Part shown: piece by piece, positions 1 through 64,000 of the stretch
Layout of the letters: every line of letters begins with the position of its first letter
Position numbering within the stretch: position 1 is the first letter of the stretch
Assembly: GCF_011759705.1 (NCBI RefSeq)
Contig: NZ_JAAOZF010000001.1
Coordinates: 1,733,152 to 1,797,151, forward strand
Length of the DNA: 64,000 bases
From: Microbacterium ulmi
GTDB lineage: Bacteria; Actinomycetota; Actinomycetes; Actinomycetales; Microbacteriaceae
Reading direction: 5' to 3'
Program-made: the position numbers and the translations under genes
The notes under the pieces: generated by a model
What the model saw: only the letters and a program-made list of their open reading frames with translations
What the model was told of the DNA's origin: nothing
The model's database searches: none

Positions 1-1158
1 GAACGCCCGGTCGTCGGCGTCGCCGCACCACCACGTCGGGACGCTCGGAAGCCGCAGCTGCTCGCCGAGGAGGCGCTCGCAGACGGCGGGCATGAACGGC
101 AGCAGCGCCGGGTTCTCGAGGACGCCTGCGCCCAGCCCGTTGACGAGCCGCACGCGACCTCGGCGGACGGCCTCGGCGAGGCCCGCGACGCCGAGCCGGG
201 AGTCGGCGCGCAGCTCGAGCGGGTCGCAGAAGTCCGCGTCGACGCGGCGGACGATGACGTCGATGCGCTCCGTCGGGACGGCTGCCGGCCAGCCGGCCGG
301 CTTCATCCACACCCAGCCGTCGCGCACGACCAGGTCGCTGCCCTGCACGAGCGGGAAGCCGAGGGCGTTGGCGAGGAAGGCCTGGTCGAACGCGGTCTCG
401 GAGTGCGTTCCCGGCGAGAGCACGACGATCCGGGGCTCGTCGAGCTCTTCGGGCGCCGAGCCGATGAGCGCAGCGCGCAGCGCCGCGTAGTACGGCTCCA
501 TGCGGTGCAGATCGCTCTCCTGGTACAGCTCGGGCAGCACCTGCGAGATGACGCGGCGGTTCTGCATCGCGAACCCGAGGCCCGACGGCGCCTGCACGCG
601 GTCGGCGAGCACGCGCCACTCCCCGTCGGCATCCCGGCCGAGATCCGTGCCCGAGAGCAGGAGAGGCTGCCGGTCGAACGCGCTCGTGCGCGCGACAGGC
701 CGGGCGAAGCCCGCATGCCCGAAGACGGATGCCGCGGGCACGACGCCGGACGACAAGAGCGACTGTGCGCCGTACAAGTCGACCATCAGGGCGTTGAGCA
801 GCTCGGCGCGCTGGGCGAGGCCGACTTCGAGCCGCGCCCACGTCGCCGCGTCGATGACGAGCGGGACGGGGTCGAGCTGCCACGGCTGCGGCCCCGCGCC
901 CGGTGTGACATAGGTGACGCCGTCGTCGGCGAGGAAGCGCGTGATCTCGCCCTCGACGCGGTGCAGCTCTTCGGGGGTGAGGGCGAGGGCGACGGATGCC
1001 ATCGCCTTCCATGCGGGCCGCAGCGCGCCGTCGGGGGCGACGACCTCGTCGTAGCGCGTCACGGAGGCCAGCGCCAGTCCGCCCTCGAGCCCCGTGGGCG
1101 CGATGAGCGGCAGTGTCGCCTGAGACACCGCCGTCGCGTAGTCGCGGAGCACCGTCAC
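1..1158 (-). CDS. Circularly permuted ATP-grasp family protein (partial, C-terminus outside window)
   Basis: I translated this frame by hand from a GTG start. It reads continuously to the window edge, so about 386 residues are visible and the C-terminus is missing. The segment RTSAFDRQPLLLSGTDLGRD, the QNRRVISQVLPELYQ stretch and the ATP-grasp-like NGLGAGVLENPALLPFMPAV region match the circularly permuted ATP-grasp (former DUF404/DUF407) family. Its members usually sit with transglutaminase-like and alpha-E (DUF403) proteins in a presumed peptide-modification system. The start overlaps the stop of the upstream transglutaminase gene by 4 bp (GTGA), so the two are probably translationally coupled. 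The substrate is unknown. The missing C-terminus prevents checking whether an alpha-E domain is fused. Confidence 0.8.
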   Translation of the reverse strand, partial: MTVLRDYATAVSQATLPLIAPTGLEGGLALASVTRYDEVVAPDGALRPAWKAMASVALALTPEELHRVEGEITRFLADDGVTYVTPGAGPQPWQLDPVPLVIDAATWARLEVGLAQRAELLNALMVDLYGAQSLLSSGVVPAASVFGHAGFARPVARTSAFDRQPLLLSGTDLGRDADGEWRVLADRVQAPSGLGFAMQNRRVISQVLPELYQESDLHRMEPYYAALRAALIGSAPEELDEPRIVVLSPGTHSETAFDQAFLANALGFPLVQGSDLVVRDGWVWMKPAGWPAAVPTERIDVIVRRVDADFCDPLELRADSRLGVAGLAEAVRRGRVRLVNGLGAGVLENPALLPFMPAVCERLLGEQLRLPSVPTWWCGDADDRAF

Positions 1159-4100
1159 GCCTGCGGAACCCTCCTGAGGTCGAGCGTACGGGGGTAGTCG
1201 ACGCTCGCCGCGCGACGCCCCGCCGCGCGTGCGGCCGCGACGTCGAAGGCGCCGGGCGTGTGGCCTCGCTGCTCGAAGCGTCCCGAGCGCCGGGCCTCGG
1301 CCTCGTTGGCGTTGACGGGGGGATGCTCGTACGCCCGGCCCCCGGGGTGGACGACGTGGTACGTCGCACCGCCCAGGCTCGCGTCGGACGCGATGTCGAC
1401 GATCTCGAACGTGAGCGGCGCGTGCACCTCGATCGACGGGTGCAGCGCCGACCACGGCTGCCACGCGCGGTACCGTACGCCCGCGTAGTACTCGCCGAGG
1501 TGGCCCGTCGACGTGAGGGGGACCTCGACGCCGTTGCACGCGACGAGGTGCCGCTCGGGGTCGATGCCGTGCACCTTGACCTGCACCCGTTCGACCGACG
1601 AGTCGACGTACCGCGCCGTGCCGCCCGCCGTCGCCTCCTCGCCGAGCACGTGCCACGGCTCGATCGCCTGGCGCAGCTCCAGCTCGATGAGGTCGCCGCC
1701 CGCGCTCGAGGCGAAGCCCGTCCAGCCGCCGTCGGGACGCGTGACGGTCGACCCCGGCGTCGCGGAGATGCGCGTCATCCCGATCCGCGGGAAGCGGAAC
1801 TCCGTGAACGAGTCCAGCCACGTCTCCTCGAACGCGATCCCGTGCGCCCGCAGGTCGGCGACGACCTCGTAGATGTCGCGGACGGCCCCCTGCGGCAGAA
1901 GGAAGTCCTCGTGCAGCTGCGTGCCCCACCGGATGAGCGGCGCCGTGAGCGGCTTCTCCCAGAACATCGCGACGAGGCTGCGCACGAGCAGGGCCTGCAC
2001 GAGCGCGAGCTCGGGATGCGGCGGCATCTCGAAGCCGCGCAGCTCCAGCAGGCCCAGCCGGCCACGGCTCGAGTCGGGGCTGTAGAGCTTGTCGATGCAG
2101 AACTCGGCGCGGTGCGTGTTGCCCGTGAGGTCGGTCAGCAGGTGCCGCAGCGCCCGGTCGACGATCCACGGGCTCGGCGCCGCCGCCTCCTCGACGTCCC
2201 CGTCGGCGACGGCGCTCGCCGTGAGCCGGCGGATCTCCTGCAGCGCGATCTCCATCTCGTACACCGCCTCGGGGCGTCCCTCGTCGAACCGCGGAGCCTG
2301 GCTCGTCGGTCCGATGAAGCGGCCCGAGAACAGGTACGAGAGCGAGGGATGCCGCTGCCAGTACGTCACGAGGCTCGCGAGCAGGTCGGGGCGGCGAAGC
2401 AGCGGGGAGTCGATCGGCTGGGCGCCGCCGAGCGTGATGTGGTTGCCGCCGCCGGTGCCTGTGTGGGTGCCGTCGAGGTCGAACTTCTCGGTCGAGAGCC
2501 GTGCCTGGCGGGCCTGCTCGTACAGCGTGAACGTCAGGTCGCGCTGGTCGGCCCACGACGACGTCGGCTGCACGTTGACCTCGATGACGCCGGGGTCCGG
2601 CGTCACGACGAGCTGCGTGAGGCGCGGGTCGGGGGGCGGGGCGTACCCCTCGAGGACGAGACGGATGCCGGTGTCGGCCGCCGCGCGCTCGATGACGTGG
2701 AGCAGGTCCGCATAGTCCTCGAGTTCCTGCGTCGGCGGGAGGAAGACGAACACGTGGCCGTCGCGCGCCTCGAACGTGACCGCGGTCGTCGGAGCGCCCT
2801 CGGGGTCGACGATCTCGACGGAGGGGATCGAGACCGCTATCGGCGGCCCCGCCTCGAGGTACGACGGCTCGCCGGCCCACTCGGGATCGGTCCACGCGAT
2901 CGCGTCGAGCGGCAGGCGCAGGCCGACGGCGCTCGTTCCCGGGATCAGGACGAGGCGCCCGCGGCGGAACCTCCATGCGGGACTCGTCCACTGGCCGCCC
3001 GTCGTGAGCGGCAGCACCCATCCGGTGGGCTCGTCGACGGCCCTGTCGAGCTCGGAGACGTCCTCGGCGTCGGGCTCGGCATCCGGCTTCTGGCCCTCGG
3101 GCGTGCGCAGCTCCGCCGCGATCGCCGCGAGCGGATCTTCGAACGCCGGGAGCAGCTGCCCGGCGGGCAGGCCCAGCAGCTCGGCGACGCGTCGCGCGAG
3201 CGACTCCGCATGCACAGGTGCGCCGGCGTAGGTCACGCTGCCCCACGGGTCGGCGAACAGCGACGGATCCTGCCAGAGGGCCTTGCCGTCGGCGCGCCAC
3301 TGCAGCGCGATGTTCCACCGAGGGAGGGGCTCGCCGGGGTACCACTTCCCCTGGCCGCGGTGCACGACGCCGCCCCGCGCGTAGGTCTGGCGGAGGTGGT
3401 CGGCGAGCACGTTCGCGAGCTCGCGCTTCTCGGGGCCGTCGGCATCCGTGTTCCACTGGGGGCTCGTCGCGTCGTCGAGCGCGACGAACGTCGGCTCGCC
3501 GCCGACGGTCAGGCGCACGTCGCCGCGGCGCAGACGCTCGTCCACGGCCTCGCCGAGCGCGTCGATGCGCTGCCACTGCTGCGGCGTGTAGGGCTTCGTC
3601 GTGCGCGGATCCTCGTGGATGCGGCGCACTTCGTTGTGGAACGAGAACGTCACGTCGACGGGCTCGGTCGCGCCCGTGATGGGCGCGGCGCTCGAGGGAT
3701 GCGGAGTCGCGCTCAGGGGGATGTGCCCTTCGCCCGCGAACAGGGCGCTCGTCGGGTCGAGCCCGACCCACCCTGCACCCGGGACGAAGACCTCGGCCCA
3801 CGCGTGCAGGTCGGTGAAGTCGGCCTCGGGGCCGCTCGGACCGTCGAGCGACTTCTGGTCGGAGGCGAGCTGGACGAGGTAGCCCGAGACGAATCGTGCG
3901 GCGAGCCCGTACTGGCGCAGCAGGCTCACGAGCAGCCATGCGCTGTCGCGGCACGATCCGATGCCTCGCGCGAGCGTCTCGTCGGGCGTCTGCACGCCCG
4001 GCTCCATCCGGATGTCGTACGCGACGTCCCGGTAGACGGCGGAGTTCAGCCCCGCGAGGAAGCTGACCGTGGGCACGCCCTCCGCGGGAAGGGGCGGCAG

Positions 4101-4499
4101 GGCGGATCTCCACTCGGCCGTGTGCCGGCTGTCGGACACGCTTCGCAGGTACGGCGCGAGGTCGGCGGCGAGCTCCGGCTCGTAGGCGAAGGGGAACCGC
4201 TCCGCGTACTCCTCGATGAAGAAGTCGAGGGGGTTGATGACCATCATGTCGGCGACGAGGCCGACCGTGATCTCGAGCTTGCTCACCTTCTCGGGGAACA
4301 CGATGCGTGCGAGCCAGTTGCCGAACGGATCCTGCTGCCAGTTGATGAAGTGGTTCTGGGGGCTCACGTCGAGCGAGTACGCCTCGATGGGGGTGCGCGA
4401 GTGCGGAGCGGGCCGCAGGCGCACGACGTGCGGGGCCACCGAGACGGGTCGCGCGAACTCGTAGCCCGTGTAGTGTTCGAGCGCGACTTTGATCGACAT
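1155..4499 (-). CDS. Transglutaminase-like / DUF2126 large protein
   Basis: This 1,114-residue protein starts at the ATG giving MSIKVALEHYTGYEFARPV, the usual N-terminus of bacterial transglutaminase-like proteins. The longer open frame upstream is antisense to two other genes and was discarded. The N-terminal third carries the transglutaminase-like catalytic triad: Cys in GIGSCRDSAWLL, His in DLHAWAEVF and Asp in GLDPTS. The rest matches the DUF2126 extension, for example GGGNHITLGG and GNTHRAEFCIDKLYSP. In this family the domain usually acts as a cysteine protease or peptide-modifying enzyme rather than a cross-linker. Its stop overlaps the start of the ATP-grasp partner, and the pair is a conserved gene neighbourhood. 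The substrate is unknown. Confidence 0.9.
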   Translation of the reverse strand: MSIKVALEHYTGYEFARPVSVAPHVVRLRPAPHSRTPIEAYSLDVSPQNHFINWQQDPFGNWLARIVFPEKVSKLEITVGLVADMMVINPLDFFIEEYAERFPFAYEPELAADLAPYLRSVSDSRHTAEWRSALPPLPAEGVPTVSFLAGLNSAVYRDVAYDIRMEPGVQTPDETLARGIGSCRDSAWLLVSLLRQYGLAARFVSGYLVQLASDQKSLDGPSGPEADFTDLHAWAEVFVPGAGWVGLDPTSALFAGEGHIPLSATPHPSSAAPITGATEPVDVTFSFHNEVRRIHEDPRTTKPYTPQQWQRIDALGEAVDERLRRGDVRLTVGGEPTFVALDDATSPQWNTDADGPEKRELANVLADHLRQTYARGGVVHRGQGKWYPGEPLPRWNIALQWRADGKALWQDPSLFADPWGSVTYAGAPVHAESLARRVAELLGLPAGQLLPAFEDPLAAIAAELRTPEGQKPDAEPDAEDVSELDRAVDEPTGWVLPLTTGGQWTSPAWRFRRGRLVLIPGTSAVGLRLPLDAIAWTDPEWAGEPSYLEAGPPIAVSIPSVEIVDPEGAPTTAVTFEARDGHVFVFLPPTQELEDYADLLHVIERAAADTGIRLVLEGYAPPPDPRLTQLVVTPDPGVIEVNVQPTSSWADQRDLTFTLYEQARQARLSTEKFDLDGTHTGTGGGNHITLGGAQPIDSPLLRRPDLLASLVTYWQRHPSLSYLFSGRFIGPTSQAPRFDEGRPEAVYEMEIALQEIRRLTASAVADGDVEEAAAPSPWIVDRALRHLLTDLTGNTHRAEFCIDKLYSPDSSRGRLGLLELRGFEMPPHPELALVQALLVRSLVAMFWEKPLTAPLIRWGTQLHEDFLLPQGAVRDIYEVVADLRAHGIAFEETWLDSFTEFRFPRIGMTRISATPGSTVTRPDGGWTGFASSAGGDLIELELRQAIEPWHVLGEEATAGGTARYVDSSVERVQVKVHGIDPERHLVACNGVEVPLTSTGHLGEYYAGVRYRAWQPWSALHPSIEVHAPLTFEIVDIASDASLGGATYHVVHPGGRAYEHPPVNANEAEARRSGRFEQRGHTPGAFDVAAARAAGRRAASVDYPRTLDLRRVPQA

Positions 4500-4592
4500 G
4501 ACACAAGACTGGTGCACTCCTGTTGCGGGCCGGTTACGGAACACCCGATTCCGATGCCGAATCCGCTCCTCGACGGGAAATAGGCTGTGGGG

Positions 4593-5105
4593 ATGAGCGC
4601 TGCGCAACCCTTCGTCGTGCGTCCGGCCAGGACGGCCGACGTGCGCGGCATCCTCGCGATGCTCGATCCGTACGTGCAGCGCCGGATCCTCCTCGGCAAG
4701 GACATCGTCGTGCTGTACGAGGCCGTGCAGCAGTTCCTCGTGGCGGAGGATGCCGATGGCCGCCTCATCGGCTGCGGGGCGCTGCACGTCATCTGGGACG
4801 ACCTCGGCGAGGTCCGCACGCTCATCGTCGCCGACGAGTGGCTCCACCACGGCGTCGGACGTGCCATCGTCGAGGGCCTCGAGGAGAACGCGCGCGCTCT
4901 CGGGCTCACGCGTCTGTTCTGCCTGACGTTCGAGGTGGACTTCTTCACGCGTCGCGGGTTCGCGCCGATCGGCGAGCAGGTCGTCGATCCCGACGTCTAC
5001 TCGCAGCTGATCCGCAGCCCCGACGAGGGCGTCGCGGAGTTCCTCGATCTCGCGCACGTGAAGCCGAACACGCTCGGCAACACGCGCATGCTCAAGCGCC
5101 TCTGA
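4593..5105 (+). CDS. GNAT N-acetyltransferase, actinobacterial N-acetylglutamate synthase type
   Basis: The protein is 170 residues from ATG 4593; a GTG two codons upstream is possible but adds only two residues. It is a single GNAT domain with VRPARTADVRGILAML at the N-terminus, the acetyl-CoA loop region HHGVGRAIVEGL and a C-terminal LTFEVDFFTRRGFAPIG segment. Length and the LFCLTFEVDFF motif resemble the short stand-alone ArgA-type acetyltransferase of Mycobacterium (Rv2747 family), which makes N-acetylglutamate from acetyl-CoA and glutamate. No arginine genes are nearby, so the substrate assignment rests on resemblance only. It is divergent from the transglutaminase gene with about 90 bp between them, which must hold both promoters. 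Confidence 0.75.
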   Translation: MSAAQPFVVRPARTADVRGILAMLDPYVQRRILLGKDIVVLYEAVQQFLVAEDADGRLIGCGALHVIWDDLGEVRTLIVADEWLHHGVGRAIVEGLEENARALGLTRLFCLTFEVDFFTRRGFAPIGEQVVDPDVYSQLIRSPDEGVAEFLDLAHVKPNTLGNTRMLKRL

Positions 5106-5171
5106 TCCGCGAGGGCCTCCTCGGGGCGTGCCGCCCGGGGTCGGGCGCGCCGCCCGACGTACGCTGGAGGC

Positions 5172-5891
5172 ATGAGCGGTCAGGTCCGGCGGAAGCGTCA
5201 CTCGCCGGCGGTGTATCGCCGCCGTCGGCTCGTCGCGCTGGTCGCGGTGCTCGTGATCGCCGCGGGCATCGTGTGGGTCGTCGTCGCTCAGCCGTGGCGA
5301 GGGGAGGCGGATGCCGCGCCGCGGCAGGGCCCCGCCGAGTCCTCGTCGACGACGCTCGGAACGCCGGGCCCGACCGACACACCCGTCCCGACCGACTCGT
5401 CCTCGGCGGATCCCGCCGACCCCGCCGCGAGCGATGCGACGGACACCGCCGCCGAGCCGCCGCCGGAGGATGCCGCCGCGGCGAAGCCGTGCGTCGCGGC
5501 CGACGTCGTCGTCGAGGCCGTCACCGACCAGGACACCTACCGTTCGGGCCAGAACCCCCAGCTGTCGATCCGGCTGACGAACCAGGGTGCGAAGGACTGC
5601 ACGATCAACGTCGGCACGACGAGCCAGACGTTCACGATCTCCAGCGGCAGCGACGTCTGGTGGCGGTCGACCGACTGCCAGGCCGAACCCGTCGACATGG
5701 TCGTGACCCTCGCAGCCGGCCAGTCCGTCTCGAGCGCGGCACCACTCACGTGGGACCGGACGCGCTCGAACGTCTCGACGTGCGACAGCGCCGACCGTCC
5801 GCGCGCGCCGGGGGGCGGCGCCTCGTACCACCTGTCGGTCGAGATCGGCGGAGTCGCCTCGGCCGTGTCGAAGCAGATCCTGCTCTACTGA
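5172..5891 (+). CDS. Membrane-anchored extracytoplasmic protein of unknown function
   Basis: This 239-residue protein has a basic N-terminus (RRKRHSPAVYRRRR) followed by one hydrophobic segment at about residues 19-40, then a Ser/Thr/Pro/Asp-rich linker to about residue 100. The C-terminal domain is Cys-containing and beta-rich, and includes CVAADVVVEAVTDQDTY and the string SIRLTNQGAKDCTIN. The layout is a type II membrane anchor with an external immunoglobulin-like domain. Such proteins recur in Microbacteriaceae, but I do not recognise a function. The gene ends just before a strong bidirectional hairpin shared with the convergent permease gene. Confidence 0.75.
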   Translation: MSGQVRRKRHSPAVYRRRRLVALVAVLVIAAGIVWVVVAQPWRGEADAAPRQGPAESSSTTLGTPGPTDTPVPTDSSSADPADPAASDATDTAAEPPPEDAAAAKPCVAADVVVEAVTDQDTYRSGQNPQLSIRLTNQGAKDCTINVGTTSQTFTISSGSDVWWRSTDCQAEPVDMVVTLAAGQSVSSAAPLTWDRTRSNVSTCDSADRPRAPGGGASYHLSVEIGGVASAVSKQILLY

Positions 5892-5942
5892 CCTGGGCCG
5901 TCGCGGGCCCGCAGGCCGCGGCATCCGTCCCCCGCACGACGA

Positions 5943-5972
5943 AGGGGGCCGGCTCCCCCGAACCGGCCCCCT
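5943..5972. terminator. Bidirectional intrinsic-type hairpin between convergent genes
   Basis: A perfect 10-bp stem (AGGGGGCCGG / CCGGCCCCCT) encloses a 10-nt loop. It lies 51 bp after the plus-strand gene and 19 bp after the minus-strand permease stop. There is no long T tract, which is common for actinobacterial terminators. Confidence 0.8.
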
Positions 5973-5991
5973 GGCTCCCCCGAGCCCGGTG

Positions 5992-7566
5992 CTACGACTT
6001 CGTCGTGTCGCCGAAGAGCTCGCCCTCCATCGCGTCGTAGCCCTCGGCCTGGGGGTCGCCGTGGTGGCCGCCCGACAGGGCGTACTCCTCCTCGGGTGAG
6101 AGCACGAGGCGCTTGCGGCCGACGAGGGCGAAGAGCAGGATGCCGAGCGCGAACGCGATCAGGAACGTCACGACCGCCGTCTGGAACGCGGAGTTGAAGA
6201 TGATGCCGAGCATCGCGCCGAGCGCGAGGAGGAACGCGACCGCCGCGCCGGCGATGCCCGTGGGGCTGCGGTACGGGCGCTTGGCGTCCGGGAACCTCCG
6301 GCGCAGCAGGATGAACGACAGCATCTGGCTCATGTACGACACGACGGCGCCGAACACCGCGATGAACAGGATGACGCCCGACGCCGTGCTCGCGGCATCC
6401 GGGTCGATCGCGGGGATCACGATGAGCACGAGCAGCAGCACGAGATACCCGATGACGCCGCCGACGAGGAGTGCGACCCACGGGGTCTGATGCGTCTTGC
6501 CCGTGAGCGAGAGGAACTTCGGGTAGTAGCCCGCTCGCGACAGCGAGTACATGTTGCGGCCGTAGGCGAACATGATGCCCTGGAGCGATGCGAGCAGGCC
6601 GATGAGGGCGAAGATCGCGAGGATCGCCGCGACGCTGTCGGGGAGGAACGCGCGAAAGCCCGCCAGCAGGGGCTCGTCGCCGTCGCCGGGCGACACCGTG
6701 ATCGCCGCCGTGCCGGTGACGGCCGGGTTGAGGAAGAGCACGAGCAGGCCCGTGATGGTCAGGGTGATGACGCCCCAGAGCCCCGCCTTGGGGATGTCCT
6801 TCGTCGGGTTCTGCGCCTCCTCGGCCGCCAGCGGGAGCTCCTCGATGCCGAGGAAGAACCAGATCGCGAACGGCAGAGCGAAGAGGATGCCGATGCCGCC
6901 GAACGGCAGGAACGGCGTGCCGCCCTCGGCCGGCTCGATGTCGAGCAGCCTGCTGAAGTCGACGGAGCCCGTCGAGATCGCGCCGATCGCGAAGAACGCG
7001 ATCACTCCCAGCGAGATGATCGAGACGACGATCGCGAAGCGGAAGCCGATCGACGCACCGAGCGAGTTGAGCCCGATGAAGACCACATAGAGGATCAGCC
7101 ACCAGACCCACGGGGGCAGGGTCCCGGCATCCGGGTCGCCGCCGATGAGCAGCGTGAGGGCGGAGTCGGCGTACACGCCGGAGAACCACACCACGACGGC
7201 CGTCGTCACGACGTACTCGATCGTCTCGGCGAAGCCGGTCAGGAACCCGCCCCATGGGCCGAGAGCGGCGCGTGCGAACGAGTAGGCGCCGCCGGTGTGC
7301 GGCATCGCGGCCGACATCTCGCCGATCGAGAAGATCATCGTGAAGAACATGACCGTGATGAGCACCGTGCCGATGAGCGCGCCGCCCCAGCCCGTCGTCG
7401 ACAGGCCGACGTTCCATCCGGAGAAGTCGCCGGAGATCACGGCTGCGACGCCGAGTCCCCAGAGCCCCCACACGCCGGCGCTGCGGCGCAGCCTGCGTTT
7501 CTCGAAGTAGCCTTCCCCTGCGGGGGTGTAGGTGACGCCGGACGTGGTGCTCTTGGTCTCAGACAT
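5992..7566 (-). CDS. APC-superfamily amino acid/amine permease, ethanolamine permease type
   Basis: The protein is 524 residues from the ATG giving MSETKSTTSGVTYTPAGEGY, with a GGAG ribosome site about 5 bp upstream. About 12 hydrophobic helices are visible, starting with the conserved helix I region SAGVWGLWGLGVAAVISGDF, which is typical of ethanolamine permeases (Eat) in the APC superfamily. A soluble C-terminal tail carries LSPEEEYALSGGHHGDPQ. It is divergent from the glutamine-synthetase-like gene with 180 bp between, and the two probably share a control region. The neighbouring gamma-glutamylation genes support an amine such as ethanolamine as substrate. Another amine or an amino acid cannot be excluded from sequence alone. 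Confidence 0.85.
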   Translation of the reverse strand: MSETKSTTSGVTYTPAGEGYFEKRRLRRSAGVWGLWGLGVAAVISGDFSGWNVGLSTTGWGGALIGTVLITVMFFTMIFSIGEMSAAMPHTGGAYSFARAALGPWGGFLTGFAETIEYVVTTAVVVWFSGVYADSALTLLIGGDPDAGTLPPWVWWLILYVVFIGLNSLGASIGFRFAIVVSIISLGVIAFFAIGAISTGSVDFSRLLDIEPAEGGTPFLPFGGIGILFALPFAIWFFLGIEELPLAAEEAQNPTKDIPKAGLWGVITLTITGLLVLFLNPAVTGTAAITVSPGDGDEPLLAGFRAFLPDSVAAILAIFALIGLLASLQGIMFAYGRNMYSLSRAGYYPKFLSLTGKTHQTPWVALLVGGVIGYLVLLLVLIVIPAIDPDAASTASGVILFIAVFGAVVSYMSQMLSFILLRRRFPDAKRPYRSPTGIAGAAVAFLLALGAMLGIIFNSAFQTAVVTFLIAFALGILLFALVGRKRLVLSPEEEYALSGGHHGDPQAEGYDAMEGELFGDTTKS

Positions 7567-7746
7567 GCGGTCTCCGGGGGGTTCGGCGATGCGGGGCACG
7601 GTCCGTCGGCCGCACCATGCGCACGATTGTGATCCCTATTGGTACGTCGTGTCTACCTTTGGATCGAACTTCCTCGTTACAGTTAGGGGCGATGTCCGAG
7701 CGCGATGGCGCCCAAAGGTCGGTCGTCCGACAAGAGAGGAACGCGA

Positions 7747-9102
7747 ATGCCGGGAAACCTCAGCGTCTCGGAGCTGGCGGCAGCGATCGCCGCGCGCGAG
7801 ATCGACACCGTCATCGTCGCCTTCGCCGACGCGCAGGGCCGGCTCGTGGGCAAGCGCGTGTCGGCGCGGCTCTTCCAGGAGGAGGTGCTCGCGCACGGCG
7901 CCGAGGCCTGCAACTACCTCCTCTCGGTCGACGTCGATATGAACACGGTCGACGGCTACGCGATGTCCAGCTGGGAGACGGGCTACGGCGACATGCTCCT
8001 GCTCCCCGACACGTCGACGCTCCGGCGCATCCCCTGGCTCCCCGGCACGGCGCTCGTCATCGCAGACCTCGCATGGGAGGGCGGCGCTCCCGTCGTCCAG
8101 TCGCCGCGAGAGATCCTCAAGCGTCAGACCGCGCGCCTCGCGGAGCGCGGACTCGTTGCCTTCTCGGGCACCGAGCTCGAGTTCATCGTCTTCGACGACT
8201 CGTTCCGGGATGCCTGGGCCAAGGGGTATCGGGCACTCCGGGCGTCGACCGACTACAACGTCGACTACAACCTGCTCGCCTCGACGCGCCTCGAACCGCT
8301 GCTGCGCGACATCCGGCTCGGGATGGAAGGCGCGGGCTTCTATTGCGAAGGCGTCAAGGGGGAGTGCAACCTCGGCCAGCAGGAGATCGCCTTCCGCTAT
8401 GCGGAGGTGCTCGAGACGGCGGATCAGCACGCGATCTACAAGAACGGCGCGAAGGAGATCGCCGACCAGCACGGCAAGTCGCTGACCTTCATGGCGAAGT
8501 TCAACGAGCGCGAGGGCAACAGCTGCCACATCCACCTCTCGGTGCGGTCGGAGTCGGGCGAGCCGACCATGGCCGGCACGGGGCCGCACGGCTTCAGCCC
8601 GCTCATGGGGCATTGGATCGCCGGCATCCTCGCGACGCTGCGCGAGTTCACGCTCCTCTATGCACCCAACATCAACTCGTACAAGCGGTACGCGCTCGGG
8701 TCCTTCGCCCCGACGGGCGTGGCGTGGGGCGTCGACAACCGCACGTGCGCCCTGCGCGTCGTGGGGCACGGCTCGTCGCTGCGCGTCGAGAACCGCGTGC
8801 CGGGGGGTGACGTCAACCCCTACCTCGGCATCGCCGCGATCATCGCGGGCGGCCTCTACGGCGTCGAGCACGAGCTCGAGCTTCCGGAGCCGCTCGCGGG
8901 CAACGCGTACATGGCCGGCGTCGAGCACCTTCCGACGACGCTCCGGGATGCCGCACGCCTGTTCTCGGAGTCGGCGATCGCCCGGGAGACGTTCGGCGAC
9001 GAGATGGTCGAGCACTATCTGAACCAGGCGCGCATCGAGGTCGAGGCCTACGACGCCGCCGTGACCGACTGGGAGCGGGTGCGTGGCTTCGAACGGCTCT
9101 GA
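7747..9102 (+). CDS. Glutamine synthetase homologue, gamma-glutamyl-amine (ethanolamine/polyamine) synthetase type
   Basis: The protein is 451 residues. I chose ATG 7747 because AGAGAGGAA sits just upstream and the N-terminus MPGNLSVSELAAAIA then aligns with family starts. The GS beta-grasp and catalytic domains are intact: GTELEFIVFD (metal-binding Glu region), KGECNLGQQEIAFRY, SCHIHLS (the His loop) and NRTCALRVVG/RVENRVPGGDVNPYL (Arg residues and nucleotide binding). The Tyr adenylylation motif of true GlnA-I is absent, and the KGECNLGQQEIA region resembles GlnA3/GlnA4/PuuA-type enzymes that ligate glutamate to polyamines or ethanolamine. The permease, hydrolase and dehydrogenase next door fit that role. 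Which amine is used is not decidable here. Confidence 0.88.
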   Translation: MPGNLSVSELAAAIAAREIDTVIVAFADAQGRLVGKRVSARLFQEEVLAHGAEACNYLLSVDVDMNTVDGYAMSSWETGYGDMLLLPDTSTLRRIPWLPGTALVIADLAWEGGAPVVQSPREILKRQTARLAERGLVAFSGTELEFIVFDDSFRDAWAKGYRALRASTDYNVDYNLLASTRLEPLLRDIRLGMEGAGFYCEGVKGECNLGQQEIAFRYAEVLETADQHAIYKNGAKEIADQHGKSLTFMAKFNEREGNSCHIHLSVRSESGEPTMAGTGPHGFSPLMGHWIAGILATLREFTLLYAPNINSYKRYALGSFAPTGVAWGVDNRTCALRVVGHGSSLRVENRVPGGDVNPYLGIAAIIAGGLYGVEHELELPEPLAGNAYMAGVEHLPTTLRDAARLFSESAIARETFGDEMVEHYLNQARIEVEAYDAAVTDWERVRGFERL

Positions 9103-9913
9103 TCGGATGAGGGCGGATGCGGGAGCCGCGGCCGCCCGGCCCCTGGCGTCCGATCCCGGGGAGGGGCCGCGCAGGCCCGTCATCGGCCTCACGACGTACC
9201 TCGAGCAGGCCAGGCAGGGGGTGTGGGACGTGCGCGCCGCGTTCCTGCCGCAGCAGTACTTCACATCGGTGACGGATGCCGGGGGCATCGCGGTGCTGCT
9301 GCCGCCGCAGCCGTCCCCTGACCAGACGGCGGAAGCCGTGCTCGACGGCCTCGACGGCCTCATCCTCACGGGCGGCCTCGACGTGCAGCCCGAGCTGTAC
9401 GGCGCGCAGCGGCATCCTCTCACCGATCCGGCACGCCCCGACCGCGACGAGTGGGAGCTGGCCCTGTTCCGCGGCGCGGAGCGGCGACGGATGCCCGTGC
9501 TCGCGATCTGCCGCGGGCTGCAGCTGGTCAACGTCGCGCGCGGAGGCACGCTGCACCAGCACCTCCCCGAGGCTCTCGGCACGGAGCGGTATCGCCTCGG
9601 AGGCGGCGTCTTCGCGACCAACACCGTCGAGATCGCCGCAGGGACCGCCCTCGCAGGCCTGCTCGGGGCAGGGGAGTTCGACGTGCACAGCTACCACCAC
9701 CAGGGCGTCGACCGGCTCGGGGACGGGCTCGTCGCGACGGCGCAGACCGACGACGGGCTCGTGCAGGCGTTCGAGTCGGACGGCGACTCGTATCTCGTCG
9801 GCGTGCAGTGGCATCCCGAGGAGAACGCGGACGACAAGCGGCTGTTCGAGGGCATCGTCGCGGAGGCGGCGACGTATTCCGCTTCGCGCATGCGCGGGGA
9901 GCGGGCGTCATGA
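9083..9913 (+). CDS. Class I glutamine amidotransferase-like gamma-glutamyl hydrolase (PuuD type)
   Basis: The protein is 276 residues from GTG 9083, which has GGGAG 7 bp upstream and overlaps the synthetase stop by 20 bp. ATG 9107 is a shorter alternative. The triad of the peptidase C26/PuuD family is intact: nucleophile Cys143 in ICRGLQLVN, and His244 and Glu246 in VQWHPEE. The oxyanion-loop motif LTGGLDVQP is present. Enzymes of this family hydrolyse gamma-glutamyl amides released after amine oxidation. Placed between a gamma-glutamyl-amine synthetase and an aldehyde dehydrogenase, it likely removes the glutamyl group at the end of the pathway. The start codon of the next gene lies inside its stop (ATGA). 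Confidence 0.88.
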   Translation: MASNGSDRMRADAGAAAARPLASDPGEGPRRPVIGLTTYLEQARQGVWDVRAAFLPQQYFTSVTDAGGIAVLLPPQPSPDQTAEAVLDGLDGLILTGGLDVQPELYGAQRHPLTDPARPDRDEWELALFRGAERRRMPVLAICRGLQLVNVARGGTLHQHLPEALGTERYRLGGGVFATNTVEIAAGTALAGLLGAGEFDVHSYHHQGVDRLGDGLVATAQTDDGLVQAFESDGDSYLVGVQWHPEENADDKRLFEGIVAEAATYSASRMRGERAS

Positions 9914-11268
9914 GCACGTTCACGCTCGTGAACCCCGCGACGGGCGAGGCGTTCCGCGAGATGCCACGCGCGACGGTCGACGAGACGGATGCCGCGATCG
10001 CCCGCGCCGTGCGCGCGCAGGTGTCATGGGCCGCGCTCCCGCCACTCGCACGCGCGGACGCACTGCGAGCGTTCGCCCGGACCGTCCGGGAGCACGCCGA
10101 GGAGCTCGCACAGCTCGAAGTGCGCAACTCGGGCCACCCGATTGGGTCGGCACGGTGGGAGGCGTCCCACGTCGCGCAGGTGCTCGACTACTACGCGGGG
10201 GCGCCCGAGAGGCTGAGCGGTCGGCAGATCCCGGTCGCGGGCGGTATCGACGTCACGTTCCACGAGCCCTACGGCGTCGTCGGCGTCATCGTGCCGTGGA
10301 ACTTCCCCATGACGATCGCGTCGTGGGGCTTCGCGCCGGCGCTCGCGGCGGGCAACGCCGTCGTGCTCAAGCCCGCAGAGCTCACGCCGCTCACCGCCGT
10401 GCGCCTGGGCGAGCTCGCCCTGCTCGCGGGGCTCCCGGAGGGGCTCTTCCAGGTGGTCACGGGCTCGGGCTCGGTCGTCGGGCAGCGGTTCGTGTCGCAC
10501 CCGGACGTGCGCAAGGTCGTGTTCACGGGGTCGACCGACGTCGGGGTCGAGGTCGCCGCCGGCTGCGCTCGCGGGCTCAAGCCCGTGACGCTCGAGCTCG
10601 GCGGCAAGAGCGCCAACATCGTCTTCGCCGACGGCGACCTCGAGAAGGCCGCCGCGACGGCTCCCGGCGCCGTGTTCGACAACGCAGGGCAGGACTGCTG
10701 CGCGCGCAGCCGCATCCTCGTGCAGCGTTCCGTATACGACCGGTTCCTCGAGCTGCTCGAGCCCGCCGTCGCCGCATGGCGGGTGGGAGACCCCGCCCTC
10801 GAGACCACCGAGATGGGCCCGCTCATCTCCTCGGCCCACCGCTCGTCGGTCGAGGGCTTCCTCGATGGCGTCGACATCGCGTTCCGGGGCTCGGCGCCCA
10901 CGGGTGACGGGTTCTGGCTCGCGCCAGCCGTCGTGCTGGCCTCTCCGGCGGATCGGATCGCGCGCGAAGAGGTGTTCGGACCCGTCGTCGCCGTGCTCCC
11001 GTTCGACGACGAGGCCGATGCGATCCGCCTCGCGAACGACACGATCTACGGTCTCGCGGGGTCGCTGTGGACAGAGAACCTCGGCCGCGCCGTGCGTGTC
11101 GCGCGAGCGGTCGAGAGCGGGGTCCTCTCGGTCAACTCCCATGCGTCGGTCCGGTACTGGACGCCCTTCGGCGGGATGAAGGCATCCGGCCTCGGCCGCG
11201 AGCTGGGTCCGGATGCCGCGGAGCACTTCACCGAGACCAAGAACGTCTTCTTCGCGACGGACGCGTGA
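9910..11268 (+). CDS. NAD(P)-dependent aldehyde dehydrogenase
   Basis: The protein is 452 residues, with ATG overlapping the upstream stop by 4 bp. It is a full ALDH-superfamily protein: nucleotide-binding VPWNFPM and FTGST motifs, general base Glu229 in LELGGKS, and catalytic Cys263 in FDNAGQDCCARSR. The C-terminal PFGGMKASGLGREL motif is typical of betaine-aldehyde/gamma-aminobutyraldehyde dehydrogenases. In context it should oxidise the gamma-glutamyl aldehyde made after deamination of a glutamylated amine, the PuuC step. No PuuB-type amine oxidase is seen in the window, so the oxidation that makes the aldehyde must be done by another gene. Confidence 0.9.
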   Translation: MSTFTLVNPATGEAFREMPRATVDETDAAIARAVRAQVSWAALPPLARADALRAFARTVREHAEELAQLEVRNSGHPIGSARWEASHVAQVLDYYAGAPERLSGRQIPVAGGIDVTFHEPYGVVGVIVPWNFPMTIASWGFAPALAAGNAVVLKPAELTPLTAVRLGELALLAGLPEGLFQVVTGSGSVVGQRFVSHPDVRKVVFTGSTDVGVEVAAGCARGLKPVTLELGGKSANIVFADGDLEKAAATAPGAVFDNAGQDCCARSRILVQRSVYDRFLELLEPAVAAWRVGDPALETTEMGPLISSAHRSSVEGFLDGVDIAFRGSAPTGDGFWLAPAVVLASPADRIAREEVFGPVVAVLPFDDEADAIRLANDTIYGLAGSLWTENLGRAVRVARAVESGVLSVNSHASVRYWTPFGGMKASGLGRELGPDAAEHFTETKNVFFATDA

Positions 11269-11306
11269 TGCCCGGATCCATGCTCCTTCGCACGCTTCAG
11301 AACACC

Positions 11307-11330
11307 CGTGTCCCAGGCGGACCGGACACG
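11307..11330. promoter_or_regulatory. Inverted repeat between the aldehyde dehydrogenase and SDR genes
   Basis: A 7-bp inverted repeat (CGTGTCC / GGACACG) with a 10-nt spacer lies in the 120-bp gap before the SDR gene. It could be a hairpin that separates the SDR from the upstream operon or a regulator site. Position and symmetry are visible; the role is a guess. Confidence 0.35.
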
Positions 11331-11388
11331 CGCAGCGCCTGTTCGGCCCATGTAAGGCACGAACGACAGAGAGGTTGGGGTCACTGAC

Positions 11389-12162
11389 ATGGACCTGACA
11401 CAGCGACTCGAGGACCGCGTCGCGATCATCACCGGCGGAGCCTCCGGAATCGGTCTCGCGACGGCGCACCGGTTCGCCGCGGAGGGCGCCACGGTCGTGA
11501 TCGCGGACGTGGACCCTACGACGGGGGAGGCCGCGGCATCCGAGGTCGGCGGAGTGTTCCGGCGTGTCGACGTGGCCGACGAGACGCTCGTCGACGAGCT
11601 GTTCGACGGCGTCTTCGACCAGTTCGGGCGCCTCGACATCGCGTTCAACAACGCCGGCATCTCGCCCGCCGACGACGACTCGATCGAGACGACCGAGCTG
11701 CCCGCGTGGGACCGCGTGCAGGACGTCAACCTGAAGAGCGTGTACCTGTGCTCGCGCGCCGCCCTCCGGCACATGGTGCCGCAGGGGCGCGGCTCGATCA
11801 TCAACACGGCGTCGTTCGTCGCCCTGCTGGGCTCTGCGACGTCGCAGATCTCGTACACGGCCTCGAAAGGCGGCGTGCTCGCGATGACCCGTGAACTGGG
11901 CGTGCAGTTCGCACGGCAGGGCATCCGCGTGAACGCCCTCTGCCCCGGGCCGGTGAACACCCCGCTGCTGCAGGAGCTCTTCGCGAAGGATCCCGAGCGT
12001 GCGCAGCGCCGGCTCGTGCACGTGCCGATGGGCCGCTTCGCCGAGGCCGACGAGCTCGCGGCGGCCGTCGCGTTCCTCGCGTCGGACGACGCGTCGTTCA
12101 TCACAGCGTCGACGTTCGTCGTCGATGGCGGCATCACGAGCGCGTACGTCACGCCGCTCTAG
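11389..12162 (+). CDS. SDR-family NAD(P)-dependent oxidoreductase
   Basis: This 257-residue classical short-chain dehydrogenase has the TGGASGIGLA nucleotide-binding motif near the N-terminus, NNAG, the active-site Tyr-x3-Lys as YTASK, and a C-terminal DGGITSAYV close to the usual end. An AGAGAGGTTG ribosome site precedes the ATG. It lies between the aldehyde dehydrogenase and a FadR-type regulator, an arrangement also known around the ethanolamine-glutamylating synthetase of Streptomyces, so a role in amine or aldehyde turnover is plausible. The substrate cannot be read from sequence. Confidence 0.88.
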   Translation: MDLTQRLEDRVAIITGGASGIGLATAHRFAAEGATVVIADVDPTTGEAAASEVGGVFRRVDVADETLVDELFDGVFDQFGRLDIAFNNAGISPADDDSIETTELPAWDRVQDVNLKSVYLCSRAALRHMVPQGRGSIINTASFVALLGSATSQISYTASKGGVLAMTRELGVQFARQGIRVNALCPGPVNTPLLQELFAKDPERAQRRLVHVPMGRFAEADELAAAVAFLASDDASFITASTFVVDGGITSAYVTPL

Positions 12163-12252
12163 GAGCAGAGGCCATGAGCGCGATTCGACGTGAGTGCCGC
12201 GGGAGGATGCCGCACGCGGCGCCGCGCGGCACCCTCGTCCACGATAGGCACA

Positions 12253-12337
12253 CTCCGAGAGTCGGAGAATCGCTCCGGATGCGGACGATCTGCGCGCATC
12301 CCTCCGACGTTCGGCGCATCCTCCGAGCTTGCGGAGG
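12253..12337. promoter_or_regulatory. Two candidate operator palindromes upstream of the FadR-type regulator
   Basis: Two inverted repeats built on the same half-site lie in the 202-bp gap before the regulator: CTCCGA-gag-TCGGAG at 12253-12267 and CCTCCG-agcttg-CGGAGG at 12320-12337. Shared CTCCG/CGGAG half-sites next to a GntR-family gene suggest autoregulation. The binding protein is inferred only from proximity. Confidence 0.45.
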
Positions 12338-12364
12338 CCGCACGGCGGGAAACGGCGGGATGTC

Positions 12365-13081
12365 ATGACGGTCGAGCCGCTGCCCGAAGTGCGCAGGGTC
12401 GTCTACCGGCCGGTGCGCGAGGGGAACGCCCTCGAGGACACCGTCGCGCGCCTCGTGCAGACGATCCGGCTCGGCGTCGTCGGCCCGGGGGAGTCGCTCC
12501 CCGCCGAGCGCGAGCTCGCCGTGCTGTACGCCGTGAGCCGCGACACCGTGCGCGAGGCGATCCGAGAGCTCGCCGACACGGGGTACCTCGTGCGCCGCCG
12601 CGGCCGGTACGGAGGCACGTTCGTCGCTGATCCGCTCCCGCGTCCCGCCGACCCGGGGGTCGTGCCGGCGGTCGAGCTCGACGACGTCCTCGGCCTGCGC
12701 CGCGTGCTCGAGGCGGGTGCGGCGCGGGCGGCGGCGGGGCGCACGCTGTCGCCCGAGGTGCGCGAGGAGCTGTGGCTCCGGCACGAGGCTGCGTGCGAGG
12801 CGGACGCGGAGGGCTACCGTCGCGCCGACACGCTCCTGCATCTCACGATCGCCGAGCTCGCCCGCATCCCGTCGCTCGTCGCCCTCCTCGCCGAGAACCG
12901 CGCGCGCGTCAACGCGTGGCTCGACACGTTCCCGCTTCTGCCGCGCAACATCGAGCACTCGAACACGCAGCACGAGCAGCTCGTGACCGCGATCCTCGCG
13001 GGGCGGGCGGATGCCGCTGAGGCGGCTGTGCTCGACCACCTGGCCGGGTCGGAGGCCCTGCTCCGCGGCTTCCTCGCGTAA
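12365..13081 (+). CDS. FadR-subfamily GntR transcriptional regulator
   Basis: The protein is 238 residues from ATG 12365; an upstream in-frame TTG at 12329 gives 12 more residues. The N-terminal winged helix reads GESLPAERELAVLYAVSRDT followed by VREAIRELADTGYLVRRRGRYGGTFV, and an all-alpha FCD ligand domain fills the second half. The FCD metal-ligand residues usual in the family are visible in part (ADTLLHLTIAELAR, NTQHEQLVTAI). It closes the amine-catabolism cluster and probably controls it. The ligand may be the amine or a glutamyl intermediate, which is an inference. Confidence 0.85.
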   Translation: MTVEPLPEVRRVVYRPVREGNALEDTVARLVQTIRLGVVGPGESLPAERELAVLYAVSRDTVREAIRELADTGYLVRRRGRYGGTFVADPLPRPADPGVVPAVELDDVLGLRRVLEAGAARAAAGRTLSPEVREELWLRHEAACEADAEGYRRADTLLHLTIAELARIPSLVALLAENRARVNAWLDTFPLLPRNIEHSNTQHEQLVTAILAGRADAAEAAVLDHLAGSEALLRGFLA

Positions 13082-13252
13082 GCGGGCTGCCTGGTGTTCG
13101 GCGCGTCGATCGCGCTGCGCGCGGTTGGGGGAGCGCCGGCTCCTGTCCCGTCGCGCCATCCTGCCCGGTTCGGACCGCCCGGCGCGTCGACCCGGCCGCG
13201 CGGCGGGCGGGCAGGGCGCGGGCCGAATGATCGTCCCGGCTACGCTGGATCC

Positions 13253-13663
13253 GTGGCATCCGGCAAGAAGCGCTCGTCGAAGAAGGAACCCCTCGAGTTC
13301 CGCAACACGGCGCTGACCGACGCGCTGCAGACGCAGGACATGGCCGCCGTCGCGTTCGCTCTCCGCCATGGTCCCACGGTCGTCCCGCTCATGAAGCCGG
13401 GTCAGCGCGACGACCCGCTGGACGCGGGCGAGGTCTGGACATACCGCGACCCGAGCACCGGCGACCTCGCGCTCCTGCTGTTCAGCGATGCCGCCCACAA
13501 GCCCGCGACGCTCCCGCCCGCCGTCGCGCTCCAGTCGCCGGCGTGGCTGCGCGCCTTCCTGTCGACGCACGAACGCGAGATCACGACCGTCTTCTTCGAC
13601 ATCGCGGGCCCGCATCCTCTCCAGGCATCGCCCGCCGACATCATCGCCGCCCTCGACGCCTGA
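13253..13663 (+). CDS. Small conserved protein, SseB-like fold possible
   Basis: The protein is 136 residues from GTG 13253. The longer open frame upstream encodes a low-complexity Pro/Arg/Gly stretch and was rejected. The N-terminus is Lys/Ser rich (ASGKKRSSKKEPLEF), followed by a compact domain with FALRHGPTVVPLMKPGQ and ALLLFSDAAHKPATLPP. The strand-helix pattern resembles the SseB N-terminal domain, a weak similarity. Related proteins in Microbacteriaceae are often labelled dehydrogenase, but no nucleotide-binding motif is present here. The function is unknown. Confidence 0.7.
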   Translation: MASGKKRSSKKEPLEFRNTALTDALQTQDMAAVAFALRHGPTVVPLMKPGQRDDPLDAGEVWTYRDPSTGDLALLLFSDAAHKPATLPPAVALQSPAWLRAFLSTHEREITTVFFDIAGPHPLQASPADIIAALDA

Positions 13664-13690
13664 GTCCCCGCCCGCCCTCGACGTGTGGCC

Positions 13691-13773
13691 TCGACGTGCG
13701 AATTCGCGCCCGCCCTCGACGTGCGAATTCGCGCCCGCCCTCGACGTGCGAATTCGCGCCCGCCCTCGACGTG
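13691..13773. repeat. 25-bp tandem repeat, three full copies plus a partial
   Basis: Identical 25-bp units start at 13691, 13716 and 13741 (first bases TCGACGTGCGAATTC), and a partial fourth starts at 13766. Each full unit contains the perfect palindrome GCGAATTCGC (13698, 13723 and 13748). The array lies between the convergent genes at 13253-13663 and radA. The flanks carry further looser TCGACG-containing copies (about 13656, 13678 and 13784), so the array seems to have grown from a degenerate repeat. Confidence 0.9.
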
Positions 13774-13823
13774 TGACCACGACGCCTGGCCTCGACGCCG
13801 GACCTCGGCCGGGCCCCGGGTGC

Positions 13824-15191
13824 TCAGAACTCCGGCACGCCCTCGGGCCGCGCGGGTCGTCCGCGGGCCGAGAGGTCGTCGAGCGCTCCTCGGAGCGTCT
13901 GGGACGCGGCGTCCACGACCGTCTTGTACCCCAGCCGTGCCGCCTCGGCGCGACGCTGCGCGCCCTGCGTCACCGGCCGGATCTCGCCTGCGAGCGTCAG
14001 CTCGCCGATCGCGGCGGTGCCGCGCGGCAGCGACTGGTCGCTGACGGCGTTCGCGACCGCGACGGCGATCGCGAGGTCGGCAGCGGGCTCGACGAGCCGC
14101 ACGCCGCCAACGGTGGAGACGTAGACGTCGAGCTTCGAGACGGGGATGCGCGCGCGGCGCTCGAGCACGGCCAGCACCATCGCGACCCGGGACGCGTCGA
14201 CGCCGTTGACGACGCGGCGAGGATTGGGCGCCGAGGTGTCGACCGTGAGCGCCTGGATCTCGACCGGCATCGCCCGTCGCCCCTCGAGCGCGATCGTCAC
14301 GCAGGTTCCGGGCACGGGGGCGCCGTGACCGAGGAAGAGCGCGCTCGGATCGGGCACCTCCGCGATGCCGTCGCCGGTCATGTCGAAGCATCCGACCTCG
14401 TCGGTGGGACCGAAGCGGTTCTTCAGAGCACGCACGAATCGCAGCGACGTCTGGCGGTCGCCCTCGAACTGGCAGACGACGTCGACGAGGTGCTCGAGGA
14501 TGCGGGGGCCCGCGATCGAGCCGTCTTTCGTGACGTGCCCGACGATCACGACGGGAAGAGACCGGTCTTTCGCGACGCGGATCAGGGTGGACGCGACCTC
14601 GCGCACCTGCGACGGGTGCCCCGCCATGCCCTCCGACATCGCGGACGAGACCGTCTGCACGGAGTCGACGATGAGCAGGTCGGGGCGGACGTCGTCGACG
14701 TGACCGAGGATCGTGGCGAGGTCCGTCTCGGACGCGAGGTACAGCTCGTCGTGCAGCGCGCCCGTGCGCTCGGCGCGCAGGCGCACCTGAGCCGTCGACT
14801 CCTCGGCGCTCGCGTACAGCACGCGACGCCCTGCGCGAGCCGACTGCGCCGCGACTTCGAGCAGGAGCGTCGACTTGCCGACGCCCGGCTCACCCGAGAG
14901 CAGGATCGCGGCGCCGGGGACGATGCCCCCGCCGAGCACGCGATCGAACTCGCCGACGCCCGTCGTGCGGCGGGGGGTCTCGCGTGTGTCGAGATGCGTG
15001 ATCGGCCGCGCCGTGCGATCGGCTGACGGGGCGATCGCCGTCACGGATCGCGTCAGACCCGTAGGCTCGGACGCCTCGACGACCGTGCCCCACTGCTGGC
15101 ACTCTGCACAGCGCCCGACCCATTTGAGGGTCGCCCAGCCGCACTCCGTGCACCGGTACGGTGCTGCCTGCGTCGGGCGTCGGGCTGCCAT
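13824..15191 (-). CDS. radA: DNA repair protein RadA
   Basis: This 455-residue protein matches the normal RadA length. In order it has a C4 zinc finger (Cys14, Cys17, Cys28, Cys31), the RecA-like core with Walker A GEPGVGKST, the RadA-specific LKNRFG motif in FVRALKNRFGPTDEVG, and a Lon-protease-like C-terminal domain ending near TLRGALDDLSARG. RadA is a DnaB-like helicase that promotes branch migration during recombination. The gene is a stand-alone minus-strand unit; the 297 bp upstream, before lactate dehydrogenase, contain no convincing gene. Confidence 0.97.
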   Translation of the reverse strand: MAARRPTQAAPYRCTECGWATLKWVGRCAECQQWGTVVEASEPTGLTRSVTAIAPSADRTARPITHLDTRETPRRTTGVGEFDRVLGGGIVPGAAILLSGEPGVGKSTLLLEVAAQSARAGRRVLYASAEESTAQVRLRAERTGALHDELYLASETDLATILGHVDDVRPDLLIVDSVQTVSSAMSEGMAGHPSQVREVASTLIRVAKDRSLPVVIVGHVTKDGSIAGPRILEHLVDVVCQFEGDRQTSLRFVRALKNRFGPTDEVGCFDMTGDGIAEVPDPSALFLGHGAPVPGTCVTIALEGRRAMPVEIQALTVDTSAPNPRRVVNGVDASRVAMVLAVLERRARIPVSKLDVYVSTVGGVRLVEPAADLAIAVAVANAVSDQSLPRGTAAIGELTLAGEIRPVTQGAQRRAEAARLGYKTVVDAASQTLRGALDDLSARGRPARPEGVPEF

Positions 15192-15488
15192 GCGTTCAGG
15201 TTAGCCCCGAGCCCCGACATCCCCGCTCGGCGCGTCCGGCAGGCGGCGAGTGGTGCTGCGCCGGATGCCGCAGCCCCACGAAGCGCCGGATGCAGCATCC
15301 CGCGGCCGGTCCTCTCCGAGCTCCTTCCGCGACTGCGGATGCATCGACCTGCCCTCACGACCCCGGACCGCTGTGGCCCCATCTCGCCGGATGCATCCGG
15401 CTGCGCCCCGCAGGCCGCGCTCGCACGCCCGACCCAAGATCGCGGACGAGCCGATCGTGGACGGGCCGCGGCATCCGCCCCCGGCTCG

Positions 15489-16445
15489 TCAGCCCCGCAG
15501 GGAGGTCGCGACGTCGCGCAGCGCGTCGGCGGAGCGACGGAACAGGCCCAGCTCGCTCACCGAGAACTGCGTCTCGCGGATCGGCACGGCACCCGTCGCG
15601 CTCACGATCGACGGCACCGACAGGGCGACCCCGTCGACGCCGTGGAAGTCGTGCAGCACGGGGCTCACGGGCATGACGGCGTGCTCGTCGTTCAGGATCG
15701 CCTCGACGATGCGCGCGCTCGACAGGCCGATCGCGTAGTTGGTCGCGCCCTTGCCCTGGATGACCTTGTACGCGGCGTCGCGCACGTCGACGGCGATCTG
15801 ATCGAGCTCGTCGGCCGTGAACTTGGGCTGGCCGTCGAGCGGCACCCAGTCGAGGATCGGCACCGTGCCGATCGTCGCATGCGACCACAGGGGGAACTCC
15901 GTGTCGCCGTGCTCGCCGACGATGTAGGCGTGGACGCTCGAGGTGGACACCCCCGCGCGACGGGCGAGCAGCCACCGTAGTCGCGACGTGTCGAGCACCG
16001 TGCCGGACGCGAAGATCTGCTCGGGCGGCAGGCCCGTCGCCTCCTGCGCGAGGACCGTCAGCACGTCGCACGGGTTCGTCACGACGACGTAGATCGCGTT
16101 GGGGGCGACCGAGAGCAGCTGGGGCATCATCGATCGCAGGATGCCCGCGTTGACGCCCGCGAGCTCGATGCGGGTCTGACCGGGCTTCTGCTTGGCGCCC
16201 GCCGTGATGACGACGACATGCGAGCCCTCGATGACCGAGATGTCGCTGCCGCCGACGATGTCGCTCGACCCCGTGAACTGCGTGCCGTGCGCGAGGTCGA
16301 GCACCTCCGCTTCGGCCTTCTCCGTGGCGATGTCGTACAGGGCGACGTGCCGTGCGGAGCCTCGGATGAGGGCCGCATAGGCGACGCTCGAGCCGACGCT
16401 GCCGGCGCCGACGACGGTGACTTTCGAGTTCTCGATCACGCTCAT
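15489..16445 (-). CDS. ldh: L-lactate dehydrogenase
   Basis: The protein is 318 residues from the ATG giving MSVIENSKVTVVGAGSVGSS. The Rossmann motif VGAGSVGSSVAYA is at the N-terminus, the proton-acceptor His is in VGEHGDTEFPLWS, and the substrate-binding Arg/Asp region VVTNPCDVLT/LDTSRLR is intact. The specificity loop KQKPGQTR carries the Gln typical of lactate rather than malate dehydrogenase. It interconverts pyruvate and L-lactate with NADH in the cytosol. It is monocistronic in this window. Confidence 0.95.
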   Translation of the reverse strand: MSVIENSKVTVVGAGSVGSSVAYAALIRGSARHVALYDIATEKAEAEVLDLAHGTQFTGSSDIVGGSDISVIEGSHVVVITAGAKQKPGQTRIELAGVNAGILRSMMPQLLSVAPNAIYVVVTNPCDVLTVLAQEATGLPPEQIFASGTVLDTSRLRWLLARRAGVSTSSVHAYIVGEHGDTEFPLWSHATIGTVPILDWVPLDGQPKFTADELDQIAVDVRDAAYKVIQGKGATNYAIGLSSARIVEAILNDEHAVMPVSPVLHDFHGVDGVALSVPSIVSATGAVPIRETQFSVSELGLFRRSADALRDVATSLRG

Positions 16446-16601
16446 GCGCTCAGTCTGGCAGGGGCGGATGCCGCGGGCCAGAGTCATCCGCGGGGATGAC
16501 GCAGGACGCGGCATCCGCTCACCGAAACGGCCCCCAGCGTTGTGGCACCGTCGTAGCCTGGGACGCGGATGCGGCGCGCGTCGATCGGAACGGAGACCGG
16601 C

Positions 16602-17459
16602 ATGGAGCTCGGACTGCACATCGCGGACTTCACCTGGAGCACAGGGCCCGACCGGCTCGGACCCGCTCTCGCACGGCACGTGCGCAATGCGGAGGCGGCG
16701 GGCATCGAGCGCATCACGGTCATGGACCACTTCTGGCAGCTGCCGGGCATCGGGCCGGAGGACCACGAGATGCTCGAGGCGTACGCGACGCTCGGGTTCA
16801 TCGCGGCGCACACCGAGAAGGCGCTGCTGCACACGCTCGTGACGGGCGTCATCTATCGGCATCCGTCGCTGCTCGCGAAGGCGGTCACGACACTGAACGT
16901 CCTCTCGGGCGGACGCGTCGGCCTCGGCATCGGCGCTGCGTGGAACGAGCAGGAGTCACGCGGACTCGGTCTGCCGTTCCCGCCGGTCGCCGAGCGGTTC
17001 CGGCAGCTCGAGGACACGATCCGGATCTGCCTGCAGATGTGGTCGGGATCGGAGGAGCCGTTCGACGGGGCCGTCTTCCACCTGGAGCGCACGCTCAACT
17101 CGCCGCAGAGCGTCTCGCGTCCGCATCCGTACCTCATGATCGGCGGCGGAGGCGAGCGCAAGACCCTGCGGCTCGTCGCGCAGTACGCCGACGCGTGCAA
17201 CCTCTCGGGTGCTCAGGATGTCGCGCACAAGCTCGACGTCTTGCGCGGCCACTGCGACGACGTCGGACGCGACTATGACGACATCGAGAAGACGGCGATG
17301 ATCGGCGTGCGGCCGAGCTCGACCGTCGACGAGGTGGCGGCCGAGCTCACGCGCCTCGGCGAGGCGGGATTCACCGCGACGTATGTCTTCTCGGTCGGCA
17401 TCACAGAGCCCGAGCGGGTCGTCGAGCTCCTGACCGACGCGCGCCGGAAGCTCGCATAG
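16602..17459 (+). CDS. Luciferase-like (LLM) flavin/F420-dependent oxidoreductase
   Basis: The protein is 285 residues from ATG 16602, with GGAG seven bases upstream; an in-frame start 33 bp further up is less likely. The TIM-barrel LLM fold is indicated by GLHIADFTWSTGPDRLGPAL, the ERITVMDHFWQLPGIG segment and the GRVGLGIGAAWNEQE motif. F420-dependent members of this group are common in actinobacteria. The cofactor choice (F420 or FMN) and the substrate are not readable. It stands alone between the divergent ldh and the convergent two-component genes. Confidence 0.85.
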   Translation: MELGLHIADFTWSTGPDRLGPALARHVRNAEAAGIERITVMDHFWQLPGIGPEDHEMLEAYATLGFIAAHTEKALLHTLVTGVIYRHPSLLAKAVTTLNVLSGGRVGLGIGAAWNEQESRGLGLPFPPVAERFRQLEDTIRICLQMWSGSEEPFDGAVFHLERTLNSPQSVSRPHPYLMIGGGGERKTLRLVAQYADACNLSGAQDVAHKLDVLRGHCDDVGRDYDDIEKTAMIGVRPSSTVDEVAAELTRLGEAGFTATYVFSVGITEPERVVELLTDARRKLA

Positions 17460-17598
17460 CGGGACGGAAGAGACCGGCAGCACGAGCACGAGCCCGACCT
17501 GGGCGAGGCTGCAGCGAGATTCACGACCTGCCGCCCGCTGAGCGGAAGGACGATCTGCTGCACGAAGGTCCGGATCAGCGCGCCGAAGGTCCCTCGGA

Positions 17599-18222
17599 TC
17601 AGCCGCGGCGGTGCTCTGCGCCGTAGACCGCCGCCTGCGTGCGGCGCGTCATCCCGAGCTTCGCGAGCAGCCCGCTCACGTAGTTCTTGACCGTCTTCTC
17701 GGCAAGGCCCAGGCGCTCGCCGATCCCGCGGTTGGTCAGGCCCTCCGAGATGAGGTCGAGCACCTGGCCCTCGCGATACGTGAGATGCAGGCTGGTGGCC
17801 TGCGCGGGAGCGAGGGATGCCGCGGCCCGCTGCAGGAGCTCCGGCGACTGAACGGTGCCGCCGGCGGCGGCGCGACGGATCGCGTCGACGATCGACGGCC
17901 CGCGCACGTCCTTGAGCACGTACCCGCTGGCCCCCGCGAGGACGGCCGCGCGCAGCGCGTCGTCGTCGTCGAACGCTGTCAGCATGAGGCACGCGATGGA
18001 CGGATGCCGCGAGCGGATCGAGCGGCACAGGTCGATTCCGCTCCCATCCGGCAGGCGCACGTCGAGCACGGCGACATCGGGGGTGGTCGCGTCGATGCGG
18101 CGCAGCGCCTCGCGCGTCGTCGACGCCTCGCCGACGACCTCGAGGTCGGGCGCGGCGCCGATCAGCTGCGCGACACCACGTCGCACGATCTCGTGCTCGT
18201 CGACCAGGAACACCCGCGTCAC
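17599..18222 (-). CDS. NarL/LuxR-type response regulator, DevR (DosR)-like
   Basis: The protein is 207 residues from GTG 18222, which overlaps the kinase stop by 4 bp. The receiver domain has VFLVDEHEIVRRG, with one acidic-pair Asp replaced by Glu, phospho-acceptor Asp in VAVLDVRLPDGSG, and Lys in SGYVLKDV. The C-terminal LuxR helix-turn-helix reads YREGQVLDLISEGLTNRGIG followed by LAEKTVKNYVSGLLAKLGM. Order and sequence closely resemble the hypoxia regulator DevR/DosR. A candidate DevR box lies upstream of the nearby universal stress gene, which supports that regulon assignment. Confidence 0.9.
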   Translation of the reverse strand: MTRVFLVDEHEIVRRGVAQLIGAAPDLEVVGEASTTREALRRIDATTPDVAVLDVRLPDGSGIDLCRSIRSRHPSIACLMLTAFDDDDALRAAVLAGASGYVLKDVRGPSIVDAIRRAAAGGTVQSPELLQRAAASLAPAQATSLHLTYREGQVLDLISEGLTNRGIGERLGLAEKTVKNYVSGLLAKLGMTRRTQAAVYGAEHRRG

Positions 18223-19784
18223 GGGAGCGCCCGTCCGATCGAGAGCGGAACGGTCCAGGTGAGGACGGATGCCGCATCCTCGCCCACAACCGTCGACGTG
18301 CCGCCATGGGATGCCGCGCTCGACGCGGCCGAGGAGGCGAGGTCGCCGACCTCTTCGCCCTGCACGCGCACGACGATCGCGTCGTCGACCGAGACGACGA
18401 GGTCGAGGGGTCCGGCCGTCGCGAGCGCCTTCGCCGTGAGCACGGCGATGTCGTCGGCGACGTCGGGCGGCACGAGGATGTCGACGGCTCCCGAGAACCG
18501 CAGCGACGGGGCCGCATCGCGGTCGTCGGATGCCTCGGCGACGAGCGAGATGAGCCGCTCGCGCAGGCTTCCCGACGTGGGCTCCTCGAGGCCGAGGGCG
18601 AGGATGACCGTCCGGAGCTCGCGGATCGCGGCATCCAGCGCCTCGACCTGCTCGTCGACGACGTTCGGAGTCGCGGGGGAGGCCTGCAGCGCGAGCCCCG
18701 CCCCGTAGAGGCGCTGGATGACGTGGTCGTGCAGGTCTCGCGCGATGCGGACGCGCCTTCGTGCGCCGTCGAGGCGCCGGCGGTCGTCGCGGCCGCGCAC
18801 GACCTCGATCGCCACCCCCGCCTGCCCCGCGAACACGAACGCCATGTCGAAGTCGGCGTCGTCGAACTCCGGCGCGTCGGCCGGCCGTGAGACGGTCAGG
18901 ACCCCGAGCGGTTCCTCGCCGGAGAACAGGGGGAGGGCGACCGTGGGTCCCTGAGCCGGCGAGACGTCGGAGAGGGACGCCTCGGGCAGTCGCGCGACGT
19001 GCGCCGCACGCCGCGACGTCAGGGCGTGGCCCGCGAGGGAGCCGCGCGTCGGATACACGCGGCCCCGGACGGCGTCGGCGCCTGCGCCGCGCGCCGACGT
19101 GACCCGCAGGTGCGTGCCGTCCCGCAGGGGAACGGCGAGCGTCACGAGCTGCGCGCCCACGAGCGGGCCGATGCGGTCGACGACGATCTCGAGCGCGTCC
19201 TCGCCGGTCGTGTCGAGGAGGGCGCCGAGCACGTCGGCGAGCGCCGCCGTCCACGCCTCCCGTGCGCGGGTCTGGGCGTAGAGGCGCGCGTTCTCGATCG
19301 CGATCCCGGCCGTCGCGGCAAGGGCGACGACGAGCTCTTCGTCCTGTTCGGTGAAGGCGCCGGCGGCGGCATCCGTCAGGTAGAGGTTGCCGTAGACGGC
19401 GTCTCGCACGCGGATCGGCACCCCGAGGAACGAGTCCATCGGGGGGTGATGGGCGGGGAAGCCCGCCGAGCGCGGATCGTCGCGCACATGCTCGAGCCGC
19501 ACGGGATGCCGCTCCTCGATGACGGCGCCGAGCAGGCCGAGGCCGTGCGGGAGGTGGCCGATCGCGTGCACCGCGGCGACGTCGAGGCCCCGATGGATGA
19601 AGCGCTCGAGCCCGCCGTCGCGGCCGAGGACGCCGAGCGCGCCGTACCGAGCACCCGCGAGCGAGCGCGCCGCGTCCACGACGGCCGTCAGCACGACCTC
19701 GAGGTCGAGGTGCTCGACGACGGACGTCGTCGCACGCAGGAGGTCGCGGAGCCGATCCTGCGCGACCGCGTTCGCGCCATCCAT
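18219..19784 (-). CDS. DevS-like two-GAF sensor histidine kinase with a degenerate ATPase domain
   Basis: The protein is 521 residues. GAF-A (about 25-165) keeps the segment GFPAHHPPMDSFLGVPIRVR; the HPPM His (residue 113) is the position of the haem ligand in DevS/DosT. GAF-B covers about 180-325, followed by a HisKA_3 dimerisation helix with the phospho-acceptor His in RIARDLHDHVIQRLYG. The last 130 residues occupy the HATPase position but lack a recognisable N-box Asn (AVLTAKALATAG) and the DxGxG box (VRVQGEEVGDLASS). ATP use is therefore doubtful. It probably signals redox or gas status to the coupled DevR-like regulator. Confidence 0.88.
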   Translation of the reverse strand: MDGANAVAQDRLRDLLRATTSVVEHLDLEVVLTAVVDAARSLAGARYGALGVLGRDGGLERFIHRGLDVAAVHAIGHLPHGLGLLGAVIEERHPVRLEHVRDDPRSAGFPAHHPPMDSFLGVPIRVRDAVYGNLYLTDAAAGAFTEQDEELVVALAATAGIAIENARLYAQTRAREAWTAALADVLGALLDTTGEDALEIVVDRIGPLVGAQLVTLAVPLRDGTHLRVTSARGAGADAVRGRVYPTRGSLAGHALTSRRAAHVARLPEASLSDVSPAQGPTVALPLFSGEEPLGVLTVSRPADAPEFDDADFDMAFVFAGQAGVAIEVVRGRDDRRRLDGARRRVRIARDLHDHVIQRLYGAGLALQASPATPNVVDEQVEALDAAIRELRTVILALGLEEPTSGSLRERLISLVAEASDDRDAAPSLRFSGAVDILVPPDVADDIAVLTAKALATAGPLDLVVSVDDAIVVRVQGEEVGDLASSAASSAASHGGTSTVVGEDAASVLTWTVPLSIGRALP

Positions 19785-19811
19785 GCCCGCCTCCCGTCGA
19801 TTGCGAGTGTA

Positions 19812-19847
19812 GCGAGGGCCGCCCGCTTCGCTGCGAACGGCCCTCGC
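19812..19847 (-). terminator. Terminator hairpin downstream of the universal stress gene
   Basis: A 10-bp stem (GCGAGGGCCG / CGGCCCTCGC) encloses a 16-nt loop that can itself pair (TTCG-ctg-CGAA). It lies just after the universal stress protein stop and before the kinase start, separating the two transcription units. Confidence 0.75.
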
Positions 19848-19875
19848 CCGGCTTCCCCAGCGCCGGTCTGGGCGG

Positions 19876-20703
19876 TCAGTCCGCCCCGGGGTTCGGCACG
19901 ACGCACACGGGGCACGGGACCTGGAAGAGGATGTCCTGCGCGACCGAGCCGAGGGCAGCGCCTGCCCAGAGCCCCCGATGGTGCGTGCCGAGGACGAGCA
20001 GCGAGGTGCGCTCCGCCCGAGCGAGAAGGGCCGATGCCGGGTTGTCGCCGACGAGGACCGCCTCGACACCGAGCTCGGGATAGGCCTCCAGCACACGCTG
20101 GCCGGCCTCCTCGAGAAGCTTCCGATGCGCGTTCTTGATCTCGAGCGGCGACGCGAGCAGCGCGACGGCGCCGTCGACGGTCGGAACCGGCATCTGCCAC
20201 GCGTGGACGAGCCGCAGCGGAACGCCCAGGTCGGTCGCCTCATGCGCCGCATAGAGGATCGCGGCATCCGACGACGGGTCGTCGTCGACACCCACCATGA
20301 CGGCGTGCTCGTGGGGAGTCCAGCCCTCGGGGACCAGCACGGTCGGAACCTTCGCGCGGGCCGCCGTCCGCGCCGGGATCCAGCCCTTCAGCGCCGTGCG
20401 GACGGGATGGGACTGGGTCACCCCGATGACGAGGAGGTCGGCGCTCTCTGCTTGATCGATGAGCGTGTTGGGCATAGACCCGTCGCGCCAGTGCGTCTCG
20501 ACGTCGATGCCGCCCGCGACGTCCTTCAGCCGGCGCGAGCCCTCTTCGAGCGTCGCCGCCGTCTGTGCGTAGTCGCTGCGCAGCATGTTGGTGACGGTCA
20601 CGAGCTCGACCGTCACGCGCCCCCGCGCCGCCCGGTCGGCGACCCACGCCAGACCGGCCTCCGCGGCGGGACTTCCGTCGTAGCCCAGAACGATGTGGAC
20701 CAT
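19876..20703 (-). CDS. Tandem-domain universal stress protein
   Basis: The protein is 275 residues from the ATG that has AGGAGGA eight bases upstream. Two UspA domains are visible: the first starts VHIVLGYDGSPAAEAGLAWV, the second AVMVGVDDDPSSDAAILYA. Both have the ATP-binding G-x2-G-x9-G-S/T type pattern, in LVIGVTQSHPVRTALKG and LVLGTHHRGLWAGAALGSVA. Such two-domain proteins are members of the DevR (dormancy) regulon in mycobacteria. Position upstream of the DevS/DevR pair and a DevR-box-like sequence in its promoter region support hypoxia or redox control. Confidence 0.92.
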   Translation of the reverse strand: MVHIVLGYDGSPAAEAGLAWVADRAARGRVTVELVTVTNMLRSDYAQTAATLEEGSRRLKDVAGGIDVETHWRDGSMPNTLIDQAESADLLVIGVTQSHPVRTALKGWIPARTAARAKVPTVLVPEGWTPHEHAVMVGVDDDPSSDAAILYAAHEATDLGVPLRLVHAWQMPVPTVDGAVALLASPLEIKNAHRKLLEEAGQRVLEAYPELGVEAVLVGDNPASALLARAERTSLLVLGTHHRGLWAGAALGSVAQDILFQVPCPVCVVPNPGAD

Positions 20704-20779
20704 GGTGTCCTCCTCGACTTCTGCCGGCGCTGCGGCGCCGTCCTGCTTCGACGGTAGGTCGAGGGGTGGCGACCGGGGC

Positions 20780-20794
20780 AGGGCCGAAGGTCCC
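20780..20794 (-). promoter_or_regulatory. Candidate DevR (DosR) binding box
   Basis: Read on the minus strand this is GGGACCTTCGGCCCT, close to the known DosR core of GGGACT/C-three to four bases-GGCCC/GTCCC. It lies about 77-91 bp upstream of the universal stress protein start, a normal activator distance. The match is by eye against the published consensus. Confidence 0.5.
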
Positions 20795-20883
20795 GCCGCC
20801 TCGGATCGGGATGCCGGGCCCGCACGAGTCGCCCGGGGCCCGCCGATTCGCGGCGCGCGCCGTCGTGTCGTAAGCTTGTCGGC

Positions 20884-20974
20884 GGTGACGTGTCCGAGCG
20901 GCCGAAGGTGCAACTCTCGAAAAGTTGTGTAGGGTAACCCCCTACCGTGGGTTCAAATCCCACCGTCACCGCCA
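20884..20974 (+). tRNA. tRNA-Ser (anticodon CGA)
   Basis: The acceptor stem GGTGACG pairs with CGTCACC, followed by discriminator G and an encoded CCA. The anticodon arm CAACT-ctCGAaa-AGTTG gives anticodon CGA (reads UCG, Ser). A long variable arm (GTAGGGTAACCCCCTAC) is typical of serine tRNA. The T arm is GTGGG-TTCAAAT-CCCAC. Its 3-prime end serves as the integration target of the adjacent island. Confidence 0.96.
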
Positions 20975-20976
20975 GA
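20949..20976 (+). repeat. attachment site copy 1 (tRNA-Ser 3-prime end, 28 bp)
   Basis: This 28-bp stretch, beginning GGGTTCAAATCCCACC and running through the tRNA CCA plus two bases, is repeated exactly at 23016-23043. It covers the T arm, acceptor strand and CCA, the usual crossover region of tyrosine-integrase elements that leave the tRNA intact. Confidence 0.88.
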
Positions 20977-21002
20977 AAAACCCCTGATTATCAGGGGTTT
21001 TT
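20976..21002 (+). terminator. Intrinsic terminator after tRNA-Ser
   Basis: The stem AAAAACCCCTGA / TCAGGGGTTTTT with loop TTA ends in a T run, a textbook terminator that works in both directions. Because it lies inside the att-bounded segment, it was probably supplied by the integrated element in place of the original tRNA terminator. Confidence 0.92.
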
Positions 21003-21517
21003 CCATTGGTCGCAGGGTGGCTGCCCACGTGGTGCCCACATCTGGCGTCGATTTGGCTCCCCCGAGAGGCAAATCCATCGCCCGGCGCAGGGAGATGTTC
21101 GAAGCGATCTTCGCCGTTGCTCCCCGGAATCATGCGGACTGAGCGCCGCGCGCGATCGGTCGAAGCGAGACATGACGATGATGGCGGTCCTGCGGGGGGT
21201 GTCTGGACCACCGCAGGTCTCGCAGTGAGGAGTCTGGTCTCAGGCCCCCGGACCCCCGAGGCTTGCACTGTCGATGACGCCTACATCCACCTCGGCGACA
21301 CGCGACGTGAGCAACCACTGACGCTTGTGCCGGGTTACCGGGTCTTCGCAGTGCGCGCCGCCGCGCCGCAGGTGACCGCGATGGCCTGGTGCCATCTGAT
21401 CGCCTCACTCGATGACGGCGCAGCTCGGTCTTGACCGCACGCGAAGCCGCCATACCGCTGTCCCAGCTTCTGCGACGTCCGGGGTTGCCGTTAGCGTTCT
21501 GACCGTGTCTGTCGATC
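21003..21517. other. Island segment with no supportable gene
   Basis: Open frames here are short and differ from the codon pattern of neighbouring genes. A plus-strand frame at about 21006-21434 is open but starts at the terminator and has no recognisable domain. I call no gene. Confidence 0.5.
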
Positions 21518-21916
21518 TTGATCCGCGTTGTGCAGTTCCACGACTCTGTCGCGCAGCTCGTGGCGCACTTGCTATATCTCGAGAACGCGTTCGGTCAGAT
21601 CAACCCCGCGCTTGGAGTCGTGCTGGAGACGCGACGATATCCGGGGAGGATCGCTCTTCGCGGGTGCACTCCTGCATCCGCAATCCGCGTCTTCACCTAC
21701 GACAGCGTTGGAATGGCGAACGAGCTGAGCGTCCTATCGCCAGACAGACGCGACTACTCGTGGTGGTCATGGGAAGTTGCGTTTGACCCCCGCATCACAG
21801 TGGTTGAGTTGGCGCTCGGGGCAACGGATCCCCCTGTGAGGAGACTTGAGCTCAGCGAAGGATCGGTTGTGGCGATGACGCCAATCATCGCTGGGTATTA
21901 TCCCGGTGCAGCCTAG
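21518..21916 (+). CDS. Hypothetical island protein
   Basis: An open frame of up to 132 residues has a TTG start at 21518 or GTG at 21530. The predicted protein includes FHDSVAQLVAHLLYLENAF, an aromatic segment DYSWWSWEVAFDP and a C-terminal GSVVAMTPIIAGYYPGAA. I recognise no family and see no clear ribosome site or signal peptide. Lower GC and mixed third positions fit acquired DNA. It could be a real small cargo gene of the element or a fragment of one. Confidence 0.4.
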   Translation: MIRVVQFHDSVAQLVAHLLYLENAFGQINPALGVVLETRRYPGRIALRGCTPASAIRVFTYDSVGMANELSVLSPDRRDYSWWSWEVAFDPRITVVELALGATDPPVRRLELSEGSVVAMTPIIAGYYPGAA

Positions 21917-22346
21917 GTCTGAGTCGTTGGCCGAGGTCTCTCCGGATCGTGTATCCACTTGCCAGTCCCGTCGGCTACCCCCCAACCGCGACTGCCCACC
22001 GATGATTCGACGAGGCGCGCGTTCGTTACCGGTGGGGCCGTTCTCTCATGCTCTTGATGTAGGGTGCAGGGTCCTCATCAGGCGCGACGAAGATCCATGC
22101 GTCGTCGTCTCGGAGCTCCATACCGTTTGGTAGCCGTGCTCCTCACCTGCTCCGGACGCGGAACCTCGGCTGGGGGCTTCAGGCCCATCCTCACAGCACA
22201 CGGCTTGGTCGCTGGTCTGCTCGCCACCGCCCCGTGCGCAACCGCGTCGCGCGGCTTGTCCTCGCAGGGAGTTCGGACAAGGGCGAGGCACTGCCAAGGC
22301 CGGATGAAGATGCTCACAGCGGTCCCCGGTGATGACATTGCGGTAT
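21917..22346. other. Island segment without a recognised gene
   Basis: About 430 bp between the hypothetical ORF and the toxin-antitoxin operator. No frame has both a start with a ribosome site and sensible codon usage. The right end must contain the promoter of the toxin-antitoxin operon. Confidence 0.5.
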
Positions 22347-22358
22347 GATACGTGTATC
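22344..22358 (+). promoter_or_regulatory. Toxin-antitoxin promoter -10 and palindromic operator
   Basis: TATGAT at 22344-22349 fits a -10 element. It overlaps the inverted repeat GATAC-gt-GTATC at 22347-22358, placed 17 bp before the antitoxin start. Overlap of -10 and a palindrome is the normal layout for antitoxin autorepression. No strong -35 is visible. Confidence 0.6.
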
Positions 22359-22374
22359 GCAGGAGGTGGTTCGG

Positions 22375-22596
22375 ATGCCGTTGTCGGTGAGGCTGACGCC
22401 GGAGGAGGATGCCCGTCTGGATGCGCTTGCGGCGCGGACGGGTCGGTCGAAGACGTTCTACGTGCGGCAGGCGATCCAGACCCACCTCGACGAACTCGAG
22501 GAGCGGTACTGGGCCGACGAGATCGTGCGCGACTGGGAGGCGTCGGAGAAGACGTCTCGTCCCGCTGGTGAGCTGTGGGATGAGCTCGGAGTGTGA
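22375..22596 (+). CDS. Ribbon-helix-helix antitoxin (RelB/ParD/CopG-like)
   Basis: The protein is 73 residues from ATG 22375, which has AGGAGG nine bases upstream; an in-frame ATG at 22345 would place that ribosome site inside the gene and was rejected. The N-terminus MPLSVRLTPEEDARLDALAA is a ribbon-helix-helix DNA-binding fold with the beta strand LSVRLT and helix RTGRSKTFYVRQAIQTHLD. The acidic C-terminus WADEIVRDWEASEK should wrap the toxin. It overlaps the toxin start by 4 bp. It likely represses its own promoter through the palindrome just upstream. Confidence 0.9.
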   Translation: MPLSVRLTPEEDARLDALAARTGRSKTFYVRQAIQTHLDELEERYWADEIVRDWEASEKTSRPAGELWDELGV

Positions 22597-22856
22597 CGCG
22601 CTGGCAGCTGGAGACCTCGGCCCAGTTCGATAGGGCAGCCCGCAAGCTCGACAGGCCGGTGCTGCGTCGCATCCGCGCATACCTCGACGAGGTCTGTGAG
22701 CTGGAGGATCCGCGGTCGCGGGGAACGGGCCTGTCGGCCGATCTCGCCGGGTACTGGCGGTATCGGATCGGGGACTATCGCGTGATCGTGGAGATCCGAG
22801 ACAATGTTCTGGTGATCGTCGCGGTCGGTCTCGGTCACCGCTCCGAGATCTACTGA
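22593..22856 (+). CDS. RelE/ParE-superfamily toxin
   Basis: The protein is 87 residues from GTG 22593, which overlaps the antitoxin stop (GTGA). It is a compact RelE-like fold with WQLETSAQFDRAARKLDRPV, basic helix RRIRAYLDEV, and the conserved core YWRYRIGDYRVIVEIRDN followed by IVAVGLGHRSEIY. The DYRV motif and terminal H-R-x-x-IY are hallmarks of RelE-type mRNA interferases, with core Arg residues kept. The intact pair probably stabilises the small island. ParE-type gyrase poisoning is an alternative activity. Confidence 0.92.
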   Translation: MTRWQLETSAQFDRAARKLDRPVLRRIRAYLDEVCELEDPRSRGTGLSADLAGYWRYRIGDYRVIVEIRDNVLVIVAVGLGHRSEIY

Positions 22857-23015
22857 TCGGGCGCCTCGACAGCAACAAGTCGTGCCCACACGGTGACCAC
22901 AACTGAATCAGATCAGGATCGGCGAATGCCGGAGTTTCCGAGAGTCGGCCAGACGAGAATCCGCGAATAACCGGGGTTTCCGGTCGAGACGGAGTCGGAG
23001 CGATCGAGGCTCTTC

Positions 23016-23043
23016 GGGTTCAAATCCCACCGTCACCGCCAGA
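23016..23043 (+). repeat. attachment site copy 2 (duplicated tRNA-Ser 3-prime end)
   Basis: Identical over 28 bp to 20949-20976. The preceding bases do not form tRNA arms, so this is not a second tRNA but the far att site of an integrated element of 2,067 bp. It overlaps the stop codon of the helicase remnant read on the other strand. Confidence 0.88.
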
Positions 23044-25172
23044 TCGAAGGCCCCGAGATCCCTTGAAAACACTGGAGAGATGGGGCCTTCGTCATGTCCA
23101 GGAGAAGGTGCTGCGGTAACGCAGCAGTAACAGGATTCTGACGACCGTCGGAGTGCCCTGCGGTTTCGAGGACCGCCCACCGGATCGTGAAGACGTGTTC
23201 CCGATGCTCGGTGCCTCCCAGTGCATCCGCGAGCATCCCGATGTACTCATCGGCTTTGCCGCGTAGTCGGTCCCTCTCCTCGCGATAGTCACCGTAGAGA
23301 TCGTCAGCTCGGCGCGAGAGCTTCTGGGCTTCCTTGCGCAGCCTGAGTCGCTCTGTGAGATCGTCGGTTCGGCGTTCGCGAGCGTTGATCTCTTCTCGTG
23401 CTCGTTCGAGCTTGCGCGCTTCGGCGTCGTACTTCGCCTTGTGATCCTTGAGTCGCGACTCAACGAGATCGCCCTGCTCGATGCTGAACTGGGCCGTGCG
23501 AGTCTGTACTTCGCCGGTGAATGCTGCCGCCTGAGCATCGAGGGCCGGCCGAAGTGCCGTTGTGTCGACTGTCGAAGTCGCATTGTTGCCTGCGCAGGCG
23601 AGATCAAGCAGGTGCTCGACTTGCTCCGCATCGAGCACCGCACCATCATCCGTCAGCCCCGTTGCGAGCAAGTAGGACTCGATGATGGTGACATTGCCCG
23701 CGCTGATCTCGAATCTCAACAGATCAACGGTGAGGACGCCGCGACTGCCCCGAAGTGTGCGGGCATCGGCAGCCGCTCGCTCAGAGCCATCGATCGAGAA
23801 GACGAGCTCACGTATGGGCGTGTGCTCGCCGAGTGCTGCTGCGACGACGTACTGGCCGAGATCGCTGTTGTAGCGATATTGGTGCGCGCCGGGAACCGGT
23901 GTCGACTTGAAGAAGTAGCGATCTGTCGGTATGTCTTCTCCCGGGGCACGAAGCAACGTGAATGTGCGCCCGTCTTCGTCGAACTCCGCGAACGCGTCGA
24001 GCTCGTGTCTCGTGACCTGGATCAGCAGCCGCTCGAAGGCGTTGAGAACGACATCCTTCTGCGTGTCGTAGTCCTTGAGCTTGTCTTGAACGTTCGGGTC
24101 GAGGTTGTCGAAGACGCGCGCTCGAGCCTTTTGCATTTCGTCGTTGATCTCAGTGGCGTACTGACTCTCGAGCTCATCGAAGGCGGCGTTGATTTCCGCG
24201 GCGGTCTTGCACCGCTCCAGGATTCCGGCGATCGACCTCTCGAAGTCGAGTCCGTCCTCGATGGTTCCGAGAACTTCGTCGGAGGCGCCGAACACTGAGG
24301 CGAAGAAGTTGAACTTCTCGGTCAGCAACTCGAGGATGCGTTCCTCGGCGAGATTGCCTTGGTTCGAGAAGTTCACGACAGTGACGTTGTGCGCTTGTCC
24401 ATAGCGGTGCACACGGCCGATGCATTGCTCTACGCGCTGTGGGTTCCACGGTAAGTCGTAGTTCACCAGCATGGAGCGGAACTGGTCCTGATAGATCCGC
24501 GTCGACTCGGGCGAATTGTTGCTGCCGTTGAAGAGCACGAGGCCGTCGCCACGCCCGGCCCCACGCAGAGACGCTGCAAGGTACTCCTGCGTCTTCGTCG
24601 AGTCGGTGAAGATGATGGCTTTCTGCGGGGCACCGATCTCTGCGAGCTTGGCGAATCCTTGATCGAGAGCCTCGAGGAGTTTGACCGCCTTCTGGTTGAC
24701 TGTGATCGATCGCGCGAACTCTGCGTAGTCACGCAACTCCTGGACTTCAGCCGCAGCCTCCTGCCGCCGGTTCTCTAGTGCGAGCGAATCTGAGACGCTG
24801 ATCGGCAAGGCATCGGAGGCCTCGATCTCCTCATCGATGAGACCGCCGCGATTGTCACGACGGTGACCCGAACGCAGTTCAGCCTCGAGTCGATTCGCGA
24901 TGCCCTCGAGAGTGGACGCAACCGCGTACGTCGATGAGCCCAGACGCTTGCGGAGAATCAACGCCGAGAGGTGACGTTGTGAACTCGCGAACGCATACAC
25001 CTCCGGTCGCTGCAGATAGGCGTTCATCTTGCTCTGCAGCCGACGGCATGAACTCGAAGGTCATCGCCATGCTTTCGGTGAAGCGGATGTACTTCTGCGC
25101 GTCGCGCCGGAGGGTGCGTTTGGCGATGTGAGATATCCGCATCGCCAGGTCGTCGTTGCTGTAGTCGTCCGG
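23033..25172 (-). pseudogene. SNF2/RapA-like helicase, N-terminally truncated and frameshifted
   Basis: The open part (ATG 25027 to stop 23033, 664 residues) begins inside the helicase. It holds a helicase C-terminal domain with AIIFTDSTKTQEYLA (motif IV region) and LPWNPQRVEQCIGRVHRYGQ (motif VI with Arg fingers), then a long coiled region. The preceding frame (about 25030-25169) encodes SNDDLAMRISHIAKRTLRRD and MTFEFMPSAAEQ, which should read on into NAYLQRPEVYAFASSQRHLS but is in another frame. A stop (25184-25182) ends it upstream. The DEAD-like motor lobe with Walker A/B is absent. Relatives are anti-phage or repair-type SNF2 proteins of about 950-1,000 residues. Confidence 0.82.
23045..23091. 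terminator. Inverted repeat, probable original tRNA-Ser terminator
   Basis: CGAAGGCCCC at 23045-23054 pairs with GGGGCCTTCG at 23082-23091 across a 27-nt loop. Its position immediately after the second att copy suggests it was the native tRNA terminator before insertion. The long loop makes function uncertain. Confidence 0.4.
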
Positions 25173-25177
25173 GCGGG

Positions 25178-25306
25178 ACGATCATCCCGCGCGCGGCGGC
25201 GAGGCGGACGTACGACGACCTGTACGACCTGTACCTCGAGCTGTACGCGGCAACGGCTCCGCTCGTGCACCGGCTCGGCGTGGTGTCCGCAGGGCCGGTC
25301 GCCTGA
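25178..25306 (+). pseudogene. C-terminal fragment of an FGGY-family carbohydrate kinase
   Basis: Only about 42 codons remain, encoding RTYDDLYDLYLELYAATAPL and ending in a normal stop. This is the usual last helix of xylulokinase/ribulokinase-type FGGY kinases. There is no start, no ATP-binding domain and no upstream coding sequence; the fragment begins where the helicase remnant ends. It marks a deletion junction. Confidence 0.7.
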
Positions 25307-25308
25307 CC

Positions 25309-26499
25309 TCACGTCCGCTTCTGGTCCGGGTCGGAACCCGCGGAGATCGCGACGGCCGCCGCGAGGAACCCGGCGGTCAGCCAGAAGACGGAGGCGACGG
25401 CGCCGCCGCCCGAGGTCGCGCCGATGACGAGCGGGATCGTGACCTGAGCCAGGCGGTTCGAGCCCATCCGCAGTCCCATCGCGGCGCCAACCTGCCGTGG
25501 TCGCACGAGCGCGACGATCCACGACATGGTCAGCGGCTGAGGAAGTCCGAGAGTGAGCCCGAGCGCGGCCATGGCGAAGAACGCGCCGACGGTGTCGGCG
25601 AAGGGAAGGAGGATCATCGCGACGGCCCCCGCCGAGAGCGCCAGCACGAGCAGCAGCTTGCGTCCCAGGCGGACCACGCTCCAGCCGAGGCCGACGCGGC
25701 TCGCGACCGAGACCGCGGCGCGCACCGCGAACAGCCACCCGACGATGCCGATTCCGATGCCGTTGGCTTGGGCCCAAGCGGGCACGAAGGCATAGGTGAT
25801 GTCCATCGTGACGAGGACCGCGGCGCTCACGACCAGTGCGCGCCACACCCCCGGCTTGCGCGCGAGCGAGAATCCCTGCATCAGCGACTCCGCTCTCTCG
25901 CTCGACGGTCGGGATGACTCGCCGCGGGGAAGGCGCAGGTGCCACGACGGGATGATCGCCCCGATCACCCACACCAGCGTCGCGAGCAGACCGACCGCGT
26001 TCTGATCCGCGACGGAGACACCGAGGGTCGCTGCCAGGACCGCGACCCCGGCGATCAGAGGAGGTCCGACGAGCTGCCCGGCAGACGCGGCCGTCGCGAG
26101 GATGCCGAAGTCGTTGTCGGAGCGCCCCGGGGGTGTGCGCTGTGCGACGAGAGTCTGCTGGGCGATGGATGCCGCGATGTGCCCGAGCCCGGCAAGGACG
26201 GACGCGATCGCGAGCACGAGGCGCGTCGGAGCGCCGACCGCGAGAACGATGCCCGTCGCGAACACGGAGCTGCCGATCGCGGTCACGGCGTTCGCGCTGA
26301 AACGAGACAGCAGGTGGCCGATCGGTACGGCCGCGAGAAGGCCGGGGAGGGCGAACGTCGTCGCCATGAGGCCGAGGAAGAGCGCGTCGTTGCCGAACTC
26401 GAGGGCCTTGTAGCCGAACATCACCCGGACGCCGGCATACCCCCCTTGCAGAGCGAAGGCCTGGATCGAGATGGCCATTCGCCAGGGCCGGGGAGTCAT
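25309..26499 (-). CDS. MFS transporter
   Basis: This 396-residue protein has about 12 hydrophobic helices, from MAISIQAFALQGGYAGVRVM to FWLTAGFLAAAVAISAG, with the cytoplasmic central loop LRLPRGESSRPSSERAES. It is a major facilitator. Its ATG overlaps the stop of the upstream hotdog gene by 4 bp, making it the last gene of a seven-gene operon headed by a LacI regulator. It probably moves the substrate or an intermediate of that pathway. The substrate and direction cannot be read. Confidence 0.88.
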   Translation of the reverse strand: MTPRPWRMAISIQAFALQGGYAGVRVMFGYKALEFGNDALFLGLMATTFALPGLLAAVPIGHLLSRFSANAVTAIGSSVFATGIVLAVGAPTRLVLAIASVLAGLGHIAASIAQQTLVAQRTPPGRSDNDFGILATAASAGQLVGPPLIAGVAVLAATLGVSVADQNAVGLLATLVWVIGAIIPSWHLRLPRGESSRPSSERAESLMQGFSLARKPGVWRALVVSAAVLVTMDITYAFVPAWAQANGIGIGIVGWLFAVRAAVSVASRVGLGWSVVRLGRKLLLVLALSAGAVAMILLPFADTVGAFFAMAALGLTLGLPQPLTMSWIVALVRPRQVGAAMGLRMGSNRLAQVTIPLVIGATSGGGAVASVFWLTAGFLAAAVAISAGSDPDQKRT

Positions 26500-26930
26500 G
26501 ACAGGTCGTCACGCGCTCCGGCGAACACGACGACGGCGGTCCCACGCACTGTCGGCTCGCCGGCAGCGTTCTCGGTCGTGAGGGCGATCTCCACTTCTGC
26601 GCTGTCTCCATCCATGACGACGGATGTGACCTCGGCGCGACACAGCAGCGGTTGATCGGGGTAGTCGGGGCGCAGATACCGCACCGAGAAGCGCCGGATG
26701 ACTCCGTCAGGGGCAGCCCACTCCGACACCAGGCTTCCGAGATAGCCGGCCTTCAGCATGCCGTGAACGAGCACTGCGTCGAAACCTCGTGACTTCGCAT
26801 AGCTCTCGTCGTAGTGGAGCGGAGCGAAGTCTTGAGATGCGGACGCGTAGCGCACGAGGTCTTCTCGCGACGGCGTCACGGCTGCCGGTTCGATCCGATC
26901 CCCGACGCGGACGACCCTGGCGGCTGTCAT
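26496..26930 (-). CDS. MaoC-like (hotdog) hydratase subunit
   Basis: This 144-residue protein is a single hotdog domain with the R-hydratase catalytic motif: Asp and His in YASASQDFAPLHYDESYAKS, then GFDAVLVHGML. Proteins of this size pair with a non-catalytic hotdog partner to form a heterodimeric enoyl-CoA hydratase able to take bulky substrates. The partner is the next gene upstream (4-bp overlap). In context it hydrates an enoyl-CoA intermediate. Confidence 0.85.
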   Translation of the reverse strand: MTAARVVRVGDRIEPAAVTPSREDLVRYASASQDFAPLHYDESYAKSRGFDAVLVHGMLKAGYLGSLVSEWAAPDGVIRRFSVRYLRPDYPDQPLLCRAEVTSVVMDGDSAEVEIALTTENAAGEPTVRGTAVVVFAGARDDLS

Positions 26931-27418
26931 GGTGCGCTCCCAGGGATCCGGAAGGTCAGCACGTGACCCGCGCGGACGCGCGCCACCACGGCTGTGCCGT
27001 CATAGATCGTGGTCTCTCGCACCCGAAAGAGCAGGATCCCCGAGCTTCCCCGCTTCTCGTAGATGTCGGACGGACGATACTCGACCCGGACCGGCACTCC
27101 GATGGGCACCGGCCGAAGCAGCTCGACCTCGGTGAACGCGTTTCCGCCTCCGACGGCTGGGGAGGAGATCATCGCGAGGACGCCATCGTCGGGGAGATCC
27201 TTCCGTTCGAACGGATCCATCGTGCCCGCCAGTATCGGCGGCTGCAGCAGTTCGGGCCCGTGAGCGGCTTCGATGTTCGGCCGCACTGCGACGGCCGTCC
27301 GAAGCCGCCGCAGCTCCTGTTCCGTGATCGTGTACGTAAACGAGTGCCGGTTCTGTTCGGAGAGGTACTGCGCGCGTATCCGGGGCGTCAGGATGCCGAG
27401 TCCGACGCTCTCATTCAC
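26927..27418 (-). CDS. FAS1-like / MaoC N-terminal-type hotdog partner subunit
   Basis: This 163-residue protein is of the MaoC N-terminal (FAS1-like dehydratase) type, with GPELLQPPILAGTMDPFERK and a long beta strand FTEVELLRPVPIGVPVRVEY. The Asp-His catalytic pair is absent, as expected for the substrate-binding partner of a heterodimeric hydratase. It overlaps both neighbouring hotdog genes by 4 bp and is the first of two such catalytic/non-catalytic pairs. Confidence 0.78.
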   Translation of the reverse strand: MNESVGLGILTPRIRAQYLSEQNRHSFTYTITEQELRRLRTAVAVRPNIEAAHGPELLQPPILAGTMDPFERKDLPDDGVLAMISSPAVGGGNAFTEVELLRPVPIGVPVRVEYRPSDIYEKRGSSGILLFRVRETTIYDGTAVVARVRAGHVLTFRIPGSAP

Positions 27419-27837
27419 GGTGTCCCTCCCGCCACGCGCCGGAGGGTGCCGGTTCCGCTCACGGTCACGAGGCCGTCACTGTTCGCGACATCGAACCGCA
27501 CCTCCACGGTGCCGGCCTCCGGGTCGGCGGCATCGATCGTCGCAGTGAGCCGGAGCGTGTCGCCGACGTAGTCGGGCGCGCGATACCGGCAGGCCAGACG
27601 CACCAGCTTCCACTGCGCTCCCGATGCCATCGCCAGCTGCGCGGCGACCCATGCACCCTTGAGCGGGCCATGCACGACGGGAGCGGAGAATCCCCGAGCC
27701 CGCGCCGCGGCGCCGTCGTAATGGAAGTCGACCTCGTCCCGCGTGGCCGTGCCCCAGCCGACGAGCCAGTCGACGGTCGTGGCATCCGTCGTGACGATCG
27801 CGATCTGCGCGCCGACAGTGGCCTCGGCGCGGTTCAT
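27415..27837 (-). CDS. MaoC-like (hotdog) hydratase subunit, second pair
   Basis: This 140-residue protein starts at ATG 27837, which overlaps the upstream stop by 4 bp. The catalytic motif is TRDEVDFHYDGAAARARGF, keeping the Asp-x4-His spacing but replacing the usual Asn-Pro between them, then PVVHGPLKGAW. It is paralogous to the downstream 144-residue subunit. Two different pairs suggest two successive hydration steps or two substrates. Confidence 0.82.
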   Translation of the reverse strand: MNRAEATVGAQIAIVTTDATTVDWLVGWGTATRDEVDFHYDGAAARARGFSAPVVHGPLKGAWVAAQLAMASGAQWKLVRLACRYRAPDYVGDTLRLTATIDAADPEAGTVEVRFDVANSDGLVTVSGTGTLRRVAGGTP

Positions 27838-28304
27838 TCGGAGCCCCGATAGCTGATGCTGGTTCCCCGGGCCACGCCGATCCGCACGCCCTCCGGTGCC
27901 GTCGCCGTGATCTCGAACACCGTGAACAGCATCGGTCCTGTTCGAGCGGAGCCGGGCTTCGCGCTGACTCCGGCGACGAGTCCGTCGAGGCGGACGACCG
28001 TGCCGAGCCGCGGGGAGGTGAACATCTCCCACTCGGTGCCGCCATCGATCGTGCTGTCGAACGGGCGCGGCCGGGGCAGACCCATGCGAGCGGCGATGAT
28101 GATCGGGTCGGGGAAGAGGAAGCTGAGCGGCACATCGTCGTCGCTGAGGGAGGCGGGAGTGCGGGTCTGGGGGTCGACGGCGCGCATGAACTCGAGGACT
28201 CGAGCGCTCGTCACGTCGACGAACTCCGGTCGACCCGTCGTGCCGACCAGACCGCCGAACTGCTGCAGCAGATTGGCGGTCGTGATGGATGAGGCGCTCG
28301 TCAT
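27834..28304 (-). CDS. FAS1-like hotdog partner subunit, second pair
   Basis: This 156-residue protein lacks the hydratase Asp-His motif. Recognisable elements are PLSFLFPDPIIIAARMGLP and the beta hairpin GGTEWEMFTSPRLGTVVRL, typical of the MaoC-family dehydratase N-terminal domain. It sits 9 bp after the DHDPS-like gene and overlaps the next gene by 4 bp. It probably forms a heterodimer with the 140-residue MaoC protein. Confidence 0.75.
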   Translation of the reverse strand: MTSASSITTANLLQQFGGLVGTTGRPEFVDVTSARVLEFMRAVDPQTRTPASLSDDDVPLSFLFPDPIIIAARMGLPRPRPFDSTIDGGTEWEMFTSPRLGTVVRLDGLVAGVSAKPGSARTGPMLFTVFEITATAPEGVRIGVARGTSISYRGSE

Positions 28305-28313
28305 TGGGCGTCT

Positions 28314-29270
28314 CTACGCTCGCGATGACGACTTCGGCGCGGCGACGGCGATGTTCGACGCGGCCAGCGCGGCCCGCACCTCCTGGAAGTCCTCCTCCGT
28401 GATCGGGTCGATCGGCGGACGCACGAGATAGTTGTCGAGAGCGCCGACGGCGTAGAGCGCGGCCTTCAGCAGGCCGTGCGCGTGACCGCCCACCACTCCG
28501 CTGCCGTAGATCGCGGTGATGATGGGCTCGATGGAGGCCTCGATCTCTCGCGCGGTCGCCAGGTCGCCGCGCTCCACCGCGTCGTACATGGCGGCGACCT
28601 CGTCGGGCAGGAGAGACCCGACGGCGACGAGAGCGCCGTCGACGCCTTGGATCATGGTGCCCAGGAGCGCCTCGTCATGGCACGTGAGGATCGTGGTGGT
28701 CGGCTCCGCCGCACGCACTGCACGGATGTTGGCAGAGTATGCAGCCAGGTCGCGTGTTCCGGCCTTGATCGCCACAACGCGGGGGATCCGAGCGAAGCTG
28801 GCCAGCTCGTTGGCGCCGTACTGGGCTCGCGTGTCGTGCGGGTACTCGTGGATGATCAGGTCGAGGTCGACGCCGTCGGCGATGCTCGACACGTAGCGGA
28901 TCGACTCGGCGTCCGTCTTGCCGAACCTCAGCCAGTGGTGTGGAGGCATCACCAGCAGTCCGTCCACGCCAGTGGCCTCCAGCTGGCGAGCGACTTCGAG
29001 AGCGGGGGCGACACCTTCTGCGAACAGGGCGGCGACGACGGGGACTCGCCCGGCGACATGATCGACGCAGGTTCGAGCGAGCTCCACGATCTCACCGGCG
29101 GTGAGGTTCGTGACCTCCCCGGCGTGTGCACCGCAGACGACGCCGGCGACGGAGTCATGGGTGAGCAGCCAGTCGAGGTACCGCTCTAGTGCGGCTACGT
29201 CGAGCTCGAGCCCCGCCGTGAAGGGAGTCGGAATGGCTGCGTAGACTCCACGCCAATACACTTTTGCCAC
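28314..29270 (-). CDS. Dihydrodipicolinate synthase/N-acetylneuraminate lyase family aldolase
   Basis: The protein is 318 residues from GTG 29270, with AAAGG eight bases upstream. It is a TIM-barrel class I aldolase: VYAAIPTPF near the N-terminus, the substrate-binding GVVCGAHAGEVTNL in place of the usual G-T-T-G-E, Tyr in IIHEYPHDTRAQYG and Schiff-base Lys in RVVAIKAGT. The altered GTTGE motif argues against true DapA. Set between a LacI regulator and hydratases, it likely cleaves or joins a pyruvate-containing intermediate. Confidence 0.85.
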   Translation of the reverse strand: MAKVYWRGVYAAIPTPFTAGLELDVAALERYLDWLLTHDSVAGVVCGAHAGEVTNLTAGEIVELARTCVDHVAGRVPVVAALFAEGVAPALEVARQLEATGVDGLLVMPPHHWLRFGKTDAESIRYVSSIADGVDLDLIIHEYPHDTRAQYGANELASFARIPRVVAIKAGTRDLAAYSANIRAVRAAEPTTTILTCHDEALLGTMIQGVDGALVAVGSLLPDEVAAMYDAVERGDLATAREIEASIEPIITAIYGSGVVGGHAHGLLKAALYAVGALDNYLVRPPIDPITEEDFQEVRAALAASNIAVAAPKSSSRA

Positions 29271-29319
29271 TTCATGCCTTTCTGGTTGACCGAGACGTCC
29301 GCGCGAACCCGGACGCACG

Positions 29320-30381
29320 CTAAGGGGCCGCGGGCGCAACGGCGAGCGTGCCGCCGTCGACGAACGCGGGAACGAAGTGCGGCGCCTCGAACGGCAGCTC
29401 GGGATCGGACTCCGAGAGCACATACGACACCGCAGCTCTGCCTGCCTCCGCGAGCTTGACGTCGACGGTGGTGAGGGCGGGCGAGTTGAGGGACGCGTAC
29501 AGCGTGTTTCCGATACCGACCACCGACACCTCGCGAGGCACGTCCCGACCGAGCTGGACCAGACGCTTTGCGACGCCCAGTGCAAGCGGGTCGCTCGTGC
29601 CGACGATGGCGGTGGTGCGTGGCTCCTGCTGAAGCACGGCCTCGGCGCCGAGCTTGCCCGCTTCGACGGAGGACTCGGTGTCGACGATCACCGGTGCCAC
29701 CCCCGCACGGGCCAGCGCGCCGGCGAGGCCGGCAACTCTCTCGCGATATGTCAGGTTCCGTGCCTCGCCGCCGACGACGCCGATTCGGCGGTGACCCAGC
29801 GCGAGGAGCCGCTCGGCGATGAGGACACCCACCGCCGCGTTGTCGACGGAGATCGTGGGGATCGCGGACTCGCGAGGGGCGAGGGCGACGACGGCTGTGC
29901 CGCTTCGCTGGATCTGGTCGATCAGCCGACCGAATGTGACCAGGTGCGCGCGGTCTCCCGAAGAGCCGGATGCCAGGATCAGCCCGCTCACGCGATGCTC
30001 CCAGAGGCTCCGCGCGAGCTGGATCTCGAGGTCCTGATCGCGCTGCATGTTGCTCACGATGGCGACCATCGATCGTGCGTTGGCCTCCATCGTGACCGCC
30101 TCTGCGATCTCGCCGAAGTAGGGGTTGAGCATGTCGCCCACGATCAGCCCGACGCTCATGAGGCGTCCGCGGCGAAGCCCTTGCGCCATCGCGTTGGGGG
30201 CGTAGCCGATGGTCCGCGCGGCGCGCTCGACGCGCTCGACCAACTCGGGGCTCACCCGGATCGCATCCTTGCGAACGACCCTCGCGGCTGTGCTCACGGA
30301 GACACCCGCCAGTCGTGCTACATCGCTCACCGACGGCGGTCGCGAGTCTTGTGCTCCCTTGCCCAACTCGACCACTTTCAC
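29320..30381 (-). CDS. LacI-family transcriptional regulator
   Basis: This 353-residue protein starts at GTG 30381. The N-terminal LacI helix-turn-helix PSVSDVARLAGVSVSTAARV and hinge helix IGYAPNAMAQGLRRGR are complete. The periplasmic-binding-like effector domain runs from VGLIVGDMLNPYFGEIAEAV to the C-terminus. It is the first gene of a seven-gene minus operon and faces the ABC-transporter operon. Matching palindromes lie over both promoters (see regulatory entries), so it likely represses both directions until a pathway ligand binds. Confidence 0.93.
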   Translation of the reverse strand: MKVVELGKGAQDSRPPSVSDVARLAGVSVSTAARVVRKDAIRVSPELVERVERAARTIGYAPNAMAQGLRRGRLMSVGLIVGDMLNPYFGEIAEAVTMEANARSMVAIVSNMQRDQDLEIQLARSLWEHRVSGLILASGSSGDRAHLVTFGRLIDQIQRSGTAVVALAPRESAIPTISVDNAAVGVLIAERLLALGHRRIGVVGGEARNLTYRERVAGLAGALARAGVAPVIVDTESSVEAGKLGAEAVLQQEPRTTAIVGTSDPLALGVAKRLVQLGRDVPREVSVVGIGNTLYASLNSPALTTVDVKLAEAGRAAVSYVLSESDPELPFEAPHFVPAFVDGGTLAVAPAAP

Positions 30382-30420
30382 TCATGCCGAGCCGCGCGGC
30401 GCAAGGCCGGCGGCAGATGC

Positions 30421-30456
30421 TGAGAACGATATCACATGCAGGACTGGCCACGTCAA
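30421..30456 (-). promoter_or_regulatory. Promoter and LacI-type operator of the lacI-aldolase-hotdog operon
   Basis: On the minus strand, -35 TTGACG (30456-30451) is followed by 16 bp and -10 TGATAT (30434-30429). The -10 lies within TGATATCGTTCTCA (30434-30421), a 14-bp near-palindrome of form TGA-n-A-n-CG-n-T-n-TCA with the central CG typical of LacI-family operators. It lies 40 bp before the regulator start, so autorepression is likely. Confidence 0.75.
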
Positions 30457-30652
30457 GGAGTCGAAACCAGCTTCATCGCTCCGTCCTTCCACAATGTCGA
30501 TGGCATGCCAGTGATGCGATCGAAGGCATAGAAGTCCTGATAGAAGCCGAAACCCTCGTAGCTGAAGCGTGACGTCCTATCTTCTTGTCGCTCACGGCAA
30601 CAGCCCGTCGCACTCGAACACCACCTCTGCGCGCCGTGACGAATTCGAAAGC

Positions 30653-30680
30653 TTGACATCGTTCTCAGAGTGAGTAATGC
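30653..30680 (+). promoter_or_regulatory. Promoter and LacI-type operator of the ABC-transporter operon
   Basis: -35 TTGACA (30653-30658), 16-bp spacer, weak -10 TAATGC (30675-30680). The operator TGACATCGTTCTCA at 30654-30667 overlaps the -35 and differs at one position from the site at 30421-30434. The same regulator therefore probably controls both divergent operons. The rest of the 370-bp intergenic region holds no gene I can support. Confidence 0.72.
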
Positions 30681-30751
30681 TTGCTCCGCGTCGCCAGGAC
30701 GCAGACGCGACACCAATGACGGATCGCGTTGGCCACCAATGGAGGTACCGG

Positions 30752-31768
30752 ATGTCGCCAGCCGCGACTGCTCACTCGGCCGGATCGCCGCTTCTGGAGA
30801 TCACGGACCTGCGAGTGAGCTTCCGGACGTCGGCCGGCCGCGTCAACGCGGTCAACGGACTGAACCTGACCGTCCGCAGGCGTGAGCGGGTCGGCATCGT
30901 CGGGGAGTCGGGATCGGGCAAGTCGGTCACGGTGCAAGCGCTGCTGGGGCTGCTCGACGAGAACGCCGTGGTCACGGGCAAGGCGGAGTTCGACGGCCTC
31001 GATCTCCTGCGGGCCACTCCGAAGCAGATGCGCGAGATCCGGGGAAAGGGGATCGGCTACATCTTCCAGGATCCGCTGTCCGCGCTCGACCCCGTCCGCA
31101 CGATCGGCGAGCAGGTGACCGAAGCGCTGCGAATCCGTGGCGTGGGCAGCCGCGAAGCATCCCGTCGTTCGATCGACATGCTCGGACGGGTCGGGCTGAA
31201 AGAGCCCGCGCGGCGGATGGAGGACTACCCTCATGAGCTGTCCGGCGGGATGCGCCAGCGGGTCATGATCGCGATGGCGCTTGTCGCCGAACCTCAGCTC
31301 GTGATCGCGGACGAGCCCACGACGGCACTCGACGTGCGCATCCAGGCGAAGGTCCTCGACCTCCTGTGGGAGCTCGCGGAGGAGCGGGAGCTCGCCGTGA
31401 TCTTCGTGACGCACGACCTCGGCGTGCTTGCGGGGTTCGCGGAGGGCGTGACGGTCATGTACTCGGGTCGGGTCATGGAGCAGTGCTCCGTCGACGACAT
31501 GTTCGCCCACTCCGTGCACCCCTACACGCTCGGGCTCCTCGATTCGGTGCCCCGGATCACCGGCCCGGTCCCCGATCGGCTCATCACGATCGGCGGGCGC
31601 CCCCCCGCGCCGCAGGAACGGATCGCCGGCTGCCCGTTCCACCCCCGCTGTCGGTTCCGGATCGACGAGTGCGCCACCGTACTGCCCGAGGCGACCATCG
31701 TCGGCACTCATGTCTCGGCCTGCCATCGTGCGGGCTGGCTCAACGAGCGGACGGGGAGCCTGGCATGA
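30752..31768 (+). CDS. Opp/Dpp-type ABC transporter ATPase (DppD/OppD-like)
   Basis: The protein is 338 residues from ATG 30752, with GGAGGT six bases upstream; longer in-frame starts precede that ribosome site and were rejected. Walker A is GESGSGKS, the Q-loop YIFQDPLSALDP, the signature LSGGMRQR, and Walker B LVIADEPTTALD. The C-terminal Cys-rich oligopeptide-transporter motif GCPFHPRCRFRIDEC, which can bind an iron-sulfur cluster in relatives, is present. It pairs with the next ATPase, the lipoprotein and two permeases of this operon. Confidence 0.95.
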   Translation: MSPAATAHSAGSPLLEITDLRVSFRTSAGRVNAVNGLNLTVRRRERVGIVGESGSGKSVTVQALLGLLDENAVVTGKAEFDGLDLLRATPKQMREIRGKGIGYIFQDPLSALDPVRTIGEQVTEALRIRGVGSREASRRSIDMLGRVGLKEPARRMEDYPHELSGGMRQRVMIAMALVAEPQLVIADEPTTALDVRIQAKVLDLLWELAEERELAVIFVTHDLGVLAGFAEGVTVMYSGRVMEQCSVDDMFAHSVHPYTLGLLDSVPRITGPVPDRLITIGGRPPAPQERIAGCPFHPRCRFRIDECATVLPEATIVGTHVSACHRAGWLNERTGSLA

Positions 31769-32754
31769 CCGAACCGCTCCTCCGCGTCCGCTCCCTGACG
31801 AAGGTCTTTCGCACAGGGACTCGCGCATCGCATCGCGCCGTCGATGACGTCTCCTTCGACCTCTACACAGGCGAGACGCTGGGGCTGGTCGGAGAGTCGG
31901 GCTCAGGAAAGTCCACGACCGCTCGTTGCATCATGCGACTCATCAAGCCGACGAGCGGTGAAGTGACGCTGGACGGCGTCGACGTTCTCGGAGCGAGCCG
32001 CCGGGAGCTTCGTGACGTCCGGCGCGGAGTGCAGATGGTCTTCCAGGACCCTTACTCGTCGCTGGATCCTCGCATGAAGGTCCGCGACATCGTCGCCGAG
32101 GGGATGCGGATCAACCGGATCGCGGCGTCCGCGGCCGAGGAGCGAGCTCGCGTGGCCGAGCTGCTCGAACTCGTCGGTCTGCGACCGGACCACCTGGACC
32201 GCCGGCCTGCGAGCTTCTCGGGCGGGGAACGACAGCGGATCGGGATTGCTCGGGCCCTCGCCGTCAACCCGCGCCTGCTGATCTGCGACGAGCCGATCGC
32301 CTCGCTGGACGTGTCGATCCAGGCGCAGGTGCTGAACCTCTTCACCGATCTCCGGCGCGAGCTCGGTCTGTCGATCCTGTTCATCGCGCACGACCTCGCG
32401 ACCGTCCGGTTCCTCTGCGATCGGATCGCGGTCATGGAGAACGGACGGCTCGTCGAGATCGGCGATCGCTCCGAGATCTACGGCGACCCGCAGCATCCGT
32501 ACACGCGCGCTCTCATCGACGCCGCCCCCGAGCCGAGTCCCGAGCACGAGCGAGCCAAGCGGGAAGACAGACTGCGCCGGCGGCGCAACGGCGACGAGGC
32601 GGCCGCCGAGGCCTCGGGACCTGCAGAGGTGGCGGCGCCGGCGAGCGAGATGGACCAACCCGGCGCGCACAGCACTGCGCACACGACGACGACGCAGCAA
32701 AGCAGCAGGCCACCGGCAGTCACATGGCTCCGGTCGATCAAGGAAAGGCAGTGA
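31765..32754 (+). CDS. Opp/Dpp-type ABC transporter ATPase (DppF/OppF-like)
   Basis: This 329-residue protein overlaps the previous gene by 4 bp. Walker A is GESGSGKSTTARC, the Q-loop MVFQDPYSSLDPRM, the signature FSGGERQR, and Walker B LLICDEPIASLD. The last 65 residues form an Arg/Ala/Thr-rich, low-complexity tail (ERAKREDRLRRRRNGDE onward) that replaces the usual Cys motif and is longer than typical. The function is ATP hydrolysis for import with its partner ATPase. Confidence 0.94.
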   Translation: MTEPLLRVRSLTKVFRTGTRASHRAVDDVSFDLYTGETLGLVGESGSGKSTTARCIMRLIKPTSGEVTLDGVDVLGASRRELRDVRRGVQMVFQDPYSSLDPRMKVRDIVAEGMRINRIAASAAEERARVAELLELVGLRPDHLDRRPASFSGGERQRIGIARALAVNPRLLICDEPIASLDVSIQAQVLNLFTDLRRELGLSILFIAHDLATVRFLCDRIAVMENGRLVEIGDRSEIYGDPQHPYTRALIDAAPEPSPEHERAKREDRLRRRRNGDEAAAEASGPAEVAAPASEMDQPGAHSTAHTTTTQQSSRPPAVTWLRSIKERQ

Positions 32755-32756
32755 CG

Positions 32757-34343
32757 ATGGACTCAACACCTGGACTCGCAAGAGTCCGGCGCCGGGCCAG
32801 GGGACTCACGGCGATCGTCGGAGTCGCCGCGATGCTCGCGCTGGCAGCCTGTACGCCGCAACCCCCCACGACGGAAGACGGTGGCACGTCGATCACGATC
32901 GCGCTGCCGACCGAACCGCGGACCCTGGCAAGCTGGCTCAGTTACGCGAACGACGGTCACCCGGTGCTGCGCAACATGCTCGAGGCTCTCGTGAACCGGG
33001 ATCCAGAGACGCACGAGCTCGTCGGTGAGCTCGCTACTTCCTGGGAGAAGGTCGACGACCTGACGTGGAACTTCACCCTTCGCGAGGGCGTCACGTTCCA
33101 CGACGGGACCGACTTCAACGCAGAGGCCGCAGCCGCGGGGCTGAACTTCGTGGTCGACCCCGACAACGCCTTCCTCGTCCGCGTCTACGTCGGCCCGGAG
33201 ATCACGGCGCGCGCCGTCGACGAATACACGCTGGAGGTGAAGACGGCGGCTCCCGACCCGATCCTCCCCGACCGCATGTTCTTCTTCACGATCCCCTCGA
33301 TGGCCGCGGTCGACGCCGATCCCGATGGATATGCCCGCAATCCCGTCGGAACCGGTCCCTACAAGTTCGTCGACTATCAGCCCGGTCAGCAGATCCATGC
33401 GACCGCGTTCGAGGACTGGTGGGGCCGCCGCGCGCCCGAAGACGCGCACGGGTCCAACGAGGCGATCAAGGACGTGACGTTCGTCTTCCGTCCGGAGTCG
33501 GAGGTCCGATCGGCGATGATCCAGTCGGGTGAGGCGGACATCGCGCGGTGGCTCACGAGCGAGCAGTGCGAGCTCGCTCCGCAGTGCGAGAGCACGCCGA
33601 CCGTCGAGACCCTGGTCGTTCGCATGGACATGGTCAACCCCGTGCTCAGCGACATCCGCATCCGCCAGGCGATCTCCCTGTCGTTCGACAAGGACCAGAT
33701 CCTCAACGGCATCATCGGGGGCGGCGAGCCGTCGCCGATGGTGATCGGGCCGACGGTGCTGGGGTTCAACGACTCGCTCGAGCCGTATCCGTACGACCCC
33801 GACGAGGCGAAGAGGCTCGTCGCCGAGGCCAAGGCAGACGGCGTCCCGGTCGACTCGACCCAGCTCTACGTGATCGCCCGCGCCGACCTGGTCCCTCGCG
33901 CCGACGAGGTGATCCAGCTCATCGGCGAGTCCCTCACCGCGATCGGGCTCAATGTCCGCAGCGAGGTCGTCGAGACGGCCACGTTCGAGGAGCAGTGGCA
34001 GGTCGGATACGACAACATCCCGCCCGAGCGGGGTCTCATCGGTCTCAACAGCCACGGCAACGAGCTCGGCGACTTCTCGTTGAGCGTGTTCAGCCTTTAC
34101 CAGTGCGCGTCCACGCGATCGGCGTTCTGCGACCAGGACGTCGAGAAGGAGGCCGCTGCGGCATCGCAGCTGAGCGGCGATGAGCGGGATGCCGCATACC
34201 AGGCCCTCGGCGCGTACTTCTACGAGCAGGTCCCGGTCGTGCCGATCGGTCAGCAGGCCTTCCACTTCGGGCTGTCGGACCGAGTGGACTGGTCCCCCCG
34301 CCAGGACGGTCTGATCCTGATCAAGGAGATCGGCATCAAGTGA
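32757..34343 (+). CDS. Opp/Dpp-type extracellular solute-binding lipoprotein
   Basis: The protein is 528 residues from ATG 32757; GTG 32751 is an alternative start. The signal peptide with lipobox LALAAC anchors it to the outer face of the membrane. The SBP family 5 fold is clear from TWNFTLREGVTFHDGTDFNA and NPVGTGPYKFVDYQPGQQ. Family members bind peptides, but catabolic relatives bind nickel, opines, glutathione or hydrophobic carboxylates. The surrounding enzymes suggest a small organic acid or amide rather than peptides. Confidence 0.94.
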   Translation: MDSTPGLARVRRRARGLTAIVGVAAMLALAACTPQPPTTEDGGTSITIALPTEPRTLASWLSYANDGHPVLRNMLEALVNRDPETHELVGELATSWEKVDDLTWNFTLREGVTFHDGTDFNAEAAAAGLNFVVDPDNAFLVRVYVGPEITARAVDEYTLEVKTAAPDPILPDRMFFFTIPSMAAVDADPDGYARNPVGTGPYKFVDYQPGQQIHATAFEDWWGRRAPEDAHGSNEAIKDVTFVFRPESEVRSAMIQSGEADIARWLTSEQCELAPQCESTPTVETLVVRMDMVNPVLSDIRIRQAISLSFDKDQILNGIIGGGEPSPMVIGPTVLGFNDSLEPYPYDPDEAKRLVAEAKADGVPVDSTQLYVIARADLVPRADEVIQLIGESLTAIGLNVRSEVVETATFEEQWQVGYDNIPPERGLIGLNSHGNELGDFSLSVFSLYQCASTRSAFCDQDVEKEAAAASQLSGDERDAAYQALGAYFYEQVPVVPIGQQAFHFGLSDRVDWSPRQDGLILIKEIGIK

Positions 34344-34435
34344 CGTTGTCGCGACGCGGGGTCGAGCCGGTCCCGCGTCGCGTCGGCACGCAGTACAAGC
34401 AGTCCCGGATCCATCTGGAAGGAACAAGATACGAA

Positions 34436-35218
34436 ATGCCTACCTCTGAAGTCGTGATCGTCACCGGCGGTGCCGGTGGAATCGGCCTTGCCACTGCCAA
34501 GAAGCTCGTGAGCCGCGGAGCGAAGGTCGGGATCGTCGACCTGGACCCCGACGCCGTCGCGCGGGCGGCGGCGGATGTCTCTCCCGACGGATCGGTGGCG
34601 ATCGCGGTTCCCGCTGACACCACCGACGAAGCCGCCATGACCGAGGCGGTCGCGGCCACGGAGACGAGGTTCGGGAGCATCACGGGCCTCGTGACCTCGG
34701 CCGCGATCCGGCAGACCTCGGCCAGCTTCCTCGACCTCGACCTCGAGCTGTGGGACCGCGTTCAGCACATCAACGTCGCGGGTACCTTCATAGCCGCGCG
34801 AGTAGCCGCGCGAGCGATGATCGCCTCGGAGACGCCAGGCGGGATCGTCACGATCTCGTCGGTCGCGGGGATCATGACCCGCATGGGCCTCTCGGCCTAC
34901 TGCACGAGCAAGGCCGCCGTGATCCAGCTCAGCAAAGTGCTCGCCCTCGAGCTCGCGCAGCACCAGATCAGGGTCAACGTCGTCTGTCCGGCGGTGACGC
35001 AGACCCCGATGCTCAAGCGCGCGATGCGCGATGAGGGGGATCAGCTCTTCGACGTCAAGGTCGCAGGCTCCCTCGAGGCATTCCGTCCGGGGATTCCGCT
35101 GCGTCGCGCGTCGCAGCCCGAGGAGCAGGCCGCCGCGATCGCCTTCCTGCTGTCTCCCGAAGCCTCTTTCATCACGGGTGCGGTCCTGTCCGTCGACGGT
35201 GGTGCGGCAATTGTCTGA
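34436..35218 (+). CDS. SDR-family oxidoreductase (first of a tandem pair)
   Basis: This 260-residue classical SDR has TGGAGGIGLA as nucleotide-binding motif, SSVAG near the active-site Ser, YCTSK as Tyr-x3-Lys and a C-terminal SFITGAVLSVDGG. An Asp after the second beta strand (IVDLDPD) favours NAD over NADP. It is followed by a paralogue sharing the rare FLDLDLELW/FLDLDLDTW segment. It probably oxidises a 3-hydroxyacyl or alcohol intermediate. Confidence 0.9.
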   Translation: MPTSEVVIVTGGAGGIGLATAKKLVSRGAKVGIVDLDPDAVARAAADVSPDGSVAIAVPADTTDEAAMTEAVAATETRFGSITGLVTSAAIRQTSASFLDLDLELWDRVQHINVAGTFIAARVAARAMIASETPGGIVTISSVAGIMTRMGLSAYCTSKAAVIQLSKVLALELAQHQIRVNVVCPAVTQTPMLKRAMRDEGDQLFDVKVAGSLEAFRPGIPLRRASQPEEQAAAIAFLLSPEASFITGAVLSVDGGAAIV

Positions 35219-36026
35219 ATCGGACATCGACGCAGACGGGCTGGGCCTGTCGGGACGGACAGTGGTCGTCACCGGCGGTGCGAGCGGCATCGGCCTGGCG
35301 ACCGTGAAGCGACTGCTCGCTGCCGGGGCGAACGTCGGTGTCGTAGACCTCGTCCCGGAAGGGATCGAGGACGCGCTCGACGAGGTCGATCCCCGCAGGG
35401 AGCGCACGATCGGGGCGGCGAGCGACACGACGGATGAGGCGGCCATGACCGTCGCCGTCGACACGGTCGTCGCCCGATTCGGAGCGCTCGACGGGCTCGT
35501 CACCGCGGCGGGCGTGCGCCAGACGCCGATCAGCTTCCTCGACCTCGACCTCGACACCTGGGCGACCGTGCAGCGTGTGCTCGTCAAGGGGACGCTGATC
35601 GCCGTGCGCATCGCCGCTCGCGTGATGATCGCGGGCGGTCGGGGCGGATCGATCGTCACGATCGCGTCCGTGACCGGGCTGATGCCGCGCGTACGGCTCG
35701 CGGCATACTGCAGCAGCAAGGCGGGCGTCATCCATCTCACCAAGGTGGTCGCCCTGGAGCTCGCGCGTCACGACATCCGCGCGAATGTCCTCGCCCCGGC
35801 ACTGACGCTCACTCCCCGCATCGATCGGGCTGTCGCCCTCGAGGGCGACCACATCCTGGGGGACAAGATCCTGGGCAACCTCTCGGAGTTCCGACCCGGC
35901 ATCCCCCTCGGACGTGCCGGGCGAGCGGAGGAGCAGGCGAACGCGATCGTGTCTCTGCTGTCGCCGACGGCGTCGTTCACGACGGGCGCGGTGCTGTCGG
36001 TGGATGGAGGCGTGAATGTCGTCTGA
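35202..36026 (+). CDS. SDR-family oxidoreductase (second of a tandem pair)
   Basis: About 274 residues from GTG 35202; GTG 35199 and TTG 35211 are also possible. The gene overlaps the first SDR by roughly 17 bp. Motifs are TGGASGIGLA, YCSSK and SFTTGAVLSVDGG. It is a recent-looking paralogue of the preceding gene, with matching SDTTDEAAMT and FRPGIPL segments. The pair may form a heteromer or handle two stereoisomers; both ideas are inferences. Confidence 0.88.
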   Translation: MRQLSESDIDADGLGLSGRTVVVTGGASGIGLATVKRLLAAGANVGVVDLVPEGIEDALDEVDPRRERTIGAASDTTDEAAMTVAVDTVVARFGALDGLVTAAGVRQTPISFLDLDLDTWATVQRVLVKGTLIAVRIAARVMIAGGRGGSIVTIASVTGLMPRVRLAAYCSSKAGVIHLTKVVALELARHDIRANVLAPALTLTPRIDRAVALEGDHILGDKILGNLSEFRPGIPLGRAGRAEEQANAIVSLLSPTASFTTGAVLSVDGGVNVV

Positions 36027-37251
36027 ACGCCCGGACGGCTCGGCGCGGCGCGGCGTCCTCGACGGGGTGAGGATCGTCGACTTCACCGAGCGTATGCAGG
36101 GCCCCTATGCGACCCAGATGCTCGGCGACCTCGGCGCCGACATCGTCAAGGTGGAACGGCTCGTCGCCCTCGCCCCGGACGGGAGCATCGACGTGCGCTA
36201 TCCGGAGGGCAACCCGTCTCTCTATTCGTCCATGTTCCTCGCCGCCAATCGCAACAAGCGCAGCATCGCCGTCGATCTGAAGTCGGAGGCGGGGAAGGAC
36301 GTCGCCCGTCGGCTGATCGCCGCCGCCGACGTCGTCTACGAGAACTTCCGGCCGGGCGTCATGGATCGGCTCGGCTTCGGGTACGAGGACTGCCGCAGGC
36401 TGAACCCCGGCATCATCTACGCGTCCGCCTCGGGATACGGGCCGGACGGTCCCTACGAGGCCAGGCCGGGTCAGGACCTGCTCATCCAGGCCATCGCGGG
36501 ACTCGGCGCGATGAACGTGTCGGCGACGGGTCGTCCGACCGCGGTCGGCATGTCGATCAGCGATCTGCTCGGGGGGATGAACGGCGCGTTTGCGGTGCTG
36601 GCGGCACTGCTGCACCGCGAACGGACAGGGGAGGGGCAGCGCGTGGAGGTGTCGTTGCTGGACAGCGCCGTCGCGGTCCTCTCCGAGCACGCCGTGCACT
36701 TCATGAACAGCGACATCGGCGAGCCCGAACGCGGCACGCCCATGCACGCCCACGCCTACATCCCGCCGCCGTATGGCTTCTATGCGACCTCGGACGGCTA
36801 CATCGCGCTCTCGAGCGGCCGACAGATCGCGCTGATCTCCGAGGTGCTCGGAATCCCCGACCTCACGAAGGACCCACGATTCGCGTCGTACGCGCTCCGC
36901 GACGAGAACCGCGCGGAGATGGAAGAGATCATCGAGTCGCGAATGCGCGAACGCACGACAGCCGAATGGCTCGAAGAGATGGTTCCGCGCGACATCTTCG
37001 CAGCACCCGTCCACACGCTCCGGGAGGCGTTCTCCGATCCTCAGGTGCTGCACAACGGCATCGTCCGCGACGTGCAGGGTCCTCACGGCCCGGTCAGGCT
37101 CGTGGGTCCGCCGTACCGGCTGAGCGCATCGCCGGCGGACGTGCGCATTCCGCCTCCCGAGCACGGTGCGCATACGCAGGAGATCCTCCGCGATCTCGGC
37201 TTGACGGACCACGAGATCGCGGCACTGCGCGACCAGGAGGCAGTCGCATGA
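36016..37251 (+). CDS. CaiB/BaiF-family (class III) CoA-transferase
   Basis: The protein is 411 residues from ATG 36016 and overlaps the SDR by 11 bp. The class III CoA-transferase fold is seen in LDGVRIVDFTERMQGPYATQ, GADIVKVE and NRNKRSIAVDLKSEAGK, with the catalytic Asp expected in RPGQDLLIQAIAGL. It moves CoA from a donor such as succinyl-CoA to the imported carboxylate. Its place between SDRs and the permeases suggests import and activation are co-ordinated. Confidence 0.92.
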   Translation: MSSERPDGSARRGVLDGVRIVDFTERMQGPYATQMLGDLGADIVKVERLVALAPDGSIDVRYPEGNPSLYSSMFLAANRNKRSIAVDLKSEAGKDVARRLIAAADVVYENFRPGVMDRLGFGYEDCRRLNPGIIYASASGYGPDGPYEARPGQDLLIQAIAGLGAMNVSATGRPTAVGMSISDLLGGMNGAFAVLAALLHRERTGEGQRVEVSLLDSAVAVLSEHAVHFMNSDIGEPERGTPMHAHAYIPPPYGFYATSDGYIALSSGRQIALISEVLGIPDLTKDPRFASYALRDENRAEMEEIIESRMRERTTAEWLEEMVPRDIFAAPVHTLREAFSDPQVLHNGIVRDVQGPHGPVRLVGPPYRLSASPADVRIPPPEHGAHTQEILRDLGLTDHEIAALRDQEAVA

Positions 37252-38159
37252 CGAGCGCAAAGACCGCGAGGGCGTTCCGGCGACTGAGCCGGGGCCTGGT
37301 GTTCAAGATCGCGGTGGTCGCCTTGGCGGCGGTGGTGTTCAGCGCCGTGTTCGTCCAGGCGATCATGCCGTTCGATCCGTACCTCAGCAACGTCGCGGCG
37401 AGGAACCTGCCGCCTCTGACCCCCTCGGACACCTGGCTGCCCTACCTGCTGGGCACGGACCCGCTCGGACGGGACCTGCTGACGAGGATCATGCTCGGCG
37501 GCAGGGTGTCGCTCATGGTCGGCGTCGCGAGCGTGCTCGTCTCGGGAACGATCGGTGTCACGATGGGACTCCTGGCCGGCTACTTCCGGGGCTGGGCCGA
37601 CCAGGTGATCATGCGCCTCGTCGACATCCAGATGAGCATCCCGTCGCTTCTCATCGCGCTCCTCGTGCTCTACGTGCTCGGCCCCAGCATGCTCAACGTG
37701 ATCTTCGTCCTGGCGATCACGAGGTGGATGGTCTACGCACGCGTCACACGCAGCCTCGTGCTCTCGCTGCGGACGGAGCTGTTCGTCGAGGCCTCGCGGT
37801 CGCTCGGGGCGTCCCACCTGCGAACCCTCGCACAACACATCGTGCCCAATCTGGCTGGCCCCGTGATGATCCTCGCGACCCTCGAGGTCGCCGTCGTCCT
37901 GCTGTCGGAGGCGTCGCTGAGCTTCCTGGGCTTGGGCATCCAGCCGCCCGACACGTCGTGGGGTCTCCTACTGGCGCAGGGGAGCGAGTACATCACGGCG
38001 GCCTGGTGGCTCGTGGCCTTCCCGGGCCTCGCGATCCTCGTCACGACTCTGAGCATCAACCTCATCGCGAGCTCGATCCGAGCCCGCTCGGGCCGGGACG
38101 ACATCGGGTGGGAGGACCTCGAGCTCGCCCCGGACCTCGACGGGGCAGTCCGCCGATGA
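37248..38159 (+). CDS. ABC transporter permease (DppC/OppC-like)
   Basis: This 303-residue protein overlaps the CoA-transferase by 4 bp. It has the DppC layout: one N-terminal helix (FKIAVVALAAVVFSAVFVQA), a short external domain containing YLLGTDPLGRDLLTRIMLGG, then five helices with the EAA loop EASRSLGASHLRTLAQHIVP. It forms the translocation pore with the next gene product. Confidence 0.94.
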   Translation: MTSAKTARAFRRLSRGLVFKIAVVALAAVVFSAVFVQAIMPFDPYLSNVAARNLPPLTPSDTWLPYLLGTDPLGRDLLTRIMLGGRVSLMVGVASVLVSGTIGVTMGLLAGYFRGWADQVIMRLVDIQMSIPSLLIALLVLYVLGPSMLNVIFVLAITRWMVYARVTRSLVLSLRTELFVEASRSLGASHLRTLAQHIVPNLAGPVMILATLEVAVVLLSEASLSFLGLGIQPPDTSWGLLLAQGSEYITAAWWLVAFPGLAILVTTLSINLIASSIRARSGRDDIGWEDLELAPDLDGAVRR

Positions 38160-39082
38160 TCCTGAGATATGCACTGCGGCGACTGGCCTACTCGGCGCTC
38201 GTCCTGATCGGCGTGCTCGTCGTCGTCTTCGTCGTCGTCGACCAAATCGGCGACCCGGCACGCCTCATGCTTCCCCCGAACGCTCCCGAGTCGGTCTATC
38301 TGGCGCTGCGCGAGTCGCTGGGCCTCGACGACCCGCTGTGGGAGCGCTTCGTGCGGTCGGTGGGCGGGTGGCTCCACGGAGACTTCGGCGACTCGACGTG
38401 GCAAGGGGTGCCCGCGCTGCAGCTCGTCCTCGAGCGCCTGCCCGCGACCCTGCTGCTGGCGGCCATCGCGCTCGCCGTCTCGCTCACGGGCGCCCTCGTG
38501 CTCGGCCTGGCGTCCGCTCGTCGCCCGGGGTCGCTCGTCGACCGGCTGCTCACGGTGATCTCGCTCGCGGGCGTCTCGATCGCCGAGTTCTGGCTGGGCC
38601 TCATGCTGATCCTCTTCTTCGCCGTGCAGCTGCGATGGCTGCCGACCTCCGGGTTCAACGGGCTGCAGTATGCGATCCTCCCCGCGATCGCGCTGTCGTT
38701 CCGGCCACTGGGACGGATCTCGCAGATCGCGAGATCGTCGCTCGTCGAGGAGATGCGCAAGCCCTACATCAAGGCGCTGCGGGCGAAGGGCCTGACCGAG
38801 AACCGCATCCTGCGCCGGAGCGCCCTCAAGAACGCGGGGATCCCGATCGTCACGCTGGCGGGAGACGAGCTTGCCTCGTTCCTCAACGGAGCCGTCGTGA
38901 TCGAGGTGATCTTCGCGTGGCCCGGCATCGGGAGCCTCTTCATCCAGGCGATCGAGCGCCGGGATCTGCCCCTCATCGAAGCCTGCGTCTTCGCCGTCTC
39001 GGTCATGGTGATCGCCGTGAACTTCGCCGTCGACCTCATCTATGCACGGCTCGACCCGCGCGCCGTCGTCTACAAGAGCTAG
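38156..39082 (+). CDS. ABC transporter permease (DppB/OppB-like)
   Basis: This 308-residue protein overlaps the DppC gene by 4 bp. The N-terminal helix LAYSALVLIGVLVVVFVVV is followed by the family motif ESLGLDDPLWERFVRSVGGW, and the EAA loop KALRAKGLTENRILRRSALK. The C before B order and the separation of permeases from the ATPases by three enzyme genes are unusual. Confidence 0.94.
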   Translation: MILRYALRRLAYSALVLIGVLVVVFVVVDQIGDPARLMLPPNAPESVYLALRESLGLDDPLWERFVRSVGGWLHGDFGDSTWQGVPALQLVLERLPATLLLAAIALAVSLTGALVLGLASARRPGSLVDRLLTVISLAGVSIAEFWLGLMLILFFAVQLRWLPTSGFNGLQYAILPAIALSFRPLGRISQIARSSLVEEMRKPYIKALRAKGLTENRILRRSALKNAGIPIVTLAGDELASFLNGAVVIEVIFAWPGIGSLFIQAIERRDLPLIEACVFAVSVMVIAVNFAVDLIYARLDPRAVVYKS

Positions 39083-39091
39083 CCGCCCGTC

Positions 39092-40519
39092 GTGACCAGG
39101 GATGCGGAGGTCGTGGTCGTCGGCGCCGGTGCCGCCGGGCTCGCGGCCGCCGTGTCGGCGGCGCAGCGAGGTCTCGACGTCGTAGTGCTCGAGCGACAGC
39201 CCCACATCGGCGGCACGACGCGGCTGTCGGTCGGCTCCTTCACGGCCGCGGGCTCGTCGCTCCAGCGCCGCGCGGGCATCCTCGACGATGCGGCGGGCTT
39301 CGTCGAGGACATGCGGCGATTCGACCCCGGCCTGCTCAGCGGCGACGCGCCGCACCTGCGCGAGCTCTACGCGCAGCACTCCGGGGCGACGATCGACTGG
39401 CTCCTCGGCATCGGAGTGACCTTCGCGGGCCCCTTCCTCGAGCCCCCGCACCGCACGCCGCGCATGCACAACGTCGTGCCCGACTCGCGCGCCTACATCG
39501 CGCGCCTGGACGCGGCGGCGAGAGCCGCGGGCGTCTGCATCCGGCGCGAGGCGGAGGTCACGGGACTCGTCGTCGACGGCGAGGGCGTCTCGGGCGTCAG
39601 CGTCCGTGTGGACGGTCGGCAGGAGGACGTGCGGGCGCGCCGTGGGGTCGTCCTCGCGACGGGCGACTTCAGCGCGAGCGACGCGCTGCGCGCAGAGCAT
39701 CTGACGGCCGCCGCCCGCGGAGCGCGACCCGTCAACCCCGCCGCGCTCGGACTCGGTCATCGTCTCGCCGGCGAGGTGGGCGGCGAGCTGGTGGGGATGG
39801 AGCACGTGTTCGGCCCCCAGCTACGCTTCCCTCCGCCCGATCGACCGGGGCTGCTCTCGCGGCTGCCGCTGTGGAGGTGGCTCTGCTCGCTCGAGGCCGA
39901 GGCGATCGCCCGGATGCCGAGGGGCGTCCTCGCGGCGATCGCGAAGCAGTTCCTCGTGGCCCACATGTCGCCCACCGCCGAGTTCCTCTCGAGCGGCGCC
40001 GTTCTCGTGAATCGTGAGGGCGTGCCCGTGGCATCCGGGATGCCGCCCGCCGACGCGCTGGCCCTCGAGCCCGGCGCGACCGGATACATCCTCCTGAGCG
40101 AGGCCATCGCGCAGCGGTTCGACAAGGCGCCCCACCACATCTCGACGGCGCCGGGCATCGCGTTCGCGTACTTCAGGGACTACGAGCGCGGCCGACCGGA
40201 CCTCGTCGCGCGCGGCGGCTCGGCGATCGAGCTCGGGCGCCGCCTGGGCGTCGACCCCGACCGGATCCAAAGGTCGCTCGCGTCGTCGCACCTGCGTGGA
40301 TCGTACATCGCGCTCGGACCGGTGCACAGCATGCTGACGGTCACGGAGGGTGCGATCCGTGTCGACGACCGTCTGCGCGTGATGCGCCCGGACGGCTCCG
40401 CGATCTCCGGTCTGCACGCGGTCGGCGGTGTCGGTCAGGGAGGGATGCTCCTCCTCGGCCATGGACACCACATCGGCTGGGCGCTCACGTCCGGCCGCGT
40501 CGTGGGAGGTCTGCTCTGA
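39092..40519 (+). CDS. FAD-dependent oxidoreductase, fumarate-reductase/ketosteroid-dehydrogenase type
   Basis: The protein is 475 residues from GTG 39092. The N-terminal dinucleotide motif VVVGAGAAGLAAAVSAAQRG and the ALER-like VVLERQPHIGGTT are followed by a GVVLATGDFS stretch and a C-terminal LHAVGGVGQGGML FAD loop. The fold is that of soluble fumarate reductase and 3-ketosteroid delta-1-dehydrogenase. In this operon it may introduce or reduce a double bond next to a carbonyl. It closes the plus operon. Confidence 0.85.
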   Translation: MTRDAEVVVVGAGAAGLAAAVSAAQRGLDVVVLERQPHIGGTTRLSVGSFTAAGSSLQRRAGILDDAAGFVEDMRRFDPGLLSGDAPHLRELYAQHSGATIDWLLGIGVTFAGPFLEPPHRTPRMHNVVPDSRAYIARLDAAARAAGVCIRREAEVTGLVVDGEGVSGVSVRVDGRQEDVRARRGVVLATGDFSASDALRAEHLTAAARGARPVNPAALGLGHRLAGEVGGELVGMEHVFGPQLRFPPPDRPGLLSRLPLWRWLCSLEAEAIARMPRGVLAAIAKQFLVAHMSPTAEFLSSGAVLVNREGVPVASGMPPADALALEPGATGYILLSEAIAQRFDKAPHHISTAPGIAFAYFRDYERGRPDLVARGGSAIELGRRLGVDPDRIQRSLASSHLRGSYIALGPVHSMLTVTEGAIRVDDRLRVMRPDGSAISGLHAVGGVGQGGMLLLGHGHHIGWALTSGRVVGGLL

Positions 40520-40702
40520 GGCGCCGACCGGAGCCATCGTCGCCGCCACGCGAGCCCGCCCCCTGTCGGCCGCGTCGGGGTGCGTGCGCTTGCGACCGGC
40601 TTGAGTTGCTGCGTGAAGGTGATGTAAGCCGGCGGCTTTTGTCCGCTCGGCCCACTCGCCCTCCTCTGCGCGACCTCGGTCATCGCGACCCCCCGCCGGG
40701 GT

Positions 40703-40888
40703 GCGCGCCATTATGTGCACCGTTCGCCAAATGGCGCGCGAAATGGCGCGCATCCGTCCGGCGCCAGCCAGCTCGATACCGATTCGTAGTTAGGAATCGA
40801 AACAGCCTCTGATCTGGGATATTGTGGCGCAGGGGGCTATCGGCAAGCTTAGCCCCCCGCGCGTTGGGGGAGCGGACGCGCGCCATTT
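40703..40888. repeat. Four copies of a GCGCGCCATT(T) element in both orientations
   Basis: GCGCGCCATT at 40703-40712, its complement AAATGGCGCGC at 40729-40739 and again at 40741-40751, and GCGCGCCATTT at 40878-40888. The inner copies can pair with either flanking copy, giving alternative stem-loops. The role is unknown. Confidence 0.65.
40832..40857. terminator. Hairpin downstream of the ABC-transporter operon
   Basis: GGGGGCTA at 40832-40839 pairs with TAGCCCCC at 40850-40857 around a 10-nt loop, about 310 bp after the FAD oxidoreductase stop. No T tract follows. Possible terminator. Confidence 0.45.
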
Positions 40889-41503
40889 GGTGGCTACCTG
40901 CCGTGGCCCTGCGGGCGCAATGTCAGTCCTGCCTGCCGTCGACCGAACACCGCTGACGGTGGGCGCGCTCATCGGTGGTCACTTCCTCGGCTGTGGCGGC
41001 TGATCGCGGCTTGGAGGCTGATCCCGAGCGCGTCGCGATCTGAAGCCAGTCGAGGCCATCGACGCGGGCGTCGGCGACGGCGATCTCAACGGCCTCGGCA
41101 ACGGCGGATTGCAGTGCACGGAGATCGTGAAGGCGCGACCTTTGCCGACGGGGCATTGGCGAACAACCACGTCAACCTACCCACGTTCTGACGCGCGCCC
41201 GGAATTGGTCGGACGGGCCAGGAGTCAGGCCATGCCCGCGCCGTCTTCACTCACTTCGCGCGCGAGGGATCCGATCGCCGCCACGATCTCCGCATGCGCG
41301 CGTGGCAACGCGTCGGTCCCGAATGTGCAAGCCAACAGCTTGGAAGCAACCCGCTTCGCGCCAGGGACGCACCCGGCGATCGCCACGTGACCTCGACGCC
41401 CAAAGCGGTACATCGCGCGATCACCTCCCGCATCGCGTCACGACAATCGCTGTCCGCGATGCCGGCAAGGAATGCGGCTTCGCGCGCACGCCGCCGCGAC
41501 GGC

Positions 41504-42376
41504 TCACGCCAGCCGCTCTGAGATCCACCGCGCCACTTCGGTGTGATCGGCGGCGGCGCCCAGATCGTCCGCCGCGCGGCACCAGTCGGCCAGGACCGCC
41601 CGGCCGACGTCCGACGTCAGACCGAGCTGCTCCATGAGTCCGACCGCGATGCCCACGTCCTTGGCCATGAGGCCCACCGAGAATCCCGAGTCGTACGTCC
41701 CCGGGAGGATGAAGCTCGGCCACTTCGCCTCGGAGGATCCGCTGCGGCCGCTGGATCCATTGACGACGTCCAAGGCGGCCGCAGGGCTCACGCCGAAGCG
41801 CTCCGCGATCAGGACGGCTTCGCTGGTCGCCCAGAGATGCGTCGCGGAGAGCAGGTTGTTGAGCGCCTTGAGGGCGTGGCCGGAACCCGTCGGGCCGACG
41901 TGGCGGACTCGTCCGAAGGTCGCCAGGATGCCGGACACCGCGTCCACGTCGGCCGGGTCGCCGCCGGCCATCACCGTGAGCGTCCCTTCGCGCGCTCCGC
42001 GTACTCCTCCGGACACCGGGGCGTCGATGAGCGCGGCCGCACGCCGAGCGATCTCGCCGGCGAGCGTGCGCGTGCGCACGGGTTCGGACGAGCTCATGTC
42101 GATGACGCGCGCGCCGGGACGCAGGGCGGCGGCGACGCGATCGTCCAGGAGGACGGTCTCGACGACGTCGGAGTTGGGCAGCATCAGGATGAGGACGTCG
42201 GATGCCGCCGCGGCCGCCGCGGCATCCTTCACGATCGTCACGCCGAACGCCGCGGCGGACGCCTGCGCAGCCGCGCTCGGATCGGCGCCGAGCACGCGGT
42301 ATCCGGCCTCTACGAGCCGTCGGCTCATCGGTACGCCCATGTTCCCGAGGCCGACGAAGGCGATCGTCTCAGTCAA
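41504..42376 (-). CDS. NAD(P)-dependent 3-hydroxyisobutyrate-dehydrogenase-like oxidoreductase
   Basis: About 290 residues, probably from TTG 42376, which overlaps the upstream stop by 8 bp. The Rossmann motif is IAFVGLGNMGVPMSRRL, the substrate loop is DAPVSGGVRGAREGTLTVMA, and the catalytic Lys lies in SGHALKALNNLLSA. It belongs to the beta-hydroxyacid dehydrogenase family. It ends the minus operon and probably oxidises a short hydroxy acid or reduces a semialdehyde released by the pathway. Confidence 0.88.
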   Translation of the reverse strand: MTETIAFVGLGNMGVPMSRRLVEAGYRVLGADPSAAAQASAAAFGVTIVKDAAAAAAASDVLILMLPNSDVVETVLLDDRVAAALRPGARVIDMSSSEPVRTRTLAGEIARRAAALIDAPVSGGVRGAREGTLTVMAGGDPADVDAVSGILATFGRVRHVGPTGSGHALKALNNLLSATHLWATSEAVLIAERFGVSPAAALDVVNGSSGRSGSSEAKWPSFILPGTYDSGFSVGLMAKDVGIAVGLMEQLGLTSDVGRAVLADWCRAADDLGAAADHTEVARWISERLA

Positions 42377-42767
42377 GGCGACCCAGCTCCTCCAGCACGC
42401 CGTTCGCGACCCGGAACGCCTCGAGCGCGGCGGGCACGCCCGCGTAGATCGCGGTTTGAAGGAGCGCCTCCTGGATCTCCTCGTTCGTCGCGCCGTTGGA
42501 CACTGCCCCCCGCACATGCAGAGCGAGCTCGTGCGGGCGGTTGAGCGCCGCGAGCATGGCGAGGTTGATGAGGCTGCGCGTCCCGGGCGCGAGTCCGTCG
42601 CGCCCCCAGACGGTGCCCCAGCAGTACTCGATGACGAGCTCCTGCATGGGGAGGGTGAAGGCGCTCGCTCCGGCGACGGAGCGCTCGACGTGCTCGGCGC
42701 CGAGCACCGCCCGTCTGATCTCGAGGCCTCGCTCGTACGTCTCGCTGTGGGTTCCCTCATTGATCAT
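42369..42767 (-). CDS. Carboxymuconolactone decarboxylase-family protein
   Basis: This 132-residue all-alpha protein has the family core RSLINLAMLAALNRPHELAL and NEEIQEALLQTAIYAGVPAA. The AhpD-type CxxC pair is absent, so it is not a peroxidase of the CxxC type; it resembles PcaC-like gamma-carboxymuconolactone decarboxylases. PcaC itself acts on protocatechuate-derived lactone, but no other pca gene is nearby. It overlaps the SDR start by 4 bp. Confidence 0.82.
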   Translation of the reverse strand: MINEGTHSETYERGLEIRRAVLGAEHVERSVAGASAFTLPMQELVIEYCWGTVWGRDGLAPGTRSLINLAMLAALNRPHELALHVRGAVSNGATNEEIQEALLQTAIYAGVPAALEAFRVANGVLEELGRLD

Positions 42768-43651
42768 GATTCGATCCTGTCGTCGTGGGTCTCGTGCGCG
42801 GATGCTGCTCCTCCGCGCGGGTATCGGTAGAAGCTGGCGTCGAACGCCGCGGCGTCCCAGGCCCCGGCCCCGCCTGAGGGGCGGACCGTGTTCACCGCTG
42901 ACGCGCCGCCGTCCGCCGAGAGCACCTGGCCCGTGACATAGGAGGAGTCGTCGGCGAGGAGGAACGCGGCGACGGTCGCGATCTCGCGCGGGGCGCCGGC
43001 GCGACGCAGGGGAGTCGTCGCAGCGCGCGACTCCATGTCGTTCGCGCCTCCGCGCGCGTCCGCGTCGGCGATGAAGAGCCGTGTCGGGACGATCCCGGGG
43101 GCGACGGCGTTCACGCGGATGCCGAGCGGTCCGCCGTAGACGGATCCGGCGCGGACCAGGCCCACCGTGGCGTGCTTGGACGCGTGGTAGGCGAGCAGAT
43201 CGGAGCTTCCGGCGAGCGAGGCGATGGAGGCGGTGAGGACGATCGCGCCGGCGCCTTCCTGGAGGGCGAACTGGCGGAACGCGGCGCGCATCCCGAGGAA
43301 CTGGCCGCCGACGTTGACGTCGAAGACGTGCCGGAACTCCTCGAGGGTCACGTCGGGGAGCTCGGCGAACGACCCGAAGATCCCCGCGTTGAGGAAATGG
43401 CCGTCGATGCGGCCGAACCGCCGCACGGCCCGCGTCATGTACTCGTCGACGTCGTCTTCTCGGGACACGTCGGCCGCGACGGGCAGCACGCCCGGCGGCG
43501 CGTCGGTGATCGAGCGGGCGAGGGCGTCCGCGTCGACATCCACCGCGACCACGGACGCGCCCTCGTCGGCGAACAGCCGCACGGCGGCCCTTCCGATGCC
43601 GCTGGCGGCACCGGTGACGACGACGACCTTGCCGGCTATTCCGCTGGCCAT
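42764..43651 (-). CDS. SDR-family oxidoreductase with a C-terminal extension
   Basis: This 295-residue protein has TGAASGIGRA, the catalytic YHASK and VLSADGGASAV. After the normal SDR end it continues about 40 residues (AWDAAAFDASFYRYPRGG), longer than usual. VDVDADAL after the second strand suggests NAD. It overlaps the hydrolase stop by 16 bp. It likely oxidises a hydroxyl group on a ring or acyl intermediate. Confidence 0.87.
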   Translation of the reverse strand: MASGIAGKVVVVTGAASGIGRAAVRLFADEGASVVAVDVDADALARSITDAPPGVLPVAADVSREDDVDEYMTRAVRRFGRIDGHFLNAGIFGSFAELPDVTLEEFRHVFDVNVGGQFLGMRAAFRQFALQEGAGAIVLTASIASLAGSSDLLAYHASKHATVGLVRAGSVYGGPLGIRVNAVAPGIVPTRLFIADADARGGANDMESRAATTPLRRAGAPREIATVAAFLLADDSSYVTGQVLSADGGASAVNTVRPSGGAGAWDAAAFDASFYRYPRGGAASAHETHDDRIES

Positions 43652-44493
43652 ATCGCTCCCCTCTCGAGCCGTTCTTCGCCGGAGAAGCCTCCGATGACGC
43701 CGACCAGCCCCTCGCCGCCCGGCAGGGGCCGCAATCGCGCGAGAACGGCCGGGTCGTGTCCCGTGAGCACGTGAGCCACTCGTCCGCTCGCTCTCAGATC
43801 CCGGATCAGCCGGAGGCCTTCGTACATCTCCGGGAGGTCCGCCACGAGCCAGAACGGCATGTCGCGGTCGATCTCCTCATCCAGGTGAGCGGCGTCGGAC
43901 GCGATGAGGACCGTCCCCTCCAAGGTCTCCACCAGGGCGATGCACTGACCGGGCGTATGGCCGCCGACGCGGACGAGCTCGATCCCGGGCCACGGCCGGC
44001 TCCGATCGGCGAAGACGGCGATCCTCCCCTCCGAGCGTGCGCGGTCGAGCGCCGCGAGGTCCGCGTCTTCGACGGCCCCGCCCAGCAGGATCCGCGAGCG
44101 CAGGCCGCCGCGCCAGAACTCGTGCTCGCGCGCCGTCATATGCACCGTCGCGTCCGGGAACGCGTCCAGGCATCCGGCGTGGTCGAAGTGGGCGTGGGTG
44201 AGCACGACGTCGCGCACCGTCGCGGCGCGGACGCCGACTCGCTCGCAGGCCTCGACGGGATCCTGGAGCGGCGTCCTGCCGCGCGCGCGGCCGACGCTCG
44301 GACGGAAGCCCGTGTCGATGACGACCGTGCGCGCGCCGTTGCGGGCGATCCACACGTAGTAGGCGAGCTCGATCGGGCCGTCCGGCTCCCCGTAGAGGTC
44401 GTAGTGCAGGTACACGTCCCGACGCGTGGTCGCGAACTCCGCGTACTTGACGACGAGGACCTCGTAGAGGTCGTCTGCGGCGGGCGGCGGCAT
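43636..44493 (-). CDS. Metallo-beta-lactamase-fold hydrolase, lactonase type
   Basis: The protein is 285 residues from ATG 44493. The metal site is complete: HAHFDHAG for the HxHxDH motif, GGHTPGQ for the next His, ASDAAHLDEE for the bridging Asp, and a late GHDP His. It is close in layout to AttM/AiiA-like lactonases (IDTGFRP and VDAGxxP-type start). Among CoA and ring-cleavage enzymes it more likely opens a catabolic lactone than an acyl-homoserine lactone. Confidence 0.86.
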   Translation of the reverse strand: MPPPAADDLYEVLVVKYAEFATTRRDVYLHYDLYGEPDGPIELAYYVWIARNGARTVVIDTGFRPSVGRARGRTPLQDPVEACERVGVRAATVRDVVLTHAHFDHAGCLDAFPDATVHMTAREHEFWRGGLRSRILLGGAVEDADLAALDRARSEGRIAVFADRSRPWPGIELVRVGGHTPGQCIALVETLEGTVLIASDAAHLDEEIDRDMPFWLVADLPEMYEGLRLIRDLRASGRVAHVLTGHDPAVLARLRPLPGGEGLVGVIGGFSGEERLERGAIWPAE

Positions 44494-44495
44494 GG

Positions 44496-45275
44496 TCAAC
44501 GTCCCTCGAAGCGCGCGGCGCGGCGCTCTCGGAAGGCGGCACGGCCCTCCGCGCGATCCCGCGTCGAGCGGATGAGGCCGAAGAGCTGCCGCTCGAGCTC
44601 GAGCCCCTGTGCGAGGGGCAGCTCCTGGCTCGCGAGCAGCGCCCGCTTGACGGCGCGGACGGACAGTGGGGCGTTGCGGGCGATCGCCTCGGCGATCTCG
44701 CGGGCGCGGTCGAGCAGGCGGTCCGGGGCGACGCATTCGCTGACGAGCCCGAGCCGCTGCGCCTCCTCCGCCGACACGCGCTCGCCGGTGAGGAGCAGAT
44801 GAGATGCGGCCGACATCCCGACCAGTCGCGGGAGGCGCTGAGTGGCCCCGGCGCCGGGCATGCTCCCGACCTTCACCTCGGGGAACCCGAACGTCGCTGA
44901 CGTCGCCGCGATGCGGATGTCGGCGAGGAGCGCGAGTTCGAGGCCGCCGCCGAGCGCATGGCCGTTGACGGCGCACACGACGGGCTTGGTCGTGTCGAGG
45001 GAGCGGTGGAAGTGCGGACGCGGCGGGCTTCCGAAGAGCTCGTCCGCGGCGTAGTCGAAGTCGTCGAGAGCCGTGTCGTTGAGATCGGATCCCGCGCAGA
45101 ACACGCGGTCTCCGGTCGCCGTGAGAAGGATGACGCGGACCGCCGGATCGGCCTCGGCCCATTCGAAGCCCCGCACGAGCTCGGCCCGAAGCGCCGAGTC
45201 GAGTGAGTTCGCCGCCTCGGGCCGGTCGATCGTGAGGACGGCGATGCCGTTCTCGGACGTCCTGATCAGGCTCAT
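44496..45275 (-). CDS. Enoyl-CoA hydratase/isomerase (crotonase family)
   Basis: This 259-residue crotonase-fold protein has the first oxyanion segment FCAGSDLNDTALDD and the second VNGHALGGGLELALLADIRI. One catalytic acid is kept at FPEVKVGSMPG (Glu), while the following GAGATQRLPR matches hydratase-type members. It acts on an enoyl-CoA intermediate in the cytosol. The gene lies 39 bp downstream of the tandem CoA-transferase. Confidence 0.92.
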   Translation of the reverse strand: MSLIRTSENGIAVLTIDRPEAANSLDSALRAELVRGFEWAEADPAVRVILLTATGDRVFCAGSDLNDTALDDFDYAADELFGSPPRPHFHRSLDTTKPVVCAVNGHALGGGLELALLADIRIAATSATFGFPEVKVGSMPGAGATQRLPRLVGMSAASHLLLTGERVSAEEAQRLGLVSECVAPDRLLDRAREIAEAIARNAPLSVRAVKRALLASQELPLAQGLELERQLFGLIRSTRDRAEGRAAFRERRAARFEGR

Positions 45276-45314
45276 CTCAGCTCCTTCGTCCCTGCCGGCC
45301 GGCGTCGGAGGCTG

Positions 45315-47669
45315 TCACGCGAGAACCCCGTCCGCCTCGAGCCGGCCGATCTCGTCGGCGCCGACTCCCGCCTCCTCGAGGACCTCGCGCGTGTGCTCGC
45401 CGAGCGCGGGGAACCCCGTCTGCGGCCGCACGTCGACGTCGTCGAACCGGAAGGGCAGGGCGTTGTAGAGGAACGCGCCCACCCCCGGGCGGGGCAGACG
45501 CACCCAGTGCGCGCGATGGGCGAGTTGAGGATCGTCCTCAATGAGGTCGCGGGCGTCCTGCACGACGCCCGCCGCCACGCCGCGCGCCTGAAGCGCCTCC
45601 ATGAGCTCGCGACCGTCGAAGCCGCTCGACGCCGCCGCGATGAGGGACTCTTCGTCGAGATCGGGCGCCGCGATGCCGAGCGCCTCGGAGAGGGCGCCGA
45701 GCTGGTCCGCCTCGGCGGAGATGGCGATCCAGCGATCGACTCCGGCCGTCGGGAAGACGTCGTGCACGCCGGGACGCCGCACGTCGTTCGCCTGCGGGGG
45801 CGTCGGGATGCCCAGGCTCGCGGCGAGCGCGTCCGCTCCGAGCATCGCGACCGTCGCCTCGACCTGGGAGAGCTCGAGCAGCTGGCCCTCGCCGGTGAGC
45901 GCGCGGTGGCGGAGGGCGCTGAGGGCGGCGAACGCCGCATGGCCGGGACTCGGGATGTGGTCCGGGTAGTTCGTCCCCGTCCCTATCGGCTCGCGGCCGC
46001 TCTCGCCGACGAGCGAGTGCAGTCCGCTCAGAGCCCCGATCGTGAGCCCGTAGCCCACGACGCGGGAGCGCGGTCCGCCGGCGCCCTGCATCGACATCGA
46101 CACGTAGACGACGTCGGGGCGCCGGGCGCGGACCGCCTCGTAGCCGAGGCCGAGGCGCTCCATCGTGCCGGGCGCGAAGTTGCTCGCGACGACGTCGGCG
46201 CCCGCGATGAGCCCGAGCACCAGCTCGAGGCCCTCCGGGCGCTTGAGGTCGACTGTCATGCTGCGCTTGCTCGAGTTTCGGTCGGCGAAGTATCCGCTCC
46301 GGTCGACTCCCCAGATCCCATCCAGGAACGGAGGGGAGACCCGGATCTGGTCGACGCGGGCGCCGCTCTCGACCTTCACGACGTCGGCCCCCATGTCTGC
46401 GAGGGTCCGAGTGAAGTAGGACCCTGCGCCGACCCAGGAGAAGTCCACGACGCGCACGCCCTCGAGGGGACGGCGACCGCGGAGGGCCCGCCGGTCTTCG
46501 TGCGGGACCGGGGCGTCGCGGACGGCCGATGCGCTGCTCCGGCCGTCCCGGCGCAGTGCGAGGCGGGGCCGCGCCGGCGTGGCGCTGAGCTGGTACGGGG
46601 CGCCCGGCGCGCGTCCTCGCGCGGAGCCCTCCGCCGGGATGAAGAAGTCGCGCGCGAGCAGCTGCAGTTCGCGCAGCACGTCCGCCATGTCGTTCACCGG
46701 CGCGAGCGGAATCGAGCGCTCGATCGCGGCCTCGTAGAGATCCACTTTCGTGTGCGCGCGCAGGTAGGGCTCGACGACTGCGCGGAACGTCGCCTTCGCC
46801 TCGTCGCTCTCGATGAAGCTCCGCTCGGCCCATCGCGCGCCCTCGAGCAGTTCGAGCCCGGCGACGCCCTCCTCGCGCATCCAGGCGACGAAGCGGCCCC
46901 AGAACGCGGATCCCGCGGACAGGCCGAGCATGATGTACACGTAGCCGTCCGCGCAGGCGTACACGCCTCGGCCGACCTGGGAGTCCACGCCCCCGGTGCG
47001 GACGCGGACCTTCCGCTCGAGGTCCCAGAACTGGGCGGCGTTCTCCAGTCCCATGACGACGACCTCGTGGATCGAGACGTCAACGTGTCCGACGACGGGT
47101 GCTCCGCGAACGAGTCTGGCGGCGGTCGCGACGGCCGCGAAGAGCCCGGCCGCGTTGTAGGCGAGCCCCGCGGGCGGCTGAAGCGGCCGGCCGTCGGCAT
47201 AGCCGCCGAGCGCCGTCATGCCGCCGAGGGCGTTGAGCACGAGCTCGTCGGCATGGAGGTCACGCCACGGTCCCGTCCAGCCGAAGGGGGTCACGGTCAC
47301 CAGCAGCGTGTCGGCGAGAGCCTCCGGGACGATCCCGAGTCGTTCGAGCTCGCGAGGAGATCCGCCGGCGAGGACGATGTCGGCCGTCGCCATCGCGGCG
47401 CGGAGCCTCTCCGCCGCCGTCGCGTCGTCGTCGGGCAGTCGGAGCAGCCGCTTGGCGCTGTTCAGATAGGCGAACGAGGCGGAGACCGCCTCGCCGTCGT
47501 CGGCGAGGACGACCGGCTTCCGTCTCCTGCTGTCGTGACCGTCGCTCGGCTCGACGAGGACGACGTCGGCGCCCTGGTCGGCGAGCAGCTTGCCCGCATA
47601 GAGCGTCTGGGAGCCGCCGACCTCGACGACCGTGAGGCCCGCGAGCGCGCCCCTCTCGCGGGCGTTCAT
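45315..47669 (-). CDS. Tandem-domain CaiB/BaiF CoA-transferase (fused dimer)
   Basis: The protein is 784 residues from ATG 47669, twice the usual 390-410. Domain 1 (about 1-375) starts ALAGLTVVEVGGSQTLYAGK and domain 2 (about 395-784) starts LEGVRVVDFSWVGAGSYFTR. Domain 2 keeps GADVVKVE, NSSKRSMTVDLK and YPDHIPSPGHAAFA. Domain 1 is more divergent, with HADELVLNALGGMTALGGYA at the catalytic Asp region. Class III CoA-transferases work as interlocked dimers, so the fusion probably makes a pseudo-dimer with one specialised site. It activates a carboxylate as its CoA ester. Confidence 0.9.
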   Translation of the reverse strand: MNARERGALAGLTVVEVGGSQTLYAGKLLADQGADVVLVEPSDGHDSRRRKPVVLADDGEAVSASFAYLNSAKRLLRLPDDDATAAERLRAAMATADIVLAGGSPRELERLGIVPEALADTLLVTVTPFGWTGPWRDLHADELVLNALGGMTALGGYADGRPLQPPAGLAYNAAGLFAAVATAARLVRGAPVVGHVDVSIHEVVVMGLENAAQFWDLERKVRVRTGGVDSQVGRGVYACADGYVYIMLGLSAGSAFWGRFVAWMREEGVAGLELLEGARWAERSFIESDEAKATFRAVVEPYLRAHTKVDLYEAAIERSIPLAPVNDMADVLRELQLLARDFFIPAEGSARGRAPGAPYQLSATPARPRLALRRDGRSSASAVRDAPVPHEDRRALRGRRPLEGVRVVDFSWVGAGSYFTRTLADMGADVVKVESGARVDQIRVSPPFLDGIWGVDRSGYFADRNSSKRSMTVDLKRPEGLELVLGLIAGADVVASNFAPGTMERLGLGYEAVRARRPDVVYVSMSMQGAGGPRSRVVGYGLTIGALSGLHSLVGESGREPIGTGTNYPDHIPSPGHAAFAALSALRHRALTGEGQLLELSQVEATVAMLGADALAASLGIPTPPQANDVRRPGVHDVFPTAGVDRWIAISAEADQLGALSEALGIAAPDLDEESLIAAASSGFDGRELMEALQARGVAAGVVQDARDLIEDDPQLAHRAHWVRLPRPGVGAFLYNALPFRFDDVDVRPQTGFPALGEHTREVLEEAGVGADEIGRLEADGVLA

Positions 47670-49090
47670 CGGATGCCCGCCGTCGCGGGCCGGAGAGTCT
47701 GGAGCACCGATCGCACGTCGTCGACGTCCTCCAGCTCCATGAGCGCGTCGAACGCAGCGCGCGCCGGCTCCTCGGCGAAGCCGCCGAAACGGGCGCACGT
47801 CATGAACTTGCCTTCGAGATCGTCCCGATCGAAGGGCGCCGAGGGGGAGCCCTTCGGATGCGCGACGGTCGCCTCCACGCGGCGGCCGTCGCGGAGCACG
47901 AGCTCGACGACGACGCGGCCGCCCGTCGCGGGGCTGCTGCGGAGGGCATCCGGATCCTCCGGCCGGAGCGCGCGATCCTCGCTCAGGCGCACCCGGCTCA
48001 TGAGCTCGCGCACCGCGGGGCGCGAGACGGCGGCGTCCTCGAAGGATGCGAGGTCGAGGCCTCCGTCGGCGAGCGCCGCGGCGAGCACGTACTCCATGCT
48101 GAACTTCGCGTTCAGTCCCGTCTTCGGCTCGTGGTGGATCATCGGGTGCAGGCCGTTCTTCGGGACGGCGAGCCGGATCTCCTCGACGTCGTCCGCGTGA
48201 AGAGCGTGCCGGGCGCGCAGGGCGAGCAGGGCGTCGACGGGCCGGGCGGCGGCGTAGCAGGCGGGATAGAGCTTGAGTCCCGTCCCCGGGCTCTCGATCG
48301 CCCACGGCTCGTGCAGGGTGCGGAGGAACTCGGGTCGTGCTTCGCCGAGACCGTACAGATCGAGCAGACCGCGCTCCCCGTCGATGGCCAGTTCGTCTGA
48401 CGAGACTCCGGCGAGCGCCAGGAGGGCGGCGGCGAGGCCGTTCCGCGCGGCCAGACCGCTGTGAAGCGGCTTCGTCGTCGTGCCGAAGTTGCGCTGAAGG
48501 CCCGCGACCGACGACGCGGCGATGCCGAACGCCGCGGTCAGCCGGTCGCGATCGAGCCCCAGGATCCGGCCGGCGGCCGCGGTCGTCCCGATCGTGCCCG
48601 CCGTCACGGTGGTATGCCACCCGCGCCGATAGTGGGCGACGCCGAGGGCCATGCCCGTCTTGGCGGCGATCTCGAATCCGACGAGGAATGCGTCGACGAG
48701 CTCCCCGCCCGACAGCGGCTGCTCCCGGGCGTCGCCGGCGGCGAGGGCGGCCGCCAGCATCGGGACGCTGAGGTGCCCCGACCCCGGAAGCGCGTCGTCG
48801 TAGTCGAGCGCGTGCCCCATCCAGGCATTGATGAGGGCCGCCAGCTCCACGGGAAGCCCCGCGTCCGAGCCGGACGTCCACCCCGGGCCGGCCGCCTGCG
48901 GCCACGCCGCGTGCACGTATCGCCTGCTCGCCCGCCCCGCCTCGCTGGCGTTCCCGGCGAGGATGACCGCCACCGAGTCGACGATCGGCGGGATCGCGAG
49001 CCTGCGTCCTCGGCGGTCGAGGATCGCGGGCTCGTCGCCGAGGGCGAACGCGGCAAGCGCGCGGGAGAGAGGCGGTTGGTCAGGGGACAC
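47666..49090 (-). CDS. MmgE/PrpD-family protein
   Basis: The protein is 474 residues from GTG 49090, with GGAG nine bases upstream; the antisense-like extension further up was rejected. The family core is clear: NAWMGHALDYDDALPGSGHL, AYHR-type GVAHYRRGWHTTVTAGTIG, KLYPACYAAARPVDALLAL and a C-terminal AHPKGSPSAPFDRDDLEGKF. Relatives are 2-methylcitrate dehydratase, cis-aconitate decarboxylase and iminodisuccinate epimerase, all acting on tricarboxylate-like acids. The divergent TctCBA uptake genes fit such a substrate. Confidence 0.88.
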   Translation of the reverse strand: MSPDQPPLSRALAAFALGDEPAILDRRGRRLAIPPIVDSVAVILAGNASEAGRASRRYVHAAWPQAAGPGWTSGSDAGLPVELAALINAWMGHALDYDDALPGSGHLSVPMLAAALAAGDAREQPLSGGELVDAFLVGFEIAAKTGMALGVAHYRRGWHTTVTAGTIGTTAAAGRILGLDRDRLTAAFGIAASSVAGLQRNFGTTTKPLHSGLAARNGLAAALLALAGVSSDELAIDGERGLLDLYGLGEARPEFLRTLHEPWAIESPGTGLKLYPACYAAARPVDALLALRARHALHADDVEEIRLAVPKNGLHPMIHHEPKTGLNAKFSMEYVLAAALADGGLDLASFEDAAVSRPAVRELMSRVRLSEDRALRPEDPDALRSSPATGGRVVVELVLRDGRRVEATVAHPKGSPSAPFDRDDLEGKFMTCARFGGFAEEPARAAFDALMELEDVDDVRSVLQTLRPATAGIR

Positions 49091-49125
49091 GCAGACACTC
49101 CATCGTTCTGGTTCGGATCGGGCGA

Positions 49126-49896
49126 TCAGGGTCTCGGCGCCGCCCCGGCGGCATCCGTCGCAGGGGCGGCGGGCGCGCGCATCGCGCCCAGGGCGACGCG
49201 CGCGGCCTCCCGGACGTGCCGGACGCATGCGCGCTCGGCGGTGTCGGCGTCGCGCCGCTCGGCGGCGCTCACGATCGCGCGGATCTCCTCCACCATGAGG
49301 GCGGGGCGGCCGGAGACGTTCAGCGTCGTCGACCGCAGGACCGTGATCCTGGCCTGGAGGCCGGTCACGATCTGGCGGATCGCGTCGCCGCCCGCTCCTT
49401 CGAACAGCACGTCGTAGAACTTGTCCTTCTGGGAGACGAGCTCCAGCGCCGGCCTCCCGGCCTCGACCAGCTCGGCGAGGCCCTCGACGGCCTCCCGCAG
49501 CCGTCGCACGTGCTCCTCCGACGCCCGCTCGGTGAACCGGCGGCTCGCCATCCCCTCGAGACGCGCGCGGATCTCGTACAGGTCGGCGGCCTCGTCGTAG
49601 CTCGGCGCGTGGATCAGCCAGCCGCGACCGCGTTCGGTGGACACGAGGCCCTCGGCGGTGAGCTGCTGGAGCGCCTCGCGGATCGTCGGCCGCGACACCC
49701 CCATGGCCTCCACGAGCTCGCGCTCGATGAGGCGTTGTCCGGGCTTGAGCTCGAGCCGGAGGATCGCGGACCTGATTTGGTCGGCGACGCCCTCGCGCAC
49801 AGGCGCGATGGCGAAACGCCGTTGCCCGCCGAGCCCGGCGAGCGGTGCGCGTTCTCCAGGCTCCGGTGTGGCCGGCACGGACATGAGGTCGCTCAT
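49126..49896 (-). CDS. FadR-subfamily GntR regulator of the TctCBA/CoA clusters
   Basis: The protein is 256 residues from the ATG giving MSDLMSVPATPEPGE; an internal ATG four codons on is possible. The winged helix reads RLIERELVEAMGVSRPTIRE, followed by ALQQLTAEGLVSTERGRGWL, then a FCD domain with YEIRARLEGMASRRF and a C-terminal RACVRHVREAARVAL. It heads the minus operon and faces tctC, so it likely controls both directions. The ligand is unknown. Confidence 0.9.
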   Translation of the reverse strand: MSDLMSVPATPEPGERAPLAGLGGQRRFAIAPVREGVADQIRSAILRLELKPGQRLIERELVEAMGVSRPTIREALQQLTAEGLVSTERGRGWLIHAPSYDEAADLYEIRARLEGMASRRFTERASEEHVRRLREAVEGLAELVEAGRPALELVSQKDKFYDVLFEGAGGDAIRQIVTGLQARITVLRSTTLNVSGRPALMVEEIRAIVSAAERRDADTAERACVRHVREAARVALGAMRAPAAPATDAAGAAPRP

Positions 49897-49920
49897 CGGA
49901 ATCCAAACTAGAAGGGTTGT

Positions 49921-50057
49921 GGTCTGACGGTCAAGCATAACAGTCAGGCATCACGGAGAGAGGATTTCCTCGACAGACCGCATGTTTCCGCGGGACATCG
50001 TCGCGAAGCGAGAAACTTCTTGCGATTCATCGCCGAATTTCTGTAAGGTCGTCAGAC
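49921..50057. promoter_or_regulatory. Divergent control region with an inverted pair of GTCTGACG sites
   Basis: GTCTGACG at 49922-49929 lies just upstream of the regulator gene, and its exact complement CGTCAGAC at 50050-50057 lies upstream of tctC. Both sit in the 278-bp gap between the divergent operons. They are candidate operators for the FadR-type protein. Promoter boxes are not clear. Confidence 0.45.
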
Positions 50058-50174
50058 AAGCAGCGACGTCGCTGCGTCAGGAGCAGCGTCAGGCAATGAC
50101 GCGGCGACCCGACCCGTCCGCGCCCGGAATCGGCGGCCGGGAGATCGTTTTTGGCCCATGGAGGTCCACAAACC

Positions 50175-51206
50175 ATGTTCAACAGCAGCAGCCGGCATCA
50201 TCCGCGGCTCGCGAGGTTCGCGAGCGCGCTAGCCGTCGTGGCGGTCGGGGCGCTCGCCCTGACGGCGTGCGGCACGGCATCGACTCCGCCCGAAGACGAC
50301 CAGGCGGACAGCGCCTGGCCCGAGCGTCGAATCGAGTACATCATCCCCTACGACCCGGGCGGGGCGACCGACGCCGCGGGCCGGGCGTTCGCCGAGCGGC
50401 TCGGCGAGGAGCTCGGCACGACCGTGGTCCCCGTCAACCAGCCGGGCGGGAGCGGCCTGGTCGGCGTCACCGCCGCCGTGACGGCTGAGCCGGACGGATA
50501 CACGCTCGGATTCGGCTCGCCGGGCGGGATCCTGATCCAGCCGCTCATCGACCCCACGATCGCGACCGCGACGACAGACGACTACACGCCCGTCGCCCTG
50601 ATGGGAACGGGTCCGTTCAGCCTCATGGTCAGAGGCGACGCGCCGTGGGAGACGCTCGAGGACTTCGTCGACTATGCGAAGGAGCATCCGGGCGAGCTGC
50701 AGATCGCCACCACCGGGGGCGCGGCCATCAACACGTTCGTGATCCACGCCTTCGCGGACGCGGCCGACATCGAGGTCACGCCGATCCCGTTCGACGGATC
50801 GGCCGAGGGGCAGCGCGCCCTGCTGGGCGGCCAGGTGCCGGCGTTCGTCGCCAGCGCATCCGGCGTCATCGGCCTCGTCGACAGCGGCGACCTGCGCGCC
50901 CTGGCCGTCTCCGGCTCCGAGCCGTTCGCGCAGCTCCCCGACGTCCCCACCTTCGACAGCGAGGGATACGCCGTTCCGTTCGAAGGCGCATACCTCACGA
51001 TCGCGCCCAAGGGCCTTCCGGACGATGTGAGGGAGAAGCTGTTCGCCGCGACCGAGAAGATCCTCGCGAGCGACGATTGGAAGCAGTGGTGCGCCGAGAA
51101 CGGCACGACGCCGAAGGAACTCGTCGGCGCCGATCTGACTGCCTGGATCGCCGATCAGCAGACGGCTCTCAAGCCGTATCTGGAGCTGGTGCAGGCTGCC
51201 GGCTGA
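50175..51206 (+). CDS. tctC: Tripartite tricarboxylate transporter substrate-binding lipoprotein (TctC)
   Basis: The protein is 343 residues from ATG 50175, with GGAGGT upstream. The signal peptide ends in lipobox LALTAC. The Bug/TctC fold is visible in RRIEYIIPYDPGGATDAAGR, VVPVNQPGGSGLVG and the C-terminal PYLELVQ. The Asp of DPGGATD is the usual carboxylate-binding loop. It captures a carboxylic acid outside the cell and passes it to TctA/TctB. The substrate could be a tricarboxylate, an aromatic dicarboxylate or another acid processed by the operon. Confidence 0.93.
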   Translation: MFNSSSRHHPRLARFASALAVVAVGALALTACGTASTPPEDDQADSAWPERRIEYIIPYDPGGATDAAGRAFAERLGEELGTTVVPVNQPGGSGLVGVTAAVTAEPDGYTLGFGSPGGILIQPLIDPTIATATTDDYTPVALMGTGPFSLMVRGDAPWETLEDFVDYAKEHPGELQIATTGGAAINTFVIHAFADAADIEVTPIPFDGSAEGQRALLGGQVPAFVASASGVIGLVDSGDLRALAVSGSEPFAQLPDVPTFDSEGYAVPFEGAYLTIAPKGLPDDVREKLFAATEKILASDDWKQWCAENGTTPKELVGADLTAWIADQQTALKPYLELVQAAG

Positions 51207-51282
51207 GTCGCACGGAGCGGGCGGAGATCGCGAGCGAGCGATCTCCGCCGGCTCCGCTCGTCCGAGAACTTTAGGACTGACA

Positions 51283-51780
51283 ATGGATAAATCCGGGACA
51301 CAGCGCCGGGGCCGGCTGATCGCCGGCGCCGTGGGCGCGATCGTCGCGATCCTCTACCTCGTCATGGCCTTCCAGCTTCCGATGGGCCGTCCCGACGCCC
51401 CGAGCGCCGGCGTGTTCCCCGTCATGGTCGGCTTCTTCGTCCTGGCCGCGTCGCTCGTCATGATGGCCGAGGCGCTGTTCACCGCCCGCGTGCACGGCGA
51501 CATCCGCTTCCCGAAGGGCCGTTCGCTCGTCCTCGTCCTCGTCTTCGCCGGGGCGACCGTTGCGATGACGCTGCTTCTGCCCTACCTCGGACTGCTTCTC
51601 ACCGTGTTCCTCTACATGGTCGTGCTCGTGCGGTTCATCGACAAGGGCACGCTCCTCGGCGGGAGCGGGTGGATCCGTCCGCTCATCGTCGCCGCGGTCG
51701 TCGCGGCGGTCATGACCTTCGTGTTCGTCGCGTTCCTCGGCGTTCCGCTCCATGCGCTGCCGATGGGAATGGTGTACTGA
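51283..51780 (+). CDS. tctB: Tripartite tricarboxylate transporter small membrane subunit (TctB)
   Basis: This 165-residue protein has four predicted helices (IAGAVGAIVAILYLVMAF, GVFPVMVGFFVLAASLVMM, LVLVLVFAGATVAMTLLLP and the C-terminal LIVAAVVAAVMTFVFVAF). AGVFPVMVGFFVL matches the TctB signature region. It lies between TctC and TctA, one base before the TctA start. Confidence 0.92.
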   Translation: MDKSGTQRRGRLIAGAVGAIVAILYLVMAFQLPMGRPDAPSAGVFPVMVGFFVLAASLVMMAEALFTARVHGDIRFPKGRSLVLVLVFAGATVAMTLLLPYLGLLLTVFLYMVVLVRFIDKGTLLGGSGWIRPLIVAAVVAAVMTFVFVAFLGVPLHALPMGMVY

Positions 51781-51781
51781 C

Positions 51782-53305
51782 GTGGATTCGCTCATCGGAC
51801 TTCTGGACGGCATCGCCAGCGCGGTACAGCCGGAGCTGCTCGTCGCGACACTCGTCGGGGCCTTCATCGGGACGCTCATCGGCGTGCTCCCCGGGATCGG
51901 CCCTGTCGCCGGCTCGGCGCTCGTCCTGCCGTTCACCTTCCAGTACGGGCCGACGGTGGCGATCGCCATGGTCGTCGCCATCTACCTGGGATCCCAGTTC
52001 GGCAGCTCGACGAGCGCCGTCCTCATCAAGATCCCTGGCGAGGTGAGCTCGATCCCCGCGACCATCGACGGCTACGCGATGGCTCAGAAGGGGCGCGCGG
52101 GCGCCGCTCTCACGATCATGGCCGTGGGCTCCTTCATCGCGGGGACGATCTCGCTCATCGCGTTCACCTTCGCCGCTCCGGTGCTCACCGATCTCTCGCT
52201 GAACTTCGGCCCGGCCGAGTTCTTCGCCCTGACGGCGGGCGGACTCGTCCTGCTCGCCCGCATCTCGGGCGGGAGCCTCGCGAGCGGCCTGTTCCCCATG
52301 GCGCTCGGCATCATGCTCGGGACGGTCGGACAGGAGGCCTCGAGCGGCATCGCCCGGTTCACGTTCGACTCCGTCCCGCTGCTGCTGGGCTTCTCGCTGG
52401 TCTCCCTCGCGGTGGGGATGTACGGCATGTCAGAACTCGCGCGCGTCCTCGAGGACCCTGCGAACAACCGGCTCCCGAAGCCCGTTCCCTTCCGCGAGCT
52501 CGCACCCGACAGGACGGAGTGGAAGCGATCCCTCGCCCCGTGGGGTCGCGGGACGGTGATCGGCTTCCTGTTCGGCCTGCTGCCGGTCCCGTCGGCGACG
52601 CTCGGCGCCTTCGCCTCCTACCGGGTCGAGCAGAGCGTCTCGAAGCATCGCGACGAGTTCGGCTCGGGCGCGGTCGAAGGGATCGCCGGCCCTGAGGCCG
52701 CCAACAACAGCGCGGTCATCGGCGGTCTGGTGCCGCTGCTGGTCCTCGGGCTCCCGTTCTCGGCGACCCTCGCCCTCGTGATCTCGGCGATGCAGGTCCA
52801 GGGCATCCAGCCCGGACCGCTCCTGATCACCCAGCATCCCGAGGTGTTCTGGGCGGTCATCGGCGCGACCGCGGTGGCGAACGTGATCCTCCTCATCCTG
52901 AACGTCCCGCTCGTCGGATTCTGGGCGTCGATCCTGCGCGTCCCGCAGAAGTACCTCGTGCCGATGATCATGGTGATCGCGGTCGTTGGCACGTACAGCT
53001 ACCGCAACAGCATGTTCGACGTCTACACGCTCCTCGTCTTCGGCGTGGTCGGATATCTCATGCACAAGCTCGATCTGAGCCTGGCGTCGCTGCTGCTCGG
53101 CCTCGTGCTCGGCCCCCTCATCGAGAAGTACTTCATCCAGGTCCTCTACCTCGGTCGAGGCGACCCGATGGCGTTCTTCTCCGGCATCGCCGGATGGCTG
53201 TGGGCGGCCGTGGCCATCATCCTCGTCGTGGCCGGCGTCTTCGCGATGCGCCGGCGGCGCGGCGCACGCCAGCCCCTCGTCAGCATGAGCATGGAGCAGG
53301 AATGA
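51782..53305 (+). CDS. tctA: Tripartite tricarboxylate transporter large permease (TctA)
   Basis: The protein is 507 residues from GTG 51782. About 12 helices are seen. The family motif GTLIGVLPGIGPVAGSALVL and the YLGSQFGSSTSAVLIKIPGE segment, plus GIAGPEAANNSAVIGGLVPL, are diagnostic for TctA. It is the ion-driven permease that works with TctB and TctC. Its stop overlaps the CapA-like gene by 4 bp, tying uptake to that enzyme. Confidence 0.95.
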   Translation: MDSLIGLLDGIASAVQPELLVATLVGAFIGTLIGVLPGIGPVAGSALVLPFTFQYGPTVAIAMVVAIYLGSQFGSSTSAVLIKIPGEVSSIPATIDGYAMAQKGRAGAALTIMAVGSFIAGTISLIAFTFAAPVLTDLSLNFGPAEFFALTAGGLVLLARISGGSLASGLFPMALGIMLGTVGQEASSGIARFTFDSVPLLLGFSLVSLAVGMYGMSELARVLEDPANNRLPKPVPFRELAPDRTEWKRSLAPWGRGTVIGFLFGLLPVPSATLGAFASYRVEQSVSKHRDEFGSGAVEGIAGPEAANNSAVIGGLVPLLVLGLPFSATLALVISAMQVQGIQPGPLLITQHPEVFWAVIGATAVANVILLILNVPLVGFWASILRVPQKYLVPMIMVIAVVGTYSYRNSMFDVYTLLVFGVVGYLMHKLDLSLASLLLGLVLGPLIEKYFIQVLYLGRGDPMAFFSGIAGWLWAAVAIILVVAGVFAMRRRRGARQPLVSMSMEQE

Positions 53306-54648
53306 GCGCCGACGCCTTCACCGTCACGGTGACGGGAGACACGATCCTCAACGCCAGGGTCTCCGACATCGCCGATGCCCGGTTCCTCTCCCTCGCGGAC
53401 GTCCTGCAGCGCTCGACCGTGGGCATCACGCATTTCGAGAGCCTCATCCACGACTACACGGATGCCGAGGTCTACCCCGCGGCCGAGGCGGGATGGACCT
53501 GGATGCGCTCCCCGGCGTCTGTGACCGACGAGCTGCGGTGGCTCGGCGTCGACATGGTCTCGCTCGCCTCCAACCACGCGGGCGACTACGGCGTCGGCGG
53601 CCTGCGGAGCACGTGGGCCGCCCTGGAGCGGGCGGGGATCCCGCACGCCGGGACCGGCGCCGACCTCGCCCTCGCGAGCGAGCCCGCGGTCGTCTGGAGG
53701 CACGGACGCAGCGTCGCCATGCTGTCGGCGAGCAGCTCGGCGCCCCTGTCCTCGCGAGCCGGCGCGGCGCGCCCGGGGATGAGGGGCCGCCCAGGGGTGA
53801 ACCCGCTCGGCTTCCATCACCGCGTGTCCCCGGCGACCGCTCGGCGGCTGATGGACCTCGCGTCGCAGCTGGGCCTGTGGTGCGAGTTCGCGGAGGGCGG
53901 CGGACTGCTCGTCCATCCCCCCGGACTCCACAACAGTGGCGCCCGCTACGTCGTCGACGAGGCGGTGCGTGACGCCGAGATGGCCGCCGACGAGCCCGAT
54001 CGCGCACGCATCCTCGCCGGGGTTCGCGACGCCGCCGCGCGCTACGATGTGGCGGTCGTGCACCTCCACTGCCACGAATGGGATCCCGTGCTCGGCCTCG
54101 AGCATCCGCCGGCGTTCGCGAGCACGTTCGCGCGCGACTGCGTCGACGCGGGCGCGACGATCGTGGTGGCGGAGGGAAGCCACGCCCCGTTCCGAGGGGT
54201 GGAGCTGTGGGGCGGAGGGGTGATCCTCCACGATCCGGGCGAGCTCTTCATGATGTCGCGGCACGTCGCGAAGCTTCCGCAGGGGTTCTTCGACCGGCAG
54301 GGCGTCCCCGCGGACGGTCTCGAGAGCGACGCGCTCGGCGCGCGTCGCGTCCGAGGATCGGATGTCACGAGCCCCCGCGGCGGCTACCGGGTGGGGCCCG
54401 TGGACGGCGGGTTCGTCGCCACGGTCTCGCTCGACGACGAGAACCGCCTCGCCGCGGTCGTGCTCGATCCGTTCGACCGCGAGCGCCACGAGGGCGAACA
54501 CGGCACGGCGCCGCGATCGGCGTCGTCCGAGAACGCCGCGAGGATCCTCGCGCGCGTCGACGAGCTCAGCAGACCCTTCGGCGCCGCCGTGCGGCAGGTC
54601 GGCGGCCGCGGCCTCGTCGTCCGCGCCGACGAGAACGACAACGGATGA
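53302..54648 (+). CDS. CapA-like metallophosphatase-fold protein in a catabolic operon
   Basis: This 448-residue protein matches the CapA/PgsA family: metal-site segments VTVTGDTILN, SLASNHAGDYGVGGL, VVHLHCHEWDP and AEGSHAPFRGVELW. There is no signal peptide or membrane anchor, unlike the capsule proteins. It overlaps both tctA and the first thiolase-like gene by 4 bp, so it is made with a CoA catabolic pathway rather than with capsule genes. A hydrolytic role on an ester, amide or lactone is likely but unproven. Confidence 0.82.
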   Translation: MSADAFTVTVTGDTILNARVSDIADARFLSLADVLQRSTVGITHFESLIHDYTDAEVYPAAEAGWTWMRSPASVTDELRWLGVDMVSLASNHAGDYGVGGLRSTWAALERAGIPHAGTGADLALASEPAVVWRHGRSVAMLSASSSAPLSSRAGAARPGMRGRPGVNPLGFHHRVSPATARRLMDLASQLGLWCEFAEGGGLLVHPPGLHNSGARYVVDEAVRDAEMAADEPDRARILAGVRDAAARYDVAVVHLHCHEWDPVLGLEHPPAFASTFARDCVDAGATIVVAEGSHAPFRGVELWGGGVILHDPGELFMMSRHVAKLPQGFFDRQGVPADGLESDALGARRVRGSDVTSPRGGYRVGPVDGGFVATVSLDDENRLAAVVLDPFDRERHEGEHGTAPRSASSENAARILARVDELSRPFGAAVRQVGGRGLVVRADENDNG

Positions 54649-55802
54649 AAGGCATGCGCATGGGCAGATTCGAGGACCAGGTAGCGATCATCGGGGTGGG
54701 GACCACGTCGTTCCGCGCACTCGCGCAGGAGAAGGGCGTGATCCGGTCGGCCTACGACCTGGCTGCCGACGCGTTCGCGTCCGCGGTGGCCGACGCGGGC
54801 ATCGAGAAGGACGAGATCGACGGGCTCTTCAGCGCTCGCGTGCCGTCGTACCTGCGGATGGCCGACGTGCTCGGGATGCGCCGTCCGGCGCTGATCAACG
54901 GGTTCGACGGCGCGGGGCGGATGAGCGCCGTGTCGCTCCAGCTCGCGGCATCCGCCATCTCGAGCGGCCTCGCGGAGACGGTCGCCCTCGTGTACGGCAA
55001 CAACGGCCGATCGGCAGGCGCGCGATACGGCGGCGAGACGCCGTCGCCGACCGGCCTCTACGACGCGGTCTACGGCATGACGTCGCCCGGGGCGTCGCTC
55101 GCCCTCATGTACCGGCGCTACGCGGAGAAGAACAAGGCGCCCGACGGCGCCCTCGCGCCCTTCGCGATGAACAACCGCCGCAACGCGAGCCTCAACCCGG
55201 ACGCCGTCTTCCAGACCCCTTTCGACGAGGAGGAGTATCTGGCGTCCCCCTTCATAGCCGAGCCCCTGCGGCTCTTCGACTACTGCCTCATCAACGACGG
55301 CGGCGTCGCGCTGATCCTCACCTCGGTCGAGCGCGCGAAGCGGCTCGGCAAGCCGGTGATCACGATCAGCGCGAGCGCGAGCCGCGGAGACCTCACGAAC
55401 TTCTACGCGAGCGACGACGACTTCTACGCGTCGTGCCGGGCGGTGGCGGACCGTGTGTACGGTCAGGCCGGAATCCGGGCCTCGGACGTGTCCTGCGTCC
55501 AGATCTACGACAACTTCACGCCGACGATCCTGTTCTCCCTCGAGGGGTTCGGGTTCGCCGAGCGGGGCGAGGGCTGGCGGTGGGCGGCCGAGCACCCCTT
55601 CGAGTCGGACGACGCGCTCGTCGTCAACACGAGCGGCGGTCACACCTCCGAGAGCTACATGCAGGGCTGGGCCTTGCAGGCGGAGGCGGTCCGGCAGCTG
55701 CGCGGAGACTCGGCGGGCCGGCAGCTGCCGCCCCGCGAGGTCGTGCAGTACATCTGCGCCTCTCCGATCGTGACCTCGCACATCTTCCGCCGGCTCGAGT
55801 AG
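54645..55802 (+). CDS. Thiolase-fold protein, Ltp2/SCP2-like (no nucleophilic Cys), first copy
   Basis: This 385-residue protein has the SCP2-thiolase architecture: DQVAIIGVGTTSF at the N-terminus and C-terminal half YDNFTPTILFSLEGFGF with NTSGGHTSES. At the position of the thiolase nucleophile the sequence is INGFDGAGRMSAVSLQLAA, with no Cys. Ltp2-type aldolases that cleave steroid side-chain CoA esters also lack it and require a DUF35 partner, and a DUF35 gene follows 46 bp downstream. It is therefore predicted to be a retro-aldolase rather than a thiolase. Confidence 0.86.
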   Translation: MKGMRMGRFEDQVAIIGVGTTSFRALAQEKGVIRSAYDLAADAFASAVADAGIEKDEIDGLFSARVPSYLRMADVLGMRRPALINGFDGAGRMSAVSLQLAASAISSGLAETVALVYGNNGRSAGARYGGETPSPTGLYDAVYGMTSPGASLALMYRRYAEKNKAPDGALAPFAMNNRRNASLNPDAVFQTPFDEEEYLASPFIAEPLRLFDYCLINDGGVALILTSVERAKRLGKPVITISASASRGDLTNFYASDDDFYASCRAVADRVYGQAGIRASDVSCVQIYDNFTPTILFSLEGFGFAERGEGWRWAAEHPFESDDALVVNTSGGHTSESYMQGWALQAEAVRQLRGDSAGRQLPPREVVQYICASPIVTSHIFRRLE

Positions 55803-55848
55803 GGCCGGCGCACGACCCCTGACCATCTGCGACCGAGGAGTTCGAGCA

Positions 55849-56250
55849 TTGACACCCGATGAGGAGTATTGGAACCACTGCGCGCGCGGAGAACTGCGGC
55901 TGCAGCGGTGCGACGACTGCGGAGCGTGGCTGTCCCCGCCGGCGACGAGCTGCCGCGAATGCCTCTCGACCCGGCTGACGTGGACCGCGGCGAGCGGCCG
56001 GGCGACGGTCTGGTCGTGGATCCGCATGCACCGGAAGTACTTCGCCGCGCCCGAGTTCGCGCCGCCGTACGTCGTGGGCATGGTCCTTCTCGAGGAGGGG
56101 GTACGCCTCATCTCCTCGATCGCGACCCCCGAGGGCATCCGGGATCCGGCCGTCGAGCCGGCCGTGGACGCGCCGCTGACGCTCTACTTCGACGAGGAGC
56201 CGGATGCCGAGGGTCGTCGGCTCCCGCGGTTCCGGCTGACGGAGGCCTGA
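55849..56250 (+). CDS. DUF35 (zinc ribbon plus OB-fold) acyl-CoA-associated protein, first copy
   Basis: The protein is 133 residues from TTG 55849, with GAGGAG ten bases upstream. The N-terminal helix DEEYWNHCARGELRLQRCDD leads to a zinc ribbon with two CxxC pairs (CDDC, CREC), then an OB-fold with VWSWIRMHRKYFAAPEFAPP. DUF35 proteins form complexes with SCP2-thiolase/aldolase partners and are needed for their activity. It pairs with the gene immediately upstream. Confidence 0.9.
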   Translation: MTPDEEYWNHCARGELRLQRCDDCGAWLSPPATSCRECLSTRLTWTAASGRATVWSWIRMHRKYFAAPEFAPPYVVGMVLLEEGVRLISSIATPEGIRDPAVEPAVDAPLTLYFDEEPDAEGRRLPRFRLTEA

Positions 56251-56251
56251 G

Positions 56252-56962
56252 ATGAGCGACCTGGTGCTCGTCGAGGAGCGCGGCGATGTCGCGCTCGTGG
56301 CCCTGAACCGTCCCGACAAGCGCAACGCGATCAGCCGCGCGCTGTCCTTCCGCCTCCGCGAGGCGCTGGCGGAGCTCCAGCGTGCGAAGGTCGTCATCCT
56401 CACGGGCGAGGGCCCCGCGTTCTGCGCGGGCGTGGACCTGACGGAGAGGCGCGATCCGAACTGGGCCGACGCGCTGGGCGTCGACGACGCCCAGCACTGG
56501 CTGGAGACGCTGCAGGCCGTGCACCGGCATCCGGCGGTCGTCGTCGCAGCCGTCAACGGACCCGCGATCGGCGGAGGCATGACGCTCGTCAATGCGAGCG
56601 ATCTCGCCGTCGCGTCGGAGCGCGCGACCTTCGGCGCCCCCGAGCTCTCCTTCGGCAGCTTCCCGGCGTTGTCGGGATCGAGCGCCGTGAAGCGCCTCCT
56701 CCCCAAGCACGCGGCCCAGCTCGTCTTCACGGCGAGGCCGGTCTCGGCGGCGACCGCCGAGCGGTGGGGGCTGGTGAACGAGGTCGTGGAGCACGACGCT
56801 CTGCGCGAGCGCGCGTGGGAGCTCGCCGAGTCGATCGCCGCGTGGGAGGCGCCCGCCCTCGCCTTCGCCAAGCGCGCGCTGGACGAGCTCGCCGCCCTGG
56901 ACTGGTCGCGCGCCCTCGAGCAGGGCGTGCTGGTGTCGGCGCTCACGAGGAGGCTCGCATGA
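56252..56962 (+). CDS. Enoyl-CoA hydratase/isomerase (crotonase family), short form
   Basis: The protein is 236 residues, at the short end for crotonases. Oxyanion segments are FCAGVDLTERRDPNW and VNGPAIGGGMTLVNASDLAV. The catalytic-loop segment is FGAPELSFGSFPALSG, where one Glu is kept and the second usual Glu is replaced. A hydratase with altered chemistry or an isomerase is possible. Its stop forms ATGA with a tiny 18-codon ORF before the CoA-transferase. Confidence 0.88.
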   Translation: MSDLVLVEERGDVALVALNRPDKRNAISRALSFRLREALAELQRAKVVILTGEGPAFCAGVDLTERRDPNWADALGVDDAQHWLETLQAVHRHPAVVVAAVNGPAIGGGMTLVNASDLAVASERATFGAPELSFGSFPALSGSSAVKRLLPKHAAQLVFTARPVSAATAERWGLVNEVVEHDALRERAWELAESIAAWEAPALAFAKRALDELAALDWSRALEQGVLVSALTRRLA

Positions 56963-57015
56963 ACCGCGGACCCGTAGCCGGCCGCGCACGGACGAGAGTC
57001 GGGGAGGCTCGCTGA
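56959..57015 (+). CDS. 18-residue linking ORF (possible translational coupler)
   Basis: ATG overlaps the hydratase stop (ATGA) and the TGA stop overlaps the CoA-transferase ATG (TGATG). The peptide MNRGPVAGRARTRVGEAR has no recognisable function. Its perfect coupling at both ends suggests that it carries ribosomes across the 52-nt gap. It could equally be chance. Confidence 0.35.
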   Translation: MNRGPVAGRARTRVGEAR

Positions 57016-58394
57016 TGGACAAGGTCTTCGAGAGCGCGGCGGCGGCGATCGCCGACATCCCCGACGGCGCGACGATCGCGCTGACGGGGTTCGGGCTGAG
57101 CAAGGGAATCGCGGCGAGCCTCATCGTGGCGGCCCGGGACCGGGGCGTGCGCGACCTCACCATCGTGTGCAACTCGCTCGGGTCGTCCGGGCAGATCCGG
57201 GCGCAGATGCTCGTCGAGAACCGCCAGGTGAAGCGGCTGGTCTGCTCGTTCTCCTCGCGGCCGGGCATCGTGAGCCCGTCCGACGAGCAGGTGGACGCGG
57301 GCCTGATCGAGGTCGAGCTCGTGCCGCAGGGGATCCTCGTCGAGCGCCTTCGTGCCGGGGCGGCGGGTCTCGGCGCGATCTACTCGCCTGTCGGGATCGG
57401 CACGCCCCTCGCCGCGGGCAAAGAGAAGCGCGTGTTCGACGGACGCGAGTTCGTACTCGAACCGGCCATCACGGTCGACTACACGTTCGCGCGGGCATGG
57501 CGCGCCGACCGCGCCGGCAACGTGCAGTTCCGCGGCAGCAACATCCACTTCAACACGAGCATGGCCAAGGCCGCGCGCGTGGCCATCGTCGAGGTCGACG
57601 AGATCGTCGAGGTCGGCGAGATCCCGTCGGAGGCGATCGATCTGCCCGGCGTCTTCGTCGCGCGCGTCGTGCCGAGCACCGTGAAGGCCGACAGCGCGAA
57701 AGGCACGATCCGACTTCGCCGTGCGCCGGACGCCGCGCGCACGTACAGCGGCAAGAGCGGATGGACGCGTCATGAGATGGCGCGCAAGGCGATCTCCCTC
57801 ATTCCCGACGACAGCTACGTCAACATCGGGTCCGGCATGCCCGCGCTGATCGCGCAGAACGTCGGGTCGCGACGGATCGTCCTCCACGGCGAGAATGGGA
57901 TCCTGGGGTACGGCGAGGCCGTCGAGGGCGCCGACGCGGATCCCGATGTGTTCGACGCCGGCGGGAACGACGTCACGGTCCGTCCGGGCACGTCCTTCTT
58001 CGACAGCGTCACATCGTTCGAGATCGCCCGGGGTGGCCGCCTCGACGTCGTCGTCCTCGGCGCCTACCAGGTCGACGAGACCGGAAGCTTCGCCAGCTAC
58101 AGCCTCGGCGACCCCGTCATGGGCGGGATCGGCGGGGCGATGGACCTCGTCGCCGGCGGGCGGGAGCTCGTCGTCATGATGGAGCATCAGAGCAGCAAGG
58201 GCACGCCCAAGCTCGTCGAGCGCTGCACGCTTCCCCTCACCGGCGCGGACTGCGTGACGACGGTGGTGACGGACATCGGCGTCTTCCGGCGGAGGGAGGA
58301 CGGCTTCCACGTCCAAGAGCTGGCCGACGGCTTCACGTTCGAGGACGTCCAGGCGCTCACCACGCTCCCGCTGCGCAGGGGAGCGGGCGAGTGA
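57015..58394 (+). CDS. Fused alpha/beta 3-oxoacid-type (class I) CoA-transferase
   Basis: This 459-residue protein joins both SCOT-family subunits. The alpha part (about 1-240) has GATIALTGFGLSKG and GNVQFRGSNIHFNTSMAKAA. The beta part begins near SGWTRHEMARKAISLIPDDS and contains the active-site Glu in LHGENGILGYGE and a late GGAMDLVAGGRELVVMMEH. Such enzymes exchange CoA between acetyl-, succinyl- or acetoacetyl-CoA and other acids. It could recycle CoA from a beta-keto acid product or activate the substrate. Confidence 0.92.
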   Translation: MDKVFESAAAAIADIPDGATIALTGFGLSKGIAASLIVAARDRGVRDLTIVCNSLGSSGQIRAQMLVENRQVKRLVCSFSSRPGIVSPSDEQVDAGLIEVELVPQGILVERLRAGAAGLGAIYSPVGIGTPLAAGKEKRVFDGREFVLEPAITVDYTFARAWRADRAGNVQFRGSNIHFNTSMAKAARVAIVEVDEIVEVGEIPSEAIDLPGVFVARVVPSTVKADSAKGTIRLRRAPDAARTYSGKSGWTRHEMARKAISLIPDDSYVNIGSGMPALIAQNVGSRRIVLHGENGILGYGEAVEGADADPDVFDAGGNDVTVRPGTSFFDSVTSFEIARGGRLDVVVLGAYQVDETGSFASYSLGDPVMGGIGGAMDLVAGGRELVVMMEHQSSKGTPKLVERCTLPLTGADCVTTVVTDIGVFRRREDGFHVQELADGFTFEDVQALTTLPLRRGAGE

Positions 58395-59545
58395 GCATCC
58401 GCGGAGCGGCGTACATCGTCGGCGCCTGCGAATGTCCGGACCGCGTGATCCCCGACCGGTCGACGGCGCAGCTGCACGCGGAGGTGGCCGTCGGGGCGCT
58501 CGCCGACGCCGGCCTGTCGCTCTCCGACGTCGACGGCTTCGCCTGCACCGGCGATCTGGACGCGCTTCCGCTCGCACTCGCCGAATACCTGGGCCTGCGG
58601 CGCCTGAAGTACGTGGACAGCACGATCACCGGCGGATCCTCGCCCCTCGTGCAGCTCGGCCACGCCGCCGCGGCGATCGCACGCGGCCAGTGCGAGGTCG
58701 TCCTCATCTCCCTCGCCCAGCGCGCCCGATCGGCGCCGGGCGACCGCGACCGCGGCGGCAACCCCGAGGGGCCTTTCGAGGAGGTCTACGGCCTCAACAC
58801 CATGGGCTCGTACGCGCTCGCCGCCGCCCGGCACATGTACGAGTTCGGCACGACGAGCGAGCAGCTCGCGTGGGTGAAGGTCGCAGCCTCGACGCACGCC
58901 CAGCACAACCCGAACGCGTTCCTGCAGAACGTCGTGACGGTCGAGGAGGTCCTCGCCTCCCCGGTGCTGTCCGACCCCCTCCACCGGCTGGACAGCTGCG
59001 TCGTCACGGACGGCGCCGGTGCGGTGGTCCTCGTGTCCGCGGCCGTGAAGGACAAGCTCTCCCGCCGGGCGGCGAAAGTGCTCGGACAGGCGGAGACCGT
59101 CAAGGGGACGGACAACGGACGGATCGATCTCACCTACACGGGTGCGCGCTGGACGGGGCTGCGGGCGTTCGAAGAGGCCGGCTGCGCGCCGGGCGACATC
59201 GACTACGCGTCGATCTACGACTCGTTCACGATCACCGTGATCGAGTCGATCGAGGATCTCGGATTCTGCGAGAAGGGCGAGGGCGGGCGGTTCGTGCAGG
59301 ACGGCGGGCTCATCGCACCTTACGGACGGCTGCCCTGGAACACGGACGGCGGCGGTCTCAGCAGCAACCATCCGGGCAAGGGAGGAATGATGAGGCTCAT
59401 CGAGGCCGTTCGCCAGATCCGGGGAGAGGCGAACCCCGCCGTGCAGGTCCCCGACTGCTCGCTGGCCGTCGTGCACGGCACGGGAGGGCAGCTGGGGACG
59501 CGAATGGGCAGCGCGACGGTCGTCCTGGGGGTGGAGGATGCCTGA
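58391..59545 (+). CDS. Thiolase-fold protein, Ltp2/SCP2-like (no nucleophilic Cys), second copy
   Basis: The protein is 384 residues from GTG 58391, which overlaps the previous stop by 4 bp. C-terminal SCP2-thiolase motifs are IYDSFTITVIESIEDLGFC and SLAVVHGTGGQLGTRMG. The nucleophile position reads STITGGSSPLVQLGHAA, so Cys is replaced by Ser. It is closer to the steroid aldolase Ltp2 pattern than the first copy is. A DUF35 gene overlaps its end by 8 bp. Predicted role: retro-aldol C-C cleavage of a beta-hydroxyacyl-CoA. Confidence 0.87.
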   Translation: MSIRGAAYIVGACECPDRVIPDRSTAQLHAEVAVGALADAGLSLSDVDGFACTGDLDALPLALAEYLGLRRLKYVDSTITGGSSPLVQLGHAAAAIARGQCEVVLISLAQRARSAPGDRDRGGNPEGPFEEVYGLNTMGSYALAAARHMYEFGTTSEQLAWVKVAASTHAQHNPNAFLQNVVTVEEVLASPVLSDPLHRLDSCVVTDGAGAVVLVSAAVKDKLSRRAAKVLGQAETVKGTDNGRIDLTYTGARWTGLRAFEEAGCAPGDIDYASIYDSFTITVIESIEDLGFCEKGEGGRFVQDGGLIAPYGRLPWNTDGGGLSSNHPGKGGMMRLIEAVRQIRGEANPAVQVPDCSLAVVHGTGGQLGTRMGSATVVLGVEDA

Positions 59546-59963
59546 GAGCGAAGGGATCCTGCCTGTCCCCGGCATCAGGGTGCTCCCGGAGATGACCGCC
59601 TTCTGGGATGCGATGCGCGAGGACGTACTGCTTCTTCCGCACTGCGTCCGCTGCGCACACGTCGTCTGGGCTCCCCGGCCGTACTGCCCCGAGTGCGGCT
59701 CTCTCGAGGTCCGTTGGGAGCCGGCGAGCGGCGGCGGCGCCGTCTACAGCTTCACGGTGAATCGGCGCGGCAAGGGGTTCAACCGCAGGTATGAGGAGAT
59801 CGGGCCGTACGTCGTGGCGTACGTCGAGCTCGACGAGGGGCCGCGCGTCCTCACCAACATCGTGGGATGCGCGGTCGACGACGTCCGGATCGGCCAGCGC
59901 GTGCGCGCGGTCATCCAGCACTCGGGCGAGGACAGCATCCTGCGCTTCGCCCCGGCGGAATGA
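59538..59963 (+). CDS. DUF35 (zinc ribbon plus OB-fold) protein, second copy
   Basis: This 141-residue protein has a zinc ribbon with CVRC and CPEC, an aromatic N-terminal helix MTAFWDAMREDVLLLPHC, and an OB-fold including VYSFTVNRRGKGFNRRYEEI and PYVVAYVELDEGPRVLTNI. It is the dedicated partner of the overlapping second thiolase-like protein. The two copies in the window differ enough to imply separate complexes. Confidence 0.9.
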   Translation: MPESEGILPVPGIRVLPEMTAFWDAMREDVLLLPHCVRCAHVVWAPRPYCPECGSLEVRWEPASGGGAVYSFTVNRRGKGFNRRYEEIGPYVVAYVELDEGPRVLTNIVGCAVDDVRIGQRVRAVIQHSGEDSILRFAPAE

Positions 59964-60574
59964 CGGGGGCGCGCATCGACATGGGGTCGGGGATTCTGAC
60001 CGAGCGGTTCGTCGTCGAGCCGTCGGCCGAGGGGGTCGCGGACGAGCGGTTCGAGCAGGCGCGTGCGGGCCGTCTCGAGCGCCTGGGAGCGCGCGCGGTG
60101 ACGAGATTCCGCTCCTACGCGAGCCCGTTGGAGCACCTCGCGATCTGGGAGCTCGACGACGTCCGCGCCGCCCTGTCCGCGGCATCCGCCCTCGCGCGGT
60201 GGGAAGAGCTCCCCACGGCGCATCCGCCCGCGGCTCCGCCCCCGGAGGCAGCGGAGCCGGGCATCCGGTTGGTGACGATGGAGATCCCCGAGGAGCGCTG
60301 GTCGGAGTTCGACTCCTGGTACGCCGAGGATCACATCCCGACGCTCATCGCGCGGCCGGAATACCTCGGCATCCGGCGATTCAAGGCGGTCGGAGGCTCC
60401 ACGTCTCTCGCTCTCTGGTATCTCGCCGACGGCGGTCTGCACACGCGGCCCGGTTTCGTCCCGGCCGCACCGACCGAGCGGGGACGGCGCGTCCAGACCT
60501 TCCGCACCGGCTCGGCCCATTCGTCGTGGGCGGAGATCCGCGCCGGTCTGCCGGCGCCGGGAGCGGCCGGGTGA
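59960..60574 (+). CDS. Unrecognised protein, probable dimeric alpha/beta-barrel (EthD-like)
   Basis: This 204-residue protein overlaps both neighbours by 4 bp. It appears to have two similar halves; the second contains IRLVTMEIPEERWSEFDSWY and AEDHIPTLIARPEYLGIRRF, which resembles EthD or antibiotic-monooxygenase-like ferredoxin folds. A Pro/Ala-rich hinge (HPPAAPPPEAAEPG) joins the halves. I cannot assign a reaction. Coupling to the second aldolase pair and an amidohydrolase suggests it acts on a pathway intermediate. Confidence 0.65.
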   Translation: MTGARIDMGSGILTERFVVEPSAEGVADERFEQARAGRLERLGARAVTRFRSYASPLEHLAIWELDDVRAALSAASALARWEELPTAHPPAAPPPEAAEPGIRLVTMEIPEERWSEFDSWYAEDHIPTLIARPEYLGIRRFKAVGGSTSLALWYLADGGLHTRPGFVPAAPTERGRRVQTFRTGSAHSSWAEIRAGLPAPGAAG

Positions 60575-61428
60575 TCGTCGACGCCGGCGTTCACCTGTGG
60601 GAGCCCGAGAGCCCCGAGCGGTCGTGGCCCCCGGGGCGCGAGGCGCCTCAGCGGGCCGAGCCGTTCGGGGCGGACGAGATGCTGGGGATCATGGACGCGC
60701 ACGGGGTCGATCGCGCGATCATCGTGCCACCCATCTGGATCGGGGAGGACAACACGGACGCGCTGGCGTGGGCGCGGAAGCTTCCGGAGCGCTTCGCCGT
60801 GATGGGGAGGATGCCTTTCGCGTCGGAGTTCGCGGGCGCGCTCGCGACGTGGCTCGACGAGCCCGGGATGCTCGGCCTGCGCCTGAGCTACCCCGCGTCC
60901 GTGTACGGCGACTGGCTGGACCACGAGCGGACGCGGTGGTTCTGGGACGCCGCGGAGGCGTCGCGCGTCCCGCTCATGATCCTCTGCCAGAACCAGGCCT
61001 CGCGCATCGACCCGATCGCACGCGCGCACCCCGGGCTGCCCATCATCCTCGACCACGTCGCGCTCAGGAACGTGCGGGTGGAGCGGGAAGCCGGTCGCAA
61101 CGCGGACCCGGCGGAGAGGATCGCGGACGTGATCGCGCTCGCGCGGCACCCGCAGGTGTTCGTGAAGTTCTCGTCGCTCCCCTACTACTCCGCCGAGCCG
61201 TATCCCTATCGGGATCTCGACGGGGTGCTCGAGCGCGTGGTGGACGCCTTCGGCGTCGACCGCATCATGTGGGCCTCCGACCTGTCGCGCATGAGTCTCA
61301 TGAGACGTCCCCCGTCGTACTCGGAGATCCTGGGGCACGTCCGCGACGGCATGCCCTTCCTGAGCCCGCACGAGCGCGCCGCGATCCTCGGGGACAATGC
61401 GCTGCGGATCCTCGGATGGACCGTCTGA
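60571..61428 (+). CDS. Amidohydrolase-family (amidohydrolase 2) protein
   Basis: The protein is 285 residues from GTG 60571, overlapping the previous stop by 4 bp. It is a TIM-barrel amidohydrolase: VDAGVHLWEPESPERSWPPG at strand 1, PIILDHVALRNV (His), VFVKFSSLPYY and MWASDLSRM (Asp). The first His of the usual HxH metal motif is Gly here, as in a known subgroup with x-V-H-x-W. Family members hydrolyse lactones or decarboxylate acids. It is the last gene of the catabolic operon, and its end overlaps the likely menD start. Confidence 0.86.
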   Translation: MIVDAGVHLWEPESPERSWPPGREAPQRAEPFGADEMLGIMDAHGVDRAIIVPPIWIGEDNTDALAWARKLPERFAVMGRMPFASEFAGALATWLDEPGMLGLRLSYPASVYGDWLDHERTRWFWDAAEASRVPLMILCQNQASRIDPIARAHPGLPIILDHVALRNVRVEREAGRNADPAERIADVIALARHPQVFVKFSSLPYYSAEPYPYRDLDGVLERVVDAFGVDRIMWASDLSRMSLMRRPPSYSEILGHVRDGMPFLSPHERAAILGDNALRILGWTV

Positions 61429-63119
61429 GCGCGGTCGTGGGTCGATCACGACCCGGCGCCGCGGTCGTTTCGTCGCGCGCGATCGAGTCGCCGGCGACGG
61501 ATGCCGCGGCCGCCCTGCTGGCCGCGCTCGTCGCGTCGGGCGTCCGTCACTTCGTCGTGAGTCCCGGGTCGCGCTCGCAGGCGCTCGCGCTCGCCGCGGC
61601 GGAGCTCGAACGACGCGGCGCCGTGCGTCTGCACGTGCGGATCGACGAGCGCGTCGCCGGCTTCACCGCTCTTGGCATCGGCCGCGAGACCGGCGCGCCC
61701 GCCGCCGTCGTCTGCACGTCGGGCACAGCCGCGGCGAACCTGCTGCCCGCGGTGCTCGAGGCGCACCACGCGGGCGTGTCGATGCTGCTGCTGACCGCGG
61801 ACCGCCCGTCCGAGCTGCGCGGGGTCGGCGCGAACCAGACCACGCGCCAGCCCGGCATGTTCGCGCCGAACGTGCGCTTCGAGGTCGATCTTGCGGCGCC
61901 CGAGGCGATCGACGCCGACGGCGGCGGTGTGCAGAGCGCGATGCTGCGCGCGGTCGCCGCCGAGGCGGTCGCGGCGGCGCTCGGCGCGGGCGCGCGCTCG
62001 GCGGGGCCCGCGCATCTGAACCTGCCGTACCGCGAGCCGCTCGGCGGCGATCTGCCGCCGTGGCTCGGCGTGTGCGGCGTGCGCGAGGCAGGGCTCGCCG
62101 CGGAGGCCGTGGAGCCCGAGCCCCGGCCGCATCCGCTCCCACGCGGACCGCGCACGATCGTGCTCGCCGGGGCGGATGCGGGGACGGACGCCGAGGCGCT
62201 CGCGCGCGCGGGCGGCTGGCCCCTGGTCGCCGAGGTCGTCAGCGGCGCCCGGTTCGGGCGCAACCTCATGCACGGCTACCGGGCTCTCGTGGCGGATCCC
62301 GCGCTCGGGGGGAGGATCGAGCGCGTCGTGGTGTTCGGGCATCCCACCCTCGCCCGCGAGACCGCCGCGCTCGTCTCGCGTCCCGACGTCGAGGTGCTCG
62401 CCGTGCGCGGACCCGGCGAGCCGCTGAACCTCAACGGCGCGACCGTCGCCGTCGACGCCGTGCGCGTCGAGCCGGGCGAGGCGGATCGCCGGTGGCTCGG
62501 GGCGTGGATGCGCGCGTCGCGCGCGGCATCCGCCGATCTCTCTGCCGCCGCCGGCGGTTCCCCGTCCGCGGCGCCGATCGACCGCGCCGCGCTCGTCGAC
62601 GCGGTGTGGCGCGCGACCCGGCCCCGCGACCGGCTCGTGTTCGGGTCGTCCACCCTCGTGCGCGTCGCCGACGCCGTGCTCGTCGGCAAGAAGATCCCGG
62701 TGCACGCGAACCGAGGCCTCGCCGGCATCGACGGCACGATCGCCACCGCGACGGGGGTCGCGCTCGCGAGCCAGACCGGCGGACGCCCGGGGGTCACGCG
62801 CCTCCTGCTGGGCGACCTCGCCGTGCTGCACGACGTCGGCGCGCTGCTGCTGCCTCCCGGCGAGCACGAGCCGCGGCTGCAGGCGATCGTCGGAAACGAC
62901 GGCGGCGGCACGATCTTCGACGCCCTCGAGGTCGCGAAGATCGCCGGCCCCGACGCGATGGACCGCGTGCTGTACGCGCCGCACAGCGTCCGGCTCGAGC
63001 ACCTGGCGCTCGCGTACGGCTGGGAGCACGAGCGGGTCGCGACCCGGGCGGCGCTCGACCTGGCGCTCGCCTCGCCGGCGGGGCGCCGGCGGCTTATCGA
63101 GGTCCCCCTCGAGCGCTAG
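61416..63119 (+). CDS. menD: 2-succinyl-5-enolpyruvyl-6-hydroxy-3-cyclohexene-1-carboxylate synthase
   Basis: About 567 residues from ATG 61416; GTG 61437 is an alternative start and the N-terminus is uncertain. MenD marks are HFVVSPGSRSQALALAAAEL, the RIDERVAGFTALGIGRETG segment, TADRPSELRGVGANQTTRQ and the TPP-binding region LLGDLAVLHD with NDGGGTIFDALE. It is a thiamine-diphosphate enzyme of menaquinone synthesis that joins 2-oxoglutarate and isochorismate. This core gene marks the right boundary of the accessory catabolic block. Confidence 0.95.
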   Translation: MDRLSAVVGRSRPGAAVVSSRAIESPATDAAAALLAALVASGVRHFVVSPGSRSQALALAAAELERRGAVRLHVRIDERVAGFTALGIGRETGAPAAVVCTSGTAAANLLPAVLEAHHAGVSMLLLTADRPSELRGVGANQTTRQPGMFAPNVRFEVDLAAPEAIDADGGGVQSAMLRAVAAEAVAAALGAGARSAGPAHLNLPYREPLGGDLPPWLGVCGVREAGLAAEAVEPEPRPHPLPRGPRTIVLAGADAGTDAEALARAGGWPLVAEVVSGARFGRNLMHGYRALVADPALGGRIERVVVFGHPTLARETAALVSRPDVEVLAVRGPGEPLNLNGATVAVDAVRVEPGEADRRWLGAWMRASRAASADLSAAAGGSPSAAPIDRAALVDAVWRATRPRDRLVFGSSTLVRVADAVLVGKKIPVHANRGLAGIDGTIATATGVALASQTGGRPGVTRLLLGDLAVLHDVGALLLPPGEHEPRLQAIVGNDGGGTIFDALEVAKIAGPDAMDRVLYAPHSVRLEHLALAYGWEHERVATRAALDLALASPAGRRRLIEVPLER

Positions 63120-63253
63120 CTGATCCACTGCTCGAGACCCGCGATGAGCGTCCGGAGTTCGAGTTCGTGGGGCCCATTGAGGCGGGCTCTCGTGACAGTT
63201 CGGTCGGTGGCTGGAACGGCGCAGTCGAACGGATGTGCATCCGACACTCGCAA
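63116..63253 (-). pseudogene. Possible C-terminal gene remnant
   Basis: A minus-strand frame of 45 codons ends with RLNGPHELELRTLIAGLEQW and has good third positions but no ribosome site or full start. The family is not recognised. It may be the tail of a gene whose front is lost. Confidence 0.3.
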
Positions 63254-63441
63254 GATTCCGCGTGAACGCCGGACTCGTGGACACCGGCTGGAAAAGCCGT
63301 GAGGTCCGCGGTCGTCCCTATGGTGGGCACAGACGCGCCGTTCATCGGCAGCGCAGGGGCAGCTTCCGCTCGACGACCTGGACGATGAGCCTCCCGGTGA
63401 AGGCAGATCAATCGAGTAGGCGTTCGCCGCCGGTGGATTGA
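63254..63441. other. Short gap with no gene called
   Basis: Frames here are short on both strands and no motif, hairpin or promoter stands out. It continues the debris between menD and the DUF4353-like fragment. Confidence 0.5.
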
Positions 63442-63756
63442 TTGCCAGAGCTCTTCATCGCAGGCAGCGTCCTTGTCGCACCGACCGGAACGCAGCAGTG
63501 GGTCGCCGCGACGGCCAGCGGATCCGCGGGGGAGACAGTCGGCGTAACGGATGCCGCGGGCACCGTCATCGCCTCCTTCCCAGCCGGTCGGGCCTTCGGC
63601 GCCGTCTTCTACAGCGGGCCGGCCGTCGCGGACGGCGGCAGCTACACGATCACAGTGAACGGCGCGTCGGTCGCGACAGTCACCGAGGGCACGAACGTGT
63701 CAGGCGGAATGGGCGGACCTGGCGGCGGGCAAGGAGGCGGTGGCCGGCGACCCTGA
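63442..63756 (+). pseudogene. C-terminal fragment of a DUF4353-like carbohydrate-binding protein
   Basis: From about TTG 63442, 104 residues remain, including QWVAATASGSAGETVGVTDA and GAVFYSGPAVADGGSYTITV, then the Gly-rich tail GGMGGPGGGQGG. This is the usual end of secreted DUF4353/carbohydrate-binding-domain proteins of several hundred residues. The signal peptide and main beta-helix are absent and no start site is convincing, so it is a truncated remnant. Confidence 0.65.
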
Positions 63757-63923
63757 CCTCTTGCTCGGAGAGGTGGTGTCATGACGTCGGCGCTGACGAG
63801 GAACCCGCAGGAGTGACACTTCTGACCAGGCTCTGGCTCCGCGTTCGTGAGGTCGCGCATGGAGTGATCACGGATTACGCGATGTGCGCTCGACTCGCAC
63901 CCGCTTTGAGCGAGACTGCTTTC

Positions 63924-64000
63924 GTGTCCAGAATCCTGCTTGTGCGTCATGCCGAGGCGGACGGTCACGACGAGGTCGATCCAGCACTCAGCCCGCTCGG
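63924..64000 (+). CDS. Histidine phosphatase family protein (partial, cut by window end)
   Basis: The frame from GTG 63924 begins SRILLVRHAEADGH and continues EVDPALSPL to the window edge. RHA is the catalytic RHG-type motif of the histidine phosphatase (phosphoglycerate-mutase-like) superfamily. An in-frame ATG at 63882 is an alternative start. Only 25 codons are visible. Confidence 0.8.
   Translation, partial: MSRILLVRHAEADGHDEVDPALSPL

Follow-up and report, generated by a model that had tools for sequence, protein, structure and literature searches.

In the lac system of E. coli, a LacI-family repressor acts at an imperfectly symmetric operator that overlaps the promoter, and the paired control of a divergent repressor gene and an operon is a common bacterial design. 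For the LacI family at large, the portion of the work by Ravcheev et al. (2014, PMC4052901) drawn on here gives CG-centred motifs for 1173 of 1303 regulators and autoregulation for 72% of the regulators studied, and places more than 75% of the catalogued sites in the stretch from 30 to 140 bp ahead of start codons. Our analysis of a 64-kb window of the Microbacterium ulmi genome (the whole stretch of 64,000 nucleotides, to which positions refer unless a contig or locus is named) points to an arrangement of this type, in which a gene for a LacI-family regulator and an operon for an ABC transporter diverge from a 370-bp intergenic region and nearly the same operator-like sequence stands at the likely promoter of each. 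Judged from its sequence, the locus is probably an ordinary, local and autoregulated LacI-type divergon of a known kind.

The first of the two sites, TGATATCGTTCTCA (operator 1; 30421-30434, minus strand), covers what is presumed to be the -10/start region of the lacI operon, whereas the second, TGACATCGTTCTCA (operator 2; 30654-30667, plus strand), overlaps the -35 box (TTGACA) and the spacer of the transporter operon; both 14-mers stand where the initial annotation had placed them and differ, as it had said, at one base. The match with this single mismatch extends to 15 bp (CTGAGAACGATRTCA), and the two sites share their orientation relative to the transcription of the gene that each precedes: along transcription, the imperfect arm TGAYATC comes first and the other arm, GTTCTCA, second. 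Both have a CG centre and fit all eight fixed letters of the LacI operator form TGNNANCGNTNNCA. The LacI-type symmetry attributed to them holds for the central CG, but each site pairs at only 5 of 7 positions; if the good arm is completed to a perfect palindrome, the result is TGAGAACGTTCTCA, from which each operator is two mismatches away. The operator centres are 233 bp apart, or 22.2 turns at 10.5 bp, a figure that says nothing for or against DNA looping.

The promoter boxes described with a 16-bp spacer at each site are literally present and their -35 elements are good, but the -10 elements are weak. On the lacI side, the -35-like TTGACG (30451-30456, minus strand; 5/6) is followed at 16 bp by the -10-like TGATAT (30429-30434, minus strand; 3/6), or at 19 bp by the alternative TATCGT (30426-30431, minus strand; 4/6). 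On the side of the transporter operon, the -35-like TTGACA (30653-30658, plus strand; 6/6) is followed by a weak -10 region at 30675-30681 on the plus strand, read either as TAATGC (16-bp spacer, 2/6) or as AATGCT (17-bp spacer, 3/6). Spacers other than 16 bp therefore give -10 boxes one letter better on both strands, and a strict sigma-70 scan of the intergenic gap returned no promoter. Measured from the two assigned start codons, the operator centres are about 46 and 92 bp upstream, distances that fall in the range of 30-140 bp given in the part of PMC4052901 considered here.

The initial annotation had set its reading against the case of a 14-mer equally frequent at random genome positions; a scan of the 3.51-Mb genome instead finds TGAYATCGTTCTCA at exactly two places, both of them the operators described here, and it occurs in none of 97 other genomes (98 searched, including its own). 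When up to two mismatches are allowed, the genome contains 18 places, namely operators 1 and 2 and 16 others. Fifteen of these 16 were inspected, and 12 of the 15 lie wholly inside coding-like frames, as called by a rough rule on G+C by codon position, two (C1:85208 and C1:2058324) start within the stop codon that closes such a frame, and one (C2:542246) falls in a non-coding stretch; the sixteenth is in the window itself, inside the frame 23033-25027. The one-mismatch place C1:2106734 is within a 226-aa frame that we take to encode a thioredoxin/DsbA-like protein. None of these 16 nearest other genome matches is a convincing further member of the regulon. An operator-like site thus precedes the regulator gene and the neighbouring operon and is found at few or no places elsewhere, and the regulon appears to be local.

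The general form TGNNANCGNTNNCA is not over-represented in the genome (25 places, against 48 for a reversed control pattern), and its relation to LacI-type genes was assessed with operators 1 and 2 left out and the 18 LacI HTH genes of the genome as reference. Of the 23 other sites, nine have such a gene within 5 kb, against a random mean of 1.1 and a value reached by none of 20,000 placements, but this figure flatters, as three of these distances, at 4957-4991 bp, are only just below the limit, and two of those three sites are 34 bp apart and thus not independent. Within 2 kb there are four of the 23 (0.45 at random; reached by 13 of 20,000 placements) and within 1 kb two (0.22 at random; reached by 429 of 20,000). 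The palindrome TGAGAACGTTCTCA, with up to three mismatches, has 86 places in the genome as opposed to 16 for its reversed control. Perfect or near-perfect palindromes of the TGCAAGCGCTTGCA type are also repeated in this genome (G000:C1:632595, C1:632710, C1:1452506 and G000:C2:739012), possibly as operators of another LacI-family regulator.

The regulator gene itself (29320-30381, minus strand; start codon uncertain) encodes a protein of 353 aa with the HTH sequence SVSDVARLAGVSVSTAARVV. It carries a LacI HTH domain at the N-terminus (PF00356; 49.2 bits against a Pfam cut-off of 27) and a periplasmic-binding-protein-like effector domain (PF13377, 92.4 bits, cut-off 26.5; PF00532, 82.6 bits, cut-off 22.2), and the solved structure closest by sequence is 1rzr, the 'Glucose-resistance amylase regulator' (CcpA), at an E value of 1e-32. 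All 17 NCBIfam matches listed, to named LacI groups such as RbsR, CytR, CcpA, PurR and others, are under the cut-off, the best being the RbsR model at 164.7 versus 382, and from these domain matches the protein is an uncharacterised regulator of the LacI/GalR family. With five candidates scored per genome among the matches listed, searches for an orthologue were negative in 365 other genomes of the genus (366 with its own; threshold E 1e-60) and in 395 other genomes sampled from the order (396 with its own; threshold 1e-55), the latter including some members of the genus. A search of genome contigs for relatives yielded only two, at 28-29% identity, and the 15 plasmid matches listed of 3958 have 32-35%. 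The recognition-helix residues VSVSTAAR are found in none of the other 17 LacI HTH sequences of the genome.

On the minus strand, the regulator gene is followed by a lyase or aldolase of the DHDPS/NAL family (28314-29258; upstream end as given by the Pfam match, with an uncertain start codon), a 156-aa protein with no Pfam match (27834-28304) but with similar proteins in the clusters of two congeners, G369 and G320, a MaoC-like hydratase (frame 27415-28032, of which the gene is probably the 3' part; Pfam 26.5, just below the cut-off of 27), a 163-aa protein with no Pfam match (26927-27418), a second MaoC-like hydratase (26496-26930) and an MFS transporter (25309-26499). A PDB search with the 163-aa protein gave no match, and its counterpart in G320 lies within a frame that matches FAS1_DH_region there. 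On the plus strand, two oligopeptide-type ABC ATPases (30752-31768, starting with an ATG after GGAGG, and 31765-32754) are followed by a family 5 solute-binding protein (32724-34343, longest frame), two short-chain dehydrogenases (34340-35218, longest frame; 35031-36026, longest frame with the true start probably inside), a family III CoA-transferase (36016-37251), ABC permeases of the DppC type (37248-38159) and DppB type (37724-39082, longest frame, again with the true start probably inside), and an FAD_binding_2 dehydrogenase of the fumarate-reductase/ketosteroid-dehydrogenase superfamily (39092-40519). Seven genes on the minus strand, lacI included, and nine on the plus strand make 16, rather than the 15 first proposed. 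From its tight packing each side probably forms one operon; a terminator scan of 24900-41600 found no terminator-like site anywhere in that range, so that the operon ends are unmarked by the scan. The enzymes suggest a CoA-dependent breakdown of an organic acid or a similar compound.

Elsewhere in the window, a 28-bp direct repeat (20949-20976 and 23016-23043, about 2 kb apart) copies the 3' end of tRNA-Ser(cga) at 20884-20974, and the pair looks like the attachment sites that flank a small element inserted at a tRNA. The frames searched between the repeats had no Pfam or PADLOC match and thus no integrase was recognised there. The minus strand also carries a G+C-poorer frame of 664 aa (23033-25027) that resembles the C-terminal part of DrmD/SNF2-type helicases (DISARM-like defence) and apparently is without the N-terminal part.

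Because near-identical sequences of repressor type stand at both likely promoters, one protein probably controls both. Its gene count aside, the initial annotation finds good support in the sequence for its proposal of a single LacI-type repressor at both promoters, through the paired and unique sites, the adjacent LacI gene, the placement of the sites and the association of the motif with LacI genes in the genome. We put at roughly 80% the probability that the protein encoded at 29320-30381 binds both operators as a dimer, represses transcription in both directions and is released by a metabolite. A LacI dimer would recognise both near-identical predicted operators; at 30421-30434 it would cover the -10/start region of its own seven-gene operon, leading to autorepression, whereas at 30654-30667 it would cover the -35 box and spacer of the nine-gene ABC-transporter/CoA-transferase operon and repress it. 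A metabolite of the imported compound would then release LacI, and uptake and breakdown would be switched on together.

It is conceivable that the pair arose by chance, as two similar promoter fragments of an AT-richer stretch that resemble LacI operators. The region of the two sites is indeed AT-richer than its surroundings, and a pair of 14-mers of any kind within one mismatch appeared in 9 of 300 shuffles of the intergenic region. However, when the LacI form is taken into account, dinucleotide shuffling of the 370-bp intergenic region, repeated 20,000 times, gave at least one TGNNANCGNTNNCA site in 189 cases, at least two in a single case, and two within one mismatch of each other in none. 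Across the 64-kb window the form occurs at two places, both of them operators 1 and 2 (0.51 expected), and at least two places were seen in 8 of 100 whole-window shuffles. Together with the absence of the 14-mer from the 97 other genomes, the shuffles of the intergenic region make coincidence scarcely credible. A regulator other than the adjacent one might also own the sites, either a different one among the genome's 18 LacI-family proteins or a member of another family, as regulators can act in trans; yet the 14-mer is confined to this locus, and no other LacI HTH sequence of the genome shares the VSVSTAAR residues of the neighbouring protein, which makes such an assignment very improbable.

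A different possibility is that LacI acts in practice on one side only, for example at the autoregulatory site, the other site being a decoy or the low-affinity remnant of a duplication. The one-base difference between the sites, and the imperfect symmetry that both show in the same arm, are as a duplication would give. On the other hand, the flanks beyond 15 bp are without a match between the sites, so no large recent duplication is seen, the distance of each site to the start codon assigned to its own gene is typical, and each overlaps a good -35 box or a -10 region; we consider one-sided action unlikely.

Related catabolic clusters were found in the genus. At E 1e-110, the CoA-transferase has matches in G369 and G320 only among the other 365 genomes of the genus, two in each; at E 1e-125 there were none in the other 380 of 381 genomes of the phylum, and the 12 plasmid matches listed of 1229 have about 41-42% identity. 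In a comparison that left out the first ATPase, the FAD dehydrogenases of the G369 and G320 clusters are 60 and 58% identical to that of the present locus, both permeases, the CoA-transferase (two copies each), the short-chain dehydrogenase, the solute-binding protein and the second ATPase are at 47-66%, and the lyase, 156-aa, 163-aa and MaoC proteins at 31-40%. Both clusters also have a LacI gene inside; it is not an evident orthologue of the one described here, with 28-30% identity and a recognition helix reading VAPASVTRV, and several other LacI proteins of the M. ulmi genome are as close (best 34.8%). The clusters further differ in gene order, in an Iso_dh-family gene in G369 and in RraA-like genes beside both.

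They differ as well in a repeated element, TGAAAACGGTACCGAAAG, present in two gaps of each cluster. Stretches of 40 kb from G369 and G320 each contain exactly two mismatch-free copies of its form TGAAAACGGTACCGAA, one in the divergent gap between the fad and lyase genes and the other in the gap ahead of the 156-aa/MaoC genes, whereas the window has no copy of TGAAAACGGTACCGAAAG (16-mer) or TGAAAACGGTACCGAA within three mismatches. Read on the other strand, CGGTACCGTTTTC, a part of TGAAAACGGTACCGAAAG, is conserved at L015:7263, L015:10899, L018:7916 and L018:11538, in two gaps per congener cluster. Since the element departs from the canonical CG-centred form, it is only a putative target of the LacI proteins of the congeners. 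A conserved sequence, GCGRTATCGTTTCC, directly precedes the LacI gene of the congeners (at about 9710-9730 in L015 and at the corresponding place in L018), and its G369 copy has GATATCGTT in common with operator 1 of the window. By this comparison, G369 and G320 perhaps share the two-promoter layout but use a different pair of regulator and operator. A further, tentative possibility, which we consider less probable than its opposite, is that related catabolic clusters of one genus each rely on a LacI switch at two promoters, in which a non-orthologous LacI and all of its operators (TGAYATCGTTCTCA versus TGAAAACGGTACCGAAAG) were exchanged together, the layout being kept.

From a practical point of view, the analysis provides a specific candidate operator for an uncharacterised LacI regulator. 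At the locus an importer of the Opp/Dpp type is linked to a pathway with a CoA-transferase, hydratases and a lyase, whose substrate could thus come to light in a de-repressed strain or in a screen for inducers. Set beside the two congeners, the locus could offer a small natural experiment on the co-replacement of regulator and operator; apart from that, it would be a routine local regulon of low general interest. A literature search, judged by title, returned no paper on a LacI/MaoC/CoA-transferase gene cluster of this kind in Microbacterium, and the string TGAGAACGTTCTCA was not found in the literature searched.

As far as the portion of PMC4052901 considered here describes them, local autoregulated LacI regulons share with the present locus a regulator with a LacI HTH and a periplasmic-binding-like sensor domain, a CG-centred operator of even length 30-140 bp upstream of start codons, a site before the regulator gene, and catabolic target genes. 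Relative to that description, the present locus differs in that its targets would be an Opp/Dpp-type importer and a CoA-dependent acid breakdown rather than a plain sugar operon, and in that its exact operator, TGAYATCGTTCTCA, is found at this locus only. With E. coli lac it has in common an imperfectly symmetric operator-like site over the promoter and a LacI-family regulator, but two likely divergent promoters are arranged here with one candidate operator each, 233 bp apart from centre to centre.
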